64,000 nt of DNA from an uncultured Ruminiclostridium sp. (GTDB lineage Bacteria > Bacillota > Clostridia > Oscillospirales > Ruminococcaceae): contig CANRFO010000006.1 in assembly GCA_947629925.1 (NCBI GenBank), forward strand, positions 62,001-126,000, in the 5' to 3' direction. Positions 1-64,000 of the stretch are shown here, in pieces (position 1 is the first letter of the stretch; every line of letters starts with the position of its first letter). Made by a program: the position numbers and the translations under genes. The notes below the pieces were generated by a model that worked only from the letters and a program-made list of their open reading frames with translations, was not told the origin of the DNA and did no database searches.

Positions 1-522
1 TTTTCCCACGTTGACGATAAAGCTGTCTATCAGGCGGGCGTTGTCCTCTTCGCTTATCTCTTTTTCGCAGACCTTTGAGGCGGCAAGCACCACTACCTCG
101 GATATCTGGTCCTTCACCTCGTTAAGCGCGCGGCGCTTTTCCAGCTCAATGCTCTCCTGCGCCTGCTGCTTCATACGGGCGGCGGCTTGGTTTGCCTCGG
201 CGATTATCTCCGCCTCACGGTCGGACGCCTTCTTTACGGCGGCGGCAACTATCTGCTCCGCCTGAGCGTTGGACTGCTCCAGCTTTTCGGTATATTCCGC
301 CTTCACCTGCTCCGCCTCCTGCTTTGCCGCCTCGGCGGCGTCCATTTCGGCGTTTATCGTCTCTCTGCGCTTGTCCATCACCGCCATTACCTTGTTATGC
401 AGTAAAAAGCGGTACAGCAGAAAGATTATCAGCGTGTTTATCAGGGTGAAGACTATGGTGCTTGGATTTATGTCCACAAAGGGGAGATAGGTCTGCGTGC
501 TTTCCGCAAGCAAATTAAACAT
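1..522 (-). CDS. atpF: ATP synthase F0 subunit b (3' end cut by window edge)
   Basis: Peripheral-stalk subunit b that anchors the catalytic F1 head to the membrane part of the ATP synthase. Reading leftward from the ATG at 520-522, the protein opens with MFNLLAESTQTYLPF and a single membrane helix around residues 18-36, followed by a long charged helix rich in Ala, Glu, Lys and Gln, the normal b-subunit coiled coil. The frame is open for 174 codons to base 1 without a stop. That is already full family length, so only the last few residues or the stop are missing. A clear ribosome site (TTGAGGAG) precedes the ATG. It follows atpE by 16 bases in the same operon; atpH would be expected beyond the edge. 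Confidence 0.93.
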   Translation of the reverse strand, partial: MFNLLAESTQTYLPFVDINPSTIVFTLINTLIIFLLYRFLLHNKVMAVMDKRRETINAEMDAAEAAKQEAEQVKAEYTEKLEQSNAQAEQIVAAAVKKASDREAEIIAEANQAAARMKQQAQESIELEKRRALNEVKDQISEVVVLAASKVCEKEISEEDNARLIDSFIVNVGK

Positions 523-538
523 ATCAAGACTCCTCAAG

Positions 539-862
<324 letters not shown>

Positions 863-897
863 TCAGCAGAAAGTATATTACTAACTGCTAATAACTA

Positions 898-1641
898 TTA
901 ACTGTTATCTACCTCCGCCATAGCAACATAGCTCATTGTCAGCGTCACGAAGATGTACGCCTGAACTACTGAGGAGAAAAGGTCGAAGTAAAGGGAAAGT
1001 ATGGCGGGAACGCCTATGCTGGGAAGTCCGTAGGCAAAGCTGCCCAGTGCGAAATAAACAAGTCCGCCGATGACCATTCCCGAAACGATATTTCCGAAAT
1101 GACGGAGAGCCTGCGACATAGGGTTCGCTATCTCTCCGATGATGTTAAAGGGGAGCATAAAGGGCAAAGGCTCGATAAAGCTCTTGAAATAGCCCTTTAC
1201 ACCGCCTGTCTTCCCGCGGTTGAACTGCACGAGGATAAAGGTGATTATCGCCCAGGCTCCCACCACGGAGATGTCGGCGGTGGGCGCCCGCAGTCCTAAA
1301 AGTCCCATAAGGCTGGACACCATTGAAAAGCAGAAGAGCGCTCCGATATAAGGGGTGTATTTTTTGTAGCTTATGCCCATGGAATCGTTCACCATACCGC
1401 TGAAGGTGGTAACGATATATTCAGCTATCACCTGCCGCCTTGAGGTGGGACGGACCTTCAGGTTCCTTCCCAGAACGAAGAACAGCACGCCCAGTATGAG
1501 CATGACTATCCACTCAACCACAACGGATTCGGACAAAACGACGGTGAAACCGAAAAGCTGAAATTCCGCCGATTTAAGCGCGCCGCTGACGGAAAAGCTC
1601 TCTGCCAGCAGCATATTTCCCGTTATATTCACAGCCGTCAC
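898..1641 (-). CDS. atpB: ATP synthase F0 subunit a
   Basis: Membrane stator subunit that forms the two ion half-channels against the c-ring. The protein is 247 residues with five or six hydrophobic segments. The signature helix reads ALRHFGNIVSG, in which Arg180 is the essential stator arginine that interacts with the c-ring carboxylate; downstream Asn/Gln-rich helices also fit. Its start overlaps the stop of the upstream atpI-like gene by four bases (ATGA), so the two are translationally coupled. A 98-base gap separates it from atpE. Nothing in the frame looks damaged. Confidence 0.95.
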   Translation of the reverse strand: MTAVNITGNMLLAESFSVSGALKSAEFQLFGFTVVLSESVVVEWIVMLILGVLFFVLGRNLKVRPTSRRQVIAEYIVTTFSGMVNDSMGISYKKYTPYIGALFCFSMVSSLMGLLGLRAPTADISVVGAWAIITFILVQFNRGKTGGVKGYFKSFIEPLPFMLPFNIIGEIANPMSQALRHFGNIVSGMVIGGLVYFALGSFAYGLPSIGVPAILSLYFDLFSSVVQAYIFVTLTMSYVAMAEVDNS

Positions 1642-2060
1642 TTCCTTTCGCTGTAATTTTTATCGGGATCTTTCATAAATACATACGTCAGTGTGTAGTA
1701 AATTTTCGGTATAAACAAGGGGAGAAAGGTGGGGATAATGTCTATCAGCTTGAAATAAAGCCCCGCTATGATTACCGCCGCCAGCCCCAGATACCTTGCC
1801 CCGTAGGACAGATTGGCGGAAAAGCGTCCCTGCTTTGCGCTTGCCTTTGCCACAACGCTTGCCGCCGACGCTCCCGCAAGGATAAAGTTGGCGATACAAA
1901 GGGCGTTTCCCAGAAAAAGCCCCGTGAACGCTCTCCACGTCAGTCCCTGAAACGCGCCGTAAAGGGCAAGCCCCATAAGGATAAGTCCGTTTATTATCAG
2001 GAATGCGGGGAGCATATTTTTAAGTTCCCCGTAAGCGGGGTTTTCAGGTTTTCGTTTCAT
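1638..2060 (-). CDS. atpI: ATP synthase subunit I-like membrane protein
   Basis: Small hydrophobic protein of 140 residues with four predicted membrane segments. Its position directly ahead of atpB in an ATP synthase operon is that of AtpI. In other bacteria AtpI helps assemble the c-ring and may help Mg2+ or Na+ supply; that role is taken from the family, as no catalytic motif is visible. It overlaps the upstream atpZ-like gene by four bases and the downstream atpB by four bases. The assignment rests on context and topology more than on sequence motifs. Confidence 0.75.
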   Translation of the reverse strand: MKRKPENPAYGELKNMLPAFLIINGLILMGLALYGAFQGLTWRAFTGLFLGNALCIANFILAGASAASVVAKASAKQGRFSANLSYGARYLGLAAVIIAGLYFKLIDIIPTFLPLFIPKIYYTLTYVFMKDPDKNYSERK

Positions 2061-2335
2061 TGGTAATAATCATGGTCTTTAACGTCGTGTTTCAGCTTGG
2101 AGTTGGGGTCGTCCTCGTCTTTTCCGTATTTTTTCATCAGCTTTGAAAGATAAGTTCCCACCGAGGATATCATCGTGCCTATCCCCAGCAGAACAAAAAT
2201 TATCATCAGCCACTGAGGCAGGGAAAATTGTCGGATAAGCCACGAGCCGCCCCAGATGAACAGCAGGAGAGGCGCTATCACCATAAATCCCACCTGACTC
2301 ACCACGGCGTAGACGGAAAAGGGATTTTCTTTCAT
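2057..2335 (-). CDS. atpZ: AtpZ/AtpI family F0F1 assembly protein
   Basis: A 92-residue protein starting MKENPFSVYAVVSQVGFMV, with two hydrophobic helices and a charged C-terminal tail (KKYGKDEDDPNS). This two-helix layout with a conserved polar N-terminal helix is that of AtpZ, which accompanies AtpI in ATP synthase operons. I place the start at 2335; a longer reading to 2362 is possible but runs further into the preceding gene. From 2335 the start lies eight bases beyond the upstream stop codon, that is inside the upstream gene's 3' end, so coupling is likely. The stop overlaps atpI. Confidence 0.75.
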   Translation of the reverse strand: MKENPFSVYAVVSQVGFMVIAPLLLFIWGGSWLIRQFSLPQWLMIIFVLLGIGTMISSVGTYLSKLMKKYGKDEDDPNSKLKHDVKDHDYYQ

Positions 2336-2342
2336 CGGCAGC

Positions 2343-2978
2343 TCAGTATACCAGCTCGGCAAGCTTCCAGCTCCCGTTTTCCAGTATCATAGTCATATCC
2401 TTTTCCACCTCTTTGCCGCTGTCGTCGTAAAGAGTTATCTCAAGACTGCACTCGGTCTCGGAAAGGGGAGTGCATACATAATTCAGCTCGCCTTCCCAGA
2501 TGGAGTCGGGTTCGGAGCGGACAAAATCTGCCGACAGACCAAGCTCGCCGTTATCGTCGCCGTAGACTGCGCCTTTTCCCATAGGGTCGCTGATAAGCTC
2601 CTCGGCAGTCTTTTCAACATAGGTGGAGCGGATAAATTCGCACCAGTCGTCAAAGGTTTTGAACTCGTCATTCACACAGGTATAGTAGCCGTCCTCGGGC
2701 TTATTCCCGTAAGGCTCCTCCTTAACGCTCATGCCCGACGTGAGGTAGCAGTAAATACGATAGTTGGCGGGAACAAGGGCGTAAGCCGCCTGCTCCGTCT
2801 CGGTAACCAGCTCCTGCGTGGGAACGAACTCGGTGGCGCTTGTTTCGGCGGGCTCGTTCGTTCCGCCGTTGCTGGAGAAGGTCCATATAAGAAATATCAC
2901 CGCCGCGACTGCAAGCACCGCAGCGACAACAGTTATTACAATAACGGAAGTATCCTGTTTTTTCTTTTTAGCAGCCAT
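2343..2978 (-). CDS. Membrane-anchored extracytoplasmic protein leading the atp operon (IseA-like?)
   Basis: A 211-residue protein: short lysine-rich N terminus (MAAKKKKQDTS), one membrane helix (about residues 12-33), an acidic Ser/Thr/Glu linker, then a soluble domain of about 150 residues presumably outside the cell. The start at 2978 is set by a strong ribosome site (AAGGAGG). The segment around FDDWCEFIRSTYVEKTAEELI recalls IseA-type DL-endopeptidase inhibitors, but I hold that loosely. The gene sits behind a good promoter (3039-3067) and its 3' end overlaps atpZ, so it appears to be the first gene of the ATP synthase operon. No known ATP synthase role is evident. Confidence 0.7.
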   Translation of the reverse strand: MAAKKKKQDTSVIVITVVAAVLAVAAVIFLIWTFSSNGGTNEPAETSATEFVPTQELVTETEQAAYALVPANYRIYCYLTSGMSVKEEPYGNKPEDGYYTCVNDEFKTFDDWCEFIRSTYVEKTAEELISDPMGKGAVYGDDNGELGLSADFVRSEPDSIWEGELNYVCTPLSETECSLEITLYDDSGKEVEKDMTMILENGSWKLAELVY

Positions 2979-3038
2979 AAAAGCCTCCTTGAATTTATCC
3001 GTATCGTCTTTCAAAGAAGAAAGTATACGCATGATAGT

Positions 3039-3067
3039 ATTATACAATAGTTGCGGAAAAATTTCAA
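3039..3067 (-). promoter_or_regulatory. Promoter of the atp operon
   Basis: On the minus strand, TTGAAA (3062-3067) is separated by exactly 17 bases from TATAAT (3039-3044). It lies about 60 bases upstream of the start codon at 2978, with no other gene between, so it should drive the leader gene and atpZIBEF. Confidence 0.7.
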
Positions 3068-3268
3068 GTGTTTGCGGCAGGTTTTTTGCTTCGCGGCAGA
3101 GAAGGGCGGGAATACTCGTTCGCACCGTATTTTTTGCCTTTTGCGGGGAAATAATACTCAAAGCGATACTGCGCGGAGAGCGGCATACGTCTTTTCAGGC
3201 GCTTTTTGCGCAGTATCTTCTTAAAAAACGCGGGGCGGTACGTCACGACATTGAGGCAGGTGCGGAAA

Positions 3269-6200
3269 ATGACTCCACAAAAGCTGACAAACGGCGGAGT
3301 GCTGATACATGAACTGAAAAAGATGGGAAAGGCGCTGGAGCGGGATAAAAGGCTCGGGGAAAACAGGCTTTTCGAGGCGGAGCTTCAGGAGCTTATAAAG
3401 ACCATGCGGGGGACTTTTTTCCCCGCAGAGGGAAAGGAGCCGCTTCTCGGCAGCAAGCTGGCGGCGCTTCCCGTAATAGACGACGAGACGGTGAAGGAGC
3501 TGATAAATACCGAAAAGCTCAGCCGCTATGTAAGCGAAGAGGAGCTGGACAGCCTTGTGCGGCAGGGAAAATACTGCCTTATAAGAGACGCGCTGAAAAG
3601 CCCCGATTCGGAGGTTTCCGCATTTATCGGGAAAATGTATGCGCTGAACGACCTTGACGCAGAGGAGATAGAAGCGTTGAGCCCGCTTCACGCCGCTTTT
3701 ATGCAGGACGAGATATATCGTCTGTCCGACGCTCCCACAAAAAAGATGTACCGCAGCGAGGCGGCGGCGGTGGCGAGAGCGGCGGGGATAGAGCCTGAAC
3801 GATACACCCGCGAGCTTATGAAAAGGGCGGGCGAGGAAGGTCATCTGGGACAGGCGATACGCTCGGATTTTCGTCGGGTGTTCCCCTTTGCAAGGGTAAG
3901 CGGCTATCTTATACGGCTTTTCGGGCTGACGCTGCTGCTTTCTCTGGCGGTGGGATTTTTTACCGAGCTTTGGCTCGTGCCGATAGCATTCCTGCCGATA
4001 ATGGGCGCCGTCAAGCCGATAACCGACCTGCTCACCGCAAGGCTCGTCCGCGGGGAAAGACTTGCGCGATTAGACATCGGCGACCTTCCCGAAAATTGCG
4101 GGACCCTCTGCGTCCTGTCGGCGCTTGTAACGGACGAAAAAAGTCTGCGTGAAGCGCTGAGCAATTTAAAGACGGCAAAGCTGAAAAATCCTCAGTCTCT
4201 GATATATTTCGCGCTTTTGTGCGACCTTCCTGCGGCGGATAAGGCGGAGCTGCCCTCGGACAGCGGGCTTTTCGCGGAAGCGGAGAGGCTGAGAGAGGAG
4301 ATATTTCCCGAATGCGCCGTGATATTCCGCCGCCGAAGTTACAGCAAGACTATGCGCAAATATCAGGGCTTCGACCGCAAGCGCGGAGCGGTGGAGGAGC
4401 TTTTGCGGTACATGAACGGAGAAAAGGCGGACTTTTACTTTGTTTCGGGAAATACTGAGCCGCTTGGGAAATGCGGTTTTATCGCCGCGCTTGACTTTGA
4501 CACGGTGCCGCTTATGGACAGCATAAAGCAGCTTACCGCGGCGGCTCTTCACCCGCTGAACAAGGACTACGGCATAATCGCGCCCCGCTGCGGCTCGACC
4601 CTCAGCTCAACGCTTAAAACTCCGTTTTCCCGCGTCATGGCGGGGAACGGCGGAGTAAGCGGAGTTTCCTCTTACGACAGCTTCTGCGGGGAATTTTACT
4701 TCGACTGCTTCGGGGAAGGCATTTTCTGCGGCAAGGGACTGATAAGAAAGGACGCTTTTCTGAAAAAGGTGAAGGGAGCTTTTCCTGCGGAAAGCGTTCT
4801 TTCCCACGACATTCTTGAAGGCGGGCTTTGCGGGGTGGCTTACGACGGGGAGACGGAGTTTTCCGACAGCTTCCCCGCTTCCTCAAAAGCCTTTTTCAAG
4901 CGCTCTCACCGCTGGATAAGAGGGGATCTTCAAAATCTTCGTTTTATTTTTAAAAAGGGCTTTTCCCCGCTTACCCGCTTTAAGCTTTTCGATAACTTCA
5001 GGAGAGGCATATCCCCTCTTCTTATAATGGTAATGTTTTTCTTGTCCTGTTTTGCGGAGAACGGTCGGATATTGTCGCTCGCCGCGTATCTGTGCGTGCT
5101 GCTGCCGTTTTTGCCGCCAATCGCAGGCTCGCTTATGAGAAGCTTTGCCTTCGGAGTGACAAGGCGGTTCTACTCCCCGATAGTCAGCGAAACGGCTCAG
5201 CTCGCGCTCAGGGCGCTCACCGAGCTTATGACGCTTCCCAAGGCGGCGCTGGTATCCCTTGACGCGGGAGCAAAGACCCTCTGGCGCACCCTTGTGACAA
5301 AGAGGAACCTTCTTCAGTGGACCACCAGCGGGGTTTTTGAAAGAACGGCGTTCAAGGGCGGTTTTCTTCACCTGCTCCCCTCTTTTGCGCTGTCATTGGC
5401 GCTGCTCGCCTGCTGTGTGATGACCGAGAGCCCCGCCGTGTTCGCGGCGCTTCTTATGTGCGCGGGATTTCCCGTGCTGACCTATTGCGACAAGCCGAGA
5501 AAGCCGTGGCGGCGCAGTCTGAGCGGCGGCGTAAGGGCGGAGCTTTTGTCCCAGACGGAAAAAATGTGGCGTTTTTACACCTCCTACACCACCGCCGAAA
5601 CAAATTTTCTGCCTCCTGACAACGTCCAGTATTACCCCGTCTATCGCGTCTGTCCCCGCACTTCCCCCACGAATATAGGAATGTACCTGCTGTCGGCGGT
5701 ATGCGTAAGGGAGCTTGACATAATAACGGGGGAAACGCTGGCACAGCTGGCGGAAAAAACGCTTGAAGCTGTGGAAAAGCTGAAAAAATGGAAAGGGAAC
5801 CTTTTCAACTGGTACGACGTAAGGAGCCTTGAAACGGTTTCGGGCTTTGTGTCCTCCGTTGACAGCGGGAACTTTGTCTGCTGTCTTGTGACGCTGAGGC
5901 AGGAGCTTTTGAAGCTTGGATATTTTCAGCTTGCCGCGCGGGTCGGACTGCTTATCGAGGGGACGGACATATCGGCGTTTTACTGCAAACGCAGAAAGCT
6001 TTTCAGCATCGGCTTCGACACCGTGAGCGGAAAGCTCTCCCCTCACCGTTACGATATGCTGATGTCGGAGGCAAGGCTCACGAGCTATTTTGCGGTTGCC
6101 ACGGGGCAGGCGCCCAAGGAACACTGGCGGGCTTTGTCCCGCACCATGTCAAGGAGCGGCAGATATGCGGGAGCGATGGCGTGGACAGGGACTATGTTCG

Positions 6201-9200
6201 AGTTTTTCATGCCTGAGCTCCTGCTGACGTCAAAGGAGGGGAGCATGAGCTACGAGGCGCTTGAATTTGCTTTCCGCTGTCAGAAGCACAGACATGACCC
6301 TTTCGGCATTTCGGAAAGCGGCTACTATGCTTTTGACAGGGAGCTGAACTATCAGTACAAGGCTCACGGAGTGCAGAAGACCGCGTTAAAGAGCGGCATG
6401 GACAGGGAATGTGTGGTAAGCCCCTATTCAAGCTATTTGACGCTTTCAAGAGCGCCTTGGGAAAGCTGGAACAACCTTGTGAAGCTGGAAAAGGAGGGGG
6501 CGTTCGACCCTGAATTCGGGTTTTTTGAGGCGGTGGACTACACCCGCCGCCGTGTGGGGGAAAAAGCGGTGGTAAAAAGCCATATGGCGCATCATGTGGG
6601 AATGAGCATAGCGGGCGCCGCAAACGCCCTTGAGGACAACATCTGCTCAAGGCTTTTTCTCAGCGACGATAAGATGAAACGAGCGGAGGAGCTTCTGGAG
6701 GAACGTGTTATGGCGGGAGAAAAGATACTGAAAACGGTGCAGCGCCGCGAGGGAGCGGAAAAATTGCCCTCCCCCGCAGAGGAAACGGTAAAGCAGAGCG
6801 TCACCTGCTCCCCTGTTAATATACTGAAGTCGGGGGCGCTCACCCTTTACACCTCGGCAAACGGCCGCTTTACCGCAAACTTCAAGGGACTGACCGTCTG
6901 CGGCGGGGGCGGAGACTATATATACCGCCCGTCGGGAGCCTTTTACGGGATATGCTCGGAGAAGAAGATATATCCCTTCTTTTTCCACGGGCAGGAAAAC
7001 CTTCAGCTCGCCGCGGCGTTTTCCGAAAGCTCCACCTCCTATTCCTTCAGCGAAAAGGAGCTTGAAGCGGAAATGACCGTGACAGCCGACCCGATCTGCG
7101 CCGAGGTAAGGCGTTTCAGGATAAAAAACAAAAGCAGGAGCCGCGCCCAGCTCACTCTCTGCGCTTACAGCGAGCCTGTTTTGGCGGGAGAGGCGGACTA
7201 CCGCGCTCATCCCATGTTCATGGATCTTTTCCTGAACATAAGCTTCGACAGGGAAAACAGGCTTTTCGTCCTTTACCGCAGCGACAGAAAGGGCGGGATA
7301 ACCGCCGCCTGCGCCGCAGGCTTCATGAAAGAGGAGGACTTTACCTACTGCCTTTCAAGAGAGGAATGCACCGATTACCGTCCTTTTTCCTTTTTCAAAA
7401 AGGCAAGACTGCGTGAAAACAGCGACAACAGCCTTCCCTCTCCCTGCCTTTTCATAAAGGCGGACATGACCCTTGACGCAGGGGAGAGCCGTGAAGCCCA
7501 GCTTTTCTTCTGCTTCGGGGACAGCGTGGAAACGGCGGTTGAAAAAGCAAAGGAACTCCGCAGAAAAGGAGCTTCCGCCGCCGAGCCGAACGCGCCTTCG
7601 CCCCTTTCGCCCTCCACACTTCACGGAGCGGCGGCAGCAAGGGCGATCCCCTCGATACTTTACGGCGAAACGTTCCAACAGAAGATACTTGAAAGCAGAG
7701 CGAAAAACGTTCTTGACCGCCATGCTCTTTGGAAATACGGCATATCGGGCGATCAGCCGCTGCTTGTGTGCGGCTATGACGGCGACGACCTGTATACCGC
7801 CGCTCTGACCGCACGGGGACTTGAGCAGGGCGGGATAAACGCACGGCTTGTGATACTCTGTGAAAACGCGCTGGAGAAAAAGGCGGCACAGGAAGCGGGC
7901 GCTGCGGCGCTGGTGAAAGCGGAGCTTTCAAACGAGGAGCTTGACCTTATCTACGCCCTGTCGGCAAGGATACTCGATCTGCCCGACGGACGGGAGAAGC
8001 CGAGGCTCACAAAGCTCCTGCCGATACTTCCCTCCTCTCATGTCAGGGAAAAAAGCCGTTTTGACGGGGACAGCTATATCGTGAGCGAAAACGGCGGCTC
8101 CACATGGTGCAACGTTCTTGCGAACCCGCGCTTCGGCACCTTGGTGTCGCAGAACAGCCTCGGCTTCACATGGGCGAAAAACAGCCGCGAAAACAAACTT
8201 ACCCCATGGTGCAACGACCTTGTGCGGGACGGGACGGGCGAAATGCTCCTTTTAAAGAGCGGGAACGTATTCTTTGACCTTATTCGCGGCAGCAAAGCCG
8301 TTTTCAGCCCCTCCCTATGCCGCTGGGAGGGAAAGGCGGCGGGGCTCTGCGCTTCGGTCAGCCTTCAGGTCTACGCCGAAGAAATGGGCAAGGAGATAAG
8401 CGTCACCATTGAAAACCCCTCCGAAAAAACGGCGGTCGTTCAGCTCGCCTACCGCCTTGAACCTGTGCTTGGCGGGGACAAGAGAAATTCCGCCCCTGTC
8501 GCGGAGGCGGAAAACGGCGTTCTTACAATAAACAACCCTCTTGACCCTTATTTTCACGGAGCTATGGCGCTTTGCTGCAGCAAGCCCGCGAAATTTATGT
8601 TTTCCCGCGAGGCTTTTGCGGCGGGAGATCTTTCGGGGGCGGTTCAGGCGTGCGGAAAGACGAGCTGCGGCATGGCGGCGGCGATAGTGCCTTTGAAGCT
8701 TCCTCCAAGATCCAAGGAGCGGATAAGGTTCATTCTTGGCTACTGCGATAAAAAGGAAAAGGCGGCGGGATATGTAAACGGACTTGACGGTCTGCCCTGC
8801 GGCCGCAAGGCGGAAAATCCGATCACGATCCAAACTCCCGACGACAGTCTGAACTGCCTTTTCAACACATGGCTCCCCCATCAGGCGCTTACCTGCCGCC
8901 TTTGGGCAAGGACGGGATTTTTCCAGAACGGCGGAGCTTACGGCTTCAGGGATCAGCTTCAGGACTGCCTCGCCGTGATGTTCACTTCTCCCGATATTGC
9001 CCTTGAGCATATTTACCGCTGCTCGGAAAGTCAGTTTTTTGAGGGAGACGTTCTCCACTGGTGGCATATTCTGGGAGAAAAGCGGGCGGGCGTGCGCACA
9101 AGATACAGCGACGACCTTCTGTGGCTCCCCTATACAGCCTGCGAATATTATGAAGCTTTCGGCGGAGCGGGCTTCTGGGAAAAGGAGACCGCCTATTGCA

Positions 9201-10255
9201 GCGCGCCGCTTCTTGAGGAGGGACAGCAGGAATCCTTCACGGAAATAGCCGTATCGGACAAAAGCGAGAGCCTTTATCTCCACTGCAAAAGAGCGATGGA
9301 AAAGGGCTTTTCCGTCGGCGACAACGGGCTTCTGAAAATAGGCTGCGGCGACTGGAACGACGGGTATAACAACGTGGGCGCAAAAGGAAAGGGCGAAAGC
9401 GTATGGCTAACCATGTTCTATATCATCTGCGGAAAAAAGTTTTCCGCCGCCGCAAAGGAGATGAAGGACGCGGCTTACGCTTCGGAGCTTGAAAAGCGCG
9501 TCGCGCAGCTCATCACGGCGGTGGAGGAGAACTGCTGGGACGGAGACAGGTATATAAGAGCCTTTTACGATGACGGCAGCAAGATGGGCTCCGCCGACAG
9601 CGGCTCCTGCCGTATAGATCTTCTGCCGCAGGCTTTTGCGGCGCTTTGTGGTCTGCCCGACACGGACAGGACGGTAATCGCCTCAAATACCGCCTACAAC
9701 GAGCTTGTTGACGAGAAAAACGGAATAATAAAGCTGTTTTCTCCCGCCTTTTCCCCCGAAAGGACAGACAAGCGGCCGGGATACGTTCTGTACTACCCTG
9801 AAGGCATACGGGAAAACGGCGGACAATACACCCACGGGGCGGTATGGTACTGCCTTTCCTGCTTCAAATTGGGACAGGACAAACGGGCGTTCAGGCTCCT
9901 GCAAATGCTTGACCCGTCGAAAAAAGGAGAAAAGTTCGGCAGAGAGCCTTACTTCATGACGGCGGACATTTACACCAACCCGCACTGCTACGGCAGAGGC
10001 GGCTGGTCGATGTACACGGGGGCGGCGGCGTGGTATTGGCGCTGTATATTTGAGGGGCTTTTCGGCGCGGAGATAAAGAGGGGGAAGCTTCACCTTTCCC
10101 CGCGGCTCCCCGCCGAATTTGACGGAAGCGTCCTGAAGATCGAAGCGGGAGGCTCTAAGCTCACCCTGCGGTTCGTATACGACGAAAAGAAAAAGCCTGA
10201 AACCGTCGAGATCGACCTTGACGGACAGGAAAGGGAGATAGAGGTAAAATACTGA
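3269..10255 (+). CDS. Cyclic beta-1,2-glucan synthase-like giant glycosyltransferase/phosphorylase (NdvB/Cgs family)
   Basis: A protein of about 2,328 residues with the three-part build of cyclic beta-1,2-glucan synthases. The N-terminal third has membrane helices and a GT84-type transferase core: ALDFDT (DxD, near residue 408), SHDILEG (near 511) and SHRWIRGD (Q/RxxRW-like, near 545). A glycoamylase-like middle domain begins around residue 780 (NFLPPDNVQYYP). The C-terminal third is a GH94 phosphorylase-type domain with GFRDQLQD (near 1893). In Proteobacteria this family makes cyclic glucan from UDP-glucose, the GH94 part trimming chain length. Start 3269 is chosen because a purine-rich GAGGCAGG precedes it; an upstream start at 3206 is possible. 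The gene stands alone and ends at a strong bidirectional terminator. Confidence 0.85.
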   Translation: MTPQKLTNGGVLIHELKKMGKALERDKRLGENRLFEAELQELIKTMRGTFFPAEGKEPLLGSKLAALPVIDDETVKELINTEKLSRYVSEEELDSLVRQGKYCLIRDALKSPDSEVSAFIGKMYALNDLDAEEIEALSPLHAAFMQDEIYRLSDAPTKKMYRSEAAAVARAAGIEPERYTRELMKRAGEEGHLGQAIRSDFRRVFPFARVSGYLIRLFGLTLLLSLAVGFFTELWLVPIAFLPIMGAVKPITDLLTARLVRGERLARLDIGDLPENCGTLCVLSALVTDEKSLREALSNLKTAKLKNPQSLIYFALLCDLPAADKAELPSDSGLFAEAERLREEIFPECAVIFRRRSYSKTMRKYQGFDRKRGAVEELLRYMNGEKADFYFVSGNTEPLGKCGFIAALDFDTVPLMDSIKQLTAAALHPLNKDYGIIAPRCGSTLSSTLKTPFSRVMAGNGGVSGVSSYDSFCGEFYFDCFGEGIFCGKGLIRKDAFLKKVKGAFPAESVLSHDILEGGLCGVAYDGETEFSDSFPASSKAFFKRSHRWIRGDLQNLRFIFKKGFSPLTRFKLFDNFRRGISPLLIMVMFFLSCFAENGRILSLAAYLCVLLPFLPPIAGSLMRSFAFGVTRRFYSPIVSETAQLALRALTELMTLPKAALVSLDAGAKTLWRTLVTKRNLLQWTTSGVFERTAFKGGFLHLLPSFALSLALLACCVMTESPAVFAALLMCAGFPVLTYCDKPRKPWRRSLSGGVRAELLSQTEKMWRFYTSYTTAETNFLPPDNVQYYPVYRVCPRTSPTNIGMYLLSAVCVRELDIITGETLAQLAEKTLEAVEKLKKWKGNLFNWYDVRSLETVSGFVSSVDSGNFVCCLVTLRQELLKLGYFQLAARVGLLIEGTDISAFYCKRRKLFSIGFDTVSGKLSPHRYDMLMSEARLTSYFAVATGQAPKEHWRALSRTMSRSGRYAGAMAWTGTMFEFFMPELLLTSKEGSMSYEALEFAFRCQKHRHDPFGISESGYYAFDRELNYQYKAHGVQKTALKSGMDRECVVSPYSSYLTLSRAPWESWNNLVKLEKEGAFDPEFGFFEAVDYTRRRVGEKAVVKSHMAHHVGMSIAGAANALEDNICSRLFLSDDKMKRAEELLEERVMAGEKILKTVQRREGAEKLPSPAEETVKQSVTCSPVNILKSGALTLYTSANGRFTANFKGLTVCGGGGDYIYRPSGAFYGICSEKKIYPFFFHGQENLQLAAAFSESSTSYSFSEKELEAEMTVTADPICAEVRRFRIKNKSRSRAQLTLCAYSEPVLAGEADYRAHPMFMDLFLNISFDRENRLFVLYRSDRKGGITAACAAGFMKEEDFTYCLSREECTDYRPFSFFKKARLRENSDNSLPSPCLFIKADMTLDAGESREAQLFFCFGDSVETAVEKAKELRRKGASAAEPNAPSPLSPSTLHGAAAARAIPSILYGETFQQKILESRAKNVLDRHALWKYGISGDQPLLVCGYDGDDLYTAALTARGLEQGGINARLVILCENALEKKAAQEAGAAALVKAELSNEELDLIYALSARILDLPDGREKPRLTKLLPILPSSHVREKSRFDGDSYIVSENGGSTWCNVLANPRFGTLVSQNSLGFTWAKNSRENKLTPWCNDLVRDGTGEMLLLKSGNVFFDLIRGSKAVFSPSLCRWEGKAAGLCASVSLQVYAEEMGKEISVTIENPSEKTAVVQLAYRLEPVLGGDKRNSAPVAEAENGVLTINNPLDPYFHGAMALCCSKPAKFMFSREAFAAGDLSGAVQACGKTSCGMAAAIVPLKLPPRSKERIRFILGYCDKKEKAAGYVNGLDGLPCGRKAENPITIQTPDDSLNCLFNTWLPHQALTCRLWARTGFFQNGGAYGFRDQLQDCLAVMFTSPDIALEHIYRCSESQFFEGDVLHWWHILGEKRAGVRTRYSDDLLWLPYTACEYYEAFGGAGFWEKETAYCSAPLLEEGQQESFTEIAVSDKSESLYLHCKRAMEKGFSVGDNGLLKIGCGDWNDGYNNVGAKGKGESVWLTMFYIICGKKFSAAAKEMKDAAYASELEKRVAQLITAVEENCWDGDRYIRAFYDDGSKMGSADSGSCRIDLLPQAFAALCGLPDTDRTVIASNTAYNELVDEKNGIIKLFSPAFSPERTDKRPGYVLYYPEGIRENGGQYTHGAVWYCLSCFKLGQDKRAFRLLQMLDPSKKGEKFGREPYFMTADIYTNPHCYGRGGWSMYTGAAAWYWRCIFEGLFGAEIKRGKLHLSPRLPAEFDGSVLKIEAGGSKLTLRFVYDEKKKPETVEIDLDGQEREIEVKY

Positions 10256-10263
10256 GGATAAAA

Positions 10264-10293
10264 AAGCAGGTCTGACATTTTTCAGACCTGCTT
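10264..10293. terminator. Bidirectional rho-independent terminator
   Basis: A perfect 12-bp stem (AAGCAGGTCTGA / TCAGACCTGCTT) with a six-base loop, A-run on one side and T-rich tract on the other. It lies between the convergent glucan synthase and glycosyltransferase genes and can serve both. Confidence 0.9.
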
Positions 10294-10307
10294 GTTTTAT
10301 GATAAAT

Positions 10308-11246
10308 TCACACCAGCTTATGCCTGCCTGCGGCACGTTCTTCCTCAGGCTCTTCGTCGGGACGGACGGGTCTCACGGCATATTCGGCTATTTTTTCCAG
10401 ATTTGCACCGAAATACTCAAAGGTCCTTGCCCGCCATACTCTTACAAAAAGCCAGCAGAAGGTAACGCACACCGCCTTCGCCTTGCGGAAGCGGAGGTGA
10501 TTTACATAAAAAACCGCTTCGGGGGTATTCATGTAAAACGCTTTCACCGCTTCGTCGGCGGTAAGATAGTCGCCTATGCAGCGTTCCGAGGTCAGCCCCG
10601 TAATGCTGTTGTTGCGGCAGGTGTAGATATAAGTGCGGTCGTGTATCACCGCGACGGTTTCCGAGTGGTAGAAAAGCACGGGTATGACGCAGCTGTCCTC
10701 AAAATTGCGGCGCGGGAAAAAGACGCGGTTTTCGGTAAACAGACGCTTCCGCCACAGCTTGCTCCACAGATAGCTCCTTATGGAAATATCCCTTAAAACT
10801 GCGCCTAAAAGCTGATGAGAGCAGTAAACGCCCTGACGGTGGTTCACAAGGCTGGGGCGCATATGCTTCCCCTCCTCGTCGCAGCAGCAGTAACCGCAGC
10901 AGACTATGTCCGCGTCGGCGCTTTTTGCGGCGGAGCAAAGCTTTTCCAGATGTTCAGGCGTAAAAGCGTCGTCGCTGTCGAGGAAAGCGAGATACTCGCC
11001 CTGAGCCAGAGCGATAGCGCGGTTCCTCACGGCGCCGACTCCCGAATTATTCTGATGATACAGTCTGAAGCGCGGGTCGGCGGTGTATTTTTCGGCAATT
11101 GCCGCCGAGCGGTCGGGAGTTCCGTCGTCTATCATTATAACTTCAAAATCCGAAAAGGTCTGCGCCTTAACGGAGTCGAGACAGCGTTCTATATACTTTT
11201 CAGCCTTGTATATCGGGACGATAACGCTTACCATTGGAGTATTCAC
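10308..11246 (-). CDS. Glycosyltransferase family 2
   Basis: A 312-residue GT-A transferase with the classical start MVSVIVPIYKAEKYIERCLDS, the nucleotide-binding EVIMIDDGTPD, and the acceptor/metal motif AFLDSDDAFTP containing the DxD-like Asp pair. The C-terminal part is variable and has no membrane helix, so it is cytosolic or membrane-associated. Family members add sugars to cell-surface polysaccharides or teichoic-type polymers; the substrate cannot be read from sequence. It converges on the beta-glucan synthase-like gene, but the shared terminator separates the two. A nested inverted repeat lies in its upstream region. Confidence 0.88.
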   Translation of the reverse strand: MNTPMVSVIVPIYKAEKYIERCLDSVKAQTFSDFEVIMIDDGTPDRSAAIAEKYTADPRFRLYHQNNSGVGAVRNRAIALAQGEYLAFLDSDDAFTPEHLEKLCSAAKSADADIVCCGYCCCDEEGKHMRPSLVNHRQGVYCSHQLLGAVLRDISIRSYLWSKLWRKRLFTENRVFFPRRNFEDSCVIPVLFYHSETVAVIHDRTYIYTCRNNSITGLTSERCIGDYLTADEAVKAFYMNTPEAVFYVNHLRFRKAKAVCVTFCWLFVRVWRARTFEYFGANLEKIAEYAVRPVRPDEEPEEERAAGRHKLV

Positions 11247-11266
11247 GGCATTTCTCCTTTAAATAT

Positions 11267-11317
11267 GTTTTTCGGTGCAGGACAAAAGAAGTCCTTTTAT
11301 ATATAACACCGAAAAAC
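11267..11317. repeat. Nested inverted repeat upstream of the glycosyltransferase gene
   Basis: Outer arms GTTTTTCGGTG (11267-11277) and CACCGAAAAAC (11307-11317) are perfectly complementary over 11 bases. Inside them AGGAC/GTCCT forms a second stem. On the minus strand this forms a long hairpin between dapL and the start of the glycosyltransferase. It may end dapL-side transcription or structure the leader; no clear U-run follows. Confidence 0.6.
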
Positions 11318-11349
11318 GGGAAAAAGGTTTCATGATTCCTTAAATTTTT

Positions 11350-12552
11350 TTATTTTTTCAGCATTTTTTCAAGTCTTGCCATAGCTTCGACGGTATTTTC
11401 GCGGGAACCGAAGGCGGTCATTCTGAACCAGCCGTCGCCGTTCCTGCCGAAGCCTGCGCCGGGAGTTCCAACAACCTCCGCCTCTTCAAGCAGCTTGCGG
11501 AAAAACGCCCAGCTGTCCATATTGTCGGGACAGCGGAACCAGATGTAAGGGCTGTTAAGTCCGCCTGTGAACTCTATCCCCAGCTTTGTGAAGGTCTCCG
11601 CCATAATTGCGGCGTTGTCAAGATAGCCCTTTATGGTCTGCCTGCACTGGGCAAGTCCCTCCTCGGTGAATACCGCTTCAGCCGCCCTCTGAACGGGGTA
11701 GGAAACGCCGTTGAACTTACTGCCCTGACGCCTTGCCCATATCTTGCGAACGCTGTGAGCAGTGCCGTCGGGAGCGGTAAACATGAGCTGCGAGGGGATA
11801 ACGGTATAGCCGCAGCGGGTGCCTGTAAAGCCCGCAGTCTTGGACAGGGAGCTTATCTCAATGGCACAGTCCTTTGCGCCCTCTATCTCAAAAATGCTGT
11901 GAGGCAGGGCGGGGTCGGTGATGAACGCCTCGTAAGCGGCGTCGAAGATGATGACCGCCTTGTTTTTCAGAGCATACTCCACCCACTTTTCAAGCTGTTC
12001 CTTTGTATATACAGAGCCTGTGGGATTGTTGGGGGAGCAGAGATATATAAGGTCCGCGGGAAATTCGGGGGGCATAGCCGCAAAGCCGTTTTCAGGCGTG
12101 CTGTCGGCGTAAAGTATCTTCTTCCCGCCCATTGTGTTGGAGTCAACGTAAACGGGGTAAGCGGGGTCGGTGACAAGGACGGTGTTCTCCTCGGAGAAAA
12201 TGTCGTTTATGTTCCCGCTGTCGGACTTTGCGCCGTCGCTGATGAAAATCTCCTCGCAGTCAAGCTCCACGCCCCGCTTGGCGTAATATCCCTTTACCGC
12301 CTCGCGGAGAAAATCATAGCCCTGACCGCTGTCCTCGTAGCCTCTGAATGTTTCTTTCTTCCCCATTTCCGCGGCGGCTTTTTCCATAGCCGTCACTACT
12401 GCGGGAGCAAGAGGCTGCGTAACGTCGCCTATGCCCATTTTTATCAGCTTACAGTCGGGGTGAGCGGAAACGTATTCGTTTACCTGACGGCTTATCTCCT
12501 TGAAAAGATAGTTTTCCTTGAGGTCAAGGAAATGCGCGTTCATTTTTGACAT
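11350..12552 (-). CDS. dapL: LL-diaminopimelate aminotransferase
   Basis: Converts tetrahydrodipicolinate to LL-2,6-diaminopimelate with glutamate as amino donor, a one-step bypass of the acyl routes to lysine and peptidoglycan. The 400-residue protein is a fold-type I PLP enzyme: KMGIGDVTQPL near the N terminus, the PLP-contacting SPNNPTGSVYT and FDAAYEAF, the lysine segment SSLSKTAGFTGTRCGY, and a C-terminal Arg that binds the substrate carboxylate. These features separate DapL from general aspartate aminotransferases. It lies 17 bases after the ANTAR gene on the same strand and is probably co-transcribed. Its product pool also feeds dipicolinate, made by the dpaAB genes further along. Confidence 0.95.
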   Translation of the reverse strand: MSKMNAHFLDLKENYLFKEISRQVNEYVSAHPDCKLIKMGIGDVTQPLAPAVVTAMEKAAAEMGKKETFRGYEDSGQGYDFLREAVKGYYAKRGVELDCEEIFISDGAKSDSGNINDIFSEENTVLVTDPAYPVYVDSNTMGGKKILYADSTPENGFAAMPPEFPADLIYLCSPNNPTGSVYTKEQLEKWVEYALKNKAVIIFDAAYEAFITDPALPHSIFEIEGAKDCAIEISSLSKTAGFTGTRCGYTVIPSQLMFTAPDGTAHSVRKIWARRQGSKFNGVSYPVQRAAEAVFTEEGLAQCRQTIKGYLDNAAIMAETFTKLGIEFTGGLNSPYIWFRCPDNMDSWAFFRKLLEEAEVVGTPGAGFGRNGDGWFRMTAFGSRENTVEAMARLEKMLKK

Positions 12553-12569
12553 GATCTTTCTCCTTTTAT

Positions 12570-13136
12570 TTATTTCTTGTCGTACATCTTCAGAATGTCG
12601 TCCGCCACAGCCCGCTGGGTCATGCGCATATCCATCGCCTGCTTTTGTATATGGCGGTGAGCCTGTTCCTCGGTGAGCTTCAGATATTCCATAAGGCAGG
12701 CTTTTGCTCTTGATATGACCTTTACGTCCTCAAGCTGTTTGTTCAGCTTGTCTTTTTCCTCCTCAAGGCGCTTTATGCTCTCACCTGCCACGTCGGCAAA
12801 GCGCAGAGCCTGTATCAGCGCGCTTTTCCCGCAGGGTCTTCCTATCACGAATGCGCCTGTGAAACGTATTTTTTTCTGCACCTCGTCGGCGATCTCGTTT
12901 TTCGTGAGGACAATAAAAGCGGCGGCGGTCTTATCCCTCAGCTCCGCCAGCAGGTCCAGCCCGAACTCGTCGGATAAAGGGGTTGAAAGGATTATGACGT
13001 CGAAAATATCCATATCCATGCAGCGGGCATGAACGCCGTCGGTGACGTTCACCGTCCTGCATTCCTGTTCGGTGAGGAGAGCGGCTATATTTTCGCATAC
13101 CTGCCCGTTTTTTCCTGCAATAAGTATATTCTGCAA
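12570..13136 (-). CDS. ANTAR-domain RNA-binding antiterminator with degenerate receiver domain
   Basis: A 188-residue two-domain regulator. Residues 1-115 have the receiver fold (MQNILIAGKNGQV start), but the strand that normally carries the phosphorylated Asp reads FDVIILSTPL, so the acceptor seems to be missing. A coiled-coil linker (ESIKRLEEEKDKLNKQLEDV) leads to a C-terminal ANTAR domain (SRAKACLMEYLKLTEEQAHRHIQKQAMD), which in relatives binds paired RNA hairpins to prevent termination. Translation begins at a TTG behind GGGAGGAG. It has its own strong promoter and is followed closely by dapL. The partner signal and RNA target are unknown. Confidence 0.85.
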   Translation of the reverse strand: MQNILIAGKNGQVCENIAALLTEQECRTVNVTDGVHARCMDMDIFDVIILSTPLSDEFGLDLLAELRDKTAAAFIVLTKNEIADEVQKKIRFTGAFVIGRPCGKSALIQALRFADVAGESIKRLEEEKDKLNKQLEDVKVISRAKACLMEYLKLTEEQAHRHIQKQAMDMRMTQRAVADDILKMYDKK

Positions 13137-13192
13137 GCCGACTCCTCCCTTTTCTCAACTGTGGACAGAATACTGTTTTAATTGTTACACAA

Positions 13193-13221
13193 AGTATATC
13201 ACTAATAAAATAAATAGTCAA
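13193..13221 (-). promoter_or_regulatory. Promoter of the ANTAR gene
   Basis: Minus-strand TTGACT (13216-13221), 17-base spacer, TATACT (13193-13198), about 55 bases before the TTG start at 13136. It faces away from eno. Confidence 0.75.
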
Positions 13222-13230
13222 TATTCTGCA

Positions 13231-13244
13231 AGAACAAATGTTCT
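13231..13244. promoter_or_regulatory. LexA-like inverted repeat between the ANTAR gene and eno
   Basis: AGAACAAATGTTCT contains GAAC-N4-GTTC, the core of the Gram-positive SOS box (CGAACRNRYGTTYC). It sits ten bases upstream of the ANTAR gene -35 element and about 100 bases before eno. A single half-conserved site may be chance. Confidence 0.4.
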
Positions 13245-13346
13245 CACTTTCAGGCGCAGTTTTTTAACATTCTGCATAATTTTACACCTTCTGAGAAAAA
13301 CTATCAGAAATATAAACAGTCGTCACCGCGCTGAAAGGAGAATAAG

Positions 13347-14660
13347 ATGAGAGAACTGAAGACCAGCATACAGGAAGTCACCGCACGGCAGATATTTGAT
13401 TCCAGAGGAAACCCCACCGTTGAGGCGGAGGTCATTCTCGCCGACGGGACAAGGGGAACGGGGACCGCGCCCAGCGGCGCTTCCACGGGAAAATACGAAG
13501 CTCACGAGCTGAGGGACAACGACAACCAGTACGGCGGCAAGGGCGTCTACAAAGCTGTGGGGAATATAAGGACGATAATTTCCGAAGGGCTTAGAGGGCA
13601 GAACGCCGCCGACCTTTATCAGGTGGACAGCGTGATGAGGGAGCTGGACGGCACTGCCGAGAAGAAAAAGCTGGGCGCGAACGCGATACTTGCGGTCTCC
13701 TGCGCCTGCGCAAGAGCGGCGGCTCTGTCGGCAAGAATGCCTCTTTACCGTTTTCTTGGGGGAATAAGCGCCTGCACCCTTCCCCTCCCCATGATGAATA
13801 TTTTAAACGGCGGCGCTCACGCCGACAATGCTCTTGACGTTCAGGAGTTCATGCTTGTCCCCATAGGCGCGCCTACATTCAAAGAGTGCATGAGAATGTG
13901 TACCGAGATATATCATTCCCTTGCGAAGCTGCTGAGAGCGGAGGGACTTTCCACCGCCGTGGGGGACGAGGGCGGCTTTGCGCCTCAGCTCACCACCGAC
14001 GCGGAAACTCTGGAGCTTATCATGGCGGCGGGGCTTAAAGCGGGATATGAGCCGAGAAAGCATTTTGCCCTTGCCATGGACGCCGCCGCCTCGGAGTGGA
14101 AGTCGGGAGAAACGGGAAAATACACTCTTCCCAAAAGCAAGAAGGAATACACCTCCGCAGAGCTTATAGCCCACTGGGAGGAGCTGGCGGCAAGGTACCC
14201 GCTTATTTCCCTTGAGGACGGGCTGGACGAGGAGGACTTCGACGGGTGGAAAATGCTGACGGAACGGCTCGGAGATAAAATCCAGCTTGTGGGGGACGAC
14301 CTGTTCGTCACCAATGTAAAGCGCCTTAAAGACGGCATAAAGGGCGGCTATGCCAACGCAATACTGATAAAGCCAAATCAGATAGGGACCGTTTCGGAGG
14401 CGCTTGAAGCGATAAAGACCGCAAAGCGGGCGGGCTACAACGCCATAGTTTCCCACCGCAGCGGAGAGACTGAGGACAGCTTTATCGCAGACCTTGCGGT
14501 GGCGGCGAACTGCGGTCAGATAAAGACCGGCGCGCCCTGCCGAAGCGAAAGGGTGGCGAAATACAACCGCCTTCTGCGCATAGAGGGACAGCTTGGCGGC
14601 GGCGCGGAATTCATGGGTACGGATTATTTCCTCACGGCAAGGGGAGGTAAGGCGGAATGA
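13347..14660 (+). CDS. eno: Enolase
   Basis: Glycolytic enzyme converting 2-phosphoglycerate to phosphoenolpyruvate with two Mg2+. The 437-residue protein has the expected [14 protein letters not shown] opening, [12 protein letters not shown] loop, VGDEGGFAP (catalytic Glu region), the Asp/Glu metal ligands in [24 protein letters not shown] and [10 protein letters not shown], the catalytic Lys in [10 protein letters not shown], and [14 protein letters not shown]. Length and motifs are complete. The start follows GAAAGGAG. Its stop overlaps the ldh start by four bases, an unusual pairing in which the enzyme feeding pyruvate kinase is translated with the enzyme that consumes pyruvate. Confidence 0.97.
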
Positions 14661-15637
14661 AGGACGACCCTAACCTTGACCACCGCAAGGCGGCGGTGAT
14701 AGGCTGCGGCTATGTTGGCTCGGCTATCGCCTTTACCCTTATGCAAAGGGGAATTTTCTCCGAAATGGTCCTTATCGACGTGAATGTGAAAAAGGCGGAG
14801 GGGGAGGCTCTGGACATCAGCCACGGTCTGCCTTACAGCGCGCCTATGGAAATTTATGCGGGGAATTACGACGATATTGCGGACGCCGCGTTTATAGTGA
14901 TAGCCGCGGGAGCAAACCAGAAAGCGGGTGAAACGCGGCTCCAGCTTATCGAAAAAAATCTTGAGATATTCTCAAAGATAATCCCCGAAATAAAAAAGCG
15001 GGACTGTCAGGGGATAATCCTTGTGGTGTCAAATCCCGTGGATATCCTGACCTACGCCGCGCTGAAGATGTCGGGCTTTCCTCCTCACAGGGTGATAGGC
15101 TCAGGGACGGTGCTTGATACCGCGAGGCTGAAATATCTGCTGGGGCGGCGGCTTGACGTGGACGCAAGGAGCGTTCACGCCGTGATAATCGGCGAGCACG
15201 GCGACAGCGAGCTTGCGGTATGGAGCGGCGCAAACGTTTCGGGGGTGGATCTGAACCACTTCTGCGAGCTGAGAGGCTTTTCTCAGCACAGGGAAGCTAT
15301 GGACAAGATCTACCGTGAGGTGCGGGACAGCGCTTACGAGATAATCGAGAGAAAAGGCGCTTCCTACTACGGGATAGCGATGGCGGTAGCGAGGATAGCG
15401 GAGTGTATCGACAGAGACGAACATTCCGTCCTGCCCATCTCAGTGCTGCTGAGCGGAGAATACGGCATAGGCGGGCTGTGCCTGAGCATTCCCACCGTTG
15501 TGGGAGCGGGCGGAGCGGAAAAGGTGCTGGAAATACCGCTGAGCGGTGCTGAACAGCGAATGCTCACCGCCTCGGCGAACGCTCTTCTGGAGGCGGTAAA
15601 GTTAGCGGACTCGGCGGTAAAAAAGCTGAAGGAATAA
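14657..15637 (+). CDS. ldh: L-lactate dehydrogenase
   Basis: Reduces pyruvate to L-lactate with NADH, a fermentative redox sink in the cytosol. The 326-residue protein has the Rossmann motif [10 protein letters not shown], the active-site loop [11 protein letters not shown] where Gln marks lactate rather than malate specificity, the substrate Arg in [10 protein letters not shown], and the catalytic His in IGEHGDSE. It starts inside the eno stop (ATGA), so expression should track eno. A strong terminator follows, closing the two-gene operon. No sign of truncation. Confidence 0.96.
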
Positions 15638-15676
15638 AAAAGCAAGACCCTGTGAAAAAACAGGGTCTTGCTTTTT
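15637..15676. terminator. Rho-independent terminator after ldh
   Basis: A 17-bp perfect stem from AAAAAGCAAGACCCTGT and its complement around a GAAAAA loop, with terminal T-run. It also lies downstream of the convergent M23-like gene, so it probably works in both directions. Confidence 0.93.
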
Positions 15677-15720
15677 ATCGGAAGGAATCAGAGAAGTGAA
15701 AGGCGGTCAGTGATCATTCA

Positions 15721-17613
15721 CTAAAAATTGAACTGTATATATCTCTTGCCGTATATATCCCTTGCGCTGTAAAGCTCGCTGTCGATCGTACGGTCGATCA
15801 CGCTCTGAACAGAAGCTTTCAAGGTATATGCCGCTTCATATGTTTCCGCCTTGCCTGTGCAGCCCGCATAGCCTATCATCTGTCCCTTAGTGACCTTGTC
15901 GCCTTCCCGCACCAAAATCTCGTTGCAGTGCAGATAACCGATGTATTTGCCGTCCTCGGCGCGTATATAGGCGTAAATACCGTCCATGTACGAATATCCC
16001 GCAAGTTCCACCACGCCGTCGGCAAGGGCGTATATTTCGGTGTCAAGCTCGGTATCAAAGCTTACTGTCTCATCATCAGAAAGAGCTTCGTATATTTTAT
16101 CTATATCTGAGGTGGTAGTTCCGTCAGTAAGGGCATAGGGGGTGTTGGTATTTTCGGGATAATCATTATCAAGAACGGGGCTGTTTATTGTGACCTTAAC
16201 ATCGCAGGTTTCGGGTTCAAAGTCGAAGGTCAAGGCATAACCGTCTTTATCCTTAGAGGTAAGAGTGTTGCCCTTGACAACCAGATCGTCATAGGTCGCC
16301 GTCTGATAGTTGGCAGAGCCGTTTTCGGCAACGGCGTCAACGTTAGTGTCGGTATTTATAGTCAGCTTATACTGCTCTAACTTTCCTGTCTCAAAGCTCT
16401 TTTCGTTAAGGGCAAAGAACAGGGTAGTATAAACGGTTTCGTAATCGTTATAATCATCTATGTTATGGTTAACGGAAGCGTTTCTCAGCATCAGAACGTA
16501 CTCGCCCTCGGACCGCTCTAACTTTACGACCTTTAAGCAGTAATCGAAAGACCGGTTTTCGTCACAGTTGAGGGGATTGCAGAATACGTCGGCTAAATCT
16601 CCGCATTCGCTTATATTTGCCTTGGCGGTTCTTCCGTCGGGAGCGGTTACGGTTATAACGCCGTCCTTTGCTGAATAGTAAGCATCAGGATTTCCTTCGC
16701 CGCCGTAGGCAGGGTAATGGTCAACATATTTTAAATCAAGTCCGACTGTATATCCATATTCATTTATTTCATTTACATTATGACAGGTTACAAAACCGCT
16801 TGTTACGGTTCCCGCGGCGGGGTGTATCTCATAGAACCAATCATCTTCGCCGCCTAAATACATATTCTCTCCCACAAGCTCTAAGGGTTTGTTGTCGGGA
16901 TTGGCATAAGAATAAACGAACTGTAGGTTTGTCGCTGCGTCACGATAAGGAAAGAGGGTTCCGCTTTCAAAGGTCTCGTCCCCGCAGGAGTATAAGGCGA
17001 ATGCCGTATGAGGCACAACAAGCATCAGCGCACACTCCTGCTTTCCGTCGTTGGTCACGGGAAGGAGCCTTACTCCGCCCAGTACGGGAACGCCTGAGCC
17101 TGCCGGCCATTCTCTGTCTATGATATTTTCCTTTATGTTTTCGGAGGTGTTGGCGGAGCCGATGACCGTGCGACCCTGCGGGTCGGTGAGCTTTATCACC
17201 ACGTCGTCTGTTTGGTAGTAATTTTCTTCCTCGGTGGGAGCATGGGTTATGCCGCTGAAATACATCTCGGCGGTATATCCCCCTGCCGAATCGGAGCTTA
17301 TCAAGGTCATATCCTCAAGATCAATGTTGTTTTCCGTTTCCTGCTGAACGGCAGTCTCGGATCCCGCCTCCTGCTGAACAGCGGTCTCAGAGCCGTCGGT
17401 AAGCACGATGTCTCCGCTTTCCGAAGCTGTCGCGGCGGGAGCAAGCTCGTTTCTTGACATTCCTCCGCCGAATATCGCCATTCCCGCCACGGCTATGCCG
17501 AGCGCCGTTACAGGCACCGCCGCCGCTGCCGCAGTCCTTATCCTGTGCATTTTCAGATTATATTCATCGCGTTTGCGAAGCACGTTTCTTGTTATTTCTT
17601 CATTGGTTTTCAT
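15721..17613 (-). CDS. Membrane protein partnered with an ECF sigma factor, degenerate M23-like C terminus
   Basis: A 630-residue protein: cytosolic N terminus (MKTNEEITRNVLRKRDEYN), one Ala/Val-rich membrane helix around residues 22-46, a Gly/Ser/Glu linker with a duplicated SETAVQQE motif, then a long beta-rich extracellular part. The last 130 residues resemble an M23/LytM peptidase (ALADGVVELAG, YLHCNEILVREGDKVTKGQMIGYAGCTG), but the usual zinc HxH near the end is absent, so a binding rather than cutting domain is inferred. Start 17613 is set by AAAAGGAGG; the gene overlaps the end of the sigma factor gene. The build suggests an anti-sigma or sensor protein for that sigma factor. Confidence 0.75.
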   Translation of the reverse strand: MKTNEEITRNVLRKRDEYNLKMHRIRTAAAAAVPVTALGIAVAGMAIFGGGMSRNELAPAATASESGDIVLTDGSETAVQQEAGSETAVQQETENNIDLEDMTLISSDSAGGYTAEMYFSGITHAPTEEENYYQTDDVVIKLTDPQGRTVIGSANTSENIKENIIDREWPAGSGVPVLGGVRLLPVTNDGKQECALMLVVPHTAFALYSCGDETFESGTLFPYRDAATNLQFVYSYANPDNKPLELVGENMYLGGEDDWFYEIHPAAGTVTSGFVTCHNVNEINEYGYTVGLDLKYVDHYPAYGGEGNPDAYYSAKDGVITVTAPDGRTAKANISECGDLADVFCNPLNCDENRSFDYCLKVVKLERSEGEYVLMLRNASVNHNIDDYNDYETVYTTLFFALNEKSFETGKLEQYKLTINTDTNVDAVAENGSANYQTATYDDLVVKGNTLTSKDKDGYALTFDFEPETCDVKVTINSPVLDNDYPENTNTPYALTDGTTTSDIDKIYEALSDDETVSFDTELDTEIYALADGVVELAGYSYMDGIYAYIRAEDGKYIGYLHCNEILVREGDKVTKGQMIGYAGCTGKAETYEAAYTLKASVQSVIDRTIDSELYSARDIYGKRYIQFNF

Positions 17614-18154
17614 AGGAAAAGCCCTCCTTTTCAAGCTGTTTTTTCAGCGCTTTTCGTCCTCGTGAAAGCAGGTTTTCAACCTGCCGTCTGTTTTTGTTCA
17701 TCGCCTGCTGTATCTCGGCGCTGCTGCGGTTTTCAAAGTAGGAAAGATAAAGCGCTCGGCGGTAATCCTCGTTAAGGCTCTGCAGCGCCTTTTCCACCGC
17801 CGCCTTGTTTTCCTCCTTTAAAATAACGCTCTCCACGTCGCCGCTGACAAGCTCCGCCGCTTCAAGGCCGGTCTCCCGACTGCGGCGCTTGTTCAGGCGT
17901 TTGAGCCTGTCCATGGCTATATTCCGCCCGATGGCGAAAAACCATGTTTTAAAGGAGCTTTTGCCGTTAAAGCGGGGCTTTTTCACCGCCAGCTTTACAA
18001 AAGCGTCCTCCATAAGCTCCTCGGAAAGAGTCATATCCTTTGTGAAGCTGTTTATGTAGAGCGTCAGCTCATATGCGTACAGGCGGACAAGCTCCGCCAT
18101 TCCCTCGTCGTCGCCTTTTACATAGCGCTCGTATGCGTTTCCGCCTTCGTCCAC
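17600..18154 (-). CDS. ECF-type RNA polymerase sigma factor (I)
   Basis: A 184-residue sigma-70 family protein with only regions 2 and 4. Region 2 includes the core-binding and -10 reading segment ELMEDAFVKLAVKKPRFNGKSSF followed by KTWFFAIGRNIAMDRLKR. Region 4 is the helix-turn-helix ALYLSYFENRSSAEIQQAMNKNRRQVENLLSRGRKAL. I choose the GTG at 18154 because GGAGG stands seven bases before it; longer readings extend into sequence unlike the family. The following gene overlaps by 14 bases and encodes a membrane protein with an extracellular domain, the common arrangement of a sigma factor with its membrane-bound partner. Confidence 0.87.
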   Translation of the reverse strand: MDEGGNAYERYVKGDDEGMAELVRLYAYELTLYINSFTKDMTLSEELMEDAFVKLAVKKPRFNGKSSFKTWFFAIGRNIAMDRLKRLNKRRSRETGLEAAELVSGDVESVILKEENKAAVEKALQSLNEDYRRALYLSYFENRSSAEIQQAMNKNRRQVENLLSRGRKALKKQLEKEGFSYENQ

Positions 18155-18246
18155 GGATATTCCTCCTTTCCTTTTTTCACTTGTTAGACTGCTTTCGGAA
18201 GAAAAACGCTCAGCTTGGGAAAACTTTTTCAAAAATTTTACAAAAT

Positions 18247-18275
18247 AAAAAGAGGAACGTTTCGTTCCTCTTTTT
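18247..18275. terminator. Terminator of rpmE
   Basis: A 13-bp stem (AAAAAGAGGAACG and complement) around a three-base loop, with A-run and T-run at the two ends. It immediately follows rpmE on the minus strand. Confidence 0.88.
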
Positions 18276-18277
18276 CA

Positions 18278-18493
18278 TCACTTTTCAGTTTCCTTCTTCA
18301 GACCGAACTTCTTGTTGAACTTGTCAACGCGTCCGCCGCTGTCTACCAGCTTCTGCTTACCGGTGAAGAAAGGGTGGCACTTGGAGCAGATCTCCACTCT
18401 TATATCCTGCTTGGTGGAGCGTGTTTCGATCACGTTGCCGCAGGCGCACTTGATAGTGGTGGGCTTGTAATCGGGATGGATACCCTCTTTCAT
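18278..18493 (-). CDS. rpmE: 50S ribosomal protein L31, zinc-binding form
   Basis: Small ribosomal protein of 71 residues ([16 protein letters not shown] start) at the base of the central protuberance of the 50S subunit. Cys16, Cys18, Cys36 and Cys39 form the zinc ribbon of the C+ type; in bacteria with both forms this one is replaced when zinc is scarce. It stands as a single gene with its own terminator. No zinc-repressor site was recognised upstream. Confidence 0.96.
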
Positions 18494-18629
18494 GTTATCA
18501 CCGCCTTTTCCTTTATACTCAGCCTCATGGGGAGCAACCCATAAGTGGTTGATTCGCAGGAAAAATTATAACACATAGCGAAACGTTTGTCAAGAGGAAA
18601 TTTTTATATTATATTTTTTATATTATATA

Positions 18630-18658
18630 TTGACATCATAATATAATGATTATATAAT
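18630..18658 (+). promoter_or_regulatory. Perfect consensus promoter for the secreted-protein gene
   Basis: TTGACA (18630-18635), exactly 17 bases, TATAAT (18653-18658), in a very AT-rich stretch. It points to the broken open reading frame beginning at 18726, about 60 bases downstream of the expected transcription start. Confidence 0.85.
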
Positions 18659-18725
18659 TATAGTGTATAAATGGCGATACATAAGTTGTAACCCGCCGTT
18701 TTATCTATATTTTGATAAGGAAACG

Positions 18726-19336
18726 ATGACAAAAAATTCACAAGAATAATTACCGCTTTGCTTATTGCTTCATTAACAGCAGCGTTCATGTGTAACAGTG
18801 TGTTTGCTTTTGATGAAGCCGAAGAAAACGCTCTCGTCCAAATTGGACAATATGAGTGCTATGAAAAGTATGGTCAATACTATACTGAAATTGACGGCGA
18901 AACCTATCTTGTCGTTAGTCTTGGTAATGATGCAGCGGAAGAAGACGATCATGGCATAAGTCCTTATTCTGACGATTGGCAAAACGGACCGGTTGTAGAT
19001 ATTTCCGACGGCTCATCTTATAGCAGTACCATTAATGCTTCGAAAGCAAATGCTTTTACGCCTATTATACAAGGAAGCCCTACTAAAGGCTACAGATTTG
19101 CCGCAGTAAACCTTTGGGGCGTTAATACATACTCAATAACAGTTCATTATTACAACTCTGCTTTAGGTAAGTGGTATGATGAAAATAAAACAATTACTTT
19201 TATTATGGAGATTCAAACATCACATGTTTTATTCACCGGAAGCACTTCACAACTCGTACCAAAAATTTGTGTTGAGTTTCTTAAAGAAGGTTCTACAGGG
19301 ACTTTTCCTTTTACATACAGAATAAATCAATCTTGA
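18726..19336 (+). CDS. Secreted protein of unknown function, start disrupted by a one-base poly(A) deletion
   Basis: The ATG at 18726, behind AAGGAAA, opens a frame that stops after seven codons. If the run of six A at 18731-18736 had seven, the ATG would join the long frame and give MTKKFTRIITALLIASLTAA and onward to SVFA, a textbook signal peptide. The mature part, about 175 residues starting FDEAEEN, is rich in Tyr, Thr, Ser and Gly and predicted beta-sheet, with no family I recognise. The only in-frame start without the correction is a TTG at 18758, which lacks a ribosome site and the charged N region. The gene is AT-richer than its neighbours. Either an assembly error, a young pseudogene or a slippage switch explains this. 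Confidence 0.65.
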
Positions 19337-19362
19337 TGTTACAGTATAGGAGGTATTTTGTC

Positions 19363-19815
19363 ATGAACAGCGAAGCCGTGCTGAAAAACGAAAACAGTTC
19401 AAAAGGAGCTGACGCGAAAAAGATTGCGAACAGGACATGGGATGTGGTAAAGGGACTGGTGATCTCTGTCGCCGCCGTTGTCCTCATCATAGACAGCGTA
19501 ATGGTATACTGGCTTTACAGCTGGATGAAGGCGGAGCATACCAATATTGAATTGGATATGCCTTATTACACTCAGACCCAGGATTATCTCGACCTTGCCG
19601 CAATGTATGAAAAGGCTCCCGACAGCGCCGAATACAAGGCTATGCTGAAGGCGTTCAACACCAAGTACAGCGTTCCTTATACAGACAGTCAGGTCTATAT
19701 AGATCTGGCTAAGGCGCACAAGGAAAATCCCAACAGCGAGGAATATAAACAACTGCTTGAAAAATTCCTTGAACAATTTGATATACCGGTTGAAAATATT
19801 TCCTTCGATGAATGA
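19363..19815 (+). CDS. Single-span membrane protein with duplicated C-terminal motif
   Basis: A 150-residue protein with a soluble N terminus, one membrane helix (about residues 29-51) and a C-terminal part built from two similar units of about 35 residues: DYLDLAAMYEKAPDSAEYKA and VYIDLAKAHKENPNSEEYKQ, each followed by a helix ending in Phe and a Val/Ile-Pro. The units look like paired helices. No known family was recognised. The start at 19363 follows TAGGAGGT; it lies 26 bases after the secreted-protein gene and may share its promoter, suggesting a joint role at the cell surface. Confidence 0.75.
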   Translation: MNSEAVLKNENSSKGADAKKIANRTWDVVKGLVISVAAVVLIIDSVMVYWLYSWMKAEHTNIELDMPYYTQTQDYLDLAAMYEKAPDSAEYKAMLKAFNTKYSVPYTDSQVYIDLAKAHKENPNSEEYKQLLEKFLEQFDIPVENISFDE

Positions 19816-19823
19816 AACAACTG

Positions 19824-19853
19824 AAAACCGACACGCTGAAACGTGTCGGTTTT
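19824..19853. terminator. Rho-independent terminator
   Basis: Twelve-base-pair stem AAAACCGACACG and complement around CTGAAA, then T-run. It lies between the membrane protein gene and the convergent dpaB and can act for both. Confidence 0.9.
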
Positions 19854-19855
19854 TT

Positions 19856-20434
19856 CTATTGCAGTATCTTCAGCTGTTTTCCCTCCATAGCCGCTTTTAT
19901 TGCCTCGGGAATAAGCTCGAAATGTCCCACGATGGAATTGGGCTTTTTCTCCCAGTCGTCCTGCCGCAGGGGAACGAAGAAATAATGCTTTAAATTCATC
20001 AGCGCGCCGATATTCTTTGCCGAGCCCGCAAGCGCGTCGTTGGTGGCGACGTTTATCAGCACAGGCCTGCCTATGCGCAGGTGGCTTTTCACCGCCATGG
20101 TCACGGGGGTGTCGGTGATGGAATTTGCCAGCTTTGCCAGAGTGTTCCCCGTGCAGTTGGGCAAAAGGAGAATGTCCAGCATTTTTTTCGGTCCTATCGG
20201 CTCCGCGTCCTCGATAGTGATTATCGCTTTTCTCCCCGCAATTTCCTCAAAGCGCAGCAGATTGTCCTCGGATTTTCCGAAGCGGGTGGAAAGAAAAGCG
20301 GCGTTGAAGCTCATTATGGGAATTATCTCCCCGCCCAGCGCTTTAAGCTCTGCGGCGGCTTCAAAGGCTTTATCAAAGGTACAGAACGAGCCGCAGACCG
20401 CCACGCCTATTTTAAGTTCACGCAGCTCCATCAC
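19856..20434 (-). CDS. dpaB: Dipicolinate synthase subunit B
   Basis: A 192-residue flavoprotein-like subunit (also called SpoVFB). Together with subunit A it makes dipicolinic acid, the calcium chelator of the spore core, from dihydroxy-tetrahydrodipicolinate in the mother cell. The N terminus KIGVAVCGSFCTFDKAF and the segments IMSFNAAFLSTRFG and LPNCTGNTLAKLANSITDTPV match the phosphopantothenoylcysteine-decarboxylase-like flavin fold of this family. Its start overlaps the end of dpaA by 17 bases. This pair is direct evidence for sporulation capacity. Confidence 0.93.
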   Translation of the reverse strand: MMELRELKIGVAVCGSFCTFDKAFEAAAELKALGGEIIPIMSFNAAFLSTRFGKSEDNLLRFEEIAGRKAIITIEDAEPIGPKKMLDILLLPNCTGNTLAKLANSITDTPVTMAVKSHLRIGRPVLINVATNDALAGSAKNIGALMNLKHYFFVPLRQDDWEKKPNSIVGHFELIPEAIKAAMEGKQLKILQ

Positions 20435-21275
20435 GTTCCTCCTCCTTCAGCATATTGAGAAGCGTCTGTCCGATTATCCTCCCCGCAGTGACGGGAGCGG
20501 TCTTCCCCGGCAGGGAAAGCGCCCAGATGACCCTCACGCCTTCAGCGGCGGCGGGGTCTTTTATGCAGGAGGAAGACGCAAGGTCGATGAGCAGCGTTTC
20601 CTTTTTCAGCAAACCCAGCCGCTTTTCATCGAAGATGACCGCAGGAACGGTGTTTATCACGGCGCCGCAGCTTTTCAGCGCTTCGTCGAAGCCTTCCTCA
20701 AAGGCAACGGTCCGACAGGAAAGATTTTTTGCCTTGGCAAGCTGTTCGGGTCTTCTTGCACAGACGGTCACCTTTGCGCCGAGGGCGGAAAGCATTCCCG
20801 CCACCGCCTCGCCCACTCTTCCGAAGCCTGTTATAAGTACGTCGAGGTCTCTAACCGTCACCGCCAGCTCTCTCAGCAGTATCTCCAGCGTTCCCTCCGC
20901 CGTGGGGACGGCGTTCATTATGAGAAGCTCCTCTCTTTTCATGTAGTTTTTCAGCTTCAGTCCTTTTTCAAGGCACTTTTCCGCCAGAGCGGGAAAGCTT
21001 CCTCCCGCATAGACGGCGCCGCCCTTTTTCACGCGGTCCAGCACCTCAAGGGAAAGCTTTTCCTTTTCATATGGCGCATTTATGTTCGTTCCGTCACTGC
21101 TGACGGGCATGGGGAGGACGAGAGCGTCAAAATCGTTTTCCCCCTCTTCGGCTGTTTTTACGGGAAGCGCGGACAGCTCCGAAAAGCCTGCCGCTTTACA
21201 GTCCCGCACTTTATTTAAATATTCGGCGGCATACAGCATTCGCATATCTCCGCCTGCAAACAGAAACTTTTCCAT
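20418..21275 (-). CDS. dpaA: Dipicolinate synthase subunit A
   Basis: The NAD(P)-dependent subunit of dipicolinate synthase (SpoVFA), 285 residues. The N-terminal domain opens MEKFLFAGGDMRMLYAAEYL; the Rossmann core is VLITGFGRVGEAVAGMLSALGAKVTVCARR, and VINTVPAVIFDEKRL follows, as in the family. It precedes and overlaps dpaB, forming the usual two-gene unit. The upstream region also carries the divergent DUF1492 promoters. I looked for a sigma-K type promoter but could not settle on one. Confidence 0.94.
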   Translation of the reverse strand: MEKFLFAGGDMRMLYAAEYLNKVRDCKAAGFSELSALPVKTAEEGENDFDALVLPMPVSSDGTNINAPYEKEKLSLEVLDRVKKGGAVYAGGSFPALAEKCLEKGLKLKNYMKREELLIMNAVPTAEGTLEILLRELAVTVRDLDVLITGFGRVGEAVAGMLSALGAKVTVCARRPEQLAKAKNLSCRTVAFEEGFDEALKSCGAVINTVPAVIFDEKRLGLLKKETLLIDLASSSCIKDPAAAEGVRVIWALSLPGKTAPVTAGRIIGQTLLNMLKEEERDGAA

Positions 21276-21347
21276 AGGTTTACCTTCCTTTCAGAAATAG
21301 GTCTTTATGTAAGTTTATGTTTAACGGGCGGAAAGGGTGATTTCATC

Positions 21348-21383
21348 TTTTCATTGTTTTGCACGGGAAAAAGGTGGTATCAT
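21348..21383 (+). promoter_or_regulatory. P1: copy 1 of the TTTCATTGTTTTGCAC box with a -10 element
   Basis: TTTCATTGTTTTGCAC (21349-21364), then 13 bases, then TATCAT (21378-21383). The same 16 bases with the same 13-base gap to TATACT occur twice ahead of the phage-like cluster at 43 kb. The normal -35 hexamer is replaced by this box, which suggests an activator- or special-sigma-dependent promoter for the DUF1492-addB-addA unit. Confidence 0.7.
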
Positions 21384-21424
21384 ATCCGCAGGAAAGGAGA
21401 AAGGTATCTGTCCGATAAAACGGC

Positions 21425-21453
21425 TTGACAAGAAAGAAGAAAAGAGGCATAAT
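21425..21453 (+). promoter_or_regulatory. Housekeeping-type promoter for DUF1492-addB-addA
   Basis: TTGACA (21425-21430), 17 bases, CATAAT (21448-21453), about 70 bases before the DUF1492 start. It lies downstream of the P1 box, giving the operon two promoters of different type. Confidence 0.65.
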
Positions 21454-21525
21454 AAGTACAAGGCTCCGACACGGATAGACGGGGTACGCCACTGCCCCTT
21501 TATTCACAGGACTACGGAGGAGGTT

Positions 21526-21975
21526 ATGACGGTAAAGGAATTTTTGAGTCAGGCGGAGTATCTTGACCGCCTGATAGATTCGGAACTGGAGCAGCTTGAG
21601 CAGCTTAGAAGCGTTTCCTGCTCATCAAAAAGCATCGCTGCCGCGTCAAAGAACGGCAGCACTGTCAGCGTTATTGAAAAAACAGTGGAAAAAATATGTC
21701 TTGCCGAGGAGGAGATAAACCGTCACATCGACGGCTACGCGGACACGAAGCGGGAGATAGCCCGAATGGTGAACTCCCTTTCCGACCTTCAGCAGAGATA
21801 TGTTCTGGAGCAGCATTACCTGCTGTTCAAGCCGTGGGAGAGGATAGCGGAGGAAAGCTATATGAGCCTGCGGAACGTTCAGTATATCCATAAGAAAGCC
21901 ATAAGCACGCTTGAGGAACGGTACGGGGAAAAGCTGTCCCTTGTCTGCGCGCCCTGCCTTGCGGCTTATGCATGA
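21526..21975 (+). CDS. DUF1492 phage-type regulator with sigma-region-4-like helix-turn-helix
   Basis: A 149-residue protein starting MTVKEFLSQAEYLDRLID behind GGAGGAGG. The N-terminal half is helical (SELEQLEQLRS, EEEINRHIDGYADTKREIARMV). The C-terminal part YVLEQHYLLFKPWERIAEES plus LRNVQYIHKKAISTLEE is a helix-turn-helix like sigma region 4. DUF1492 proteins are known almost only from phages, usually near late genes and terminase, where ArpU/RinA-like relatives activate late transcription. Here it is detached from any phage and overlaps or abuts addB. It shares a promoter box with the head-tail cluster at 43 kb, so I infer it regulates that cluster and itself. Confidence 0.8.
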   Translation: MTVKEFLSQAEYLDRLIDSELEQLEQLRSVSCSSKSIAAASKNGSTVSVIEKTVEKICLAEEEINRHIDGYADTKREIARMVNSLSDLQQRYVLEQHYLLFKPWERIAEESYMSLRNVQYIHKKAISTLEERYGEKLSLVCAPCLAAYA

Positions 21976-21992
21976 AAGCAAAGGAAAGAAAA

Positions 21993-24900
21993 ATGACCGA
22001 GATATTTTACGGCGAAGCGGGAACGGGAAAGACCGCCGCCATGTTTGAAAGGATAAAGGAGCTTGCCTCAAAGGGAGAGCAGTGCATGCTGTTCGTTCCC
22101 GAGCAGTTCTCCTTCGATACCGAAAGAGCGGCGTATTTCGCGGTAGGAGCGGAAAACGCCCGCTTTGTGAAGGTGACGGGTTTTTCAAAGCTTGCCCGCA
22201 AAATACTTGAAAAGTACAAAAAGGCAAGACCCTGCGCCGACGACGCCGTAAAGCTGATAACCATGTGGAAAGCGGTGGAAAAGTCAAGAGCGGATTTTCT
22301 TTTTCTTAATAAGGAAAAAAATTCGTCGGGACTTTGCCGCCTTATGCTCAAAACCGTGGCGGCGTTCAGAAACGGCGGCGTTTCTCCCGCGCAGCTCCGC
22401 CGATCCCTTGAGGAGCAGGAGGGAATGGACGAGGGGACCGCGGATAAAAGCGAGGATTTTCTGCGTATCTACGAGGAATATGACAAAAGCCTTACCCAAA
22501 GCCTTGACGACAAGCTGGACGACCTTTCAAGGGCGGCGGCGCTGGCGGAGGAATACGGGTACTTCAAAGGGCTGCACCTTTTCTTCGACGATTTTGACAG
22601 CTTTTCGGCGGTACAGCGGAGGCTTCTTTCCGCCGCCGTCCCACAGGCGGAAAGCGCGTTGTTCTGCCTGACCTGCGACAGCCCGAAAAGCCGCAGAGCC
22701 GAGTTCATCTGCGTTTCAAAGACTGCGGCTGAGATAGCTATGCTGTCCCCTGAGGTAAATTATCGGCGCTTTTCCGTCCCTTACCGTGAAAAGGGGCGGG
22801 ATAACACGCCTGTACGGCTTTTTTCCGCAAAAACTCCCTATGAGGAGGCGGAGCTTATCGCCGCGATGATACATCACGCCGTAAGGGAGGAAAAGCTGCG
22901 CTACCGCGACATTCTCATTCTTGCGTCAAGACAGGAGTACGAGCCTATACTTTTGTCGCGCCTGAAAAAAAGCGGTATTCCCGTATTCTGCGACCTTCCC
23001 CACCCGATGACGGACAAGCCCGTGATAGGCTTCGTGCTTCAGCTCCTTTCCGCGCTGAGCTTTGAGGGGGAGGAGCTGCTCAGCCTTGCGGAGAGCGGGT
23101 TTAAACGCGTAGACGGAAAGCTGCTTCCGCTTAACAAGGCGTATATGCTGAGGAACGCGGCGTCGGCTTACGAGCTTACGCCAAGCCGCTGGCAAAGCGG
23201 CTGGAGCAGCGACCCGTGCGCGGAGCTGCGCCCGCTGGAGCCGATAAGGAAAGGCGTGGTAGAGCCGCTTGTGAAGCTGAAGGAGAAGCTTCTCGCGGCG
23301 AAGGACGGAGCGGAATTTTCCGCCGTCTTTATGGAGTATCTTCTGGACACCGAGGACATACGCTCAACCTTTCTGGGACGTTCAAAGGCGGGCGAGGGCG
23401 GTGAGACCGACTTTTTAGCCACCGACGCACAGGCGGGGGAGGAATATTCCCGCATATGGGACGCGCTGAGCGAGGCGGTGTCCTCCATCGCCTACTGCCT
23501 TGAGGGAACAAAGACGAGCGTTGAGCAGTACCGTTCTATCCTTGAGGAGATACTTTCGGGAGTAAACCTTGCCAACCCGCCCGCAGTGCTGGACAGCGTC
23601 ACCGTGGGCGACATCGAGCGCACCCGAAAAGCGTCTGCGAAGATAGTTTTCATCGCGGGCTTCAACGAGGGGGACGTTCCCCGTGCAACATCTCTTCAAA
23701 GCGTTTTTACAAGAGGAGAAAGAGAGGCGCTCGTCTGTGCGGGGCTTCCCGTTTATGACAGCGACCTTGTGCGCTGGTCAAAGGAGCGCTATTTTGCATA
23801 CAGAGCCATGAATCTGCACGGTAAGCGGCTTATACTTACATTCTGCCGTCAGGACGGCGGCGGAAACGGGAAAAGCATAGCAAAGCTGCCGCAGACGGAA
23901 AACATAGAGCCTGTAAGGGCGGAGGATATCCCCACGGAATATTTCCTAAACACCAGGGACGACCTAAAAACGCTTCTGGCGCGGGTCAGCGGGAAGGACA
24001 AGGAGCTTGCCCTTGAGATAGAGCAGATATTACAGGAGCAGTATTTCAGCGACGGGATAAAAAACGCCGCCGAGCTGCTTTCGGGAAAGCGTGAGATGAG
24101 AATATCAAAGGCTTCGGCGGAGAAGCTGTTCGGCGGCGCGGTGTATTCGCCCACCCGCCTTGAAGCCGCCTTCAGCTGTCCTTTTCTTTATTTCTGCCGC
24201 TACGGGCTGAAGCTGAGAGAACCTTCCGACAACGACCCCGCTTCTCCCGCCAACATAGGAAGCGCAGTCCACCTTATTATGCGGCTGGCGCTAGAAAAGG
24301 GCGTAAACGTGGGAGAAATGCGGGACGAGGAGCTTGGTCTGCTCGCTTCGGAAGCCGCGGGCGAAGCGGCGGAGCAGATGATACATAACGACCCGTCCTG
24401 CCCCGAAAGAACGCGGGCGATATATCTTTCACTTGTGCCTGCGGTATATCGTATGCTGAGGCAGGCGAGACCTTCGGTGAAAGCGGGAGGATTTGTTCCC
24501 TCTGCGTTTGAAAAACAGGTGAGCTACGTTATAAAAAGCGATGAGCTTCCCGACGGAGAGCTAAAAATAGCGGGGACCGCCGACAGGATAGACCGCCTTT
24601 CCGCCGACGAGGGCGACTATGTGATGATATACGACTACAAGACGGGAAAGACCGTCTTTTCCCCCAACGGCGCGGAAAACGGCTTTAACCTGCAAATGCT
24701 CCTTTATCTTTTTGCGGAGTGTGAAAACGCTTTTCCCGCAGGAGTGGGATATATAAGGGCGGGAGAGGGAACGCCCATAAGGACCGACAGCACCGTTCCC
24801 GTTTCCTTACAGGAGCAGACCGCCAACGAATACGAAAAGCAGTACATTTCAGGCGCAATATTCAACAGCCCCCGCGTGCTTGAAGCCTTTGACGGGACGC

Positions 24901-25181
24901 AGGAGGCGATAAGAAAGGAAACAGGCGCCGACAGCAGAAAAAAATACGGCAGCATATACACTCTTGACGCGGGAAAGTTCCTGAAATTCCGCAGTCATAT
25001 CGAGCAGAACATAATCGTTCCCAAGGTCAGATCCCTTCTTGATGGGGATATAAGGGCGCTGCCGCTTCCCAACGAGAAAAAGCTTCCCTGCGAATACTGT
25101 CCGTTCAAGGCGCAGTGCGGCAACGGCGGAAAGAATGCGGCGGAGCTTTCACGGGAAGAGCTTGAGGAATTTGTCGTATGA
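21993..25181 (+). CDS. addB: ATP-dependent helicase/nuclease subunit B
   Basis: Subunit of AddAB, which processes double-strand breaks into recombination substrates for RecA, recognising Chi-like sites. About 1,062 residues, starting MTEIFYGEAGTGKT with a Walker A loop. The C-terminal nuclease has VMIYDYKTGK, and the iron-sulfur cysteines are present: one in FSCPFLYFCRYG and three in LPCEYCPFKAQCG, the split 4Fe-4S staple typical of AddB. I prefer the start at 21993, preceded by AAAGGAAAG; the in-frame ATG at 21972 overlaps the DUF1492 stop (ATGA). Coupling to DUF1492 is notable because addB is usually first in its operon. Confidence 0.94.
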   Translation: MTEIFYGEAGTGKTAAMFERIKELASKGEQCMLFVPEQFSFDTERAAYFAVGAENARFVKVTGFSKLARKILEKYKKARPCADDAVKLITMWKAVEKSRADFLFLNKEKNSSGLCRLMLKTVAAFRNGGVSPAQLRRSLEEQEGMDEGTADKSEDFLRIYEEYDKSLTQSLDDKLDDLSRAAALAEEYGYFKGLHLFFDDFDSFSAVQRRLLSAAVPQAESALFCLTCDSPKSRRAEFICVSKTAAEIAMLSPEVNYRRFSVPYREKGRDNTPVRLFSAKTPYEEAELIAAMIHHAVREEKLRYRDILILASRQEYEPILLSRLKKSGIPVFCDLPHPMTDKPVIGFVLQLLSALSFEGEELLSLAESGFKRVDGKLLPLNKAYMLRNAASAYELTPSRWQSGWSSDPCAELRPLEPIRKGVVEPLVKLKEKLLAAKDGAEFSAVFMEYLLDTEDIRSTFLGRSKAGEGGETDFLATDAQAGEEYSRIWDALSEAVSSIAYCLEGTKTSVEQYRSILEEILSGVNLANPPAVLDSVTVGDIERTRKASAKIVFIAGFNEGDVPRATSLQSVFTRGEREALVCAGLPVYDSDLVRWSKERYFAYRAMNLHGKRLILTFCRQDGGGNGKSIAKLPQTENIEPVRAEDIPTEYFLNTRDDLKTLLARVSGKDKELALEIEQILQEQYFSDGIKNAAELLSGKREMRISKASAEKLFGGAVYSPTRLEAAFSCPFLYFCRYGLKLREPSDNDPASPANIGSAVHLIMRLALEKGVNVGEMRDEELGLLASEAAGEAAEQMIHNDPSCPERTRAIYLSLVPAVYRMLRQARPSVKAGGFVPSAFEKQVSYVIKSDELPDGELKIAGTADRIDRLSADEGDYVMIYDYKTGKTVFSPNGAENGFNLQMLLYLFAECENAFPAGVGYIRAGEGTPIRTDSTVPVSLQEQTANEYEKQYISGAIFNSPRVLEAFDGTQEAIRKETGADSRKKYGSIYTLDAGKFLKFRSHIEQNIIVPKVRSLLDGDIRALPLPNEKKLPCEYCPFKAQCGNGGKNAAELSREELEEFVV

Positions 25182-25214
25182 AACGGCAGAAAATTACGGA
25201 AAGGAGCTGATGAT

Positions 25215-28200
25215 ATGCCGTCACCCACTGTTGAACAAAAAAAGGCGGTGGAATACCGCGGGGAAAGATCGGCGGTGGTTTCCGCCTCTGCGGGGAGCGG
25301 AAAGACCTACGTTCTTGTAGAGCATATAGTGCGCCTTATTACCGACAGGGAAAATATCGTACCCGCCGACCGCATAGCGGCGGTCACTTTTACCGAAAAG
25401 GCGGCGGCTGAGCTTAAACAGCGCCTTGACAGGAGAATAAGCGAGCTTCTGGAGCAAAGCCCCGACGACGAGTTCCTGCGGGATCAGCTTATCCGTCTTT
25501 CAGGCGCCCGCATCTCCACCATAAGCAGCTTCTGTCTTTCGCTCATACAGGATAATCTCCGCCTTCTGCCGCTGGAGGAAGGCTTTTCCATCGGCGAGGA
25601 AACGCAGATGAAAATGCTTTCGGACACGGCGCTGAAAAAGATGTTCAGGCGGTTTTACAGGGATTTTTCCGAGGAGGAAAAGGCTTATGCGGCGGTAAGG
25701 CTGGGAAGGGAGAAAAACATATCCGACGCGGTTTTACAGCTTTATGAGTTCCTGACCAACATTCCTTCGGGAGACGAATGGGCGGAGGAGCAGCTTGAAA
25801 TATTCCGCGACCCTGAGAAATACCGTGAAAAATATATTCTGAAAGGGCGGGAAAAGGCGGTTCGCGCCCTTGATACGGCGGGAGCCGAGGCGGAGGCTGA
25901 AAGGCTCATCTCCCTTGCCCCTGCGGGACATAGGGAAAAGCTGAACGGTTATTTCGGCGCGCTTTTCGGTCAGATAAAGGCGATGAGCGCCGCGATCTCC
26001 TGCGGGGACGACCAACGGCTCCTTACGGCGGTGAAAAACGGAGCGGGAAGATACCCTTCTCTGAAAAATGCCGCCGACCCGCTTTATGTAAGATTAAAGG
26101 AGATAAGAGCCGCGGCGGAGGCGGCGCGGGACAGGGCGCTGAGCTATACCGAAACGCTTTCCCGCGCCGAGGAGGACAGAGAGGAGTGCGGCAGGACATT
26201 TCACCTGCTGTATCGTCTTGAGCAGCTTTACAGCGAGGAATACGCCGCTCTGAAGCGGGAGAAAAAGCTGGCGGATTTCGGGGACATGGAGCATTTCGCC
26301 CTTGAAGCGGTAAGACAGGGCGGCGGAAAGGGAATGTTCGATTATATAATAGTGGACGAGTTTCAGGACAGCAACGACATTCAGTATGAGATATTCCGCC
26401 TTTTGTCGGAAAACGAAAAAAATCTGTACTTCGTGGGCGATGTGAAACAGTGCATTTATTCCTTCAGGAACGCAAACCCTGAGATATTCGCCTCGCTGCT
26501 GAAAAATAAGGACTATGAGAAAATCTTCCTCAGCCAAAACTTCAGGAGCAGCGAAAACGTGATAAACACGGTAAACGGTATCTTCGGAAAAAATATGCCA
26601 GAAAGCTTTGACGGCGGGAGCTGGGAACCTATGACCGCAGGGAGAGGCATAGCCTCCTGCGCCGACAACATCAGTGAGCTTGTTGTGATAAACTCCGCTC
26701 CGAACGACGAGGGGCGGGAGGCTTCCTATGTGGCGGCAAGGATAAAGCGCATGGTGGAGGAAGGCTTTACCGTGCATGAAAAAGACGCGGAGCGTCCCTG
26801 CCGCTACGGAGATTTTGCGGTACTCACCCGCAAGGGAACAAAAAGCTTTCTTTTCCGCAGAGCTTTTGAGGCGGCGGGTATCCCGTATACCGCCGTAGGC
26901 GACAAGGCGTTCACCGACCTTATCGAGGTGGAGACCGCCATGGCGCTTCTGGGAACGGCGCTCCGCCCCGACGACGACGCGGCGGCAGCGGCGGCGATGA
27001 TGTCCCCCGTCTACGGCTTCACCGCCGAGGAAACGGCAAAGGTAAGGCTGGCGGAGGGAACGGAAGTAAAAGAGCCGCTGAAGCGTTCTCTTTACGCAAA
27101 TCTGGCTGAAATGGCAAGAGTCGGCTGCGCCCCTGCCGAAAAAGGGGAAAGATTTATAAAAAATATGCAGCTTTTCCGCAAGACCGCCTCGAATACCGTC
27201 ACGGAAAACCTGCTGAGGGAGATGTACGAGGTGACGCTGCTCCCTGAGCTTATGAGCGTAGGGAGCAAGGGAGAGGAGCGCAGAGAAAATCTCCGCCTTT
27301 TGCTCCATTACGCAAGGAGCAGTCCGAGACCCGCCGAGTTCCTTCTGAGAATGAGGAACATAAAGCGAAGCCGCCTCGAAATGCCGCAGGCGCAGCCGAC
27401 GGAAGGCGGCGACGCGGTAAACCTTATGACCATACATAAATCGAAAGGGCTTCAGTTCCCCGTTGTTTTCCTGTCCGAAACCAACGGAAAGCCCAACAAA
27501 AGCGACCTTTCGGACGTCTTTATCTTCGACAGGGACGGCGGCGTGGGGATAACGCTCTGCGACCGCACCAAGCCTGTTCGCGCAGGCACGGTGAGCCACG
27601 CTCTCATGGCGGAAAGGCTTGATGAAAGAGAAAAGGGCGAGGAAACAAGACTTCTTTATGTCGCCATGACAAGGGCGGAGGAAAAGCTGATAGTCACTGC
27701 CGAATGTGCCGTGAAGCCCGATAAAGACGGCGTGACCGACGAGGACAGACCTCCCGCCGCATATAAGGGGAATTACCTTGATTTTATCCTGACAAACGGA
27801 AAGGAAATGTTCAATACCGTAAGGATATATTCGGACAGACCCGTGGGGGGAATTGAAACAAGGGTGACGCCCGCGCCTGTAAGGCGCACGGACCTGAGCG
27901 GCGTACGCGAGAGGATAAACACCGAATATCCATATCAGAATGCGGTAAAAACCCCCGCCAAGTTCACGGCCACCGCTCTCGGTATTGAGGCTGGGAACGG
28001 AGCGGACGAGGCGGCAGTGAGCGGCGCATTTTACATGGGACTTCCCCTGTTTATGAAGAAGGACAGACCCCTCACTCCCAAGGAGCGGGGCGACGTTTAT
28101 CACAAGGTGATGGAAAATATCGACTTTTCCGCGGAAAGCGGCAGGGCGGAACTTGACCGCCTTTTAGCCGAAAAAACGCTGAACGAAGCTGAGCGTGGCG

Positions 28201-28562
28201 CGGTTGACGAGAGCGAGATACAGGCGTTTCTCGACAGCCCGACGGCAAAGCGCGCGGCAGGAGCCGACAGCGTTTTCCGCGAGTTCCCTCTTTTTACCAC
28301 CGTCAACAGGACGGGCGGCATCGTCGCTGACAAGGATGATCTTTCCTTTGTTCAGGGCGTTGCGGATATGTTTTTCGTGGAGGACGGGAAGATAGTCCTT
28401 GTGGACTACAAGACCAACCGAAACACTACCCCCGAAAAGCTGACCGCCGAGTATAAAGGACAGCTTGAGATATACAAAAAAGCCCTCACAGAAATGACAG
28501 GCATGGAGGTAAAGGAATGTATCCTTTACAGCTTCACCCTGAAACGTGAGATAAAGCTGTAA
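25215..28562 (+). CDS. addA: ATP-dependent helicase/nuclease subunit A
   Basis: The UvrD-type helicase and second nuclease of AddAB, 1,115 residues. Helicase motifs run in order: Q motif PTVEQKKAVEY, Walker A SASAGSGKT, AVTFTEKAAAEL, Walker B YIIVDEFQDSND, VGDVKQCIYSFRNA, LSQNFRSSENV, NLMTIHKSKGLQFPVVF and RLLYVAMTRAEEKL. The RecB-family nuclease follows with KIVLVDYKTNR. The start follows GGAAAGGAG, 33 bases after addB. The protein is slightly shorter than Bacillus AddA but all motifs are intact. A terminator closes the operon. Confidence 0.95.
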   Translation: MPSPTVEQKKAVEYRGERSAVVSASAGSGKTYVLVEHIVRLITDRENIVPADRIAAVTFTEKAAAELKQRLDRRISELLEQSPDDEFLRDQLIRLSGARISTISSFCLSLIQDNLRLLPLEEGFSIGEETQMKMLSDTALKKMFRRFYRDFSEEEKAYAAVRLGREKNISDAVLQLYEFLTNIPSGDEWAEEQLEIFRDPEKYREKYILKGREKAVRALDTAGAEAEAERLISLAPAGHREKLNGYFGALFGQIKAMSAAISCGDDQRLLTAVKNGAGRYPSLKNAADPLYVRLKEIRAAAEAARDRALSYTETLSRAEEDREECGRTFHLLYRLEQLYSEEYAALKREKKLADFGDMEHFALEAVRQGGGKGMFDYIIVDEFQDSNDIQYEIFRLLSENEKNLYFVGDVKQCIYSFRNANPEIFASLLKNKDYEKIFLSQNFRSSENVINTVNGIFGKNMPESFDGGSWEPMTAGRGIASCADNISELVVINSAPNDEGREASYVAARIKRMVEEGFTVHEKDAERPCRYGDFAVLTRKGTKSFLFRRAFEAAGIPYTAVGDKAFTDLIEVETAMALLGTALRPDDDAAAAAAMMSPVYGFTAEETAKVRLAEGTEVKEPLKRSLYANLAEMARVGCAPAEKGERFIKNMQLFRKTASNTVTENLLREMYEVTLLPELMSVGSKGEERRENLRLLLHYARSSPRPAEFLLRMRNIKRSRLEMPQAQPTEGGDAVNLMTIHKSKGLQFPVVFLSETNGKPNKSDLSDVFIFDRDGGVGITLCDRTKPVRAGTVSHALMAERLDEREKGEETRLLYVAMTRAEEKLIVTAECAVKPDKDGVTDEDRPPAAYKGNYLDFILTNGKEMFNTVRIYSDRPVGGIETRVTPAPVRRTDLSGVRERINTEYPYQNAVKTPAKFTATALGIEAGNGADEAAVSGAFYMGLPLFMKKDRPLTPKERGDVYHKVMENIDFSAESGRAELDRLLAEKTLNEAERGAVDESEIQAFLDSPTAKRAAGADSVFREFPLFTTVNRTGGIVADKDDLSFVQGVADMFFVEDGKIVLVDYKTNRNTTPEKLTAEYKGQLEIYKKALTEMTGMEVKECILYSFTLKREIKL

Positions 28563-28567
28563 AACAA

Positions 28568-28598
28568 AAAAGCGCCGATTCAAAAGATCGGCGCTTTT
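28568..28598. terminator. Rho-independent terminator after addA
   Basis: Stem AAAAGCGCCGAT with its perfect complement ATCGGCGCTTTT around a seven-base loop. It closes the DUF1492-addB-addA unit and faces the minus-strand YdbC gene. Confidence 0.9.
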
Positions 28599-28663
28599 GA
28601 TCTGTTTAGTCAGTTATTTTTTCAGGGCAAAGCGGGTTTATTTATCCGACGAATAACGCGGGC

Positions 28664-28900
28664 TTACTCCACGCTGTCCTCTTCGTCGCGGGAAGCGATA
28701 AGCTCCGCAAGCGTCAGAAGCTCCTCTTCCGTAAGGCTCACGCCCTTTCCCATCCTTTCGTGGTCGGGCGCCCATTCTCTTATATCATACTTAGGCTCGC
28801 GGTCGTTCCAGCTCACAAGGTTGAGCTCCTTTGTCCAGCCTCTCGCGTTTTCGGAGATAACTCCCAGTTCCTTCACTATTTCATACTTAAATTCAGGCAT
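28664..28900 (-). CDS. YdbC/PC4-family single-stranded nucleic acid-binding protein
   Basis: A 78-residue protein with the family pattern FEYEIVKELGVIS-like opening (here FKYEIVKELGVISEN), GWTKELNLVSWN, REPKYDIREWAPDHERMGKGVSLTEEE. Lactococcus YdbC has a PC4-like fold and binds single-stranded DNA as a dimer. Lys, Trp and aromatic positions on the sheet are kept. The gene stands alone on the minus strand next to a metallophosphoesterase and opposite addA. A link to DNA repair is tempting but rests only on position and fold. Confidence 0.85.
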   Translation of the reverse strand: MPEFKYEIVKELGVISENARGWTKELNLVSWNDREPKYDIREWAPDHERMGKGVSLTEEELLTLAELIASRDEEDSVE

Positions 28901-28952
28901 TTTCGTCGTTTCCTTTCAGTTATGTTTTTATTTGCCGCGCGGTTTTGTGCGG

Positions 28953-29654
28953 TCATTTTCTTTTCTTTCCCTTTTTTTCGCCCTCTGCGTCAACTATCCC
29001 GTCGAACAGCGCGTAAAATTTGGGAGGAATGAGCTTGTTTATATGATGCCGCCCGAAGAACCAGCGGGAAAATTCCGTTTTTTCCCTGACCTGCTCCAGA
29101 TAGGTGTTGACATGGCTGCGGTCGGTAGTTCCCAGCTGTAAAAACTCGCTTATCCTTGCGGGAGGCTCATAGCTCACTATGTAGTCCACCTTGAAGCCGC
29201 ACCTTTCCAGATTGGCCATTCCCTCGGACAGCTCCTCGTCGGTGGGAAGCTCCTGCCGCCAGCGAAGCTCGGCTTCGGCAGGGTCGCCCGTCGGGTCGTT
29301 GTCGTCGCTTCGCCCGCCGCCGAAAGCGAACACCCGCTTGTTGCAGATCTCGAACACCTGCCCCCGCATGAGCTGCCGCAGGTTCCCGCTTATGTGCCGC
29401 GTAAGCCCGCCGCACCAGTATTCGGTATCGTATTTGTTAAGCTGAGAGAAATTTTCGTGGACCCCCTCCACGAACAGGACGCTGTACCGTTTTTTGCCCA
29501 GCTTTTTAAGGATTTTTTTCTCCGCCTTCGACCCGTTCCACAGAAAGCCGAAATCCCCGCAGATTATAAGCGCGTCGTTTTTCCTGAGCCGCTTCAGCTC
29601 TTTGCGCTTGAAGCGTTCAATGTCGCCGTGAGTGTCGCCGGTAATGAGTATCAT
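28953..29654 (-). CDS. Metallophosphoesterase-like protein lacking two metal ligands
   Basis: A 233-residue calcineurin-type phosphoesterase fold: GDTHGD (residues 6-11), GDFG (33-36), then GVHEN (64-68) where the family has GNHE, and later VDYIVSYEPP, in which Tyr162 replaces the expected His. GRHH (201-204) keeps the last His pair. The Asn and His lost are normally metal ligands and catalytic residues, so catalysis may be weak, altered or absent. The C-terminal tail is lysine-rich. It starts with ATG behind AAGGAAT. The only near neighbour on this strand is the YdbC gene, 52 bases downstream. Confidence 0.82.
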   Translation of the reverse strand: MILITGDTHGDIERFKRKELKRLRKNDALIICGDFGFLWNGSKAEKKILKKLGKKRYSVLFVEGVHENFSQLNKYDTEYWCGGLTRHISGNLRQLMRGQVFEICNKRVFAFGGGRSDDNDPTGDPAEAELRWRQELPTDEELSEGMANLERCGFKVDYIVSYEPPARISEFLQLGTTDRSHVNTYLEQVREKTEFSRWFFGRHHINKLIPPKFYALFDGIVDAEGEKKGKKRK

Positions 29655-29763
29655 TTTTATTCCTTCTTTGCTTGCAGTAACATTTATGGGACAGAATAAA
29701 AAATTTTTTATTTAAATGCGTTATCTGTTCCCGATATATGAAAAACGCGGCAAGACCGCCTTT

Positions 29764-29802
29764 CTGACCCGTCTGACCGTCCCTGACAGACAAAAACAGG
29801 TC
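29764..29802. repeat. Cluster of short CTGACC/CTGACA repeats
   Basis: CTGACCCGT, CTGACCGTC and CTGACAGAC follow each other with a period of about 9-10 bases, and an inverted CAGGTCA comes next. They lie in the gap between the divergent metallophosphoesterase and dacA genes, so an operator is possible; nothing further supports it. Confidence 0.35.
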
Positions 29803-29873
29803 AAAATTTTTATTATTTTTTCTTATAATTATGTGAATTTTTTGAAAAAGGGCTTTTATTATTTATAATTTTT

Positions 29874-30057
29874 TGGTATAATTGGTATGATCAAGGGAGT
29901 AGTATTCCCTCTGTCTTTAAAAAGTATGGCGCCCTCGCCGAAGCAGATCATATCAAAACAACGCCGCGGCATATCCTGCGGCTTACAGGAATATCCGTTT
30001 GCGGTGGTTTTCCGCTCAACTCAATATATTATACAACAAAAAGGTGGTTTTGTCTAT
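29874..30057 (+). promoter_or_regulatory. Extended -10 promoter and long structured leader of dacA
   Basis: TTGGTATAAT (-10 TATAAT at 29877-29882 with TGn before it) lacks a convincing -35. The transcript would carry about 170 untranslated bases. These can fold into several hairpins, including AGGGA/TCCCT, GCCGC/GCGGC with a partly competing CTG/CAG stem, before the AAGGTGG ribosome site. No known riboswitch class was recognised. The rest of the 29655-29873 gap is AT-rich with only the CTGACC repeats noted. Confidence 0.45.
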
Positions 30058-31482
30058 ATGCTTAAAGCAAAAAAATTCAGCCTTTCGCTCCTGTCTTTTT
30101 TAATTATTTCGATGATCTTTTCCTCCGTTTCGGTGTGCGCGGCGGCTTTTGTCCCTGATACCGAGGTACACAGCGAAGGCGTTTATATGGTAAATCTTGA
30201 CACGGGGATAGTTATCGTCGCTCAAAACGAGCATGAGCGCTATTATCCCGCCTCCACCACCAAGATAATGACCTGTATCGTGGCTATGGAGCATATCGCC
30301 GACCTTGACGCCAAGGTCATCATCACCTACGACGCGAACAACGAATTCTGGGAGGGCGACCCCAACAAGAGCGACGTTTCAAACTGCGCGCTTGAGGCGG
30401 GGCAGGAAAATATCACCTTCCGCGACTGCCTTTACGGGCTTATGGTCCCGTCGGGCTGCGACGCGGCAAACGTTCTTGCGCTGAATATCTCAGGCTCTAT
30501 CCCCGAATTTGTGGAGCTGATGAATCAGAAAGCGCAGGAGATAGGCTGCACGGGAACTCATTTTTCCAACGCTCACGGGCTGTGGGAGGCGGACAACTAT
30601 TCCACCCCCTATGATATGTACCTTATTTCCCGCTATGCTTATGACAATGTTCCGGGATTTATGGAGATATGCGACACGCAGTCCTATGATTTTCCGCCTA
30701 ACGAGTGGAATCCCGACGGATACACAAAATATACCTCCAATCCCCTTATAACTCCAAGCTCCGATTTTTATCTCGACTATGTCCACGGCATAAAGACGGG
30801 GAGCATAAACTACTACTACGACGACGCGGGAACTCACGAAGGCGGGCGCTGCCTTGTGTCCACCGCCAGAAAAAACGGCTACAACTATATGCTTGTCACC
30901 ATGCAGGCGCCTTATTTCAACGACGCGGGGGAAAGCTACAATTATTCCGCCCTTGACCACTACAATCTGTATGAATGGGCTTTGAACAACTTTGTTTACG
31001 CCACCGTTGTCCCCGAAGGCTCTATATGCGCCGAGGTGGACGTGGAGCAGGGCGAGGAGGATCGTTTGCAGTTAGTCACCGACTTTTCCTTCTCCACCCT
31101 TTTGCCCAATGAGCTGGCGGAAGCTATCGCCGAGGGAGGAACAGGACCGATACAGAAAAAAGTGACCTATCTGTATGAGCAGGTCATAGCGCCCGTAACA
31201 AAGGGCGAGGTGCTGGCGCAGATGGACGTTATATATCAGGACGAGGTCATCGCGACTATGGACCTTGTGGCGGTGAAGTCTGTGGAGCGCTCCCAGCTTG
31301 CCTATGTGGCGGACAGGGCAAGGTCGCTTTTTGACACCTCATGGTTCCTGCCGCTTATCGCGCTGCTGATAGTGCTTATACTGACTGTGGCGGTGCTTAT
31401 GGTGATACGCCGCAGAAGACTTGTCCGCGAGGCTAAGCGTAAAGCCCGCAGAGCCGCAAGAAGCGGAGTAAAATACAGATGA
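30058..31482 (+). CDS. D-alanyl-D-alanine carboxypeptidase (penicillin-binding protein 5/DacF type)
   Basis: Removes the terminal D-Ala from peptidoglycan stem peptides outside the membrane. The 474-residue protein has a signal peptide (about 29 residues, cleavage near VCAAA), the catalytic SxxK as STTK (Ser66, Lys69), SGC at 132-134 in place of the usual SxN, and KTG near residue 246 in GIKTGS. The C-terminal domain is beta-rich, and the last 45 residues hold a membrane helix followed by an Arg/Lys-rich tail, an unusual true transmembrane anchor. The start at 30058 follows AAGGTGG; an upstream in-frame GTA/ATG at 29887 has no signal logic. Its stop overlaps rlmH. Confidence 0.92.
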   Translation: MLKAKKFSLSLLSFLIISMIFSSVSVCAAAFVPDTEVHSEGVYMVNLDTGIVIVAQNEHERYYPASTTKIMTCIVAMEHIADLDAKVIITYDANNEFWEGDPNKSDVSNCALEAGQENITFRDCLYGLMVPSGCDAANVLALNISGSIPEFVELMNQKAQEIGCTGTHFSNAHGLWEADNYSTPYDMYLISRYAYDNVPGFMEICDTQSYDFPPNEWNPDGYTKYTSNPLITPSSDFYLDYVHGIKTGSINYYYDDAGTHEGGRCLVSTARKNGYNYMLVTMQAPYFNDAGESYNYSALDHYNLYEWALNNFVYATVVPEGSICAEVDVEQGEEDRLQLVTDFSFSTLLPNELAEAIAEGGTGPIQKKVTYLYEQVIAPVTKGEVLAQMDVIYQDEVIATMDLVAVKSVERSQLAYVADRARSLFDTSWFLPLIALLIVLILTVAVLMVIRRRRLVREAKRKARRAARSGVKYR

Positions 31483-31958
31483 ACCTGACCCTTATATGCG
31501 TTGGAAAGCTGAAGGAGGAATATTTCCGCTCAGCCGCCGCCGAATACGAGAAAAGACTTTCTGCGTTCTGCCGCTTCAGCGTCCGTGTGATTGAGCCTGA
31601 ACGCCTTCCCGAAGAGCCTTCGGCGGCGGAGATAAACGCCGCCCTTGAAAAAGAAGGCGAAAGGATACTGAAAAGTATCCCCGATCTTGCTTTTGTCACT
31701 GCGATGTGCGTAGAAGGAAAGCAGCTGGGCAGCGAAAAGCTGGCGGCGGTGCTGGAAAAAGCGGCGGCAGAGGGAAACAAAACGGCGGTGTTCATCATAG
31801 GAAGCTCTTACGGGCTTTGCGAAAAGGTCAAGTCCGCCGCAAGGCAAAGGCTTTCCATGTCGGAGATGACCTTTCCTCATCAGCTCGCGCGGGTAATGCT
31901 CACGGAGCAGCTTTACCGCGCCCAAACCATAATAAACAACAGAAAGTATCATAAATAG
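31479..31958 (+). CDS. rlmH: 23S rRNA (pseudouridine1915-N3)-methyltransferase
   Basis: A SPOUT-class methyltransferase (159 residues) acting on helix 69 of 23S rRNA in the assembled 70S ribosome. Opening NLTLICVGKLKEEYFRSAAAEYEKRL, the trefoil-knot glycine segment FIIGSSYGLCEKVK, and the C terminus FPHQLARVMLTEQLYRAQTIINNRKYHK are diagnostic, including the terminal Tyr-His. It overlaps the stop of dacA by four bases (ATGA). Confidence 0.95.
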   Translation: MNLTLICVGKLKEEYFRSAAAEYEKRLSAFCRFSVRVIEPERLPEEPSAAEINAALEKEGERILKSIPDLAFVTAMCVEGKQLGSEKLAAVLEKAAAEGNKTAVFIIGSSYGLCEKVKSAARQRLSMSEMTFPHQLARVMLTEQLYRAQTIINNRKYHK

Positions 31959-31981
31959 GCATATATAAACAGGAACGGGAA

Positions 31982-33565
31982 ATGAATAACGGGCGGGAAT
32001 ATCTTCCGCCGCAGCGAAAGGAGAAGCGCTTTGCCTCGGCGGGCGCGGTTTCGGATTTGAAGGTAACAAAACAATTTTATCCCGCGGTGTGCATGATATC
32101 TGGACTTGCCATAATCGCGGCGGGAATATTCATACTGGCGGCAGGAGACCTTGCGCTGGCGGTGGTGAGCTTTCTGGGCGGAGGCGTCGCCGTCGTCCAC
32201 GGAATAACCATCGGGACCTCGGCGCTTGCGCGGAAAAAGATGATCTCCCCTGATTCCTTCCGAAGTCTGGGAGCAAGCTGCTTTTTTAATATAGGTATAG
32301 GCATTATGCTCATGCTCCTGCCGTTCATGCGCATGATACCTGTATATATCATATTTACGGTCTATATCATCATAAACGCGCTGATAAAGCTGGTGGATTA
32401 TATCCTTGACCTGAGGGACAACGTTCCGGGACGGCTTTACGAGCTTATCATGTTCGTGTTCTTCGCCGTATTCGGCGTACTTATGGCGTGCGTTCCCGGA
32501 ATGGGTTCTGCGGCGCTGTTTATCGTATCGGGACTTTACTGTATCATCTACGGGGCGTTCCTTTTGTGGGACGGAGTTTTTCAAATGCTCCCCGTAAGGA
32601 TAAAAAGCAAGATAAACCGAAAGATGAGCATGCCTATGCCCGTCATCCTCTCATCTCTCAGACCGTTCGTAAGGCTGAAGGCGAATATCCGCAGGCGCCT
32701 GCTCAATCCCGAAGAGGAGACAGGCGGGTTAAAGCCGTTTTTCCCTCCCGAAAAGGAGACCGACGTGCCTCCCGATATGGAGGTGCTTATCCATGTGAGC
32801 GAGTGCGGCTTCGGAATAATGGGACACTGTGACCTTTGCTTTGAGGGGGAGATAATCTCCTACGGTTCTTACGACCTTACCTCCACCTCCCTTTTCGGCG
32901 GAGTGGGCGACGGCATATTTGTCGTGGGCAGGAAAGAGCCTTATATAAGATTTTACGTCACCTCGACCCCGCGCGAGATATACGGCTACGGCTTCCGCCT
33001 CACCGAAGAGCAAAAAGCCGTCGTAAGGCAGGAGATAGCGCAGATAAAGGCCATGGCTTATCCGTGGGAAACGCCGCTTCAGCAAATACTGAAAAACGAC
33101 CCCGATGCGAAGGGCGAGGCGGCGCAGGACTGGGGCAGCAAGCTCTGGAACTGTACGGGAGCGGATTTTTTCAAATTCCGCGAAGGAAAGATGAAGACCT
33201 ATTTCGTGCTTACCTCCAACTGCGTCATGATGACGGACATGATAGTGCGAAAGGCGAGCATAGACGTTATCCCGCCGAGGAACGTGTTCACGCCCGGCGG
33301 ATATTACGATTATCTTGAGCATGTGCTTTCGATGAGCGGGTCACCCGTGTTCTGCCGCACGGTGTACAACCGATATACTACCGTCGGCTGGCAGTATAAG
33401 CCCCGCGCCGCTTATTCCGACCCTATGCTGGAAATGCGCAGCGAAACGGAAGCGAACCGTCTTGCCAGCGAGAAACAGGGCAGGAAGAACGACCGCCGCA
33501 AAAAGAGGGAGCATAAGCGTTCCCGAAAAAAGGCGGAGCAGGATATGACCGCGCAGGCGGAATAA
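31982..33565 (+). CDS. HdeD/DUF308-like membrane domain fused to a permuted papain-like domain
   Basis: A 527-residue protein. Residues about 35-195 hold six hydrophobic helices in three pairs, as in HdeD/DUF308 proteins. After a basic linker comes a soluble domain of 200 residues: HVSECGFGIMGHCDLCFEGEIISYGSYD with His282 and, 130 residues later, YFVLTSNCVMMTD with Cys414. The order His-before-Cys, the NC followed by a small helix and the acyl-tail-like strand pattern suggest a circularly permuted NlpC/P60 (DUF4105/YiiX-like) papain fold. The C terminus is a highly basic tail. Function unknown; lipid or peptidoglycan hydrolysis is possible. It follows rlmH by 23 bases. Confidence 0.65.
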   Translation: MNNGREYLPPQRKEKRFASAGAVSDLKVTKQFYPAVCMISGLAIIAAGIFILAAGDLALAVVSFLGGGVAVVHGITIGTSALARKKMISPDSFRSLGASCFFNIGIGIMLMLLPFMRMIPVYIIFTVYIIINALIKLVDYILDLRDNVPGRLYELIMFVFFAVFGVLMACVPGMGSAALFIVSGLYCIIYGAFLLWDGVFQMLPVRIKSKINRKMSMPMPVILSSLRPFVRLKANIRRRLLNPEEETGGLKPFFPPEKETDVPPDMEVLIHVSECGFGIMGHCDLCFEGEIISYGSYDLTSTSLFGGVGDGIFVVGRKEPYIRFYVTSTPREIYGYGFRLTEEQKAVVRQEIAQIKAMAYPWETPLQQILKNDPDAKGEAAQDWGSKLWNCTGADFFKFREGKMKTYFVLTSNCVMMTDMIVRKASIDVIPPRNVFTPGGYYDYLEHVLSMSGSPVFCRTVYNRYTTVGWQYKPRAAYSDPMLEMRSETEANRLASEKQGRKNDRRKKREHKRSRKKAEQDMTAQAE

Positions 33566-33600
33566 CAACTTAAAATACAGCAGCTGTAAAGGAGCGTATT

Positions 33601-34704
33601 ATGAGCCGCAATATCGACTATATGGACAAATTTGAGGGGGCGCTGATAGGAAGCGCGGTAGGCGACGCTTTCGGCTATCCCCTGACAAAAAAGAGCTTTG
33701 AGCAGATATGTGAGGACTATGAGAAGGACGGCGCGCTTGAGCTTTCGGTGAGCCGACGGACAAAAACCGCGCTCTTTACCGAGGCGACGCAGATGAGCCT
33801 CTTTACCGCCGACGGCATACTCTGGGCGCATAACGAGCATGCGGACTATGAAAACAGCGCGGTGGCGAATTATGTTTTTTATTCCTATCAGCTGTGGCTT
33901 TATATGCAGACCAAGACCATAGCGGGACGGGAGTATGAGTGGATATTCGATAAAAAGCAGAACCCGAACCTTTCCTCCCTGCTGAAGCACAAGGGACTGG
34001 GCAAGGCGAGAAGAACGAACGATACGAATATAGACGCCCTGCTGGACGCGAGGAACGGCGTTTTCGGCACCCTCGGAAAAAGCGTGAACGCCAACGACGA
34101 CAACGGCGCGGTAAAGCGCGTCGTTCCCGTGGGACTGTACTACGGGCAGAATATAGAAATGGCGTTCAGGATAGGCTGCGACGTGGGAGCGATAACCCAT
34201 TCCGCTCCCGACGGCTATCTGCCCTGCGGGGTCTACGCCGCGATAGTTTCACAGCTTTTGGAGGACAAAGGCGTTGACGAATCGGTGAGGGCGGCGATGG
34301 AGATACTTGCCACCTATCAGGGAAACGAAAACACTTATAAAGCTCTTGAAAAAGCGATGGAGCTGGCGGACGACGAGGACACCGACCCGCAGGACGGCGT
34401 GGGTGAGCTGGGGGACGGAAAGAGCGCCGTTTCCTGCCTTGCGATAGCGGTTTACTGCGCCGTTCTGCACCAGACGAACTATATGTATGCGGTGGAGCTT
34501 GCCGCCAATCACGACGGGGACAGCTCCGCCTGCGCCGCCGTTGCAGGCGGTATACTCGGCGCATGGTACGGGCTGAAAAAGCTGCCGAAAAAATGGACGA
34601 AAAAAGTTCAGTACCGCAACTTGCTTGAAACGGTGGCGGACGTGCTTTACGACAAATCCGCCTACGCCGACGAAGAAGACGACGATGAGGACGACGAGGA
34701 CTGA
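33601..34704 (+). CDS. ADP-ribosylglycohydrolase-family protein with altered metal site
   Basis: A 367-residue all-helical protein of the ADP-ribosylglycohydrolase (DraG/ARH) family, which removes ADP-ribose from proteins or nucleic acids using two Mg2+. The opening FEGALIGSAVGDAFGYPL and the C-terminal NHDGDSSACAAVAGGILGAWYG (about residues 302-323) fit. The first metal motif, normally T-D-D-T/S-Q-M, is T60-E-A-T-Q-M65 here, so one Asp is Glu and the second is Ala. Activity may be lost or changed. The C terminus is a run of Asp and Glu. It precedes a WYL regulator by 17 bases and probably shares its transcript. Confidence 0.82.
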   Translation: MSRNIDYMDKFEGALIGSAVGDAFGYPLTKKSFEQICEDYEKDGALELSVSRRTKTALFTEATQMSLFTADGILWAHNEHADYENSAVANYVFYSYQLWLYMQTKTIAGREYEWIFDKKQNPNLSSLLKHKGLGKARRTNDTNIDALLDARNGVFGTLGKSVNANDDNGAVKRVVPVGLYYGQNIEMAFRIGCDVGAITHSAPDGYLPCGVYAAIVSQLLEDKGVDESVRAAMEILATYQGNENTYKALEKAMELADDEDTDPQDGVGELGDGKSAVSCLAIAVYCAVLHQTNYMYAVELAANHDGDSSACAAVAGGILGAWYGLKKLPKKWTKKVQYRNLLETVADVLYDKSAYADEEDDDEDDED

Positions 34705-34721
34705 GGAAGGGAGCTTATTTT

Positions 34722-35705
34722 ATGCCTAAATCAGCAAATCAGAAGCAAAAGCTGCTTATTCTGGAGCGAATTTTCAGGGAGGAAACGGACGAGGAACACG
34801 GTCTTTCCATTTCCCAGCTTGAGGAACTGCTGACCCGCATGGGTATAGCCTGCGAGAGAAAATCCCTTTACAGCGACCTTGAAACGCTGCGTCAGGTGGG
34901 GCTTGACATAGTTTCCGACCGTCGGGCGAGGAACACGGTCTATTTCCTGGGAGAGCGGGAATTTGAAGAGCCTGAGCTTCACCTGCTGGCAAGCGCGGTG
35001 GCAAGCTCCAAGTTCATCAGCAACCGCAAGTCGGTGAGCCTTATAAACAAGCTTGCCCGCCTTGCGGGAAAATATCAGGGGAGCCGCCTTGTGCGCCAGA
35101 TGATAGTGAGCGACCGTGTAAAATCCACCAACGAGAGCATTTATTACAATATAAGCTATGTAAATGAGGCGATCTGCGGAAAGAAGCAGATAAGCTTTTT
35201 ATACTACAACTACGACAGCCGCAAGAAAAAAGTCTATCATAACGATAAAGAGCCGCTGAAGGTAACGCCCCGCGCTCTTGTCTGGAAGGACGAGAATTAC
35301 TACGTTGTGGGCTGGTACGAGAAATACGGTAAGTATGTGAATTTCCGCGCCGACAAGATGGAGCGTGTGACGGTGCTTGACGAGCCTGCGTTCAAGGACG
35401 CGGAATTTGACATAGGACGCCACTGCGGGCGGCTTTTCGGAATGTACGGCGGTCACGGCGAGCGCGTCACGCTGCGCTTTGACAATTCCCTTGCGGGAGT
35501 TGCGGTGGATAGGTTCGGAACGGGAACGACGTTTCTTGTCAGCGATGAAAACAGCTTTGAGCTGAAAGCGGAGCTTGATGTGAGTCCCGTGTTTTTCGGC
35601 TGGCTTTTCCAGTTCGGGGATAAGGCCGAGATAGTTTCCCCCGAAGAGGTAAGGCGTGAGTTCAAGCGTTATGCGCTGGACACACTGAAACAGTACAGAA
35701 AATAA
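34722..35705 (+). CDS. WYL-domain transcriptional regulator
   Basis: A 327-residue regulator with an N-terminal winged helix (KQKLLILERIFREETDEEHG, SISQLEELL, ERKSLYSDLETLRQVG) and a WYL domain from about residue 140 (QISFLYYNYDSRKKKVYHN, VTPRALVWKDENYYVVGWYEKYGKY), then a C-terminal dimerising part (WCX). WYL domains sense small ligands or nucleic acid ends and are frequent in phage-defence and DNA-damage regulators. Here the neighbour is an ADP-ribosylglycohydrolase homologue, so the pair may form one response unit; the signal is unknown. Confidence 0.88.
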   Translation: MPKSANQKQKLLILERIFREETDEEHGLSISQLEELLTRMGIACERKSLYSDLETLRQVGLDIVSDRRARNTVYFLGEREFEEPELHLLASAVASSKFISNRKSVSLINKLARLAGKYQGSRLVRQMIVSDRVKSTNESIYYNISYVNEAICGKKQISFLYYNYDSRKKKVYHNDKEPLKVTPRALVWKDENYYVVGWYEKYGKYVNFRADKMERVTVLDEPAFKDAEFDIGRHCGRLFGMYGGHGERVTLRFDNSLAGVAVDRFGTGTTFLVSDENSFELKAELDVSPVFFGWLFQFGDKAEIVSPEEVRREFKRYALDTLKQYRK

Positions 35706-35797
35706 TTGCAGCGCCGCCGTTTTCGCGCTGCCCGAATAAAAAAGGCTGCGCCGCTCAGGGATACGGCGCCGCCGCTTCAATAAGGAGGAATTTTACA

Positions 35798-36469
35798 ATG
35801 ACGGAAAACGAAGCTCGCGAAGCCATATGCGAGGTAGGACACAATTTATGGCAGTTAGGCTTTGTCGCCGCCAATGACGGCAACATCTCCGTAAAGCTGG
35901 ACGAGGACGTGTTCCTTGCTACCCCCACGGGTACCAGCAAGCGCATACTCCGCCCCGAAATGCTGATAATGGTAAACGGCAAGAACGAGGTCATAAAGGA
36001 GGCAAAGGGCTACAAGCCCTCCTCCGAGTTCAAGCTGCACCTGCGCTGCTATAAGGAAAGACCTGAGATAAACGCCGTGGTACACGCTCACCCGCCCACA
36101 GCTACGGGCTTTGCGATAGCACATGTACCGCTGGACGACTACTCCATGCCCGAAGCTATAATCTTTCTGGGAAGCGTTCCCATCGCGCCTTATGACACGC
36201 CCGGCTCAGTAGGGCTGGCGGACTCTATAATTCCTTTCTTAAAGGAACACGACACCATTTTAATGGAAAATCACGGCGCGGTATGCGTGGGCGTTGACCT
36301 GACGCAGGCGTATTACAGAATGGAAACGCTGGAGCATTACGCCAAGGTCTCCCTTGTTGCAAGACAGCTTGGCGGCGCTCATCCGCTGCCCAAGGACAAG
36401 ATAGACGAGTGCGTTGAGATAGGAAAGAGCTTCCCTATCCGCCACCCCGGCTACAAGAAATATTCTTGA
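35798..36469 (+). CDS. Class II aldolase, L-fuculose/rhamnulose-1-phosphate type
   Basis: Zinc-dependent aldolase of 223 residues that splits a ketose-1-phosphate into dihydroxyacetone phosphate and lactaldehyde. Zinc ligands are His96 and His98 (HAHPP) and His159 (ENHGA); Glu77 in SSEFKLH is the catalytic acid/base position. The phosphate-binding GNISVK and TPTGTSK segments are present. It sits 45 bases ahead of a rhamnulokinase gene, so the pair fits methylpentose use. No isomerase or transporter lies in the window. Start follows AAGGAGGAA. Confidence 0.87.
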   Translation: MTENEAREAICEVGHNLWQLGFVAANDGNISVKLDEDVFLATPTGTSKRILRPEMLIMVNGKNEVIKEAKGYKPSSEFKLHLRCYKERPEINAVVHAHPPTATGFAIAHVPLDDYSMPEAIIFLGSVPIAPYDTPGSVGLADSIIPFLKEHDTILMENHGAVCVGVDLTQAYYRMETLEHYAKVSLVARQLGGAHPLPKDKIDECVEIGKSFPIRHPGYKKYS

Positions 36470-36514
36470 TAATTACAGGAGAAAAGGCGGTATTTACCGC
36501 CGAAATAACGGAAG

Positions 36515-37936
36515 ATGAAAAAAGTCCTTATATTTGATTTCGGAGCCTCCTCAGGCAGAGCGCTCCTTTGCAGCTATGAGAACAAAAGCTTTATTTCCAA
36601 CGAGATACACCGCTTCACAAACAACGCAGTCAATGTTGACGGAACTCTATGCTGGAATATCGACATGATTTTCAAAGAGGTGGACAAGGCGCTGGATAAA
36701 GCCTTTGACTACGGCTTTGACGCAGTATCGGTGGACACATGGGGAGTAGATTTCGCCCTGCTGGACAAAAACGGCGGCTTTGTGCAGAAGCCTGTTTCCT
36801 ACCGCGACGGCCGCACCGACGGAATGCCTGAAAAGCTGTTTCAGAAAATATCCGAAAAGGAGCTTTACGAAGCTTCGGGCATAAAGCAAATGCCGATAAA
36901 CACCATGTATCAGCTTCTGGCGATACAGGAAAAAAATCCGAAGCTCCTTGCAAAGTCGCATCATATGCTTATGATGCCCGACCTTATAAATTACCGCCTC
37001 ACGGGAATAATGGCGAACGAATACACCGAAGCCACCACCACGGGACTTATTGACCCGACGGCCAAGGACTGGAACCACGCTCTCATAGAAAAGCTGGGCT
37101 TCCCCAAGCGCCTTTTCGGCAAGCTCATCATGCCGGGCGAAAAGATAGGGAACCTGAAAGCGGAGTACACCGACACTCAGATACCCGTTTTCGCCGCTCC
37201 CTCACACGACACAGCGGCGGCGGTGCTTGCCGTTCCCTCCGATGAAAAGCGGTTCGCCTTCATAAGCTGCGGAACGTGGGCGCTGTTCGGGACGGAGCTT
37301 CAGGAGCCGATAATAAACGACGAAGCCATGAAAAGCGACCTTACCAACGAGGGCGGCTACGGCGGAACGGTGACTTTCCTGAAAAATATCACGGGAACAT
37401 GGTTTTTGCAGGAGTGCCGCAGATTTTTCAACGCAGGCGGCGAGGTGTTCACCTTTAACGATATGGAGGCGTTTGCGAGAAGCGCAAAGCCTTTCATAGC
37501 AAAGATAAATCCAAACGACCCTTCCTTCATGAAAAGCGGGGATATGCCTCAGAAGGTGGCGGCGTACTGCGAACGGACGGGGCAGACAAGACCAAAGACC
37601 ATAGCTCAGGTGCTGCGCGTTATTTACGAAAGCCTTGCGGCGGAGTTTGCCTCAACGCTGGAGTCGCTGGAAAAGCTCACGGGACACACCTACCCGTCGG
37701 TATACATTTTCGGCGGCGGCTCAAAGGATAAATTCCTGTGCCAGCTCACCGCAAACGCAACAGGCAGAACGGTGATCGCGGGTCCCACCGAGGCTACCGC
37801 TATCGGCAACGCCATGAGCACGCTGATAGCCTTGGGAGAGATAAAGGACGTGGCTGAGGCAAGGGCTGTTGTCCGCCGCGGGGCGGAAGTGAAAGAATTT
37901 GTTCCCGACTTTATGGACGGGGACGGAAGAAACTGA
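36515..37936 (+). CDS. rhaB: Rhamnulokinase-type FGGY carbohydrate kinase
   Basis: A 473-residue sugar kinase that phosphorylates a ketose (rhamnulose, possibly fuculose) at C1 for the aldolase just upstream. The phosphate-binding opening is VLIFDFGASSGRALL, with SVDTWGVDFALLD, VSYRDGRTDGMPE, SHDTAAAVLAVP (catalytic Asp), FISCGTWALFG and the adenosine motif VYIFGGGSKDKFLCQLTANATG. The W-G-V-D-F and N-T-M-Y-Q segments are typical of RhaB. Length is normal. Confidence 0.88.
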   Translation: MKKVLIFDFGASSGRALLCSYENKSFISNEIHRFTNNAVNVDGTLCWNIDMIFKEVDKALDKAFDYGFDAVSVDTWGVDFALLDKNGGFVQKPVSYRDGRTDGMPEKLFQKISEKELYEASGIKQMPINTMYQLLAIQEKNPKLLAKSHHMLMMPDLINYRLTGIMANEYTEATTTGLIDPTAKDWNHALIEKLGFPKRLFGKLIMPGEKIGNLKAEYTDTQIPVFAAPSHDTAAAVLAVPSDEKRFAFISCGTWALFGTELQEPIINDEAMKSDLTNEGGYGGTVTFLKNITGTWFLQECRRFFNAGGEVFTFNDMEAFARSAKPFIAKINPNDPSFMKSGDMPQKVAAYCERTGQTRPKTIAQVLRVIYESLAAEFASTLESLEKLTGHTYPSVYIFGGGSKDKFLCQLTANATGRTVIAGPTEATAIGNAMSTLIALGEIKDVAEARAVVRRGAEVKEFVPDFMDGDGRN

Positions 37937-38014
37937 CGGTTTAGGCATATCTGTGCCGTTTGATTTGCGGCGTACCGAAAACCGCCGCGACACTGTCAAT
38001 TATCAGGGGGTATT

Positions 38015-39766
38015 ATGCGTAAAACAAAAATAGTTTGTACAATGGGTCCTTCCACCGCCGACGACAACGTACTGCGTGAGCTTATGCTGGCGGGAATGAA
38101 CGTGGCGAGACAGAATTTCTCCCACGGCGACCATGAGAGCCATCTGAAAACCTTTCAGCAGGTAAAGCGTATCCGCGAGGAGCTGGACCTGCCTGTGGCG
38201 TCGCTTCTTGACACGAAAGGTCCCGAGGTCCGCGTTAAGCTGTTCAGGGACGGCAAGGCGGAATTAAAGGACGGGCAGGAATTTGTCCTCACCACCAGAG
38301 AGGTGGAGGGGAACGAAAACGAGGTTTCCATAACCTACAAGAACCTTGCTCACGACATTGACGTGGGAACGGTCATTCTTGCCGACGACGGACTTATCGA
38401 GATGAAGGTCGTTGACATCAGCGTTTCCGACGCAGGGGACGATATAAAGTGCCGCATAGTCCACGGCGGTTCTCTCAGCAACAACAAATCCTGCAACTTC
38501 CCCGGCGCGAAGCTGTCTATGCCCTACGTCAGCGAGCGGGACAGAAGCGACATAATCTTCGGCATTGAAACGGGCTTCGACTTTATCGCCGCCAGCTTTG
38601 TAAGCTGTGACGCGGACATTCTTGAGATAAGAAAGATACTTGAGGAAAACGGCGGCAAGGATATAAAGATAATCGCCAAGATAGAAAATCAGGAGGGCGT
38701 TGACAACATCGACGACATTCTCCGCGTTTCCGACGGTATCATGGTAGCAAGAGGGGATATGGGCGTTGAGATACCCTTTGAGAAAATCCCCCAGATACAG
38801 AAAATGCTCATCGAAAAAGGCTATAACGCGGGGAAACAGGTGATAACCGCCACCCAGATGCTGGAAAGCATGATAAAAAACCCGCGCCCCACAAGAGCAG
38901 AGACCACCGACGTTGCCAACGCTATCTACGACGGCACCAGCGCGATAATGCTGTCAGGCGAAACTGCGGCGGGACTTTACCCCGTTGAGGCGGTAAAGAC
39001 TATGGCGAGGATCGCCGAGACCACCGAAAACAACATAAACTACTCCAAACGTTTCAGGGCGAGAGAGGTGGATTCCGCCGAGAATGTCACCAACGCCATA
39101 AGCCACGCCACCGTCACCACGGCGCTGGATCTGAACGCAAAGGCTATACTTACCGTCACCACCACGGGCGGAACTGCAAAGCTGCTTTCAAAATACCGTC
39201 CCAACCGACCGATTTTGAGCTGCACTCCCAACGTTCGCACATGGCGTCAGCTGAACCTGAGCTGGGGCGTCGTTCCTTTGATGAGCAGGCTCATGGACAC
39301 CACCGACGACCTGTTCAACCACGCCGTTGAATGTGCAGTCAATGCAGGTTATCTTGACAACGGCGACCTTGTGGTCATCACGGCGGGCGTTCCTCTGGGA
39401 ATAAGCGGAACTACCAACCTGATGAAGGTACACGTTGTGGGTGACGTTCTGGTAAGAGGCGAGGGCGTTACCGAAAAATCCGTCACCGCGCCTCTCTGCG
39501 TTGCACGCACTGAGGAGGAAGCTATACGCAACTTCGTGAACGGCGACATTCTTGTAATGACTGAGACTGACAACAGCATAATGCGCATACTCAGAGCCGC
39601 TTCTGGAATAATCACCGAAAAAGCGGGGAAGGACAGCCACGCCGCTGTTGTGGGCTTATCCCTTGACATTCCCGTTATCGTGGGGGCGGAGAACGCCACG
39701 CAAATACTGAAAAGCGGGACCACTGTCACTATGGACGGGAGCAAGGGGATAGTGGCGGCGCATTGA
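38015..39766 (+). CDS. pyk: Pyruvate kinase with C-terminal PEP-utilising domain
   Basis: Transfers phosphate from phosphoenolpyruvate to ADP, ending glycolysis. The 583-residue protein starts MRKTKIVCTMGPSTAD and carries the catalytic KIENQEGVDNIDDIL, MVARGDMGVEIPFEKIP and ATQMLESMIKNPRPTRAE. Beyond the normal end (about residue 475) it has the extra swivelling domain of about 100 residues (GIITEKAGKDSHAAVVGLSLDIPVIVG) seen in many Firmicute pyruvate kinases. It lies downstream of rhaB with a 78-base gap. The ribosome site is CAGGGGG. Confidence 0.95.
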   Translation: MRKTKIVCTMGPSTADDNVLRELMLAGMNVARQNFSHGDHESHLKTFQQVKRIREELDLPVASLLDTKGPEVRVKLFRDGKAELKDGQEFVLTTREVEGNENEVSITYKNLAHDIDVGTVILADDGLIEMKVVDISVSDAGDDIKCRIVHGGSLSNNKSCNFPGAKLSMPYVSERDRSDIIFGIETGFDFIAASFVSCDADILEIRKILEENGGKDIKIIAKIENQEGVDNIDDILRVSDGIMVARGDMGVEIPFEKIPQIQKMLIEKGYNAGKQVITATQMLESMIKNPRPTRAETTDVANAIYDGTSAIMLSGETAAGLYPVEAVKTMARIAETTENNINYSKRFRAREVDSAENVTNAISHATVTTALDLNAKAILTVTTTGGTAKLLSKYRPNRPILSCTPNVRTWRQLNLSWGVVPLMSRLMDTTDDLFNHAVECAVNAGYLDNGDLVVITAGVPLGISGTTNLMKVHVVGDVLVRGEGVTEKSVTAPLCVARTEEEAIRNFVNGDILVMTETDNSIMRILRAASGIITEKAGKDSHAAVVGLSLDIPVIVGAENATQILKSGTTVTMDGSKGIVAAH

Positions 39767-39929
39767 GCATGGAGCGTATTATCATAACTATTTTGCGGTT
39801 TTGCCTTACTTAAAATGATAACAGACCCGCACTGCCACGATGGCTGCGGTATCGAAAGCCTCATATCGGCACTGCGGAAAAGCAGTGTGACTGTAAAAAC
39901 AGATTGACGCGGAAAGGCGGGGAGAATAA

Positions 39930-40109
39930 ATGCCGTGTATTTTTTCAGACTGCTGTGACTGCAAGAATTTTATAGATAATCCTGAAAAAAAGTTAATATG
40001 CAAAGCTTTTCCGAACGGTATTCCGTCAGAATGGTTTTGGAAAAAAGGACCAATCAACCGCGATTTAATGTGTAATGGTGAATACAGATTTGATCCTTTA
40101 GATGATTAA
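39930..40109 (+). CDS. Small cysteine-rich protein, probable metal-binding
   Basis: A 59-residue reading frame behind GGGGAG, starting MPCIFSDCCDCKNFIDNPEK. Six cysteines occur in all: four in the first dozen residues, one in LICKAFPNGIPSEW and one in DLMCNGEYRF. The pattern C-x-x-C...C-x-AFPxGIP...C-x-GxxF recurs in small uncharacterised bacterial proteins, as I recall, and suggests a zinc ribbon. Base composition is AT-richer than the flanking genes. It stands alone between pyk and the GH130 gene. Confidence 0.65.
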   Translation: MPCIFSDCCDCKNFIDNPEKKLICKAFPNGIPSEWFWKKGPINRDLMCNGEYRFDPLDD

Positions 40110-40221
40110 GTCTGAAAAAGCGGCTTTATTTTGCAGATCACTTTATCGTTAACTTAAAAATTTCTTATTATTAAGTAAAAACCTCCTAACGCATAACCCT
40201 TTTTTTGTATGTTATTCCGAC

Positions 40222-40250
40222 TTGACAAGGTTTTCCGCCCTTGTTATAAT
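40222..40250 (+). promoter_or_regulatory. Perfect consensus promoter of the GH130 gene
   Basis: TTGACA (40222-40227), 17 bases, TATAAT (40245-40250), about 105 bases before the start at 40355. The intervening leader has no obvious terminator. A strong, single-gene promoter fits an abundant catabolic enzyme. Confidence 0.85.
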
Positions 40251-40354
40251 AAATTCAGCCTATAATATGGCAGGCAGACCGTACCGCTCATTTATTGACG
40301 GCTCGGAGCTGAAACATAATTAGAAATCACAATTTTTGAAAGGAAAGCAAAAAA

Positions 40355-41353
40355 ATGAGCGTAAAAATTCTTAACGGTCAGTCTATTCCCAATATTCCAT
40401 GGCAGGACAGACCCGAGGGCTGCAAGGACGTTATCTGGCGTTATTCCGCCAATCCTATAATCCCCCGCGACCTGCTCCCCACAAGCAACTCTATCTTCAA
40501 CAGCGCCGTGGTTCCCTTTGAGGGAAAATTCGCAGGCGTGTTCAGAGTTGACGACAAGGCGAGAAATATGGCTATCCACGCAGGATTTTCCGAGGACGGC
40601 GTTCACTGGAACATCAACCCCGAAAAGATAGAATGGATAAACGACGACCCTGAAACTGCCGCCGCAAATCCCTGGCAGTACGGCTATGACCCCCGCTGCG
40701 TATGGATCGAGGACAGATACTGGATAACCTGGTGCAACGCCTACGGCTGGAAGCCCACTATCGGCGTGGGCTGGACAAAGGACTTCAAGGAGTTCCATCA
40801 GTGTGAGAACGCCTTCCTGCCCTTCAACAGAAACGGCGTTATGTTCCCCAGAAAGATAAACGGAAAGTACGTTATGTTCAGCCGTCCCTCCGACAGCGGA
40901 CATACTCCATTCGGCGATATGTACCTGTCTCAGTCACCTGATATGAAGTACTGGGGCGAGCACAGACACGTTATGGCTCCAGGCAGCGGCTGGGAAGCAA
41001 AGAAGATAGGCGCAGGCCCTATCCCCATTGAAACGGACGAGGGCTGGCTGTGCTTCTACCACGGCGTTCTTGAAAGCTGCAACGGCTTTGTTTACAGCTT
41101 TGGCGCCTGCCTGCTGGATCTTGAAAAGCCTTGGATAGTAAAGGCAAGATGCAGAGAATACCTTATCAACCCCAGAGAGATATACGAGTGCGTGGGCGAC
41201 GTCCAGAACGTTACCTTCCCCTGCGCCGCTCTGTGCGACAAGGATACAGGCAGGATCGCTATCTACTACGGCTGCGCAGATACCTGCGTAAGCATGGCGT
41301 TCTGCACCGTGGACGAAGTGGTAGATTATGTGAAGAACCATTCTTCCGTTTGA
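40355..41353 (+). CDS. GH130 beta-1,4-mannoside phosphorylase
   Basis: Phosphorolyses beta-1,4-linked mannose chains to mannose-1-phosphate, saving one ATP; cytosolic, as there is no signal peptide. The 332-residue five-bladed propeller shows [20 protein letters not shown], the catalytic Asp in [54 protein letters not shown], the phosphate-binding Arg/His and [20 protein letters not shown]. It resembles the mannooligosaccharide phosphorylase of Ruminococcus albus (GH130 subfamily 2). The phosphoglucomutase/phosphomannomutase next door would take the product toward glycolysis. Confidence 0.92.
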
Positions 41354-41367
41354 ACGGAATGACAAGG

Positions 41368-41392
41368 AATGAGCGGCTTGATGCCGCTCATT
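41368..41392. terminator. Rho-independent terminator after the GH130 gene
   Basis: AATGAGCGGC and GCCGCTCATT form a perfect 10-bp stem around TTGAT, with short T-run. Confidence 0.8.
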
Positions 41393-41431
41393 TTCAGTTT
41401 GCCGACCGCGTTTCTCCCGCAGTAAAAGTTG

Positions 41432-41460
41432 TTGCATTTTTCCCCGAACTGTGCTATACT
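41432..41460 (+). promoter_or_regulatory. Promoter of the phosphoglucomutase gene
   Basis: TTGCAT (41432-41437), 17 bases, TATACT (41455-41460), with TGC before the -10, about 40 bases ahead of the ATG at 41503. Confidence 0.7.
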
Positions 41461-41502
41461 ATTTAAAGAATATCACCAAAAACTTCCCGAAAGGAGAATA
41501 AT

Positions 41503-43212
41503 ATGGATACCAATAAACTTTATCAGGAATGGCTGGAAAACGCCGTTGCCGACCCCGACCTGAAAACGGAGCTGGAAAGCGTCAAGGGCAAGGAGGACGA
41601 GATCTTCGACCGCTTCTACCGTGAGCTTGAGTTCGGCACAGGGGGACTGAGAGGCGTTATCGGTGCAGGCACGAACAGAATGAACGTGTACACTGTGAAC
41701 AAGGCGACGCAGGGTCTTGCCTCCTACATAAAGAACCACGGCGGGAACAGCGTTGCGGTAAGCTACGACAGCCGCATAAAATCCGACCGCTTTGCAAGAG
41801 GCGCGGCGGAAGTGTTTGCGGGCAACGGCATAAAGGTACATATTTACAGCGAGCTTATGCCCACGCCTATGCTTTCATGGGCGGTAAGAGCGCTTAAGTG
41901 CGACGCAGGCGTTATGGTCACCGCAAGCCACAATCCCGCAAAATATAACGGCTACAAGGTATACGGCAGCGACGGCTGTCAGGTGACTATCGAGGCGGCA
42001 GATGAGATACTGGGATATATCAGCAAGACGGACGTTTTCAAAGACGTTAAGACAAAGGATTTTGACGAAGCCGTAAAGGAAGGGCTCATCAGCTTTATCG
42101 GTGAGGACGTTATCGACGCTTATATGGAGCAGGTGCGCCGTCAGTCCCTCCACCCCGAGATCTGCGAAAGCGCAGGACTTAAAGTGGTATACACTCCCCT
42201 CAACGGCACGGGCAACAAGCCTGTCCGCCGTATCCTTAAAGAGATAGGCGTGAAGAACGTTGTAGTTGTCCCCGAACAGGAAAATCCCGACGGCACTTTC
42301 TCTACCTGCCCTTACCCCAACCCTGAGATAAGAGAAGCGCTGGAGCTTGGCCTGCGCCTTTGCGACAAGGAAAAGCCCGACCTGCTCCTTGCCACCGACC
42401 CTGACTGCGACCGCGTGGGTATCGCCGTTCCCGACGGAGACGAATACTCCCTGTTCAGCGGCAACGAGGTGGGCGCTATGCTCCTTGAATACGTTGCAAG
42501 AGAGCGCAGAGCGCTTGGTACAATGCCAAAAGACCCTGTTGCGGTAAAGACCATAGTTACCACCGACATTACGGGAAAAATAGCGAAAAAATACGACGTA
42601 GAGCTGAAAGAGGTACTCACAGGCTTTAAGTTTATCGGCGAGCAGATAGGCTTCCTTGAGAAAAAAGGTCAGCAGGACAGATATATCTTCGGCTTCGAGG
42701 AAAGCTACGGCTACCTTGCAGGCGGATATGTAAGGGACAAGGACGCAGTGGTCGCTTCAATGCTCATCTGTGAGATGGCGGCGTTCTACCGCGCTCAGGG
42801 CAAGAGCCTTATCGACGTTCGCAGAGAGATGTATGAAGAATACGGATTTTACTGCAACAAGCTGGACACCTTCACCTTTGAGGGCGCAAGCGGCATGGAA
42901 AAAATGTCCGCCATTATGGACAGCTTCAGAACGAACGCTCCCGCTGAAGTCGCAGGAATGAAGGTAGTGGGAACTGCCGACTACGAGGCGAGCGAGAAGG
43001 TGGATCTTGCCACAGGCGCAAAGGAGCATATCGACCTGCCCAAGTCCAATGTCATCGCCCTGTATCTTGAAAACGGCAACAAGACCATAATCCGTCCCAG
43101 CGGCACCGAGCCGAAGCTGAAGATATACTACACAGCGACAGGCGACACCATGGAAGCCGCCGAAGCGCTTCAGGCAAAAATGTCCGCAGCGTTCAAGGAA
43201 CTGGTAAAATAG
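41503..43212 (+). CDS. Phosphoglucomutase/phosphomannomutase
   Basis: Alpha-D-phosphohexomutase of 569 residues, interconverting hexose 1- and 6-phosphates through a phosphoserine. Motifs: the serine loop VMVTASHNPAKYNGYKVYG, the magnesium loop TDPDCDRVGIAV, the sugar loop GFEESYGYLAGG and the phosphate-binding RPSGTEPKLKIYY. The length matches the PgcA-type enzymes of Firmicutes. Directly after the mannoside phosphorylase it probably converts mannose-1-phosphate or glucose-1-phosphate. A terminator at 43237-43267 closes the gene. Confidence 0.93.
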   Translation: MDTNKLYQEWLENAVADPDLKTELESVKGKEDEIFDRFYRELEFGTGGLRGVIGAGTNRMNVYTVNKATQGLASYIKNHGGNSVAVSYDSRIKSDRFARGAAEVFAGNGIKVHIYSELMPTPMLSWAVRALKCDAGVMVTASHNPAKYNGYKVYGSDGCQVTIEAADEILGYISKTDVFKDVKTKDFDEAVKEGLISFIGEDVIDAYMEQVRRQSLHPEICESAGLKVVYTPLNGTGNKPVRRILKEIGVKNVVVVPEQENPDGTFSTCPYPNPEIREALELGLRLCDKEKPDLLLATDPDCDRVGIAVPDGDEYSLFSGNEVGAMLLEYVARERRALGTMPKDPVAVKTIVTTDITGKIAKKYDVELKEVLTGFKFIGEQIGFLEKKGQQDRYIFGFEESYGYLAGGYVRDKDAVVASMLICEMAAFYRAQGKSLIDVRREMYEEYGFYCNKLDTFTFEGASGMEKMSAIMDSFRTNAPAEVAGMKVVGTADYEASEKVDLATGAKEHIDLPKSNVIALYLENGNKTIIRPSGTEPKLKIYYTATGDTMEAAEALQAKMSAAFKELVK

Positions 43213-43236
43213 TTACATGACATGATACGATACCGA

Positions 43237-43267
43237 AAAGCTCCGCTTTTAAAAAAGCGGGGCTTTT
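43237..43267. terminator. Terminator between phosphoglucomutase and the phage-like cluster
   Basis: AAAAGCTCCGC and GCGGGGCTTTT pair around an A/T loop, followed by T-run. It separates metabolic genes from the phage-like promoters that start 16 bases later. Confidence 0.85.
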
Positions 43268-43283
43268 TTGTTTGCGGAAAAGA

Positions 43284-43318
43284 TTTCATTGTTTTGCACG
43301 GGGCTTCCGTGCTATACT
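43284..43318 (+). promoter_or_regulatory. P2: copy 2 of the TTTCATTGTTTTGCAC box with -10
   Basis: TTTCATTGTTTTGCAC (43284-43299), 13 bases, TATACT (43313-43318). Within it GCACGG and CCGTGC form a perfect inverted repeat around GGCTT. It leads into a short leader with a 32-codon frame and a GC stem, then P3. Confidence 0.7.
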
Positions 43319-43343
43319 CCATAATGAGGAAAAAAAGGAAGAG

Positions 43344-43442
43344 ATGAGCTTGTGCCGCAAAGAAAACCGCGTCGGTGCGGCTTTTTGGTTTTCTCGGAAC
43401 ATTTCATTGTTTTGCACCGTAAATGTGTGCTATACTTCATAA
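43344..43442 (+). other. Short leader frame and hairpin between P2 and P3
   Basis: An ATG behind AAAAAGGAAGAG opens 32 codons (MSLCRKENRVGAAFWFS start) that end inside the P3 box. The same segment can fold into a stem, CCGC/GCGG followed by T-run, enclosed by AGAAAACC/GGTTTTCT. It could be a leader with attenuation or simply spacer; coding is doubtful. Confidence 0.35.
43402..43436 (+). promoter_or_regulatory. P3: copy 3 of the TTTCATTGTTTTGCAC box with -10
   Basis: TTTCATTGTTTTGCAC (43402-43417), 13 bases, TATACT (43431-43436), 32 bases before the GTG start at 43469. Copies 2 and 3 also share GTGCTATACT and CATAAT after the -10. This is the promoter closest to the head-tail genes. Confidence 0.7.
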
Positions 43443-43468
43443 TAGAAAAAAGCAGGGGAGGAAAAAGG

Positions 43469-43720
43469 GTGACGGAAGAATTTTTTCTGAAAAACAAGGA
43501 GCGCATATTTGCCTTCGGCGAATATTTTCTTAAAAAGCTGGAGGACAGGGAGCTTATGGACAAGCTTTTTGAAAAGGACGCGGAAAAGCCTGCGCGGGTG
43601 CTGAAGCTGCTTTTCGACAAGCTTGACAGCGCAAGACCGCAAAAGGAAAATCCCGCCCTCACCGCCATTATCCGAGCGGTGACCTCAGGGGGAGAAGAAA
43701 GAGATGACGAAGATGAATGA
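43469..43720 (+). CDS. First gene of the phage-like cluster, small-terminase position
   Basis: An 83-residue protein starting (as GTG) TEEFFLKNKERIFAFGEYFLKKL, helical, highly charged, ending in an acidic tail (GGEERDDEDE). The start is set by AGGGGAGGAAAAAG. Its place directly ahead of and overlapping the large terminase by 17 bases is that of a small terminase subunit, but I see no helix-turn-helix and the length is short. A terminase partner or DNA-loading regulator is therefore only a positional guess. Confidence 0.6.
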   Translation: MTEEFFLKNKERIFAFGEYFLKKLEDRELMDKLFEKDAEKPARVLKLLFDKLDSARPQKENPALTAIIRAVTSGGEERDDEDE

Positions 43721-44948
43721 AAAAAACAAAACGCCGCCTCTGTCACCGAAGCAGGAAAAGGTACTTTCCCTGCTGCGAAACGGAGGGCTGAAAAGACTTA
43801 ATATATTCGAGGGAAGCGTTCGTTCGGGAAAAACGTACGTTTCCCTTATTTTATGGGGCTTCTGGGTAGCGGTCAGGGGCGAGGGGCATTACCTTATGGC
43901 GGGGAAGACCCTCTGCTCCGTGAGGCGGAACCTTCTGGAGCCGCTCACCGAGATATTCGGGGAGGAAAACGTGCGCTATTCCGTTTCGGGAAAGGAAGCG
44001 TCGCTGTTCGGCATAAAGATACACCTTGAAGGCTGCGCCGACAGCAGGGCGGAGGGGCGCATAAGAGGCATGACCCTTGACGGGGCTTACTGCGACGAGC
44101 TGACTCTTTTCAATCAGGATTTTTTCAAAATGCTGCTGTCAAGGCTCTCAGCAAAAGGAGCAAAGCTTTTCGCCACCACCAACCCCGACCACCCCTGCCA
44201 CTGGCTCAAAACGGATTTTCTTGACCGTAAAGAGCTTGACCTGCTGGATATGCACTTCACTCTTGACGACAACCCCTATCTGGACCCCGACTATGTAAAA
44301 GCCCTTAGATCTGAATACAAAGGCGTTTACTATGACAGGTACATCTTAGGGAAATGGGTCGCCGCCGAGGGCAGCATCTACACCGATTTCACCGACGAAA
44401 TGATAATGTCGGAGGAGGAAACCAAGGAAGCGGAGGAACGCTGCGTATTCAAGACCGCAGGGGTGGATTTCGGCGGGAACCGCTCTGCAAGCGCGTTCGT
44501 ACTGGTCGGCTTTGACAAGGGCTACGACACGCTTTATATTCTGGACGAGTTTTACGACAGCGAGGGCAGCTCCGCAGAAACGCTCATAGAGGCGTTCGGA
44601 ATCATCTCACGCCGCTGGAATGAGGACAAAAAGCTTCGGGCGGTTTACTGCGACAGCGCGGAGCAGCTTCTTGTGAAAAGCTTCCGTCAGGCGGCGGAGA
44701 TACCTGTGAAAAATGCCCTTAAATCCTCTATAAACGGCAGGATAAGAATGTTCTGCCGTCTTATGGCAGGAGGAAGATTTAAAGTGAGCTGCCGCTGTGA
44801 AAAGCTGATAAGGGCGATAAAAACAGCGGTCTGGGACAGCGGCTCTCTCTGCGACAGCAGGCTCGACAACGGGACCACCAACATCGACTCCCTCGACGCG
44901 ATGGAGTACGCGGCGGAGCGGTTCGAGCGGGAGCTGTTCAGGTTCTGA
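43704..44948 (+). CDS. Phage terminase large subunit
   Basis: The DNA-packaging motor, 414 residues. The N-terminal ATPase has Walker A FEGSVRSGKTYVSL, Walker B GAYCDELTLF and the coupling motif FATTNPDHP. The C-terminal RNase H-like nuclease has TAGVDFGGNRSASAFVLVG, VYCDSAEQLLVKSF and NIDSLDAMEYA with the three metal-binding Asp. All catalytic residues are present, so packaging and cutting ability appear intact. It resembles PBSX/SPP1-type terminases. The protein is a usable candidate to tell headful from cos packaging by phylogeny. Confidence 0.93.
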   Translation: MTKMNEKNKTPPLSPKQEKVLSLLRNGGLKRLNIFEGSVRSGKTYVSLILWGFWVAVRGEGHYLMAGKTLCSVRRNLLEPLTEIFGEENVRYSVSGKEASLFGIKIHLEGCADSRAEGRIRGMTLDGAYCDELTLFNQDFFKMLLSRLSAKGAKLFATTNPDHPCHWLKTDFLDRKELDLLDMHFTLDDNPYLDPDYVKALRSEYKGVYYDRYILGKWVAAEGSIYTDFTDEMIMSEEETKEAEERCVFKTAGVDFGGNRSASAFVLVGFDKGYDTLYILDEFYDSEGSSAETLIEAFGIISRRWNEDKKLRAVYCDSAEQLLVKSFRQAAEIPVKNALKSSINGRIRMFCRLMAGGRFKVSCRCEKLIRAIKTAVWDSGSLCDSRLDNGTTNIDSLDAMEYAAERFERELFRF

Positions 44949-45025
44949 GACGGCGTTCGTTAAATCGGGGATAACTTGCGGCGTAAAGACGGAATATCCC
45001 CTTATTGACAAATCAGGAGGTAAAA

Positions 45026-46405
45026 ATGACCATCAGAAACATTCTTTCAAAAGCGGTTTTCCGAGGGAAAAATCCGCCGTTTGAGGCGGACGACAGCGTC
45101 CGCTCACACCTGCTGGAGCGGGTGGAGCTGTGGCAGAACATCTACGACGGGGAAAGCCCGTGGCGCTACGCGAGAAAAGGCGGGCTTGACGGCGGGTACC
45201 GAAGGGTAAGGTCGGTATCCGCGGCAAAAGCCCTTTGCAGCGAGCTTTCCGCCCTGTGCTTCTCGCAGCAGATGGACCTTCGCTTCAGCGATGAAAAGAC
45301 CGCGGAGTTCGTCCGCGGCGTGCTTCAGGACAACGCCTTCTGGAGCTGCTTCCCGCTGTTTCTGGAGAAAATGTTCGCCTTGGGCGGCGGGGTGATAAAA
45401 GTCTACTGCGAGGGTGAAAAGATCCGTCTGGACTATGTTCAGGCGCAGGGCTTTATCCCCACTCAGTACGACGAAAAGGGCGTTTACGGCGGAACGATCT
45501 TTTCCTCCTCATCAAAGGACGGAGAGGATTATCTTCTCGCTGAAACGCACAGCAGGACGGATTCGGGCTTCGTTGTGAAGAACAGGCTTTTCAAGCGCTT
45601 CAAGAACGGTGATTACAAAGAGGTCGAGCTGTCCGAGCTGTATCCCGACCTTGAGGCAGAGACAGCCATAAACGGGCTTCAGAAGCCGCTTTTCGTGTAT
45701 TTTCGCCCTGCCTGCTCAGGAAGCGGCGTTCTGGGAAGCTCGGTATTTGCTCATGCGGCGGACACCCTTGAAAGTCTGGACATCGTGTTTGACAGCCTTC
45801 AAAGGGAGTTCATCTTAGGCAAGAAGCGCATAATCGTTCCCACCTCCGCCCTTCGCGGCGAATACGGCAGGGACGGAAAGCTCCACAAGTATTTTGACGA
45901 GCAGGACGAGGTGTATCAGGCGTTTTCCCCCGACGACAAGGAGGAGCTGAAAATATACGACAACAGCGCCCAGCTCAGGGTCAGCGAGCATATAGAGGCT
46001 TTGGAACAGCTTCTTGACCTGCTTTGTATGCAGACGGGGCTGTCGGCGGGAAGCCTTTCCTACCACAGCTCCACCGCAAGCACCGCCACCGAGGTGGTCG
46101 CCCGCAACGACAAGACCTTCCGCACCAAGACCGCCCATCAGCAGCTTATACGGGAGGGACTTCTTCAGGTGCTGGAAAATATCGTGCTGCTAGCGGCGGC
46201 AACAGGAAAGCTCCCCTGCAAGGCGGCGGAGGATAAGCCCGTCATCACCTTCCCCGACAGCGTTTCCCGCGACAACAGCTCAAAAATAGACAACGCGGTG
46301 AAGCTGCTGAACGCGGGCGTTATCGACAAGAACAAGGCTCTGGCGGAAATATACGGACTTTCCGACAGCGAGATACAGACAAAGGAGGAAGAAGAAAATG
46401 TTTGA
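45026..46405 (+). CDS. Phage portal protein (SPP1 Gp6-like)
   Basis: Dodecameric ring at the capsid vertex through which DNA passes. The 459-residue protein begins MTIRNILSKAVFRGKN behind AGGAGG, shows the portal wing (LWQNIYDGESPWRY), a central beta region (GFIPTQYDEKGVYGG), and a long helical crown/stem (EHIEALEQLLDLLCMQTGLSAGSLSYHSS with TATEVVARNDKTFRT). The motif in which a Ser/Thr-rich segment is followed by ATEV is typical of Gram-positive phage portals. It lies 77 bases after the terminase and overlaps the next gene by eight bases. Confidence 0.88.
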   Translation: MTIRNILSKAVFRGKNPPFEADDSVRSHLLERVELWQNIYDGESPWRYARKGGLDGGYRRVRSVSAAKALCSELSALCFSQQMDLRFSDEKTAEFVRGVLQDNAFWSCFPLFLEKMFALGGGVIKVYCEGEKIRLDYVQAQGFIPTQYDEKGVYGGTIFSSSSKDGEDYLLAETHSRTDSGFVVKNRLFKRFKNGDYKEVELSELYPDLEAETAINGLQKPLFVYFRPACSGSGVLGSSVFAHAADTLESLDIVFDSLQREFILGKKRIIVPTSALRGEYGRDGKLHKYFDEQDEVYQAFSPDDKEELKIYDNSAQLRVSEHIEALEQLLDLLCMQTGLSAGSLSYHSSTASTATEVVARNDKTFRTKTAHQQLIREGLLQVLENIVLLAAATGKLPCKAAEDKPVITFPDSVSRDNSSKIDNAVKLLNAGVIDKNKALAEIYGLSDSEIQTKEEEENV

Positions 46406-46670
46406 CGAAGAAATAAAAGAGGAGTTTGAAGCGCCTGCGCAGGAGCAGCCGCAGACCGACGCGCCTCAGAACGAGAAAAACAAGGAAAACGAGTGCAGCT
46501 GCACCTGCGAGCTTGCGGAGATAAAGGAAAAGCTTTCGGCGCTTGCCGCCGAGAACAAGGCGCTGAAGGAGGAGCTGGAGGCGTTTAAAAAGCTTCCCCG
46601 CTTCAGCGTTAAGACTTCCCCGGAGGACAGCGGCGCAGACGCCATAAAAAAGATCTTCAGGAAGAGATGA
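46398..46670 (+). CDS. Scaffold-like coiled-coil protein
   Basis: A 90-residue acidic protein: disordered Gln/Pro/Asp/Glu N terminus, a Cys cluster (ENECSCTCELAE), a leucine-heptad coiled coil (IKEKLSALAAENKALKEELEAF) and a basic C-terminal helix (ADAIKKIFRKR). Placement between portal and capsid, the coiled coil and the basic tail fit a very short scaffolding protein, whose basic end binds the capsid. No head protease is encoded next to it. Confidence 0.7.
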   Translation: MFDEEIKEEFEAPAQEQPQTDAPQNEKNKENECSCTCELAEIKEKLSALAAENKALKEELEAFKKLPRFSVKTSPEDSGADAIKKIFRKR

Positions 46671-46738
46671 ACCATGGTTCCCAAAGCGGCAGCTTTGAGA
46701 TAAAAACGGCAGTTCAACTGCCCGAAAGGAGAAAAGAC

Positions 46739-47638
46739 ATGACCAACACAAACGAGTACGCCAAGCTCTTTCAGGGAGAGCTTGACCGTCAGATCACCGA
46801 GAGCGCTACCTCAGGCTGGATGGAGGACAACGCGGAGCAGGCGGTTTACGCCGGCGGCAAGGAGATAAAGCTCCCTGCGCTGTCCATGCAGGGTCTGGGG
46901 GACTACGACCGCGAGGAAGGCTACACAGGCGGCGCAGTGACCTTCAGCTATCAGACGTTCACCATGAGCCAGGACAGAGGCAGACGCTTCCGCCTTGACG
47001 CCATGGACGTGACTGAGGCGGATTTTCAGGTGACTGCCGCCAAGGTAGCGGAGGAGTTCCAAAGGAAAAAGGTCATCCCCGAGATCGACGCTTACCGTTA
47101 TTCCGTTCTTGCGGGAAAGGCGAAGATAACCGACAGCTACACTCCCGACGCCGCCACCGTTTACGGCAAGCTTCTTGACCAGCTTGGAAAGGTGTACGAC
47201 ATCACAGGCGGCGAGATCCCTATCGTCATCACCATGTCAAGACCCGTTTACGACCTGCTTATGAACAGCGGCGAGATAAACAGGACCCTTGAGACCACAT
47301 CATTCGGTCAGGGCGAGCTTACCGTTGAGGTGAAATCCATCAACGGCGCGGCGATCATTCCCGTTCCCAGCGCCAGAATGAAGAGCAGCTACACCTTCTC
47401 CGCAGACGGAGACGGCGGCTTTGCTCCTGCTGAGGACGCAAAGGGCATAAACTGGATAATCTGCCCCAAGACCGCTCCCGTTGCAGTTTCAAGGACGGAC
47501 AAGGTGAAGATAGTTCCTCCCGAACAGAATCAGTTTGCCGACGCGTGGGACATCGATTACAGAAAGTACCACGACCTGTTCGTAGGCGACGAGGCTGCAA
47601 AAGCCATCGCCGTATCCATGGAACCCGAAGCCGTTTAA
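46739..47638 (+). CDS. Major capsid protein
   Basis: A 299-residue protein that starts MTNTNEYAKLFQGELDRQIT behind AAAGGAG. It has the spine-helix like region (EAEFQVTAAKVAEEFQ-type, here ADFQVTAAKVAEEFQRKKVIPEIDAYRYSVL) and P-domain strands expected for an HK97 fold, and lacks the roughly 100-residue N-terminal delta domain. The internal start is chosen because the longer frame has no ribosome site. It is the only gene in the cluster of suitable size at the expected place. Confidence 0.85.
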   Translation: MTNTNEYAKLFQGELDRQITESATSGWMEDNAEQAVYAGGKEIKLPALSMQGLGDYDREEGYTGGAVTFSYQTFTMSQDRGRRFRLDAMDVTEADFQVTAAKVAEEFQRKKVIPEIDAYRYSVLAGKAKITDSYTPDAATVYGKLLDQLGKVYDITGGEIPIVITMSRPVYDLLMNSGEINRTLETTSFGQGELTVEVKSINGAAIIPVPSARMKSSYTFSADGDGGFAPAEDAKGINWIICPKTAPVAVSRTDKVKIVPPEQNQFADAWDIDYRKYHDLFVGDEAAKAIAVSMEPEAV

Positions 47639-47696
47639 GCTCGGATCACAGACGGGCGGGAAACGGGAGGGAAAACAGAAGAAAGGGGAGAGAGAA

Positions 47697-48047
47697 ATGA
47701 TCCTGACAACGGAGGAATACAACGCGCGGGGCTTTCAGGGCGGCGAGAACGAAGCGGAGTGTGAAAAGGCGCTGACGCGGGCGGAAAAGCTGATAGATAT
47801 TCTCACAGGCGGAAAGTGCGGCGATAAAAACCTGAACGATGAGCAGCTGGAAAATCTGAAGTACGCCGTCGGCGCTCAGGCAGAAAAAATACTGCTTTGC
47901 GGAGGTCAGCCCGTTTCGGGAAGAACGGTCATAGGAGATTTTTCCTACACCGACGAGGGAGAAAAGGGCGAAAGCATATGCCCTCTCGCGATGACGGTAC
48001 TGAAGCTGGCGGGACTTTACTGCTCCGCCGTAAAAAGCATACGATAA
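47697..48047 (+). CDS. Head-tail connector protein
   Basis: A 116-residue, mostly helical protein (TTEEYNARGF, EAECEKALTRAEKLIDILTGGK, LKYAVGAQAEKIL, CPLAMTVLKLAGLYC) of the Gp6/Gp15 adaptor type that forms a ring beneath the portal. The pattern of an N-terminal EY-x-x-x-GF followed by four helices is typical in this position of Gram-positive siphophages. It lies 58 bases after the capsid gene. Confidence 0.78.
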   Translation: MILTTEEYNARGFQGGENEAECEKALTRAEKLIDILTGGKCGDKNLNDEQLENLKYAVGAQAEKILLCGGQPVSGRTVIGDFSYTDEGEKGESICPLAMTVLKLAGLYCSAVKSIR

Positions 48048-48064
48048 GGAAAGGAGCCGCAAAG

Positions 48065-48397
48065 ATGAATATTATCCCTATCCCCTCACGGCTTCTTACC
48101 GACAGCGCCGTGCTGCTCGTTCCCGACGGAAAGGACGTTTTCGGGGACAGGTACAAAGAGGTGAAGCTGGAAAAGGTCCGTATCTGCTTTGAGAAAAAAG
48201 TTCGCCTGAGCAGTCACAACACGGTGGACACAGGCGGCGGCACTCTTTATTTCGACTGCATGAACTCCCTCCCCGCAGGGACGGAGTTTGACACAAAGAT
48301 GAAGCTCAGGATAGGAGAAAACCGTTTCCGCATCGCCGCCGCCAAGGCGGTAAAGGCGGAAAGCGGCGTTCACCATTGGGAGCTTATCTTTATATGA
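48065..48397 (+). CDS. Minor capsid protein 1 (head closure)
   Basis: A 110-residue beta-rich protein, MNIIPIPSRLLTDSAVLLVP start, with GKDVFGDRYKEVKLEKVRI and a C-terminal HHWELIFI. It fits the Minor_capsid_1 family, a head-closure (SPP1 Gp16-like) component. The start follows AAAGGAG. It overlaps the next gene's longer reading. Part of the conserved run of minor capsid 1, 2, 3. Confidence 0.78.
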   Translation: MNIIPIPSRLLTDSAVLLVPDGKDVFGDRYKEVKLEKVRICFEKKVRLSSHNTVDTGGGTLYFDCMNSLPAGTEFDTKMKLRIGENRFRIAAAKAVKAESGVHHWELIFI

Positions 48398-48414
48398 GTC
48401 GGGGAGCTGATGAA

Positions 48415-48744
48415 ATGGACGTAGTGAAAGTGAACGCCGACCTCGGTCTTACCTGCGGGGAAATACTCAAAAAGGCGGCTTCGGCGCAGGTAAAAGTGAC
48501 CGAAGCGGCTTTTCGGGACTGCACAAAATATTGCAAAAAGGATACGGGCAGACTTATGGAAAGCGGACAAACCAAGCCTTCAAGCGGCATAATGACATGG
48601 AACACCGAGTACGCTAGACGAGCCTACTACACGGGTGCGCCCGACAAAAGCAAGAACCCTTATGCCTCTCTCATGTGGGCGCACAAGGCGGCGGAGGTAA
48701 ATCGGGAAAGGTGGAAAGCCATCGTGGAAAAGGAGCTTTTATGA
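48415..48744 (+). CDS. Minor capsid protein 2
   Basis: A 109-residue protein starting MDVVKVNADLGLTCGEILKK, then a helix ending in DCTKYCKKDTGRLMESG, the pattern of the HK97 Gp10-like/Minor_capsid_2 family in which a K-x-x-T-G-x-L turn is central. I set the start at the ATG behind CGGGGAGC; an ATG at 48394 overlapping the previous stop is an alternative. It overlaps minor capsid 3 by four bases. Confidence 0.77.
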   Translation: MDVVKVNADLGLTCGEILKKAASAQVKVTEAAFRDCTKYCKKDTGRLMESGQTKPSSGIMTWNTEYARRAYYTGAPDKSKNPYASLMWAHKAAEVNRERWKAIVEKELL

Positions 48745-49121
48745 TAGATGAAACAACTCTTATAAGGGAGCTTACGCAGGCGCTTTCAGCCGTCACTTCC
48801 CTTACCGTTTCCGCCGACAGAGCCGACGGGGAATGTATGACGCTGCGGCTTGGCGGCGGCGAGGACGGGGAGAGATTTCTGGACGGCGGACGGCGTCGGG
48901 TGATACCCCTTCTTATCCTCACAAAGAGCATTGACGGAGAAAAAGCTCTTTCCGACATTTGCAAAGCCGTTGAGCTGCTGGAAGCGGAGCCGCCCCGAAG
49001 CGTGCTTCAGGCGGTCATCACCTCTTATCCCCAACTTGTTGACAGGGGCGAGGACGGGGCGATCTATGAGGCGCAGGCGGAGCTTTCCTGCTATGAAGAA
49101 GGAACAAGGAGGATTTTATGA
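48741..49121 (+). CDS. Minor capsid protein 3 (tail terminator-like)
   Basis: A 126-residue alpha/beta protein (MIDETTLIRELTQALS start; DGGRRRVIPLLILTKS strand; AVELLEAE helix; ELSCYEEGTRRIL end) of the Minor_capsid_3 type, related in fold to tail terminators that close the end of the tail tube. It starts in the stop codon of the preceding gene (ATGA) behind AAGGAG, and its own stop overlaps the tail tube start, so four genes in a row are coupled. Confidence 0.76.
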   Translation: MIDETTLIRELTQALSAVTSLTVSADRADGECMTLRLGGGEDGERFLDGGRRRVIPLLILTKSIDGEKALSDICKAVELLEAEPPRSVLQAVITSYPQLVDRGEDGAIYEAQAELSCYEEGTRRIL

Positions 49122-49552
49122 TTCTTTTAAACAACGAGATAAAAGCTTATCTCATGATCGGCGGGAGCGACGAAGCGCCTGTCTGGGGCGACCTTGGCAA
49201 GGCGTTCAAGTCGGTGACGCAAAGTCTGGGCGAGAGCAAATACACCGCCTCTTACCTTGCGGACGGCGGATTTTCCTCCAGCGAGGTAACGGGACTGAGC
49301 TTTCAGTTGACTCTTACAGGCGACTATATCAAGAAAGACCCCGTTATAAAGTATATTTTTTCGGAAAATGTGGTCTACGGCGTGGGCGAGGCGCGCAAAA
49401 GCAAGCTGAAGCTGGTCCGTGACGGCACCGAGATACAGTGGGGCGTCACCCTGACAAAAATATCCGAGGACGGCGGCGACGCCAACGAGCCTGACGAGGT
49501 GACGCTGGAGCTTTCAGGCAACGGAAGACCGACGGTGTCCGCTGCCGAATGA
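49118..49552 (+). CDS. Major tail (tube) protein
   Basis: A 144-residue beta-rich protein starting MILLNNEIKAYLMIGGSDEAP. Alternating strands such as EVTGLSFQLTLTGDYIKKDPVIKYIF and KSKLKLVRDGTEIQWGVTLTKIS fit the tube-protein fold, and the position between tail terminator and Gp15-region genes is right. It would stack in hexamers to form the tail tube. Assigned by fold pattern and order; overlaps minor capsid 3 by four bases. Confidence 0.78.
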   Translation: MILLNNEIKAYLMIGGSDEAPVWGDLGKAFKSVTQSLGESKYTASYLADGGFSSSEVTGLSFQLTLTGDYIKKDPVIKYIFSENVVYGVGEARKSKLKLVRDGTEIQWGVTLTKISEDGGDANEPDEVTLELSGNGRPTVSAAE

Positions 49553-49578
49553 TAAAAACAGGGAAAGGAAAGACCTGA

Positions 49579-49908
49579 ATGAAGCTTAAACGAAGCGTTT
49601 TCACCCAAAGGCTCACTCTCGGCAAAAAGCGGCTGAAGGTGAAGATAGACGGGGAAAAAGCCATAGTCTGCCTCACCGAAGCGGCAAGGGAGGTCAGCGG
49701 CGGAGCTGACCCCGCCGCCGTCGCCGCCCAACTTTTCACCGATATTTTCGGCGTTGAGGCGGCGAGAGAGATACTTGCTTTTTACGGCGGGAAAAAGGGC
49801 GAAGCGGCGCAGCGCCTTCTTCCCCTTCTTCTGGGCAGGGTGCTGAAAAAGGCGGCGCGCTGTGAAAAGATAAAGCAAAAGGCAAGAGCGAAGGCGCTCA
49901 TATCTTAG
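49579..49908 (+). CDS. Probable tail assembly chaperone
   Basis: A 109-residue basic protein: two N-terminal strands (LTLGKKRLKVKIDGEKAIVCLTEAAREV) then helices ending in a Lys/Arg-rich tail (KKAARCEKIKQKARAKALIS). It lies between the tube and Gp15 genes, where tail chaperones are found. I saw no slippery sequence for the ribosomal frameshift that usually joins the two chaperone frames. Confidence 0.55.
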   Translation: MKLKRSVFTQRLTLGKKRLKVKIDGEKAIVCLTEAAREVSGGADPAAVAAQLFTDIFGVEAAREILAFYGGKKGEAAQRLLPLLLGRVLKKAARCEKIKQKARAKALIS

Positions 49909-49931
49909 GCGGACCGCGGACGGAGGGAACA

Positions 49932-50540
49932 ATGCAGACAAGGCTTTGGAAATATTTCGGGAAAGGGCTTCCCCCTTGTAAAGCAGGCGGCTTTAAGGCC
50001 GACCCGCGAAGCGGCAGGGTGCTTCGGGCGCTTGCCGTTATAGAGGACGGAGAGCTTTCTCCCCGCGTAAAGACAGATTTCGGGCTGAAGCTTCTTCTCA
50101 AGCCGTTTTCGCGGTTCAGGGCGGCGTTCCTGCCCTATGAAAAGCGCCGTGAGCTTCTTGATAAGATCCTGACTGCGCTTTGCGGAAAAGGCGGCAAGGG
50201 CGGCAAAAGGATAATTTCCTTTACGGCGGACAGCGGGCTTATTTACACCGCTTTGCTCCTGTGCTACGGGATAGACCTTTTAAAAAAGGACGTGGATTTC
50301 AGGCTTCTTCCCTGCCTTATCGGGGGCATTGATGAAAGCACGCGGCTTTACCGCGTGATGGAGATACGCGCCGCGGAGATACCGCCGCTGAACAATGCCG
50401 ACGGCGAGTATGTAAGACAGCTCATGAAGCTTAAAGCGGCGTATGCCCTTGATGAGGACGACAGCTTCAGCGGCGGCATGAACAGGCTTTTTGACAGCAT
50501 ATCGGGCGGCGTCGGACCGCCACGGGAAAGGAGCCGTTAA
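49932..50540 (+). CDS. Phage Gp15-family protein (second chaperone position)
   Basis: A 202-residue helical protein with VDFRLLPCLIGGIDESTRLYRVMEIRAAEIPPLNNADGEYV in the C-terminal half, the recognisable Gp15 pattern of Listeria/Lactobacillus-type siphophages (an F-x-x-L followed by T-x-L-x-x-V-x-x-I-R). Gp15 genes always precede the tape measure. The stop overlaps the tape-measure start by one base. Confidence 0.78.
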   Translation: MQTRLWKYFGKGLPPCKAGGFKADPRSGRVLRALAVIEDGELSPRVKTDFGLKLLLKPFSRFRAAFLPYEKRRELLDKILTALCGKGGKGGKRIISFTADSGLIYTALLLCYGIDLLKKDVDFRLLPCLIGGIDESTRLYRVMEIRAAEIPPLNNADGEYVRQLMKLKAAYALDEDDSFSGGMNRLFDSISGGVGPPRERSR

Positions 50541-51301
50541 TGGACGGACAAATAGTTTATCAGGTGAGGGTGGACAGCAGTAATGTGGCTTCTGACCTTG
50601 AGGCGGCAGGGTCAAAGATAAACAGCGGCACATCAACGCTCATAACCATCGGACAACAGGCTGCTCAGCGCATAGGAAGCGCTCTCACCTCTTTTTTCGG
50701 CGCTCAGGATTCGGCGATGACGCAGATGCTGTCGTCGCTGACCTCAGGCTTCACAGCCCTTTCGGGGAGCGCAGGCGGAGCGGCGACCGCGCTGGCGCCG
50801 CTCACGGCGGGGATACGGACGCTTCTTGCTTTGGACCTTAACAAGCTGTTATCCTTTTTTTCTCAGGTCTCGTCTATCGAGCTTGGAACAGCGGCGGCAA
50901 ATTCGGTGGCGGCGGGAGCGGCTTCGGTGCTTTCTGCGGCGGCGGCAAAGAAAAACAGCGTAACATCATCGGGCGGCGGAAAGACCACCGTCGCCCGTTA
51001 CAGAAAGGGCGCCGAGTATATCGAAAGGGACAAGCTTGCCTTCCTGCACAGGGGAGAGGCGGTGCTGACCGCGGCGGAAAACGAAAGTTTCCGCGCCATG
51101 GGCGGACTTGAGGGAGTGGCTATGGCGGCCGCAGGACGCCCTGCGTATGCGGCGCAGACGGCTGCCGTTCCCGCCGCTTCTTCCCCACAAAATCAGAACG
51201 TAAACGTAACAGTGGAGCTGGACGGCTATCAGATGGCAAAGGTGATGGCGACCGCCACAAACGACCTTAACCGCCAGCTTAATACCAGAGTCATAAAGTG
51301 A
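50540..51301 (+). CDS. Very short tail tape-measure-like protein
   Basis: A 253-residue protein. The N terminus (MDGQIVYQVRVDSSNVASDLEAAGSK) has the beginning usual for tape measures of Gram-positive siphophages; a hydrophobic Ala/Gly/Leu segment (GGAATALAPLTAGIRTLLALDL) follows, and the end (EYIERDKLAFLHRGEAVLTAAENESF, then VTVELDGYQMAKVMATATNDLNRQLNTRV) matches tape-measure C termini. The long helical repeat region, often 500-1,500 residues, is missing while both ends remain. At about 0.15 nm per residue the tail would be under 40 nm. No transglycosylase or peptidase domain is present. Confidence 0.78.
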   Translation: MDGQIVYQVRVDSSNVASDLEAAGSKINSGTSTLITIGQQAAQRIGSALTSFFGAQDSAMTQMLSSLTSGFTALSGSAGGAATALAPLTAGIRTLLALDLNKLLSFFSQVSSIELGTAAANSVAAGAASVLSAAAAKKNSVTSSGGGKTTVARYRKGAEYIERDKLAFLHRGEAVLTAAENESFRAMGGLEGVAMAAAGRPAYAAQTAAVPAASSPQNQNVNVTVELDGYQMAKVMATATNDLNRQLNTRVIK

Positions 51302-51314
51302 GGAGGGACAGTCC

Positions 51315-51671
51315 ATGACAAGCGAACTTTACTTCGGGGAGCTTAAAGTTCCCGCGCTTCTCGGCTATTCGGCGGACAGGGACTGCCGCAAAATAAAAAA
51401 AGAGTATAACGCCAACGGCGATATGCTCATAGATATGGTGGCAAGGAAGCTGACGCTGACGGTAAAGCTGGGACGGCTCACGGCACAGGAGATGAAGGAG
51501 CTCCAGACCGCCACGCAGCCTGTGTTCTTCCCCGTCACCTTTTTTGACCCCATGAAAGGCGAGACCGTCACCGCTCAGTTCCACCTTTCGGAACAGCCCG
51601 CGGAGCTTGCCTCGGTGGTTGGGGGAGCGCCGAGGTTTGAGGAGCTTAAACTGGTGCTGGAGGAAAAGTAG
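51315..51671 (+). CDS. Small tail protein (distal-tail position)
   Basis: A 118-residue beta-rich protein, MTSELYFGELKVPALLGYSAD start, with MLIDMVARKLTLTVKLGRLTAQEMKELQTA and FFDPMKGETVTAQFHLSEQPA. It lies where a distal tail or tail-completion protein is expected. The strand-turn pattern recalls small phage proteins that decorate the tape-measure end; I do not recognise the family. Start follows GGAGGGAC; five bases separate it from the next gene. Confidence 0.65.
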   Translation: MTSELYFGELKVPALLGYSADRDCRKIKKEYNANGDMLIDMVARKLTLTVKLGRLTAQEMKELQTATQPVFFPVTFFDPMKGETVTAQFHLSEQPAELASVVGGAPRFEELKLVLEEK

Positions 51672-51676
51672 CGGAT

Positions 51677-53614
51677 ATGGTTGAGATAAGCGAAAAATAC
51701 AAAGAGCTTGCCACAGCGGGAGGCAGGCTTCCCTTCTGCGTCATAAAGGCGGGGGACAAGACCTTTTTTGACGACAGCATAAAGTCGTTTCAGTTTCAGG
51801 ACGTTGTATTTTCAGAGGAGCTGACCTTCGGCACCGCCTGTTCCAACCGCTTCCACTTTGAGCTGAACACAACGGAAAACATTCCCCTTTCCGCCGAGAT
51901 AAGACCTTATATCGGCTTCGGGGAATATTCGGAGGAAGCGGAGCTTTGTCCTCTGGGCGTGTTTTACATCTCCAAGCGCTACCGCAGGCGCAGCAGCTTT
52001 TCAATAACCTGCTACGACAGAATGTACCGCCTTGAGGACGAATACAGGAGCGAGCTTAATTTTCCCGCAGACTCGAAGGAGATACTCCGTGAGATATGCG
52101 AAAAATATTCCCTTGAATTTGAAGGTGAAGCGGGAAGCTACACCTGTCCCATGCCTCAGTCGGGAGAAACGGTGAGGAACATTCTGGGGTACCTTGCGGG
52201 ACTTGACGGAGCGAACGCGGTATTCGACCGCAGGGGAAAGCTCTGCTTCAGGCAGATGAAGGACGAGGGCTTCACCGTCACAAGAAGCAGCTACACCGAT
52301 CTGGATATAAAGCTGGACCCTATCACGGTGGAGAAGATAGTGGTAAAAAACGACGAGCAGACCATAGTAAAAGGCGACGGCAGCAAGCTCGGCACCTATG
52401 AGATATACAACCCCTTTGCTTCCGAAAGGACGGCAAGCATCATCTTCAACACTTTCGTGGGATTTTCCTACTACGGTCTTGAGCTGGATATGCAGGGGCT
52501 TCCGTTTCTGGAGGCGGGCGACATCATAACCGTTCAGAACGACGGCGACGACGGCCTTTTCAACGCGGTGATAGGAGAGCTGGACTTCACCTACGACGGG
52601 AGCTTCTGGTGCAGGCTTGTGTCCCGCTCAAAAAATCCTGTTCAGGATTCGGCGGACAGAAAAGCCGAGGAAGAGATAGTACAGCAGGTCTCGCAGGAGC
52701 TTAGGACCGTTTATTACAACTACCGCAGCGAACGTGACCTTGTTCTGGGAAACACATTAACATCTCTGGCGTCAATAGACATCGAGGTGCTTCAGGAAAC
52801 GTCGGTCACGGTTGCCGCGCAGCTTCAGACAAGGTCGCTTTCCGACTGCACCCTGACGCTGACCTACACTGTGGAGGACAAGGACACGCCTCCTGAGCTT
52901 CAGGCAACGATGAAAGCGGGAGAAGCTTATCCCCTGTGCCTTCACAACTTTCTCCAATCGGTAAGGGCAGGCTATGCCACGATAAGGATATACGGAAAGG
53001 TTTCAGGCGGCACGGTGGCGTTCCCGAAAGGCGGGATAATAATGACGGTGAGCGGTCAGTATCTTGCGGAAAGCGCGATAAACCGTTCCCCCAACAGAAC
53101 GATATATCAGGGCTTTTCCGACCTGCACGGCGGGAAGCAGCCCGTCCGCAATATCGCTTTTCAGGACACTGTTTACGAAAATGTTCAGGTGCCTTTGCAG
53201 CGGACGCCTGCGGAAAGGATACTCTTTTACCGCAAGCCAAGGGAATATCCTATACGCATTTCCGACAACGGATATGCGCCTAAGGGCGTACAGGAGGCGG
53301 TCATTTATTCAGATGACAACGTGTTGTATGCAAAGCTGACCTTCTTCAATCCGCCGAAAACTTCGGACGCTTCGGCGCTGGCGGGAGCCTTCAAGGTGGT
53401 CGCAGTGTTCAGCGACGGCGAGCAGGATTACGGCATAAGCGAGGTGCAGTGGGACGGGAACACAGTCATGACCCTGACCATTATCGGCACATTCGTGGGA
53501 ACTGACGAGGTCTACGTTGATTATGACGAAGCAAAGGGCGACCTTGCCGACGGATTTTCGGGAAAAAAGACGGCAAGCTTCCGCAAGCAGGCGCAGAAGG
53601 AAGGGCTTGTATAG
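51677..53614 (+). CDS. Tail hub/tip protein
   Basis: A 645-residue protein. The N-terminal 330 residues look like a Gp27/Gp44-type hub: FCVIKAGDKTFFDDSIKSFQFQDVVFSEELTFGT, a repeated beta domain (CPLGVFYISKRYRRRSSFSITCYDRMYRL), DSKEILREICEKYSLEF and LPFLEAGDIITVQNDGD. After a helical linker (EEEIVQQVSQELRTVYYNY) the C-terminal half is beta-sandwich repeats that may bind receptor or cell wall. No peptidase motif typical of tail-associated lysins is seen. Confidence 0.72.
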   Translation: MVEISEKYKELATAGGRLPFCVIKAGDKTFFDDSIKSFQFQDVVFSEELTFGTACSNRFHFELNTTENIPLSAEIRPYIGFGEYSEEAELCPLGVFYISKRYRRRSSFSITCYDRMYRLEDEYRSELNFPADSKEILREICEKYSLEFEGEAGSYTCPMPQSGETVRNILGYLAGLDGANAVFDRRGKLCFRQMKDEGFTVTRSSYTDLDIKLDPITVEKIVVKNDEQTIVKGDGSKLGTYEIYNPFASERTASIIFNTFVGFSYYGLELDMQGLPFLEAGDIITVQNDGDDGLFNAVIGELDFTYDGSFWCRLVSRSKNPVQDSADRKAEEEIVQQVSQELRTVYYNYRSERDLVLGNTLTSLASIDIEVLQETSVTVAAQLQTRSLSDCTLTLTYTVEDKDTPPELQATMKAGEAYPLCLHNFLQSVRAGYATIRIYGKVSGGTVAFPKGGIIMTVSGQYLAESAINRSPNRTIYQGFSDLHGGKQPVRNIAFQDTVYENVQVPLQRTPAERILFYRKPREYPIRISDNGYAPKGVQEAVIYSDDNVLYAKLTFFNPPKTSDASALAGAFKVVAVFSDGEQDYGISEVQWDGNTVMTLTIIGTFVGTDEVYVDYDEAKGDLADGFSGKKTASFRKQAQKEGLV

Positions 53615-53717
53615 TCAAGATCGTATTATCCCCGTCTTTTCGGCGGCGGGGATATGTCGCCCCGATATTTTCACAGATACACGGCGGCGTCCTTATTGAA
53701 GATGAAAGGAAAAAGAT

Positions 53718-55163
53718 ATGCTAAAAGGAAGATCCACAATAAGTCTTTATGACGCGAAAACAGGGAAAAAGCTGTCGGAGCAGACGAATACCAACATGGT
53801 CACGGACGCTCTTGATGTGCTGTCAGGGTGCAAGGACAAGCTGAATCTTATGGGCTGGTGCAGGGAAGGAATGGCTATGTCAGGCACTTATGGAAGATAT
53901 TACGGATTGAGCCCGTTCAACGCTATGGTCCCTCTCGCAACATACGCCTTGGGCGGCGTTTTGCTCTGGGACAACAACATCACCGAAAACCCCGGCATAG
54001 TCGCGCGTCCCAAGGGAGTAAACGAGGTGGGACACGCAGGCAGCGAATACGCAGGCGACGATATTTACCAAGGAAGCTACAATGCCAACGAAAGCGGTCC
54101 GATAGAGGGCGGTTATCGTCATGTCTGGGACTTTGACACCGATAAGGCGAACGGCACGATAAAGTGCCTTTCCCTCACCTCTCAGCACGGAGGCACCGTA
54201 GGTCATCACTTTAACGGAGAAAACACAAAGGGCAGCCTTTTCAGCCATTGTTATTTTCACGAAGGAGATACCATACGCAATCTCAGTTATAATGACTGCT
54301 ATATTTCAATGGGCGACGGACCTGAGGGCGCAAAGCTCGGAAGAGCTTTTTATATAAAGAAAAACGGCGACGGCAGCCTCAGAGTTTATAAAAGATACCA
54401 GACTTCGGTTTTTTACTTTGATATTGCAGATCCCACAAAGGTCCCCATTGCAACAGCTACTCAGAATATACCCGCCACGGTGACGCTTCCCTTGACTCTT
54501 GAAAACAAGAATAACTCTTTATATGTTTATCAGGGTCAGATGCATGAGATCGGATCGTTGAACAATTCCACCCTGAGGCACAAGATATATTCCATGACGG
54601 GACAGCTGATAAGCAGCCGTGAGATCACTATTCCGATAGCATTGGGAAATTACAATAGTTTTTACTCAGCCGCCGTATACCGCGACGGTTACTATTACTA
54701 TTTTACGGGAAACAGCATTTCTGCAAACAGAAAATTATGCAAGACAGACGAAAAGGGGACTTTGCTGAAAGAATGGGAAAATATACCTATTGGCGCGGGC
54801 GGAGTAATAATAGACGAACATTCGGGAAATATCGTGTGGAACGGTCAGGCAGACAGCAACACAAGCAGTACGGCAAAGGAAGTATATATCATATATCCCG
54901 ATGATCATGTGGCGCCGAGTTATGTGACGTCAGACTTTATCAGCTGTTCAAACGGCAATATGTCGAACGACAAAACATGGCAGTTCGTAAAATTTGACGA
55001 TATGTGCACGCCCTTCTGGTATGCCAGCGACGGCGGATACAGCTTCAGGCTCATTCCCGCGATAATGTCGACCTATATTGCCACTATAAACAACCTTGAG
55101 GTTCCTATTGTGAAAACCTCCGCTCAGACCATGAAGATAGTCTACGAAATTTACGAGGAATAA
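53718..55163 (+). CDS. Putative tail fibre / receptor-binding protein
   Basis: A 481-residue protein starting MLKGRSTISLYDAKTGKKLSEQTNTNMVTDAL, an adapter-like opening. The body is strand-rich, with repeated short blocks like GSLRVYKRYQTSVFYFDIADP, GSLNNSTLRHKIYSMTGQLI and NRKLCKTDEKGTLLKEW that resemble propeller blades. The last gene of the cluster and AT-richer than those before it, which is normal for host-range genes that are swapped. The start follows ATGAAAGGAAAAAG. No catalytic motif was recognised. Confidence 0.7.
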   Translation: MLKGRSTISLYDAKTGKKLSEQTNTNMVTDALDVLSGCKDKLNLMGWCREGMAMSGTYGRYYGLSPFNAMVPLATYALGGVLLWDNNITENPGIVARPKGVNEVGHAGSEYAGDDIYQGSYNANESGPIEGGYRHVWDFDTDKANGTIKCLSLTSQHGGTVGHHFNGENTKGSLFSHCYFHEGDTIRNLSYNDCYISMGDGPEGAKLGRAFYIKKNGDGSLRVYKRYQTSVFYFDIADPTKVPIATATQNIPATVTLPLTLENKNNSLYVYQGQMHEIGSLNNSTLRHKIYSMTGQLISSREITIPIALGNYNSFYSAAVYRDGYYYYFTGNSISANRKLCKTDEKGTLLKEWENIPIGAGGVIIDEHSGNIVWNGQADSNTSSTAKEVYIIYPDDHVAPSYVTSDFISCSNGNMSNDKTWQFVKFDDMCTPFWYASDGGYSFRLIPAIMSTYIATINNLEVPIVKTSAQTMKIVYEIYEE

Positions 55164-55166
55164 GGG

Positions 55167-55218
55167 TTGAATTTTTTCGGGAATTGTGTTATACTCTTTT
55201 AGGGAGCGAAAGCTCCCT
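55167..55218 (+). promoter_or_regulatory. Promoter and GAAA-capped leader hairpin of tRNA-Arg
   Basis: TTGAAT (55167-55172), 17 bases, TATACT (55190-55195) with TGT before it. Transcription would begin near AGGGAGCGAAAGCTCCCT (55201-55218), a perfect seven-pair hairpin with a GAAA loop that ends three bases before the mature tRNA. Confidence 0.7.
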
Positions 55219-55221
55219 TAT

Positions 55222-55296
55222 GCCTCCATAGTTAAACGGATATAACAAGCCCCTCCTAAGGGTTAGTTATCGGTTCGATTCCGGTTGGGGGTGCCA
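55222..55296 (+). tRNA. tRNA-Arg (anticodon CCU)
   Basis: A 75-base cloverleaf. The acceptor GCCTCCA pairs with TGGGGGT (one terminal G-U and one internal G-U), the anticodon stem AGCCC/GGGTT holds the loop CTCCTAA giving CCU, the T-arm has GTTCGATTC and CCA is encoded at 55294-55296. It reads the rare codon AGG. It follows the phage-like cluster and has its own promoter and terminator (55307-55333). Confidence 0.93.
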
Positions 55297-55306
55297 CACC
55301 GTTAGG

Positions 55307-55334
55307 AAAAATGCCCTCAAAGAGGGCATTTTTT
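55307..55334. terminator. Terminator after tRNA-Arg
   Basis: AAAAATGCCCTC and GAGGGCATTTTT pair perfectly around AAA, followed by T-run. Confidence 0.92.
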
Positions 55335-55626
55335 GCAAACGGGAAAAGGCTTCGTCCGTCGCCTGACGGCTCGTTCTCAGCTCTTTTCCATGTGCAATTT
55401 TTCTTGAATTTCCCTTAAGGAAATTCATTTTGCTTCGCAAAACCGAAAAATCGCGGCGTACAGTAAAGGAGGCGGGGGTATTTTTTATATTCACCACCCA
55501 AAAATCTATTTGGTCACAATATCACAGCGGCTGAGCCGCATCAACACGCTCCCAATCCACGGGAGCGTATAACCCGCCTTAAATTACCTTAAAGCGATTT
55601 GTTTTGATTTATAAGAGATGATTTGT
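55335..55626. other. Gap between the tRNA and rnpB terminators
   Basis: No credible gene here. It contains several short inverted repeats (for example CGCTCCCAATCCACGGGAGCG near 55549) and no integrase or attachment repeat. A minus-strand open frame that runs back into the tRNA is spurious. Confidence 0.6.
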
Positions 55627-55666
55627 AAAAAATAAGCCTGCTTCCCTTGAAGCAGGCTTATTTTTG
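55627..55666. terminator. Terminator of rnpB
   Basis: AATAAGCCTGCTT pairs with AAGCAGGCTTATT around CCCTTG, with A and T runs at the ends, directly after the RNase P RNA on the minus strand. Confidence 0.9.
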
Positions 55667-56003
55667 CAACCTCATCTGTAAGCCGAGTTCTGTCGTGCGC
55701 GGACATTTATCTACTTCCAAGGTCGCCCTTGGACTCAAGCCGCCTATATCGGAGCGCGCCGAGCAGGCGTGTTGTTCTCCGTACCAATCGGCGTTGCATC
55801 GGGTAGGGTTTACATGGCAGCGCAGTCTCCTGCGCTCCGGTGAGCTCTTGCCTCGCCTTTCCACCCTTACCGCAGTAATGCGGCGGTATATCTCTGTTGC
55901 ACTTGCCCTAAGGTCGCCCTCGGCTGCCGTTAGCAGCTACCCTGCTCTGTGATGCTCGGACTTTCCTCACGGATCTCTCCCCGCGTTCGCGCAATGAAGT
56001 TGC
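55667..56003 (-). ncRNA. rnpB: RNase P RNA (class A)
   Basis: Catalytic RNA that trims tRNA 5' ends. On the minus strand the conserved segments appear in order: GAGGAAAGTCCGAGC near the 5' end, CAGGGTAGCTGCTAACGGC, AAGTGCAACAGAGA, GGTGGAAAGGCG, GTAAACCCTACCC and, at the 3' end, GACAGAACTCGGCTTACAG. The AGTGCAACAGAGA and long-range GGTAA-type elements are of class A. The 5' end is taken from the promoter; the mature ends are good to a few bases. Confidence 0.95.
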
Positions 56004-56009
56004 TTGTAA

Positions 56010-56038
56010 AGTATAGCATATAAGCTTTTTCTTGTCAA
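56010..56038 (-). promoter_or_regulatory. Promoter of rnpB
   Basis: Minus-strand TTGACA (56033-56038), 17 bases, TATACT (56010-56015) with TGC before it: a strong stable-RNA promoter. Confidence 0.88.
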
Positions 56039-56103
56039 CAGATATTTCGTAAATTGACTGCAGTTTATCCTCCTTGTTTTTTTCACCAATGCTTGCATTT
56101 GTC

Positions 56104-56226
56104 ATTTGCTTTTATAAAAGCGTTTTTCAACATTTTCAACTGAATTTTCCACCGTTTTGTGTGTCAGATCAAAGAAAAAAGCCTGTTTTTCCACACTTTC
56201 CACGGGAAAACCTGTTGAAAACACCG
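56104..56226 (+). repeat. Long repeat, copy A (TTTTCCAC-rich)
   Basis: About 123 bases that align without gaps to copy B 337 bases downstream, roughly 70% identical (67 of 96 over the core by eye). The core contains TTTTCCACC, TTTTTCCACACTTTCCAC and GTTTTCC-type palindrome arms around CACGGGAAAA, and is bounded by TTTCAAC and GTTGAAA. TTTTCCACA resembles DnaA boxes. Confidence 0.75.
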
Positions 56227-56440
56227 TTTTACAGTCTGTAAAATTTATTTATCCGTTTTGTATAAAATATAAAAATTTATACTTTATGTTTATCCTCGTA
56301 AAACCTTGCTTTAAGGGAAAGAAAAAATTTTTTGAAAATAAAAAGGAAAAAATTTTTTCAGGGTTTTTGTCATACAGGAACAAAAGTTGAAATTTGACGA
56401 ATAAAGTCGAAAAATTTCCCCACTTATTCCACAAATTCCC
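56227..56440. other. AT-rich segment between the two long repeats
   Basis: About 214 bases, strongly AT-rich with runs such as AAAAAATTTTTT (twice) and one TTATTCCACA. No gene, tRNA or promoter pairing is convincing. The easily melted character between two binding-site-like blocks recalls a replication origin, without other proof. Confidence 0.5.
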
Positions 56441-56563
56441 GATTGCTTTAAAAACGGCACTTTTCACCACTTTCAACAATGTTTTCCACGATTTTCAGCG
56501 TCAAATGCAAGAAAAACAAGGAGTTTTCCACGTTTTCCACGGGAAAACTTGCTGAAAGTGCAT
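56441..56563 (+). repeat. Long repeat, copy B (TTTTCCAC-rich)
   Basis: Ungapped partner of copy A at +337. It holds GTTTTCCACG, then GTTTTCCACGTTTTCCACGG with the dyad TTTTCCACGGGAAAA, bounded by CACTTTCAAC and GCTGAAAGTG, which are near-perfect inverted ends. Confidence 0.75.
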
Positions 56564-56617
56564 AAATCAGCGGGTTCCTCCAATAATTACAGAAAGTAAA
56601 ATTTTCGGAGGGAGCTT

Positions 56618-56866
56618 ATGCGAGGGGTAAACAAGCTGATAATCGAGATAAAGGATACCGACAGCGAGTATTTTGACAGGGCGATCCTGTTTCTGAAGCC
56701 CGGGAAGCTGGGGACGGGTCAGAGCGAGCTTAACGAAAGCGCCGATAGGCTGCTTCGCGAGGTAGACATGCTGGGCGTAAAACGGACAAGGCGTATCATT
56801 CCGATAGCGGCAGGCGCAGCGCTTCTTGCCGCCGCAATTCTGCTATTGTTGTTCCTCTGCCGCTGA
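56618..56866 (+). CDS. Small membrane protein of unknown function
   Basis: An 82-residue protein starting MRGVNKLIIEIKDTDSEYFDRAILFLKPGK, with a charged N-terminal 60 residues and one C-terminal membrane helix (IIPIAAGAALLAAAILLLLFL). The layout is that of a tail-anchored protein with its main domain in the cytosol. The ribosome site CGGAGGGAG is strong. No family recognised. It lies after the repeat region on its own. Confidence 0.72.
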   Translation: MRGVNKLIIEIKDTDSEYFDRAILFLKPGKLGTGQSELNESADRLLREVDMLGVKRTRRIIPIAAGAALLAAAILLLLFLCR

Positions 56867-56871
56867 AGCGT

Positions 56872-57070
56872 GCCGTTGAACGGCTTCAATACGCTTTTAA
56901 TTAAAGTTGAGCGTATTTTTATGTGCTGCGAATTTAGTACCTTTTTAATAATAGTAAAACATCGCTGAGCGAGCCGCTGAACGGCTTCAATGCACTTTTA
57001 ATTAAAGTTGAGCGTATTTTTATGTGCTGCGGATTTAATACCTTTTAATAATAGCAAAATGGCGCTTGAT
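56872..57070. repeat. 101-bp tandem duplication carrying terminators
   Basis: Two direct units starting GCCGTTGAACGG (56872) and GCCGCTGAACGG (56973), offset 101 bases, over 85% alike by eye. Unit 1 contains AATACGCT...AGCGTATT followed by T-run, a terminator hairpin; in unit 2 the left arm has drifted (AATGCACT) while the right arm is unchanged. Confidence 0.8.
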
Positions 57071-57087
57071 GTGCTTTTGAACACAAA

Positions 57088-57118
57088 AAGCCCGCTTTGC
57101 GGGTCACAAAGCGGGCTT
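57088..57118. terminator. Terminator of the beta-propeller sensor gene
   Basis: AAGCCCGCTTTG and CAAAGCGGGCTT pair perfectly around CGGGTCA. It is just beyond the minus-strand sensor gene and faces the tandem repeat. Confidence 0.85.
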
Positions 57119-57145
57119 AAAGCAGGAAAAACAATAAAGTATGTT

Positions 57146-58897
57146 TTAAGGAAATGAGGTCAGGATCGCAATTACACGGGCGGTTCCGTCTTCGTCAATT
57201 GCAACGATATAATCCGAAGCAGGCTTGATCATCTCAAACAGTCCTTCGGTATCAGTTACCTTGACAACGGCGCCTTCGGTCACTGTGTAGTACGTTTTAT
57301 CGTCAGGCGTGAACGCCTTTCCGTTGGGAGTAAATTTAACCGACTGCATTTCGGTATCAACGAACTGTCCGTCGCAGGTAAACAGAACGTACTTTTCAGT
57401 TTTGTCCTCCAAAGTGAAGGTCATATGAGCGGCGTTGAATGCGCTGCTTCTTGTAATGCGGACAGAGCCTTCATAAGAGATTATGCTGTTCTGTGAACCG
57501 TCATTGACGTTTATTGTGATTATATCGGTCTTTCCGTTCGCCGCGTCGGTCACTGCGCAGTACAGACTGTCGTTTATCAGCGCGATAGGAGTAACGGGAA
57601 GGCTGAATTCGCCTATTCTGGTAAACAGCATTGTTTTTTCCGAGCGCTTTACAAGATACAGGAAGGACTTGTCAATGGAAACGGTCTTCAGTATCATCGT
57701 GTTGTCGTCAGCGCCTGCGTTCAGTGAGGATATTTCGCTGTCTACCGTGATACCGCTTATGTCTATCTCGGTCAGTATACCCATCTTGCCGTCGGCAAAG
57801 AACAGCTTGTTCCTGCCTGTGTCGCTGCAAGCGGTTATGTAAAGCCTTGAACCGTCGGGAGAGGTCCAGTTTACTTTTGCGTTGGAAACATAGAATACGG
57901 TTTCGGGAACGATACCCGTCCTTGCTATCCTGAAGAGCCTTACGCTGTCCGCAGTTGTGACAACTGCGTGGCGGTTGCTTATGAGGTTCACGGTCTTTAC
58001 TCCCGTTACGGGGATAGTAAGCTCCGTAGGATCGCTCTCCGAGCTTTCGGAGCTTTCTGAGGTATCGGGTGTATCTGAAGTGTCCGAGGTATCCGACGTA
58101 TCAGGAGTATCGGAAGTATCGGGCGTATCTGAAGTGTCGGGAGTATCAGAGGTATCAGGCGTATCCGAAGTGTCAGGAGTGTCGGAGGTTTCGGATATAT
58201 CGGTGTTCTCCGTCTGCTGAGGAGTCGTATCGGAGGGAACTGTCTCTTCGGATACCGTGGTAACAGGTTCAGGCAGTGTTACCTCGAAAGGCTCGTCGAT
58301 CTGCGGAGTGGTCGTGGAAACGTTCTGAGAGCTTCCGAAAGGCTCAAAGGTATCGTCTGTCCAGCCTGCCAGCTCCACCAACGAAACTGCTTTAAGAGGT
58401 CTTATATCGTGAAGCACCGACAGCGGAGCGGTTATCTTTGCGCCTGTATATACGCGGTCAGAGCCGGCCTGACTGCTTTGAACGTATTTTCCTTTTCCTG
58501 TGTAAAGCAGAGAAACGCGTATCTCTCCGTCAGGGTCTGCCGTTGAAAGCGTCATCATAACTTCGCTTCCCGTCATGGGCGCTTCAAAGGACACATACAT
58601 ATCCATGACTTCTTCTTTATCGGCGGAGTCAAGCTCCTGCTGATATTCCTCGGCAGCGCGTATTCTTGCAAGGTCGGCTTCGGAAGCGGTATAATCCAGC
58701 TCGATACCGCCGTTTCTCAGGCTCGACACGGAAACAACGGCGATCGCGGCGGCGGCAGCAGCGGCACAGCCCGCAGTGACCCAGCCCTTCCAGCCGTTTT
58801 TCTTCTTGACTGAGCGGCGCTTGGCGTTATATTTGATCTTTTCGGTATCTACGGTGTAGGTAAGCATCAGTTCACGGTAAAATTCTTTTTTATTCAC
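57146..58897 (-). CDS. ECF sigma-linked membrane sensor with Ser-Asp-Thr-Pro repeats and beta-propeller
   Basis: A 583-residue protein: cytosolic N terminus (NKKEFYRELMLTYTVDTEKI), one membrane helix (about residues 38-58), an extracellular domain (residues 65-190), a low-complexity linker with about ten SDTPDT units and Ser-Glu runs (residues 225-290), and a C-terminal propeller-like domain (residues 295-583; VNWTSPDGSRLYITACSD, YLVKRSEKTMLFTRIGEFS). The GTG start follows AGGAGGG, 16 bases after the sigma gene stop. The layout recalls RsgI-like anti-sigma factors, with an N-terminal cytosolic part to hold the sigma factor; that role is inferred. The repeat linker probably crosses the cell wall. 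Confidence 0.77.
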   Translation of the reverse strand: MNKKEFYRELMLTYTVDTEKIKYNAKRRSVKKKNGWKGWVTAGCAAAAAAAIAVVSVSSLRNGGIELDYTASEADLARIRAAEEYQQELDSADKEEVMDMYVSFEAPMTGSEVMMTLSTADPDGEIRVSLLYTGKGKYVQSSQAGSDRVYTGAKITAPLSVLHDIRPLKAVSLVELAGWTDDTFEPFGSSQNVSTTTPQIDEPFEVTLPEPVTTVSEETVPSDTTPQQTENTDISETSDTPDTSDTPDTSDTPDTSDTPDTSDTPDTSDTSDTSDTPDTSESSESSESDPTELTIPVTGVKTVNLISNRHAVVTTADSVRLFRIARTGIVPETVFYVSNAKVNWTSPDGSRLYITACSDTGRNKLFFADGKMGILTEIDISGITVDSEISSLNAGADDNTMILKTVSIDKSFLYLVKRSEKTMLFTRIGEFSLPVTPIALINDSLYCAVTDAANGKTDIITINVNDGSQNSIISYEGSVRITRSSAFNAAHMTFTLEDKTEKYVLFTCDGQFVDTEMQSVKFTPNGKAFTPDDKTYYTVTEGAVVKVTDTEGLFEMIKPASDYIVAIDEDGTARVIAILTSFP

Positions 58898-58913
58898 GCA
58901 TTTCCCTCCTTTC

Positions 58914-59465
58914 TTACAGATTGAATTTCTTTTTCTGCCGTTCTATCGTTCGGTAAAGCTTATTTTTCACGGCGGAAAGATTCATATTGAGTTCGTCGGC
59001 GATTTCGCCTAATTTCATATCGCAGACGAAATATAAGTAAAATATTTTTCCGACAGTTTCGTCGGCGCTTGCTATATCTTCAAATATCTCTCTTGCAAGA
59101 AGCTCGTCGCACAGCACGTCCTCAAGATTTTTCTGCTGACGTGACATTTCCGTTTCCACCTTCACCATCTGCTCCTCGGAGAAATCGGAGAAGCTGTCGG
59201 TAGTGCTGCGGCGTTTAAGAGAGCCGTAATAGTTTTTACATTCAAACTTCGCTATGCTTATTAGGAACGCCTCGGCATTCTCTATGTCGGCGTAGCCTTT
59301 TTTGCTTATCCTTTGGTAAAATCTGGCGTATATATTCTGCAAAACATCTTCGGCGTCGAGAATGTTTCCGCATTTACTGATTACAAAGCGGGTAAGCGCA
59401 TTTATCGTAGAATCATAGACTTTATTGAAATAGGTTTCCGGAGAGGCATCTACGGATCGGTTCAA
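58914..59465 (-). CDS. ECF-type RNA polymerase sigma factor (II)
   Basis: A sigma-70 family protein of about 183 residues: region 2 (ALTRFVISKCGNILDAEDVLQNIYARFYQRI, then AEAFLISIAKFECKNYYG) and region 4 (IFYLYFVCDMKLGEIADELNMNLSAVKNKLYRTIERQKKKF). I prefer the TTG at 59465, seven bases after GAGGTG; the frame extends upstream to 59573 and a GTG at 59480 is possible. It lies directly ahead of the membrane sensor gene, a second sigma-sensor pair in the window. Confidence 0.85.
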   Translation of the reverse strand: MNRSVDASPETYFNKVYDSTINALTRFVISKCGNILDAEDVLQNIYARFYQRISKKGYADIENAEAFLISIAKFECKNYYGSLKRRSTTDSFSDFSEEQMVKVETEMSRQQKNLEDVLCDELLAREIFEDIASADETVGKIFYLYFVCDMKLGEIADELNMNLSAVKNKLYRTIERQKKKFNL

Positions 59466-59560
59466 GCGAAAGCACCTCACTTTCCGCCTTACTATAAGGG
59501 TAGTAAGGGATTTTTTTAAAAAAGTTTCAACAAAAAAAGGGTATCGAAAAGGTACAATTT

Positions 59561-59588
59561 GTATAAGACGCATTAAATAGGCAATAAT
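59561..59588 (+). promoter_or_regulatory. Sigma-F-like promoter of spoIIR
   Basis: GTATA (59561-59565), 14 bases, GGCAATAAT (59580-59588) fits the forespore sigma-F pattern GYATA-N15-GGNNANANT closely, about 40 bases before the spoIIR ATG. Bacillus spoIIR is transcribed by sigma-F, which supports the reading. Confidence 0.6.
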
Positions 59589-59629
59589 CGGGACAGGGAA
59601 AAAATTTTCTGCTAAGGGAAGGACATAAT

Positions 59630-60280
59630 ATGAAATTACTTACAAAAGAGCGTATACTTACCGTTTCAATGCTTTTGGGGACAGCGCTGACCATACTTTT
59701 CGGAAGCTTCGCGGTTTTTGCGGAGCAGTGTGAGGAACTGCCTGACAGGCTTTTCCGCCTGCATATCCTGGCAAATTCCGATTCCGAAGAGGATCAGGAG
59801 CTTAAATATGAGCTGAGGGATATGCTTTTATCGGATATGAAGGATATCTTCTCAGGCTGCACCTCGGCGCAGGACGCCGCCGAAGCGGCAAAAAAAGCTC
59901 TCCCCCGAATAACCGCAAAAGCGCAGGAGTTCGTGGACCAACAAGGCTTCGACTGCTTAGTCACCGCGTCGGTGGAAAAGACCTTCTTTACCACCCGCAG
60001 ATACGGAAGCTATGTTGTCCCCGCGGGATATTACGACGCACTTCGCATAGTGATAGGCGAGGGAGAGGGCCACAACTGGTGGTGCGTTATGTTTCCGCCC
60101 CTTTGTCTCGGAGCCGCCGAGGGATACGTTCAGCCTGAAGAAGAGCTCATGCTCTGCAAAAGCGGCTCAAGAGCCCGCGTAAACGGAAAGCTCAGCCTTG
60201 CCGCTTCAAGACATATTGAGCAGGACAACGACTTTGAGATAAAATTCAGGCTTCTTGAATGGCTTGAGGAGCTGTTCTGA
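59630..60280 (+). CDS. spoIIR: Stage II sporulation protein R
   Basis: Secreted forespore signal that triggers SpoIIGA to process pro-sigma-E in the mother cell. The 216-residue protein has a signal peptide (about 31 residues, ending FAVFA), FRLHILANSDSEEDQELKYELRD (the hallmark segment), YVVPAGYYDALRIVIGEGEGHNWWCVMFPPLCL and a C-terminal helical region. Length and motifs are complete. The start follows GGGAAGGAC. Convergent with the methyltransferase, with only four bases between stops. Confidence 0.95.
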   Translation: MKLLTKERILTVSMLLGTALTILFGSFAVFAEQCEELPDRLFRLHILANSDSEEDQELKYELRDMLLSDMKDIFSGCTSAQDAAEAAKKALPRITAKAQEFVDQQGFDCLVTASVEKTFFTTRRYGSYVVPAGYYDALRIVIGEGEGHNWWCVMFPPLCLGAAEGYVQPEEELMLCKSGSRARVNGKLSLAASRHIEQDNDFEIKFRLLEWLEELF

Positions 60281-60284
60281 GTTT

Positions 60285-61391
60285 TCAGAAGCTGTACAGC
60301 CTGCACTTCAGCATACCGTTGTACAATTTTCTCTCCTTTGCCGCCTTTTCGCCGAAAAGCGGGGGAAAGCCCTCCCGCGATGTTATCACAAAAAGGCGGT
60401 TTTCACCGAGAGGAAGCATTCTCCGCCCCATTTCGCGGTATATTTCGTCAGTTTCCTCCTCCGTCAGCATACGCTGAGCGTACGGCGGGTTGGTTATCAC
60501 CTTGCAGGGGACGGTGGGAAAGGAAAAATCCTTTATCTCCCTTTGCGAGACATTTATGTATTTGTCAACGCCCGCTTTACGGGCGTTTTTCATTGTAAGC
60601 CCGACGGCGGCGGGGTCTTTGTCATAGCCGTAGAGAATGATGTCATCATGCTTTGCGTTTTCTTTTGCGCGGATATATTCAGTCTCCCATATCTTTTTGT
60701 CAAAGCAGTCCCACTGCGCGGCGGCAAAGCTTCGGTTCGCCCCCGGCGCGATATTCTGCATTTTCATGGCGGCTTCGATAAGTATCGTTCCGCTTCCGCA
60801 GAAGGGGTCGCAGACCGTATCGCCGCTTCTCACATGAGCAAGGTCCACTATCCCCGCCGCCAGAGTTTCCCGTATGGGCGCTTCCAGCGAAGCGGCGCGG
60901 TAGCCCCGCTTGTGCAGGCTCGTCCCCGTGGTGTCGAGGGTCAGGAGCATTCTGTCCTTTTGCAGCAGGAAGTGAACGGGGAAAACCTTTCCTGTTTCGG
61001 GAAGGCGGCTAAGACCGTATTTTTTGCTCATGCGCGTTACAAGAGCTTTTTTGATCGTTCGCTGTATGGCGGGGATACTGGTGAGCTTTGAGGAAAGAGA
61101 ATGTCCTCCCGTCACGGGAAAGGCGTCGCTCTTCCCCGCAAATTCCTCGATAGGGGCAAGAAGCGCGCCTTCATAAAGCATATCGAAATTTTCGCAGGGA
61201 AACTCGCCGAGGACTATCCCCACTCTCTCCGCCACCGAGGAGGTCATGTTCATGCGGGCGATGACGTTTTCGTCCCCGTCAAAGAAAACCTTTCCGTCGT
61301 TTACCGAAGGGTTTTCCCCGCCCGCGCGCCTTACTTCAAAGGCAAGGGTTTTTTCAAGCCCGAAAAGACACGGGCAGACAAGCTTGTACAT
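60285..61391 (-). CDS. THUMP-domain RNA guanine-N2 methyltransferase (RlmL N-terminal type)
   Basis: A 368-residue class I methyltransferase that modifies guanine in ribosomal RNA; relatives (YpsC/RlmL N part) act on 23S G2445. N-terminal ferredoxin-like plus THUMP (LVCPCLFGLEKTLAFEVRRAG; AFPVTGGHSLSSKLTS), then the catalytic core: CDPFCGSGTILIEAAM for SAM binding, YGYDKDPAAVGLTMKNARKAG, and NPPYAQRM, the N-P-P-Y of exocyclic amine methylases. Exact target is inferred. Confidence 0.88.
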   Translation of the reverse strand: MYKLVCPCLFGLEKTLAFEVRRAGGENPSVNDGKVFFDGDENVIARMNMTSSVAERVGIVLGEFPCENFDMLYEGALLAPIEEFAGKSDAFPVTGGHSLSSKLTSIPAIQRTIKKALVTRMSKKYGLSRLPETGKVFPVHFLLQKDRMLLTLDTTGTSLHKRGYRAASLEAPIRETLAAGIVDLAHVRSGDTVCDPFCGSGTILIEAAMKMQNIAPGANRSFAAAQWDCFDKKIWETEYIRAKENAKHDDIILYGYDKDPAAVGLTMKNARKAGVDKYINVSQREIKDFSFPTVPCKVITNPPYAQRMLTEEETDEIYREMGRRMLPLGENRLFVITSREGFPPLFGEKAAKERKLYNGMLKCRLYSF

Positions 61392-61463
61392 ACGTCTTCC
61401 TTAATATAATGATAACAGAAAAACTGCTCAGATCTGAAATCCCGCATATTCGGCGCAGGGACA

Positions 61464-63887
61464 TCAGTCGTAAAGCGGTATCTCCGTGCTTCCGTGTTCT
61501 GTCCAGTAGGTCCCGTCGTGCTTTGAGTCGCAGACCTGAGGGATATTGTCCTTGCGGTAATATCCGATCTCCGTGCTGGGGCAGTCGGCTGTTGCAATAA
61601 GTCCCGTTTCGGCGCAGTATTTAAGCTGTATAGTGCTTGGGTCAGGGACAAAGCTCTGCGCGGGCTCGCCCGCCACCACGTCCACCATCACGTCGTGCCA
61701 TACCGTTGCGATAGTGCGCCAGCCGCCGGGCTGAGGTATTTCCTTGTGGTTATCTCTTGAAATACGATAGCAGGCGATATAGCTCGGGGTAAGTCCTACG
61801 AATGAATAGGTGGACAGGTCGTTCGCGGTACCTGTCTTGCCGATGACCTCGATATCGCCCAGATCCGCATGGCGGCCTGTTCCGTACTGGTCAAGGACGA
61901 CCTTTCTCATCATACGGTTCACTATCCACGCTGTATCCGAGCTTATCACTCTTTCTCCCACCACGTTCTGTGACAGCACGATACGTCCGTCGCTGTCCAC
62001 TACCTTTGAATAAAGGGAAGGCTCATAGTAAAGCCCGCCGTTGCCTATCATGGCGTAAGCCGCGGCAAGGTCGGTAAGGACAACGCCGTTTGTGATAGTA
62101 CCCTGACCGAGAGGGGAGTAAGCCATGTCGTTCACAGGGTCAAGCTCAAAGTGGAGCCGTTTGAGCTGGTCGTAAGCCGACTGAAGCCCTATGCGGCTCA
62201 GCACGTTGACGGCTATCGTGTTCAGCGACTTCTGCACCGCGTACCATGCGGGCCAGTAAAGTCCGTCGCCGTAGTAGCCTTCTTCTCCGAAGTTATGAGG
62301 CCAGCGGTAGGTGTTGTCGGTGGGGTCGTAGCCTGAAAGCCCTGTATGGTCGCCTGCACCCATCGCTTCCACAGGCACCTTGCCCGAAATGTTCTTTAAG
62401 AAGGTGGAGTAGGTTATGGTATTGCTTTCCACTGCGGTGGAATATACCGCCAACGGCTTTATTGTAGAGCCTATCATCTGCGGGTCCTGAGTTGCGCGGT
62501 TGAAGCAGCCGTCGCCCTCCTTCTCTCCCAGTCCGCCCACAAGAGCAAGCACTGCGCCGCTGTAATTCATAACCACAAATGAACCTTGTATCAGGTTCTT
62601 GGAGTCGGTTTCGTTTTCGTCATAAGAGCTGAGGCAGAGATACGGGTCCTTGAATTTTTCCTCTATCGTATTCTGCATTTCAATATCCATGTTCAGATAC
62701 GCGGTATATCCGCCGTGGTAGAACAGGTCGCGGGCTTCCTCGTACTCGATGCCCCTCAGCTCCGCCATATCCTCCACTATCTGTTCGATAGCGGCGTCAA
62801 CGTACCAGTTTTGCGTTACGGTGTAGTCGCCGTTCCACTTGTACGGAGTGTAGGTGTCCTCCATTTTGCCCAGTTCTTCCCACGAAACGTTTTCATAGTA
62901 CAGGTCGTCGTTGTCGTCGTTTTCGTCCTGAATACCGTAGTATTCGTTGTAACGCTCGTCAATGTAGCCGAAATCGTCGCCGTAAACAGGGCGGGCAAAT
63001 CTAACCTTTTCAGCTACGGCTTGGTCGTATTCCTGAGTGGTTATATACCCCTGAGCATACATCGCGTCAAGAACGTTGAGCTGCTGCTCCCTGCATTTGG
63101 TAAGGTCGGCGTAAGGATTTATGGCTGAGGGAGATTTTACGATCCCCGCAAGTATAGCCGCTTCCGCTATCGTAAGGTCGGAAGGCGATTTTCCGAAGTA
63201 GCGCAGCGACGCGGAATATATCCCGTAGGAGGTGCCGCCGAAGCCGATACGGTTAAGGTAGCTTTCCATAATGTCGGACTTGGTATATTTTTCCTCCATC
63301 GCCAGAGCGCGGAATATCTCACGGAGCTTTCTCCCTATGGTTATCTCCTTGTCCCCTGTTATGTCGCGGACAAGCTGCATTGTGATGGTAGAGCCGCCGT
63401 CGGTGCCGCCTGCGGCGAACATACGGAAGGTGACCGCCACGGTGCGCTTCCAGTCGACGCCGTCATGCTCAAGGAAGCGGGCGTCCTCGCGGGCGATGAA
63501 CGCGTAAAGCACATGAGCGGGAAGCTCCTCTATATCAATAAGCACACGGTTTTTGTCGGAGCTGAGCTGCTTTATCATCACCTCGCTGCCGTCCTTGTCA
63601 TAGGCATAGATGAAGGAGGAGGTGTTAAGCTCGGCGTCCTCAAGGCTTATGTCAAAATCGGTGTCTGCAAACTGTGAGATATACATTGCCAGTCCCACAA
63701 GGATAACGCACACCGCCACAACAACGATAAGCAGCATTATGGCAAGGGTAGTCCCGACAACGCCGAGACTTTTCCCTATCATCTTCGGTATAGTGAGCTT
63801 TTCGGCTTCATATCTTTTTACAGGTCTGCGGGCGGCGGGCCTGCTGCCTGAAGACCTTACATATTTTACTTTTTTATCTTTTTCCAT
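61464..63887 (-). CDS. Class A penicillin-binding protein (PBP1A-like)
   Basis: Bifunctional peptidoglycan synthase, 807 residues. A cytosolic basic tail (KDKKVKYVRSSGSRPAARRPVK), one membrane helix (about residues 45-70), then GT51 with catalytic Glu in AREDARFLEHDGVDW, GSTITMQLVRDITGD and EEKYTKSDIMESYLN. The transpeptidase has GSTIKPLAVY (active Ser), KSLNTIAV (SxN) and IGKTGTANDL (KTG). The C-terminal tail holds two Cys in the segments YCAETGLIATADCPS. Start 63887 follows CAGGTGA; the longer frame to 63953 has no signal logic. Single gene with a strong promoter. Confidence 0.94.
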   Translation of the reverse strand: MEKDKKVKYVRSSGSRPAARRPVKRYEAEKLTIPKMIGKSLGVVGTTLAIMLLIVVVAVCVILVGLAMYISQFADTDFDISLEDAELNTSSFIYAYDKDGSEVMIKQLSSDKNRVLIDIEELPAHVLYAFIAREDARFLEHDGVDWKRTVAVTFRMFAAGGTDGGSTITMQLVRDITGDKEITIGRKLREIFRALAMEEKYTKSDIMESYLNRIGFGGTSYGIYSASLRYFGKSPSDLTIAEAAILAGIVKSPSAINPYADLTKCREQQLNVLDAMYAQGYITTQEYDQAVAEKVRFARPVYGDDFGYIDERYNEYYGIQDENDDNDDLYYENVSWEELGKMEDTYTPYKWNGDYTVTQNWYVDAAIEQIVEDMAELRGIEYEEARDLFYHGGYTAYLNMDIEMQNTIEEKFKDPYLCLSSYDENETDSKNLIQGSFVVMNYSGAVLALVGGLGEKEGDGCFNRATQDPQMIGSTIKPLAVYSTAVESNTITYSTFLKNISGKVPVEAMGAGDHTGLSGYDPTDNTYRWPHNFGEEGYYGDGLYWPAWYAVQKSLNTIAVNVLSRIGLQSAYDQLKRLHFELDPVNDMAYSPLGQGTITNGVVLTDLAAAYAMIGNGGLYYEPSLYSKVVDSDGRIVLSQNVVGERVISSDTAWIVNRMMRKVVLDQYGTGRHADLGDIEVIGKTGTANDLSTYSFVGLTPSYIACYRISRDNHKEIPQPGGWRTIATVWHDVMVDVVAGEPAQSFVPDPSTIQLKYCAETGLIATADCPSTEIGYYRKDNIPQVCDSKHDGTYWTEHGSTEIPLYD

Positions 63888-63926
63888 AAATTCACCTGAA
63901 TTAAGAACCGTATTCAAACGGCTTGT

Positions 63927-63972
63927 TTTGTGTATACACAAACAGTATAACACAAGTTAAGCCAAATGTTAA
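63927..63972 (-). promoter_or_regulatory. PBP promoter with palindromic operator candidate
   Basis: Minus-strand TTAACA (63967-63972), 17 bases, TATACT (63944-63949) with TGT before it. Right at the expected transcription start lies the perfect palindrome TTTGTGTATACACAAA (63927-63942), a candidate repressor site. Confidence 0.65.
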
Positions 63973-64000
63973 GCCTTTTTTGCAGAATTTCACAAAAATT

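Follow-up and report, generated by a model that had tools for sequence, protein, structure and literature searches.

A head-tail operon of an uncultured Ruminiclostridium sp. as part of a candidate gene transfer agent spread over several loci

Does a compact, intact set of phage head and tail genes in a clostridial chromosome serve a virus or the bacterium that carries it? The window, the whole stretch of DNA analysed here, is 64,000 bp of an uncultured Ruminiclostridium sp. (contig CANRFO010000006.1, positions 62,001 to 126,000). It carries such an operon, flanked on both sides by housekeeping genes. A preliminary description had proposed a gene transfer agent (GTA). In the passages of PMC9662315 drawn on here, GTAs are particles of tailed-phage-derived proteins that encapsidate mostly random host DNA, which reaches other cells. 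Their genomes are fully endogenized, often at multiple loci, and mostly inherited vertically with co-diversification with the host; a GTA's own genome is not or not fully packaged, the head being too small. Homology is accepted there as showing that particle proteins derive from tailed phages. Few GTAs are known outside Alphaproteobacteria, and GTA-like DNA packaging was recently measured in gut clostridia (PMC12946183, in part).

Head-tail operon

Open reading frame (ORF) tables and family profile searches identified 16 compactly arranged head-tail genes on the plus strand at 43469-55163, a stretch that is 97% coding (Table 1). The order is small helical protein, large terminase (TerL), portal, scaffold-like protein, major capsid, head-tail adaptors and minor capsids, followed by major tail, Gp15-like, short tape measure, distal tail, tail-associated and fibre-like proteins. 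Fifteen tightly packed, intact genes had been described; their compactness and intactness hold, and the count becomes 16 with a first gene at 43469-43720. GC content is 0.536 in the cluster versus 0.517 in the remainder of the window, and GC3 is 0.55-0.71 in cluster genes versus 0.64-0.67 in eight host genes, in line with the host-like composition first reported.

An alignment of six TerL homologues, in which our choice of start makes one row begin within the first motif, bears out the earlier statement that all terminase catalytic residues are kept. RSGKT, the DE pair and the nuclease-type aspartates, as we take these motifs to be named, are retained. The 83-aa product of the first gene, g1, had no Pfam or PHROG family match in profile searches. 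Its predicted structure is all-helical (mean pLDDT 75, pTM 0.49), and position and predicted helices make it a candidate small terminase. The small tail gene likewise had no family match in profile searches. The C-terminus of the tape measure is common to small genes of relatives. At 253 aa, the tape measure would set a tail length of about 40 nm by our estimate.

ORF tables of the window and locus were read by eye. As first described, no integrase, replication, holin or lysin genes were seen beside the cluster, and no excisable unit joining integrase, repressor, replication and lysis genes, as in a temperate prophage, was found.

Table 1. Features of the window, with the evidence for each assignment
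Feature	Position	Strand	Basis
Promoter box TTTCATTGTTTTGCAC-N13-TATCAT before activator gene	21349..21383	+	Sequence scan
Candidate activator, 149 aa, phage transcriptional-regulator type	21526..21975	+	PHROG matches
addB-addA, recombination nuclease	21993..28562	+	17 bp after activator
Promoter box 1 of head-tail operon	43284..43318	+	Exact match
Promoter box 2 of head-tail operon	43402..43436	+	Exact match
g1, candidate small terminase, 83 aa	43469..43720	+	Directly before TerL; also in solo two-gene loci
Large terminase TerL	43704..44948	+	Family matches, motif alignment
Portal	45005..46405	+	PHROG 533, E 5e-103
Scaffold-like coiled protein	46398..46670	+	Weak family matches, position
Major capsid protein	46739..47638	+	PHROG 422, E 3e-96
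Head-tail adaptor	47697..48047	+	PHROG 541
Minor capsid 1 / head-tail adaptor	48065..48397	+	PF10665
Minor capsid 2	48412..48744	+	PF11114
Minor head / tail completion protein	48741..49121	+	PHROG 913, weak, E 0.0075
Major tail (tube) protein	49118..49552	+	PHROG 820, E 1e-22
Small tail gene (chaperone position)	49579..49908	+	Position; kept in relatives
Gp15-like tail protein	49932..50540	+	PF06854
Short tape measure, 253 aa	50540..51301	+	Weak match, E 0.036; position
Distal tail protein	51315..51671	+	PHROG 1194 (function unknown), position
Tail-associated protein (tail tip)	51677..53614	+	PHROG 6616, E 4e-36
Fibre / receptor-binding-like protein	53718..55163	+	PHROG 19291 (function unknown); function by position
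tRNA-Arg(CCT)	55222..55296	+	Conserved neighbour of cluster

Promoter box, activator and lysis cassette

At three or fewer mismatches, the proposed promoter box has three matches in the window, two upstream of the operon and one upstream of the activator gene, versus none in 100 shuffles. It lies upstream of g1 and of a holin gene in all four species with the cluster at high identity (the window's genome, G000, and G005, G029 and G035). The activator gene has the box upstream in G000, and in G005 a sequence one mismatch away from a box variant takes this place. Related boxes, judged by eye, stand upstream of g1 in seven further genomes, and G005 and G029 have one orthologous box without a matching gene. 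Scans covered fetched DNA, which over-represents these loci; genome-wide, the box may be more frequent. The 16-base box has scattered matches in viral contigs, among the matches listed.

The candidate activator matches PHROG 36 (transcriptional regulator, E 5e-20) and PHROG 248 (transcriptional activator, E 6e-8), its Pfam matches all falling below cut-off; we take it to be of the RinA/ArpU-like type. The names addB and addA for the genes behind it reflect our own recognition of the sequences. The close spacing suggests that they and the activator gene are probably on one transcript. In a small sample, the activator lies at addB in 3/3 cluster genomes tested and in none of four informative genomes without the cluster. 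The G020 copy lacks a clear box.

The same box precedes a holin and GH25 endolysin cassette on a different contig of this genome, G000:C20. One holin was found in G000, and the cassette has orthologues in G005, G029 and G035 (holin 73-82%). No match at E<1e-8 was found in the next-nearest species, G001, G008, G016 and G033, where TerL is absent or at most 49% identical. PF05105 holins of the split genomes G423, G428, G432 and G435 (see below) were rejected as lysis genes; they adjoin prophage-type tail genes, in a check of neighbourhoods other than L325 and part of L326. The shared box suggests that the separate loci act together.

The preliminary description included neither the phage-type activator (21526-21975) nor the boxes. 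The holin-endolysin cassette on contig C20 and the split forms were invisible to its reader.

Conservation at the locus

All 16 genes are uninterrupted in G005, G029 and G035, with alignments spanning 92-100% of the window proteins. G005 and G029 share the neighbourhood of cluster, tRNA-Arg(CCT), an 82-aa gene, sigma and anti-sigma genes, spoIIR, rlmL and PBP1A. The locus is rearranged in G035, and the cluster still adjoins tRNA-Arg(CCT). Of the two neighbours first proposed, the tRNA-Arg side is thus shared; pgm was rejected as a conserved neighbour.

Between G005 and G029, cluster genes have dS of 0.09-0.44 and dN/dS of 0-0.285, the distal tail value coming from 58 residues only; four host genes beside the cluster have dN/dS of 0.05-0.15. 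Cluster dS resembles host-gene dS, and selection is purifying. Fifteen cluster proteins are 92-100% identical. The fibre-like protein evolves fastest (80% identical, dN/dS 0.285), as expected for a weapon, and the cluster could instead encode a domesticated killer particle, PBSX-like or tailocin-like, aimed at competitors, with packaged DNA a by-product. The portion of PMC12946183 consulted treats PBSX as an example. Sequence alone does not separate GTAs from defective killer phages; we nevertheless consider a killer particle unlikely, given the split relatives described below.

Mantel correlations across 25 genomes are 0.85-0.89 (0/5000 permutations), and trees have 14-15 of 22 splits in common (null maximum 3). 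The terminase and capsid trees are mostly congruent with the rpoB tree and with each other, with partial disagreement. This co-divergence with the host argues against a phage satellite or helper-dependent particle exploiting prophages of the same genome, as do the cluster's own capsid, tail and terminase genes and the lack of integrase or excision genes seen beside it. The genome does have another terminase gene (G000:C24), and several relatives have ordinary prophages; a satellite is still very improbable.

The dN/dS and terminase phylogeny checks called for in the preliminary description, with the shared locus, support and extend its proposal of a GTA as the likely reading. The outcomes it had named as contrary, a strain-specific cluster, integrase genes with attachment sites, or neutral decay, were not found in this clade.

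Distribution, split and reduced relatives

Among 35 other genus members searched, TerL is 75-78% identical in three and 58-61% in four more, with the full cluster in only one of these four, G020. Among 396 family genomes, TerL occurs in nine and capsid (E<1e-100) in ten, including all nine with TerL. The distribution in the family is patchy. No window-type copy was found in the sister species; absences in G016 and G001 are soft because these genomes are 76% and 86% complete. TerL homologues of 45-49% lie on short contigs in G008, G016 and G033. Loci in G015 and G016 were rejected as members, having distant matches only, as were G007, G030 and G031, whose matches lie within what look like ordinary prophages.

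In G023 and G027 the cluster has interruptions downstream of TerL and of the scaffold gene, the capsid gene is interrupted in G012, and the cluster begins at the scaffold gene in G406; metagenome contigs L380 and L381 hold broken copies. Four viral-collection contigs have a capsid of >53% identity: a bacterial locus (L172), two with recombinase inserts in the cluster, and a 4.9 kb fragment. No phage replication genes were found in the part of them seen. In another family, L261-L263 are podovirus-like compact clusters with a homologous capsid and a different gene order.

In related genomes g1 and TerL stand alone as a pair, away from the structural genes, and a related box often precedes both loci. 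Full-length TerL is present in 21 of 24 reduced-cluster genomes, and the solo g1-TerL pair in 17/17 fetched loci. TGCAG-N5-TGCAG has 39 matches in 870 kb across 49 loci of split genomes: 28 upstream of the structural operon (28/32 loci), 10 upstream of the solo terminase pair (10/17 loci) and one elsewhere. The loci lie on different contigs or, in G428, share a contig at a distance of about 70 kb, by our own arithmetic and taking contigs of equal length as identical. The tail-tube gene had no match in 23 of the 24 reduced-cluster genomes, the sole match lying on the contig of a prophage-type terminase.

Tailocins retain the tail and have lost head and terminase. Here head and terminase are retained, and it is the tail-tube gene that relatives have lost. 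The split lineage dropped the tail tube and most of the tape measure, which is shortened to about 50 residues or gone, yet retained capsid, scaffold, portal and terminase, which speaks against a killer particle.

Phage-derived genes, broken copies in some relatives and an adjoining tRNA gene would also fit a recent prophage, now defective, or a head-tail module belonging to an integrated element, in either case still intact by chance. We give this very little weight. The same site and gene set recur in several species, dN/dS is well below 1, the trees are largely congruent, and terminase and structural genes are kept separately in related genomes. The cluster is also located 5' of the tRNA gene, where integration is not usual. 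The lysis cassette behind the same box on another contig, the split forms, the activator and the boxes argue most strongly against a prophage.

Proposed function

The element is likely a GTA that descends from a siphovirus, became fixed in the host chromosome, is inherited vertically and occupies several loci. By homology, its terminase, portal, capsid and tail proteins derive from tailed phages. Operon, lysis cassette and activator lie apart, as does the terminase in relatives. Inheritance appears mostly vertical, with losses in some lineages and the partial disagreement between trees. The pattern in relatives suggests that bacteria retain the element as a means of packaging and transmitting their own DNA, not of making virus.

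In this GTA, the activator would switch itself on in some cells, then the operon and lysis cassette. The small terminase-TerL pair would carry out headful packaging of any DNA available. Short-tailed particles would be freed by lysis and deliver DNA to relatives, and AddAB, encoded just downstream of the activator, may assist DNA repair in donors or recombination in recipients. A more specific account has about an even chance of being right: a clostridial gene transfer system that arose independently, has capsid production, lysis and AddAB joined into one regulon by one phage-derived activator, and passed in steps from a one-operon tailed particle to a tail-tube-less particle with terminase from another locus.

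The transition from phage to GTA has so far mostly been inferred. The relatives show candidate steps, namely the full tailed cluster, tail-tube loss and terminase separation, with the box recognisable in most forms. Multi-locus GTAs may thereby be recognisable in sequence, by phage genes that share one box but lie at separate loci.

Comparison with known systems

No published description of this element was recognised among the matches listed from open-licence literature. PBSX of Bacillus subtilis is chromosomal, defective and packages host DNA. The window element, known here from its genes, would resemble it in these respects; its relatives differ in that tail genes are reduced, not kept.

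In RcGTA of Rhodobacter capsulatus, too, a small terminase gene opens a siphovirus-type head-tail cluster, the genes occupy several loci and inheritance is mostly vertical (PMC6854486, PMC9662315 and PMC7296036, each in part). RcGTA has GafA where the window element has a phage-type activator with AddAB behind. A further difference is that in the relatives here the terminase has been relocated and the tail-tube gene is gone. An origin independent of RcGTA seems likely because the host phylum differs.

The nearest published case, from the consulted portion of PMC12946183, is FpGTA of Faecalibacterium prausnitzii (2026). Its 10.5 kb structural operon encodes terminase, portal, scaffold and capsid, a second operon encodes holin and endolysin, and operon I occurs in 12/12 Faecalibacterium genomes examined. 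It also has a possible small terminase, in which no DNA-binding domain is obvious. The two elements share gut clostridial hosts, a structural operon, a separate holin-endolysin pair and a possible small terminase. Compared by description, FpGTA is most likely podovirus-like and its terminase stays in the operon, whereas a major tail protein, a tape measure, a proposed promoter box and a candidate activator characterise the window element. It thus adds a candidate GTA of a second, tailed kind to gut clostridia.

The window encodes a compact siphovirus-type operon of 16 head-tail genes, defined by an ORF table and family searches. The source draft genome (G000) comprises 44 contigs (2.37 Mb; completeness 99.75%), and the compared relatives G005, G029, G035, and G020 are gut MAGs. 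The capsid's best phage match is to a Clostridioides phage (47% identity), and the tape measure is short (253 aa). All 16 genes are present with uninterrupted frames in G005, G029, and G035, which with G000 form the window clade, and alignments span 92–100% of each window protein. The preliminary description of an intact head-tail cluster was right on intactness and one gene short, having counted 15. Among 35 other genus members, the large terminase (TerL) is 75–78% identical in those three genomes and 58–61% in four (G020, G023, G027, and G012, the last partial). Broken copies also exist: clusters in G023 and G027 are interrupted, the capsid gene of G012 is split, and recombinase insertions occur in metagenome contigs L380 and L381. 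Judging by eye, G005 and G029 have repeat-like noncoding DNA between cluster genes, which themselves stay intact (stretch L034, similar in L035). The window-type cluster of G406 starts with scaffold, and this locus has no portal, TerL, or small terminase gene. A second terminase (PF03354) in the window's own genome (G000:C24, stretch L001) is perhaps that of an ordinary prophage.

Gene order in G005 and G029 matches the window: cluster, tRNA-Arg(CCT), 82-aa gene, sigma and anti-sigma genes, spoIIR, rlmL, and PBP1A. The same-locus proposal made earlier holds for these two genomes on the tRNA-Arg side; G035 is rearranged, with the cluster on the opposite side of the PBP1A block and still adjoining tRNA-Arg(CCT). 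The proposed dN/dS test points to purifying selection in the close pair G005–G029: the cluster gives 0–0.285 (0.021 for TerL, 0.015 for capsid, 0.062 for tail tube, and 0.285 for fibre; distal tail from 58 residues only), four host genes nearby give 0.05–0.15, and the dS ranges overlap. In comparisons with G000, dS is near or >1.

The window's genome has one PF05105 holin gene, on contig 20; a GH25-SH3 endolysin gene comes immediately after it, and two-component system genes and fba flank the pair. Orthologous cassettes occur in G005 and G029, and orthology extends to G035 on the fba side. Holin identity is 73–82% in these three and ≤60% elsewhere. In the next-nearest species by PBP1A (G001, G008, G016, and G033, with G016 and G001 incomplete at 76% and 86%), no holin matched at E<1e-8, and TerL is absent or ≤49% identical. 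A prophage-like tail end in G029:C6 combines a fibre-gene homologue with genes for an NlpC/P60 lysin and a PF05105 holin.

In all four window-clade species, the element TTTCATTGT[AT]TT[GT]CAC, with a -10-like hexamer after it, lies upstream of g1, the candidate small terminase gene (83 aa) before TerL, and it recurs ahead of the holin on a different contig. The window has three matches at ≤3 mismatches, two before g1 and one before a 149-aa protein; 100 shuffles gave none. This protein resembles phage transcriptional regulators (match to PHROG 36, E 5e-20), and its gene ends 17 bp upstream of addB-addA. The gene precedes addB in all three cluster genomes covered, namely the window's own, G005 (62%), and distant G020 (44%), and is absent there from four genomes lacking a window-type cluster (G001, G008, G010, and G022). 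Six further stretches carry little or no information, among them those of G002, G011, and G015, where addA has no addB beside it, and of G016 and G006, whose contigs end too close to addB. The box of the G005 gene differs from a variant at one position, and the G020 copy has no clear box. Across 246 kb from the clade, a sample weighted towards these loci, 14 of 16 matches lie before g1, holin, or activator. The other two are one orthologous G005/G029 site, a perfect box antisense into a lipoprotein-like gene, with no target gene recognised. The shared box suggests that operon, lysis cassette, and activator are under one switch. Activator homologues also occur in two split genomes (described below), each followed by an XRE-type gene, without a box and at a distance of ~5 kb to the solo terminase pair. 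Another stands immediately behind a PF05105-type holin homologue in G027, where the surroundings are prophage-like.

Coordinates of the features described
Feature	Stretch	Position (strand)
Head-tail operon	window	43469-55163
149-aa activator	window	21526-21975
Antisense box	L054	17410 (-)
Antisense box	L055	19293 (-)
Activator homologue, XRE-type gene	L238	3707-4114 (-)
Activator homologue, XRE-type gene	L244	15736-16056 (+)
Holin and activator homologues (G027)	L340	1483-2347
Repeat-like noncoding DNA	L034	7330-8170, 9800-10640
Cluster from scaffold gene (G406)	L258	1815-10365
Prophage-like tail end (G029:C6)	L323	5609-11862
SIG524 insert end	L180	10710-10725
SIG524 insert end	L207	294-309
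Right end, second genome	L206	35-50

Scanning bacterial genomes with a capsid alignment gave 68 loci, 38 of which are reduced structural clusters by gene maps. These encode portal, scaffold, capsid, adaptors, distal tail, tail tip, and fibre, to the extent of their contigs, and no terminase, tail tube, or full tape measure. Of the 38, 30 have one or more of seven conserved housekeeping neighbours, and 23 have phoH with ybeY. Full-length TerL (E<1e-192) was found in 21 of 24 reduced-cluster genomes searched; G421 has two TerL fragments at contig ends, G418 a prophage gene only, and G441 none. All 17 stretches from the 21 genomes carry a g1-TerL pair, with no further cluster gene recognised within 14–20 kb; a holin and GH25 lysin gene lie ~5.5 kb away in G432. 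Both loci of this split form often have TGCAG-N5-TGCAG, a direct repeat akin to the window box. Its 39 matches in 870 kb comprise 28 before structural operons, 10 before g1, and 1 elsewhere, covering 28/32 structural loci (in L143 and L145 the repeat precedes the capsid gene, in L161 and L164 a short ORF call intervenes, and in L146 the portal start is called upstream of the repeat) and 10/17 g1 loci. Boxes of G020, G443, G444, G446, G023, G027, and G442 look intermediate by eye.

Preceding the distal tail gene is a small gene (44–51 residues) that resembles the tape-measure C-terminus. With a model of 12 such genes, the top matches among 1176 ORFs were the four window-clade tape measures (E 7e-5 to 7e-4; next E 5). 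The weaker reverse search, over 7626 ORFs, placed small genes at ranks 1–16 (E 0.004 to 0.11) and recovered them at 19 loci in total; at 10 reduced loci the gap (≤27 bp) is too small for one. The major tail protein is missing in 23 of 24 reduced genomes searched, and the sole match shares a contig with a prophage-type terminase. The intermediate locus L154 (G442) has one operon including terminase, with a PF05105 holin at its end and no tail-tube match. That the element serves killing instead of transfer is improbable: in the split form the tail-tube gene is lost and terminase and portal are kept, a pattern that favours DNA packaging as the function under selection. In split-type genome SIG524, an insert with the 16 bases TTAACTGGCTTATCTG at either end breaks the capsid gene at codon NWLIC, and a second genome has an identical right end at the identical codon, as if an element uses this gene as attachment site.

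Of 30 candidate genomes, 25 yielded the full set of capsid, portal, TerL, and rpoB. Distance correlations were 0.88 (capsid-TerL), 0.85 (capsid-rpoB), 0.86 (TerL-rpoB), and 0.89 (portal-rpoB), and 0.74, 0.71, 0.75, and 0.85 in the 17 split genomes; 0/5000 permutations reached any of these. In line with the proposed phylogeny check, TerL, capsid, and rpoB trees largely agree, sharing 14–15 of 22 splits (null maximum 3, 1000 replicates). All three group the split genomes, with G442 beside them, and the four window-clade species; they conflict on order inside the window clade and on G444. The element is uncommon in the family: among 396 genomes, TerL occurs in 9 and capsid in 10, including all 9, at limits chosen to leave out prophage relatives (TerL E<1e-150, capsid E<1e-100); several of these carriers also figure in the comparisons above. 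No window-type copy was found in the nearest sister species.

Judged by its genes, the window element appears to work like a gene transfer agent (GTA). Its rarity in the family, the broken copies, and the lack of a window-type copy in the nearest sister species weigh against this reading. Three of the six features in the published definition (PMC9662315) were found, and the other three call for experiments. In another family (genomes 1.2–1.9 Mb), L261, L262, and L263 hold compact podovirus-like clusters amid non-phage genes, with a small gene, TerL, scaffold-like, capsid, portal-like, and tail genes, possibly a second GTA-like family resembling the Faecalibacterium GTA (FpGTA). FpGTA (PMC12946183) is the nearest published system to the window element; that paper portrays it as most likely podovirus-like, and its terminase lies inside the structural operon.
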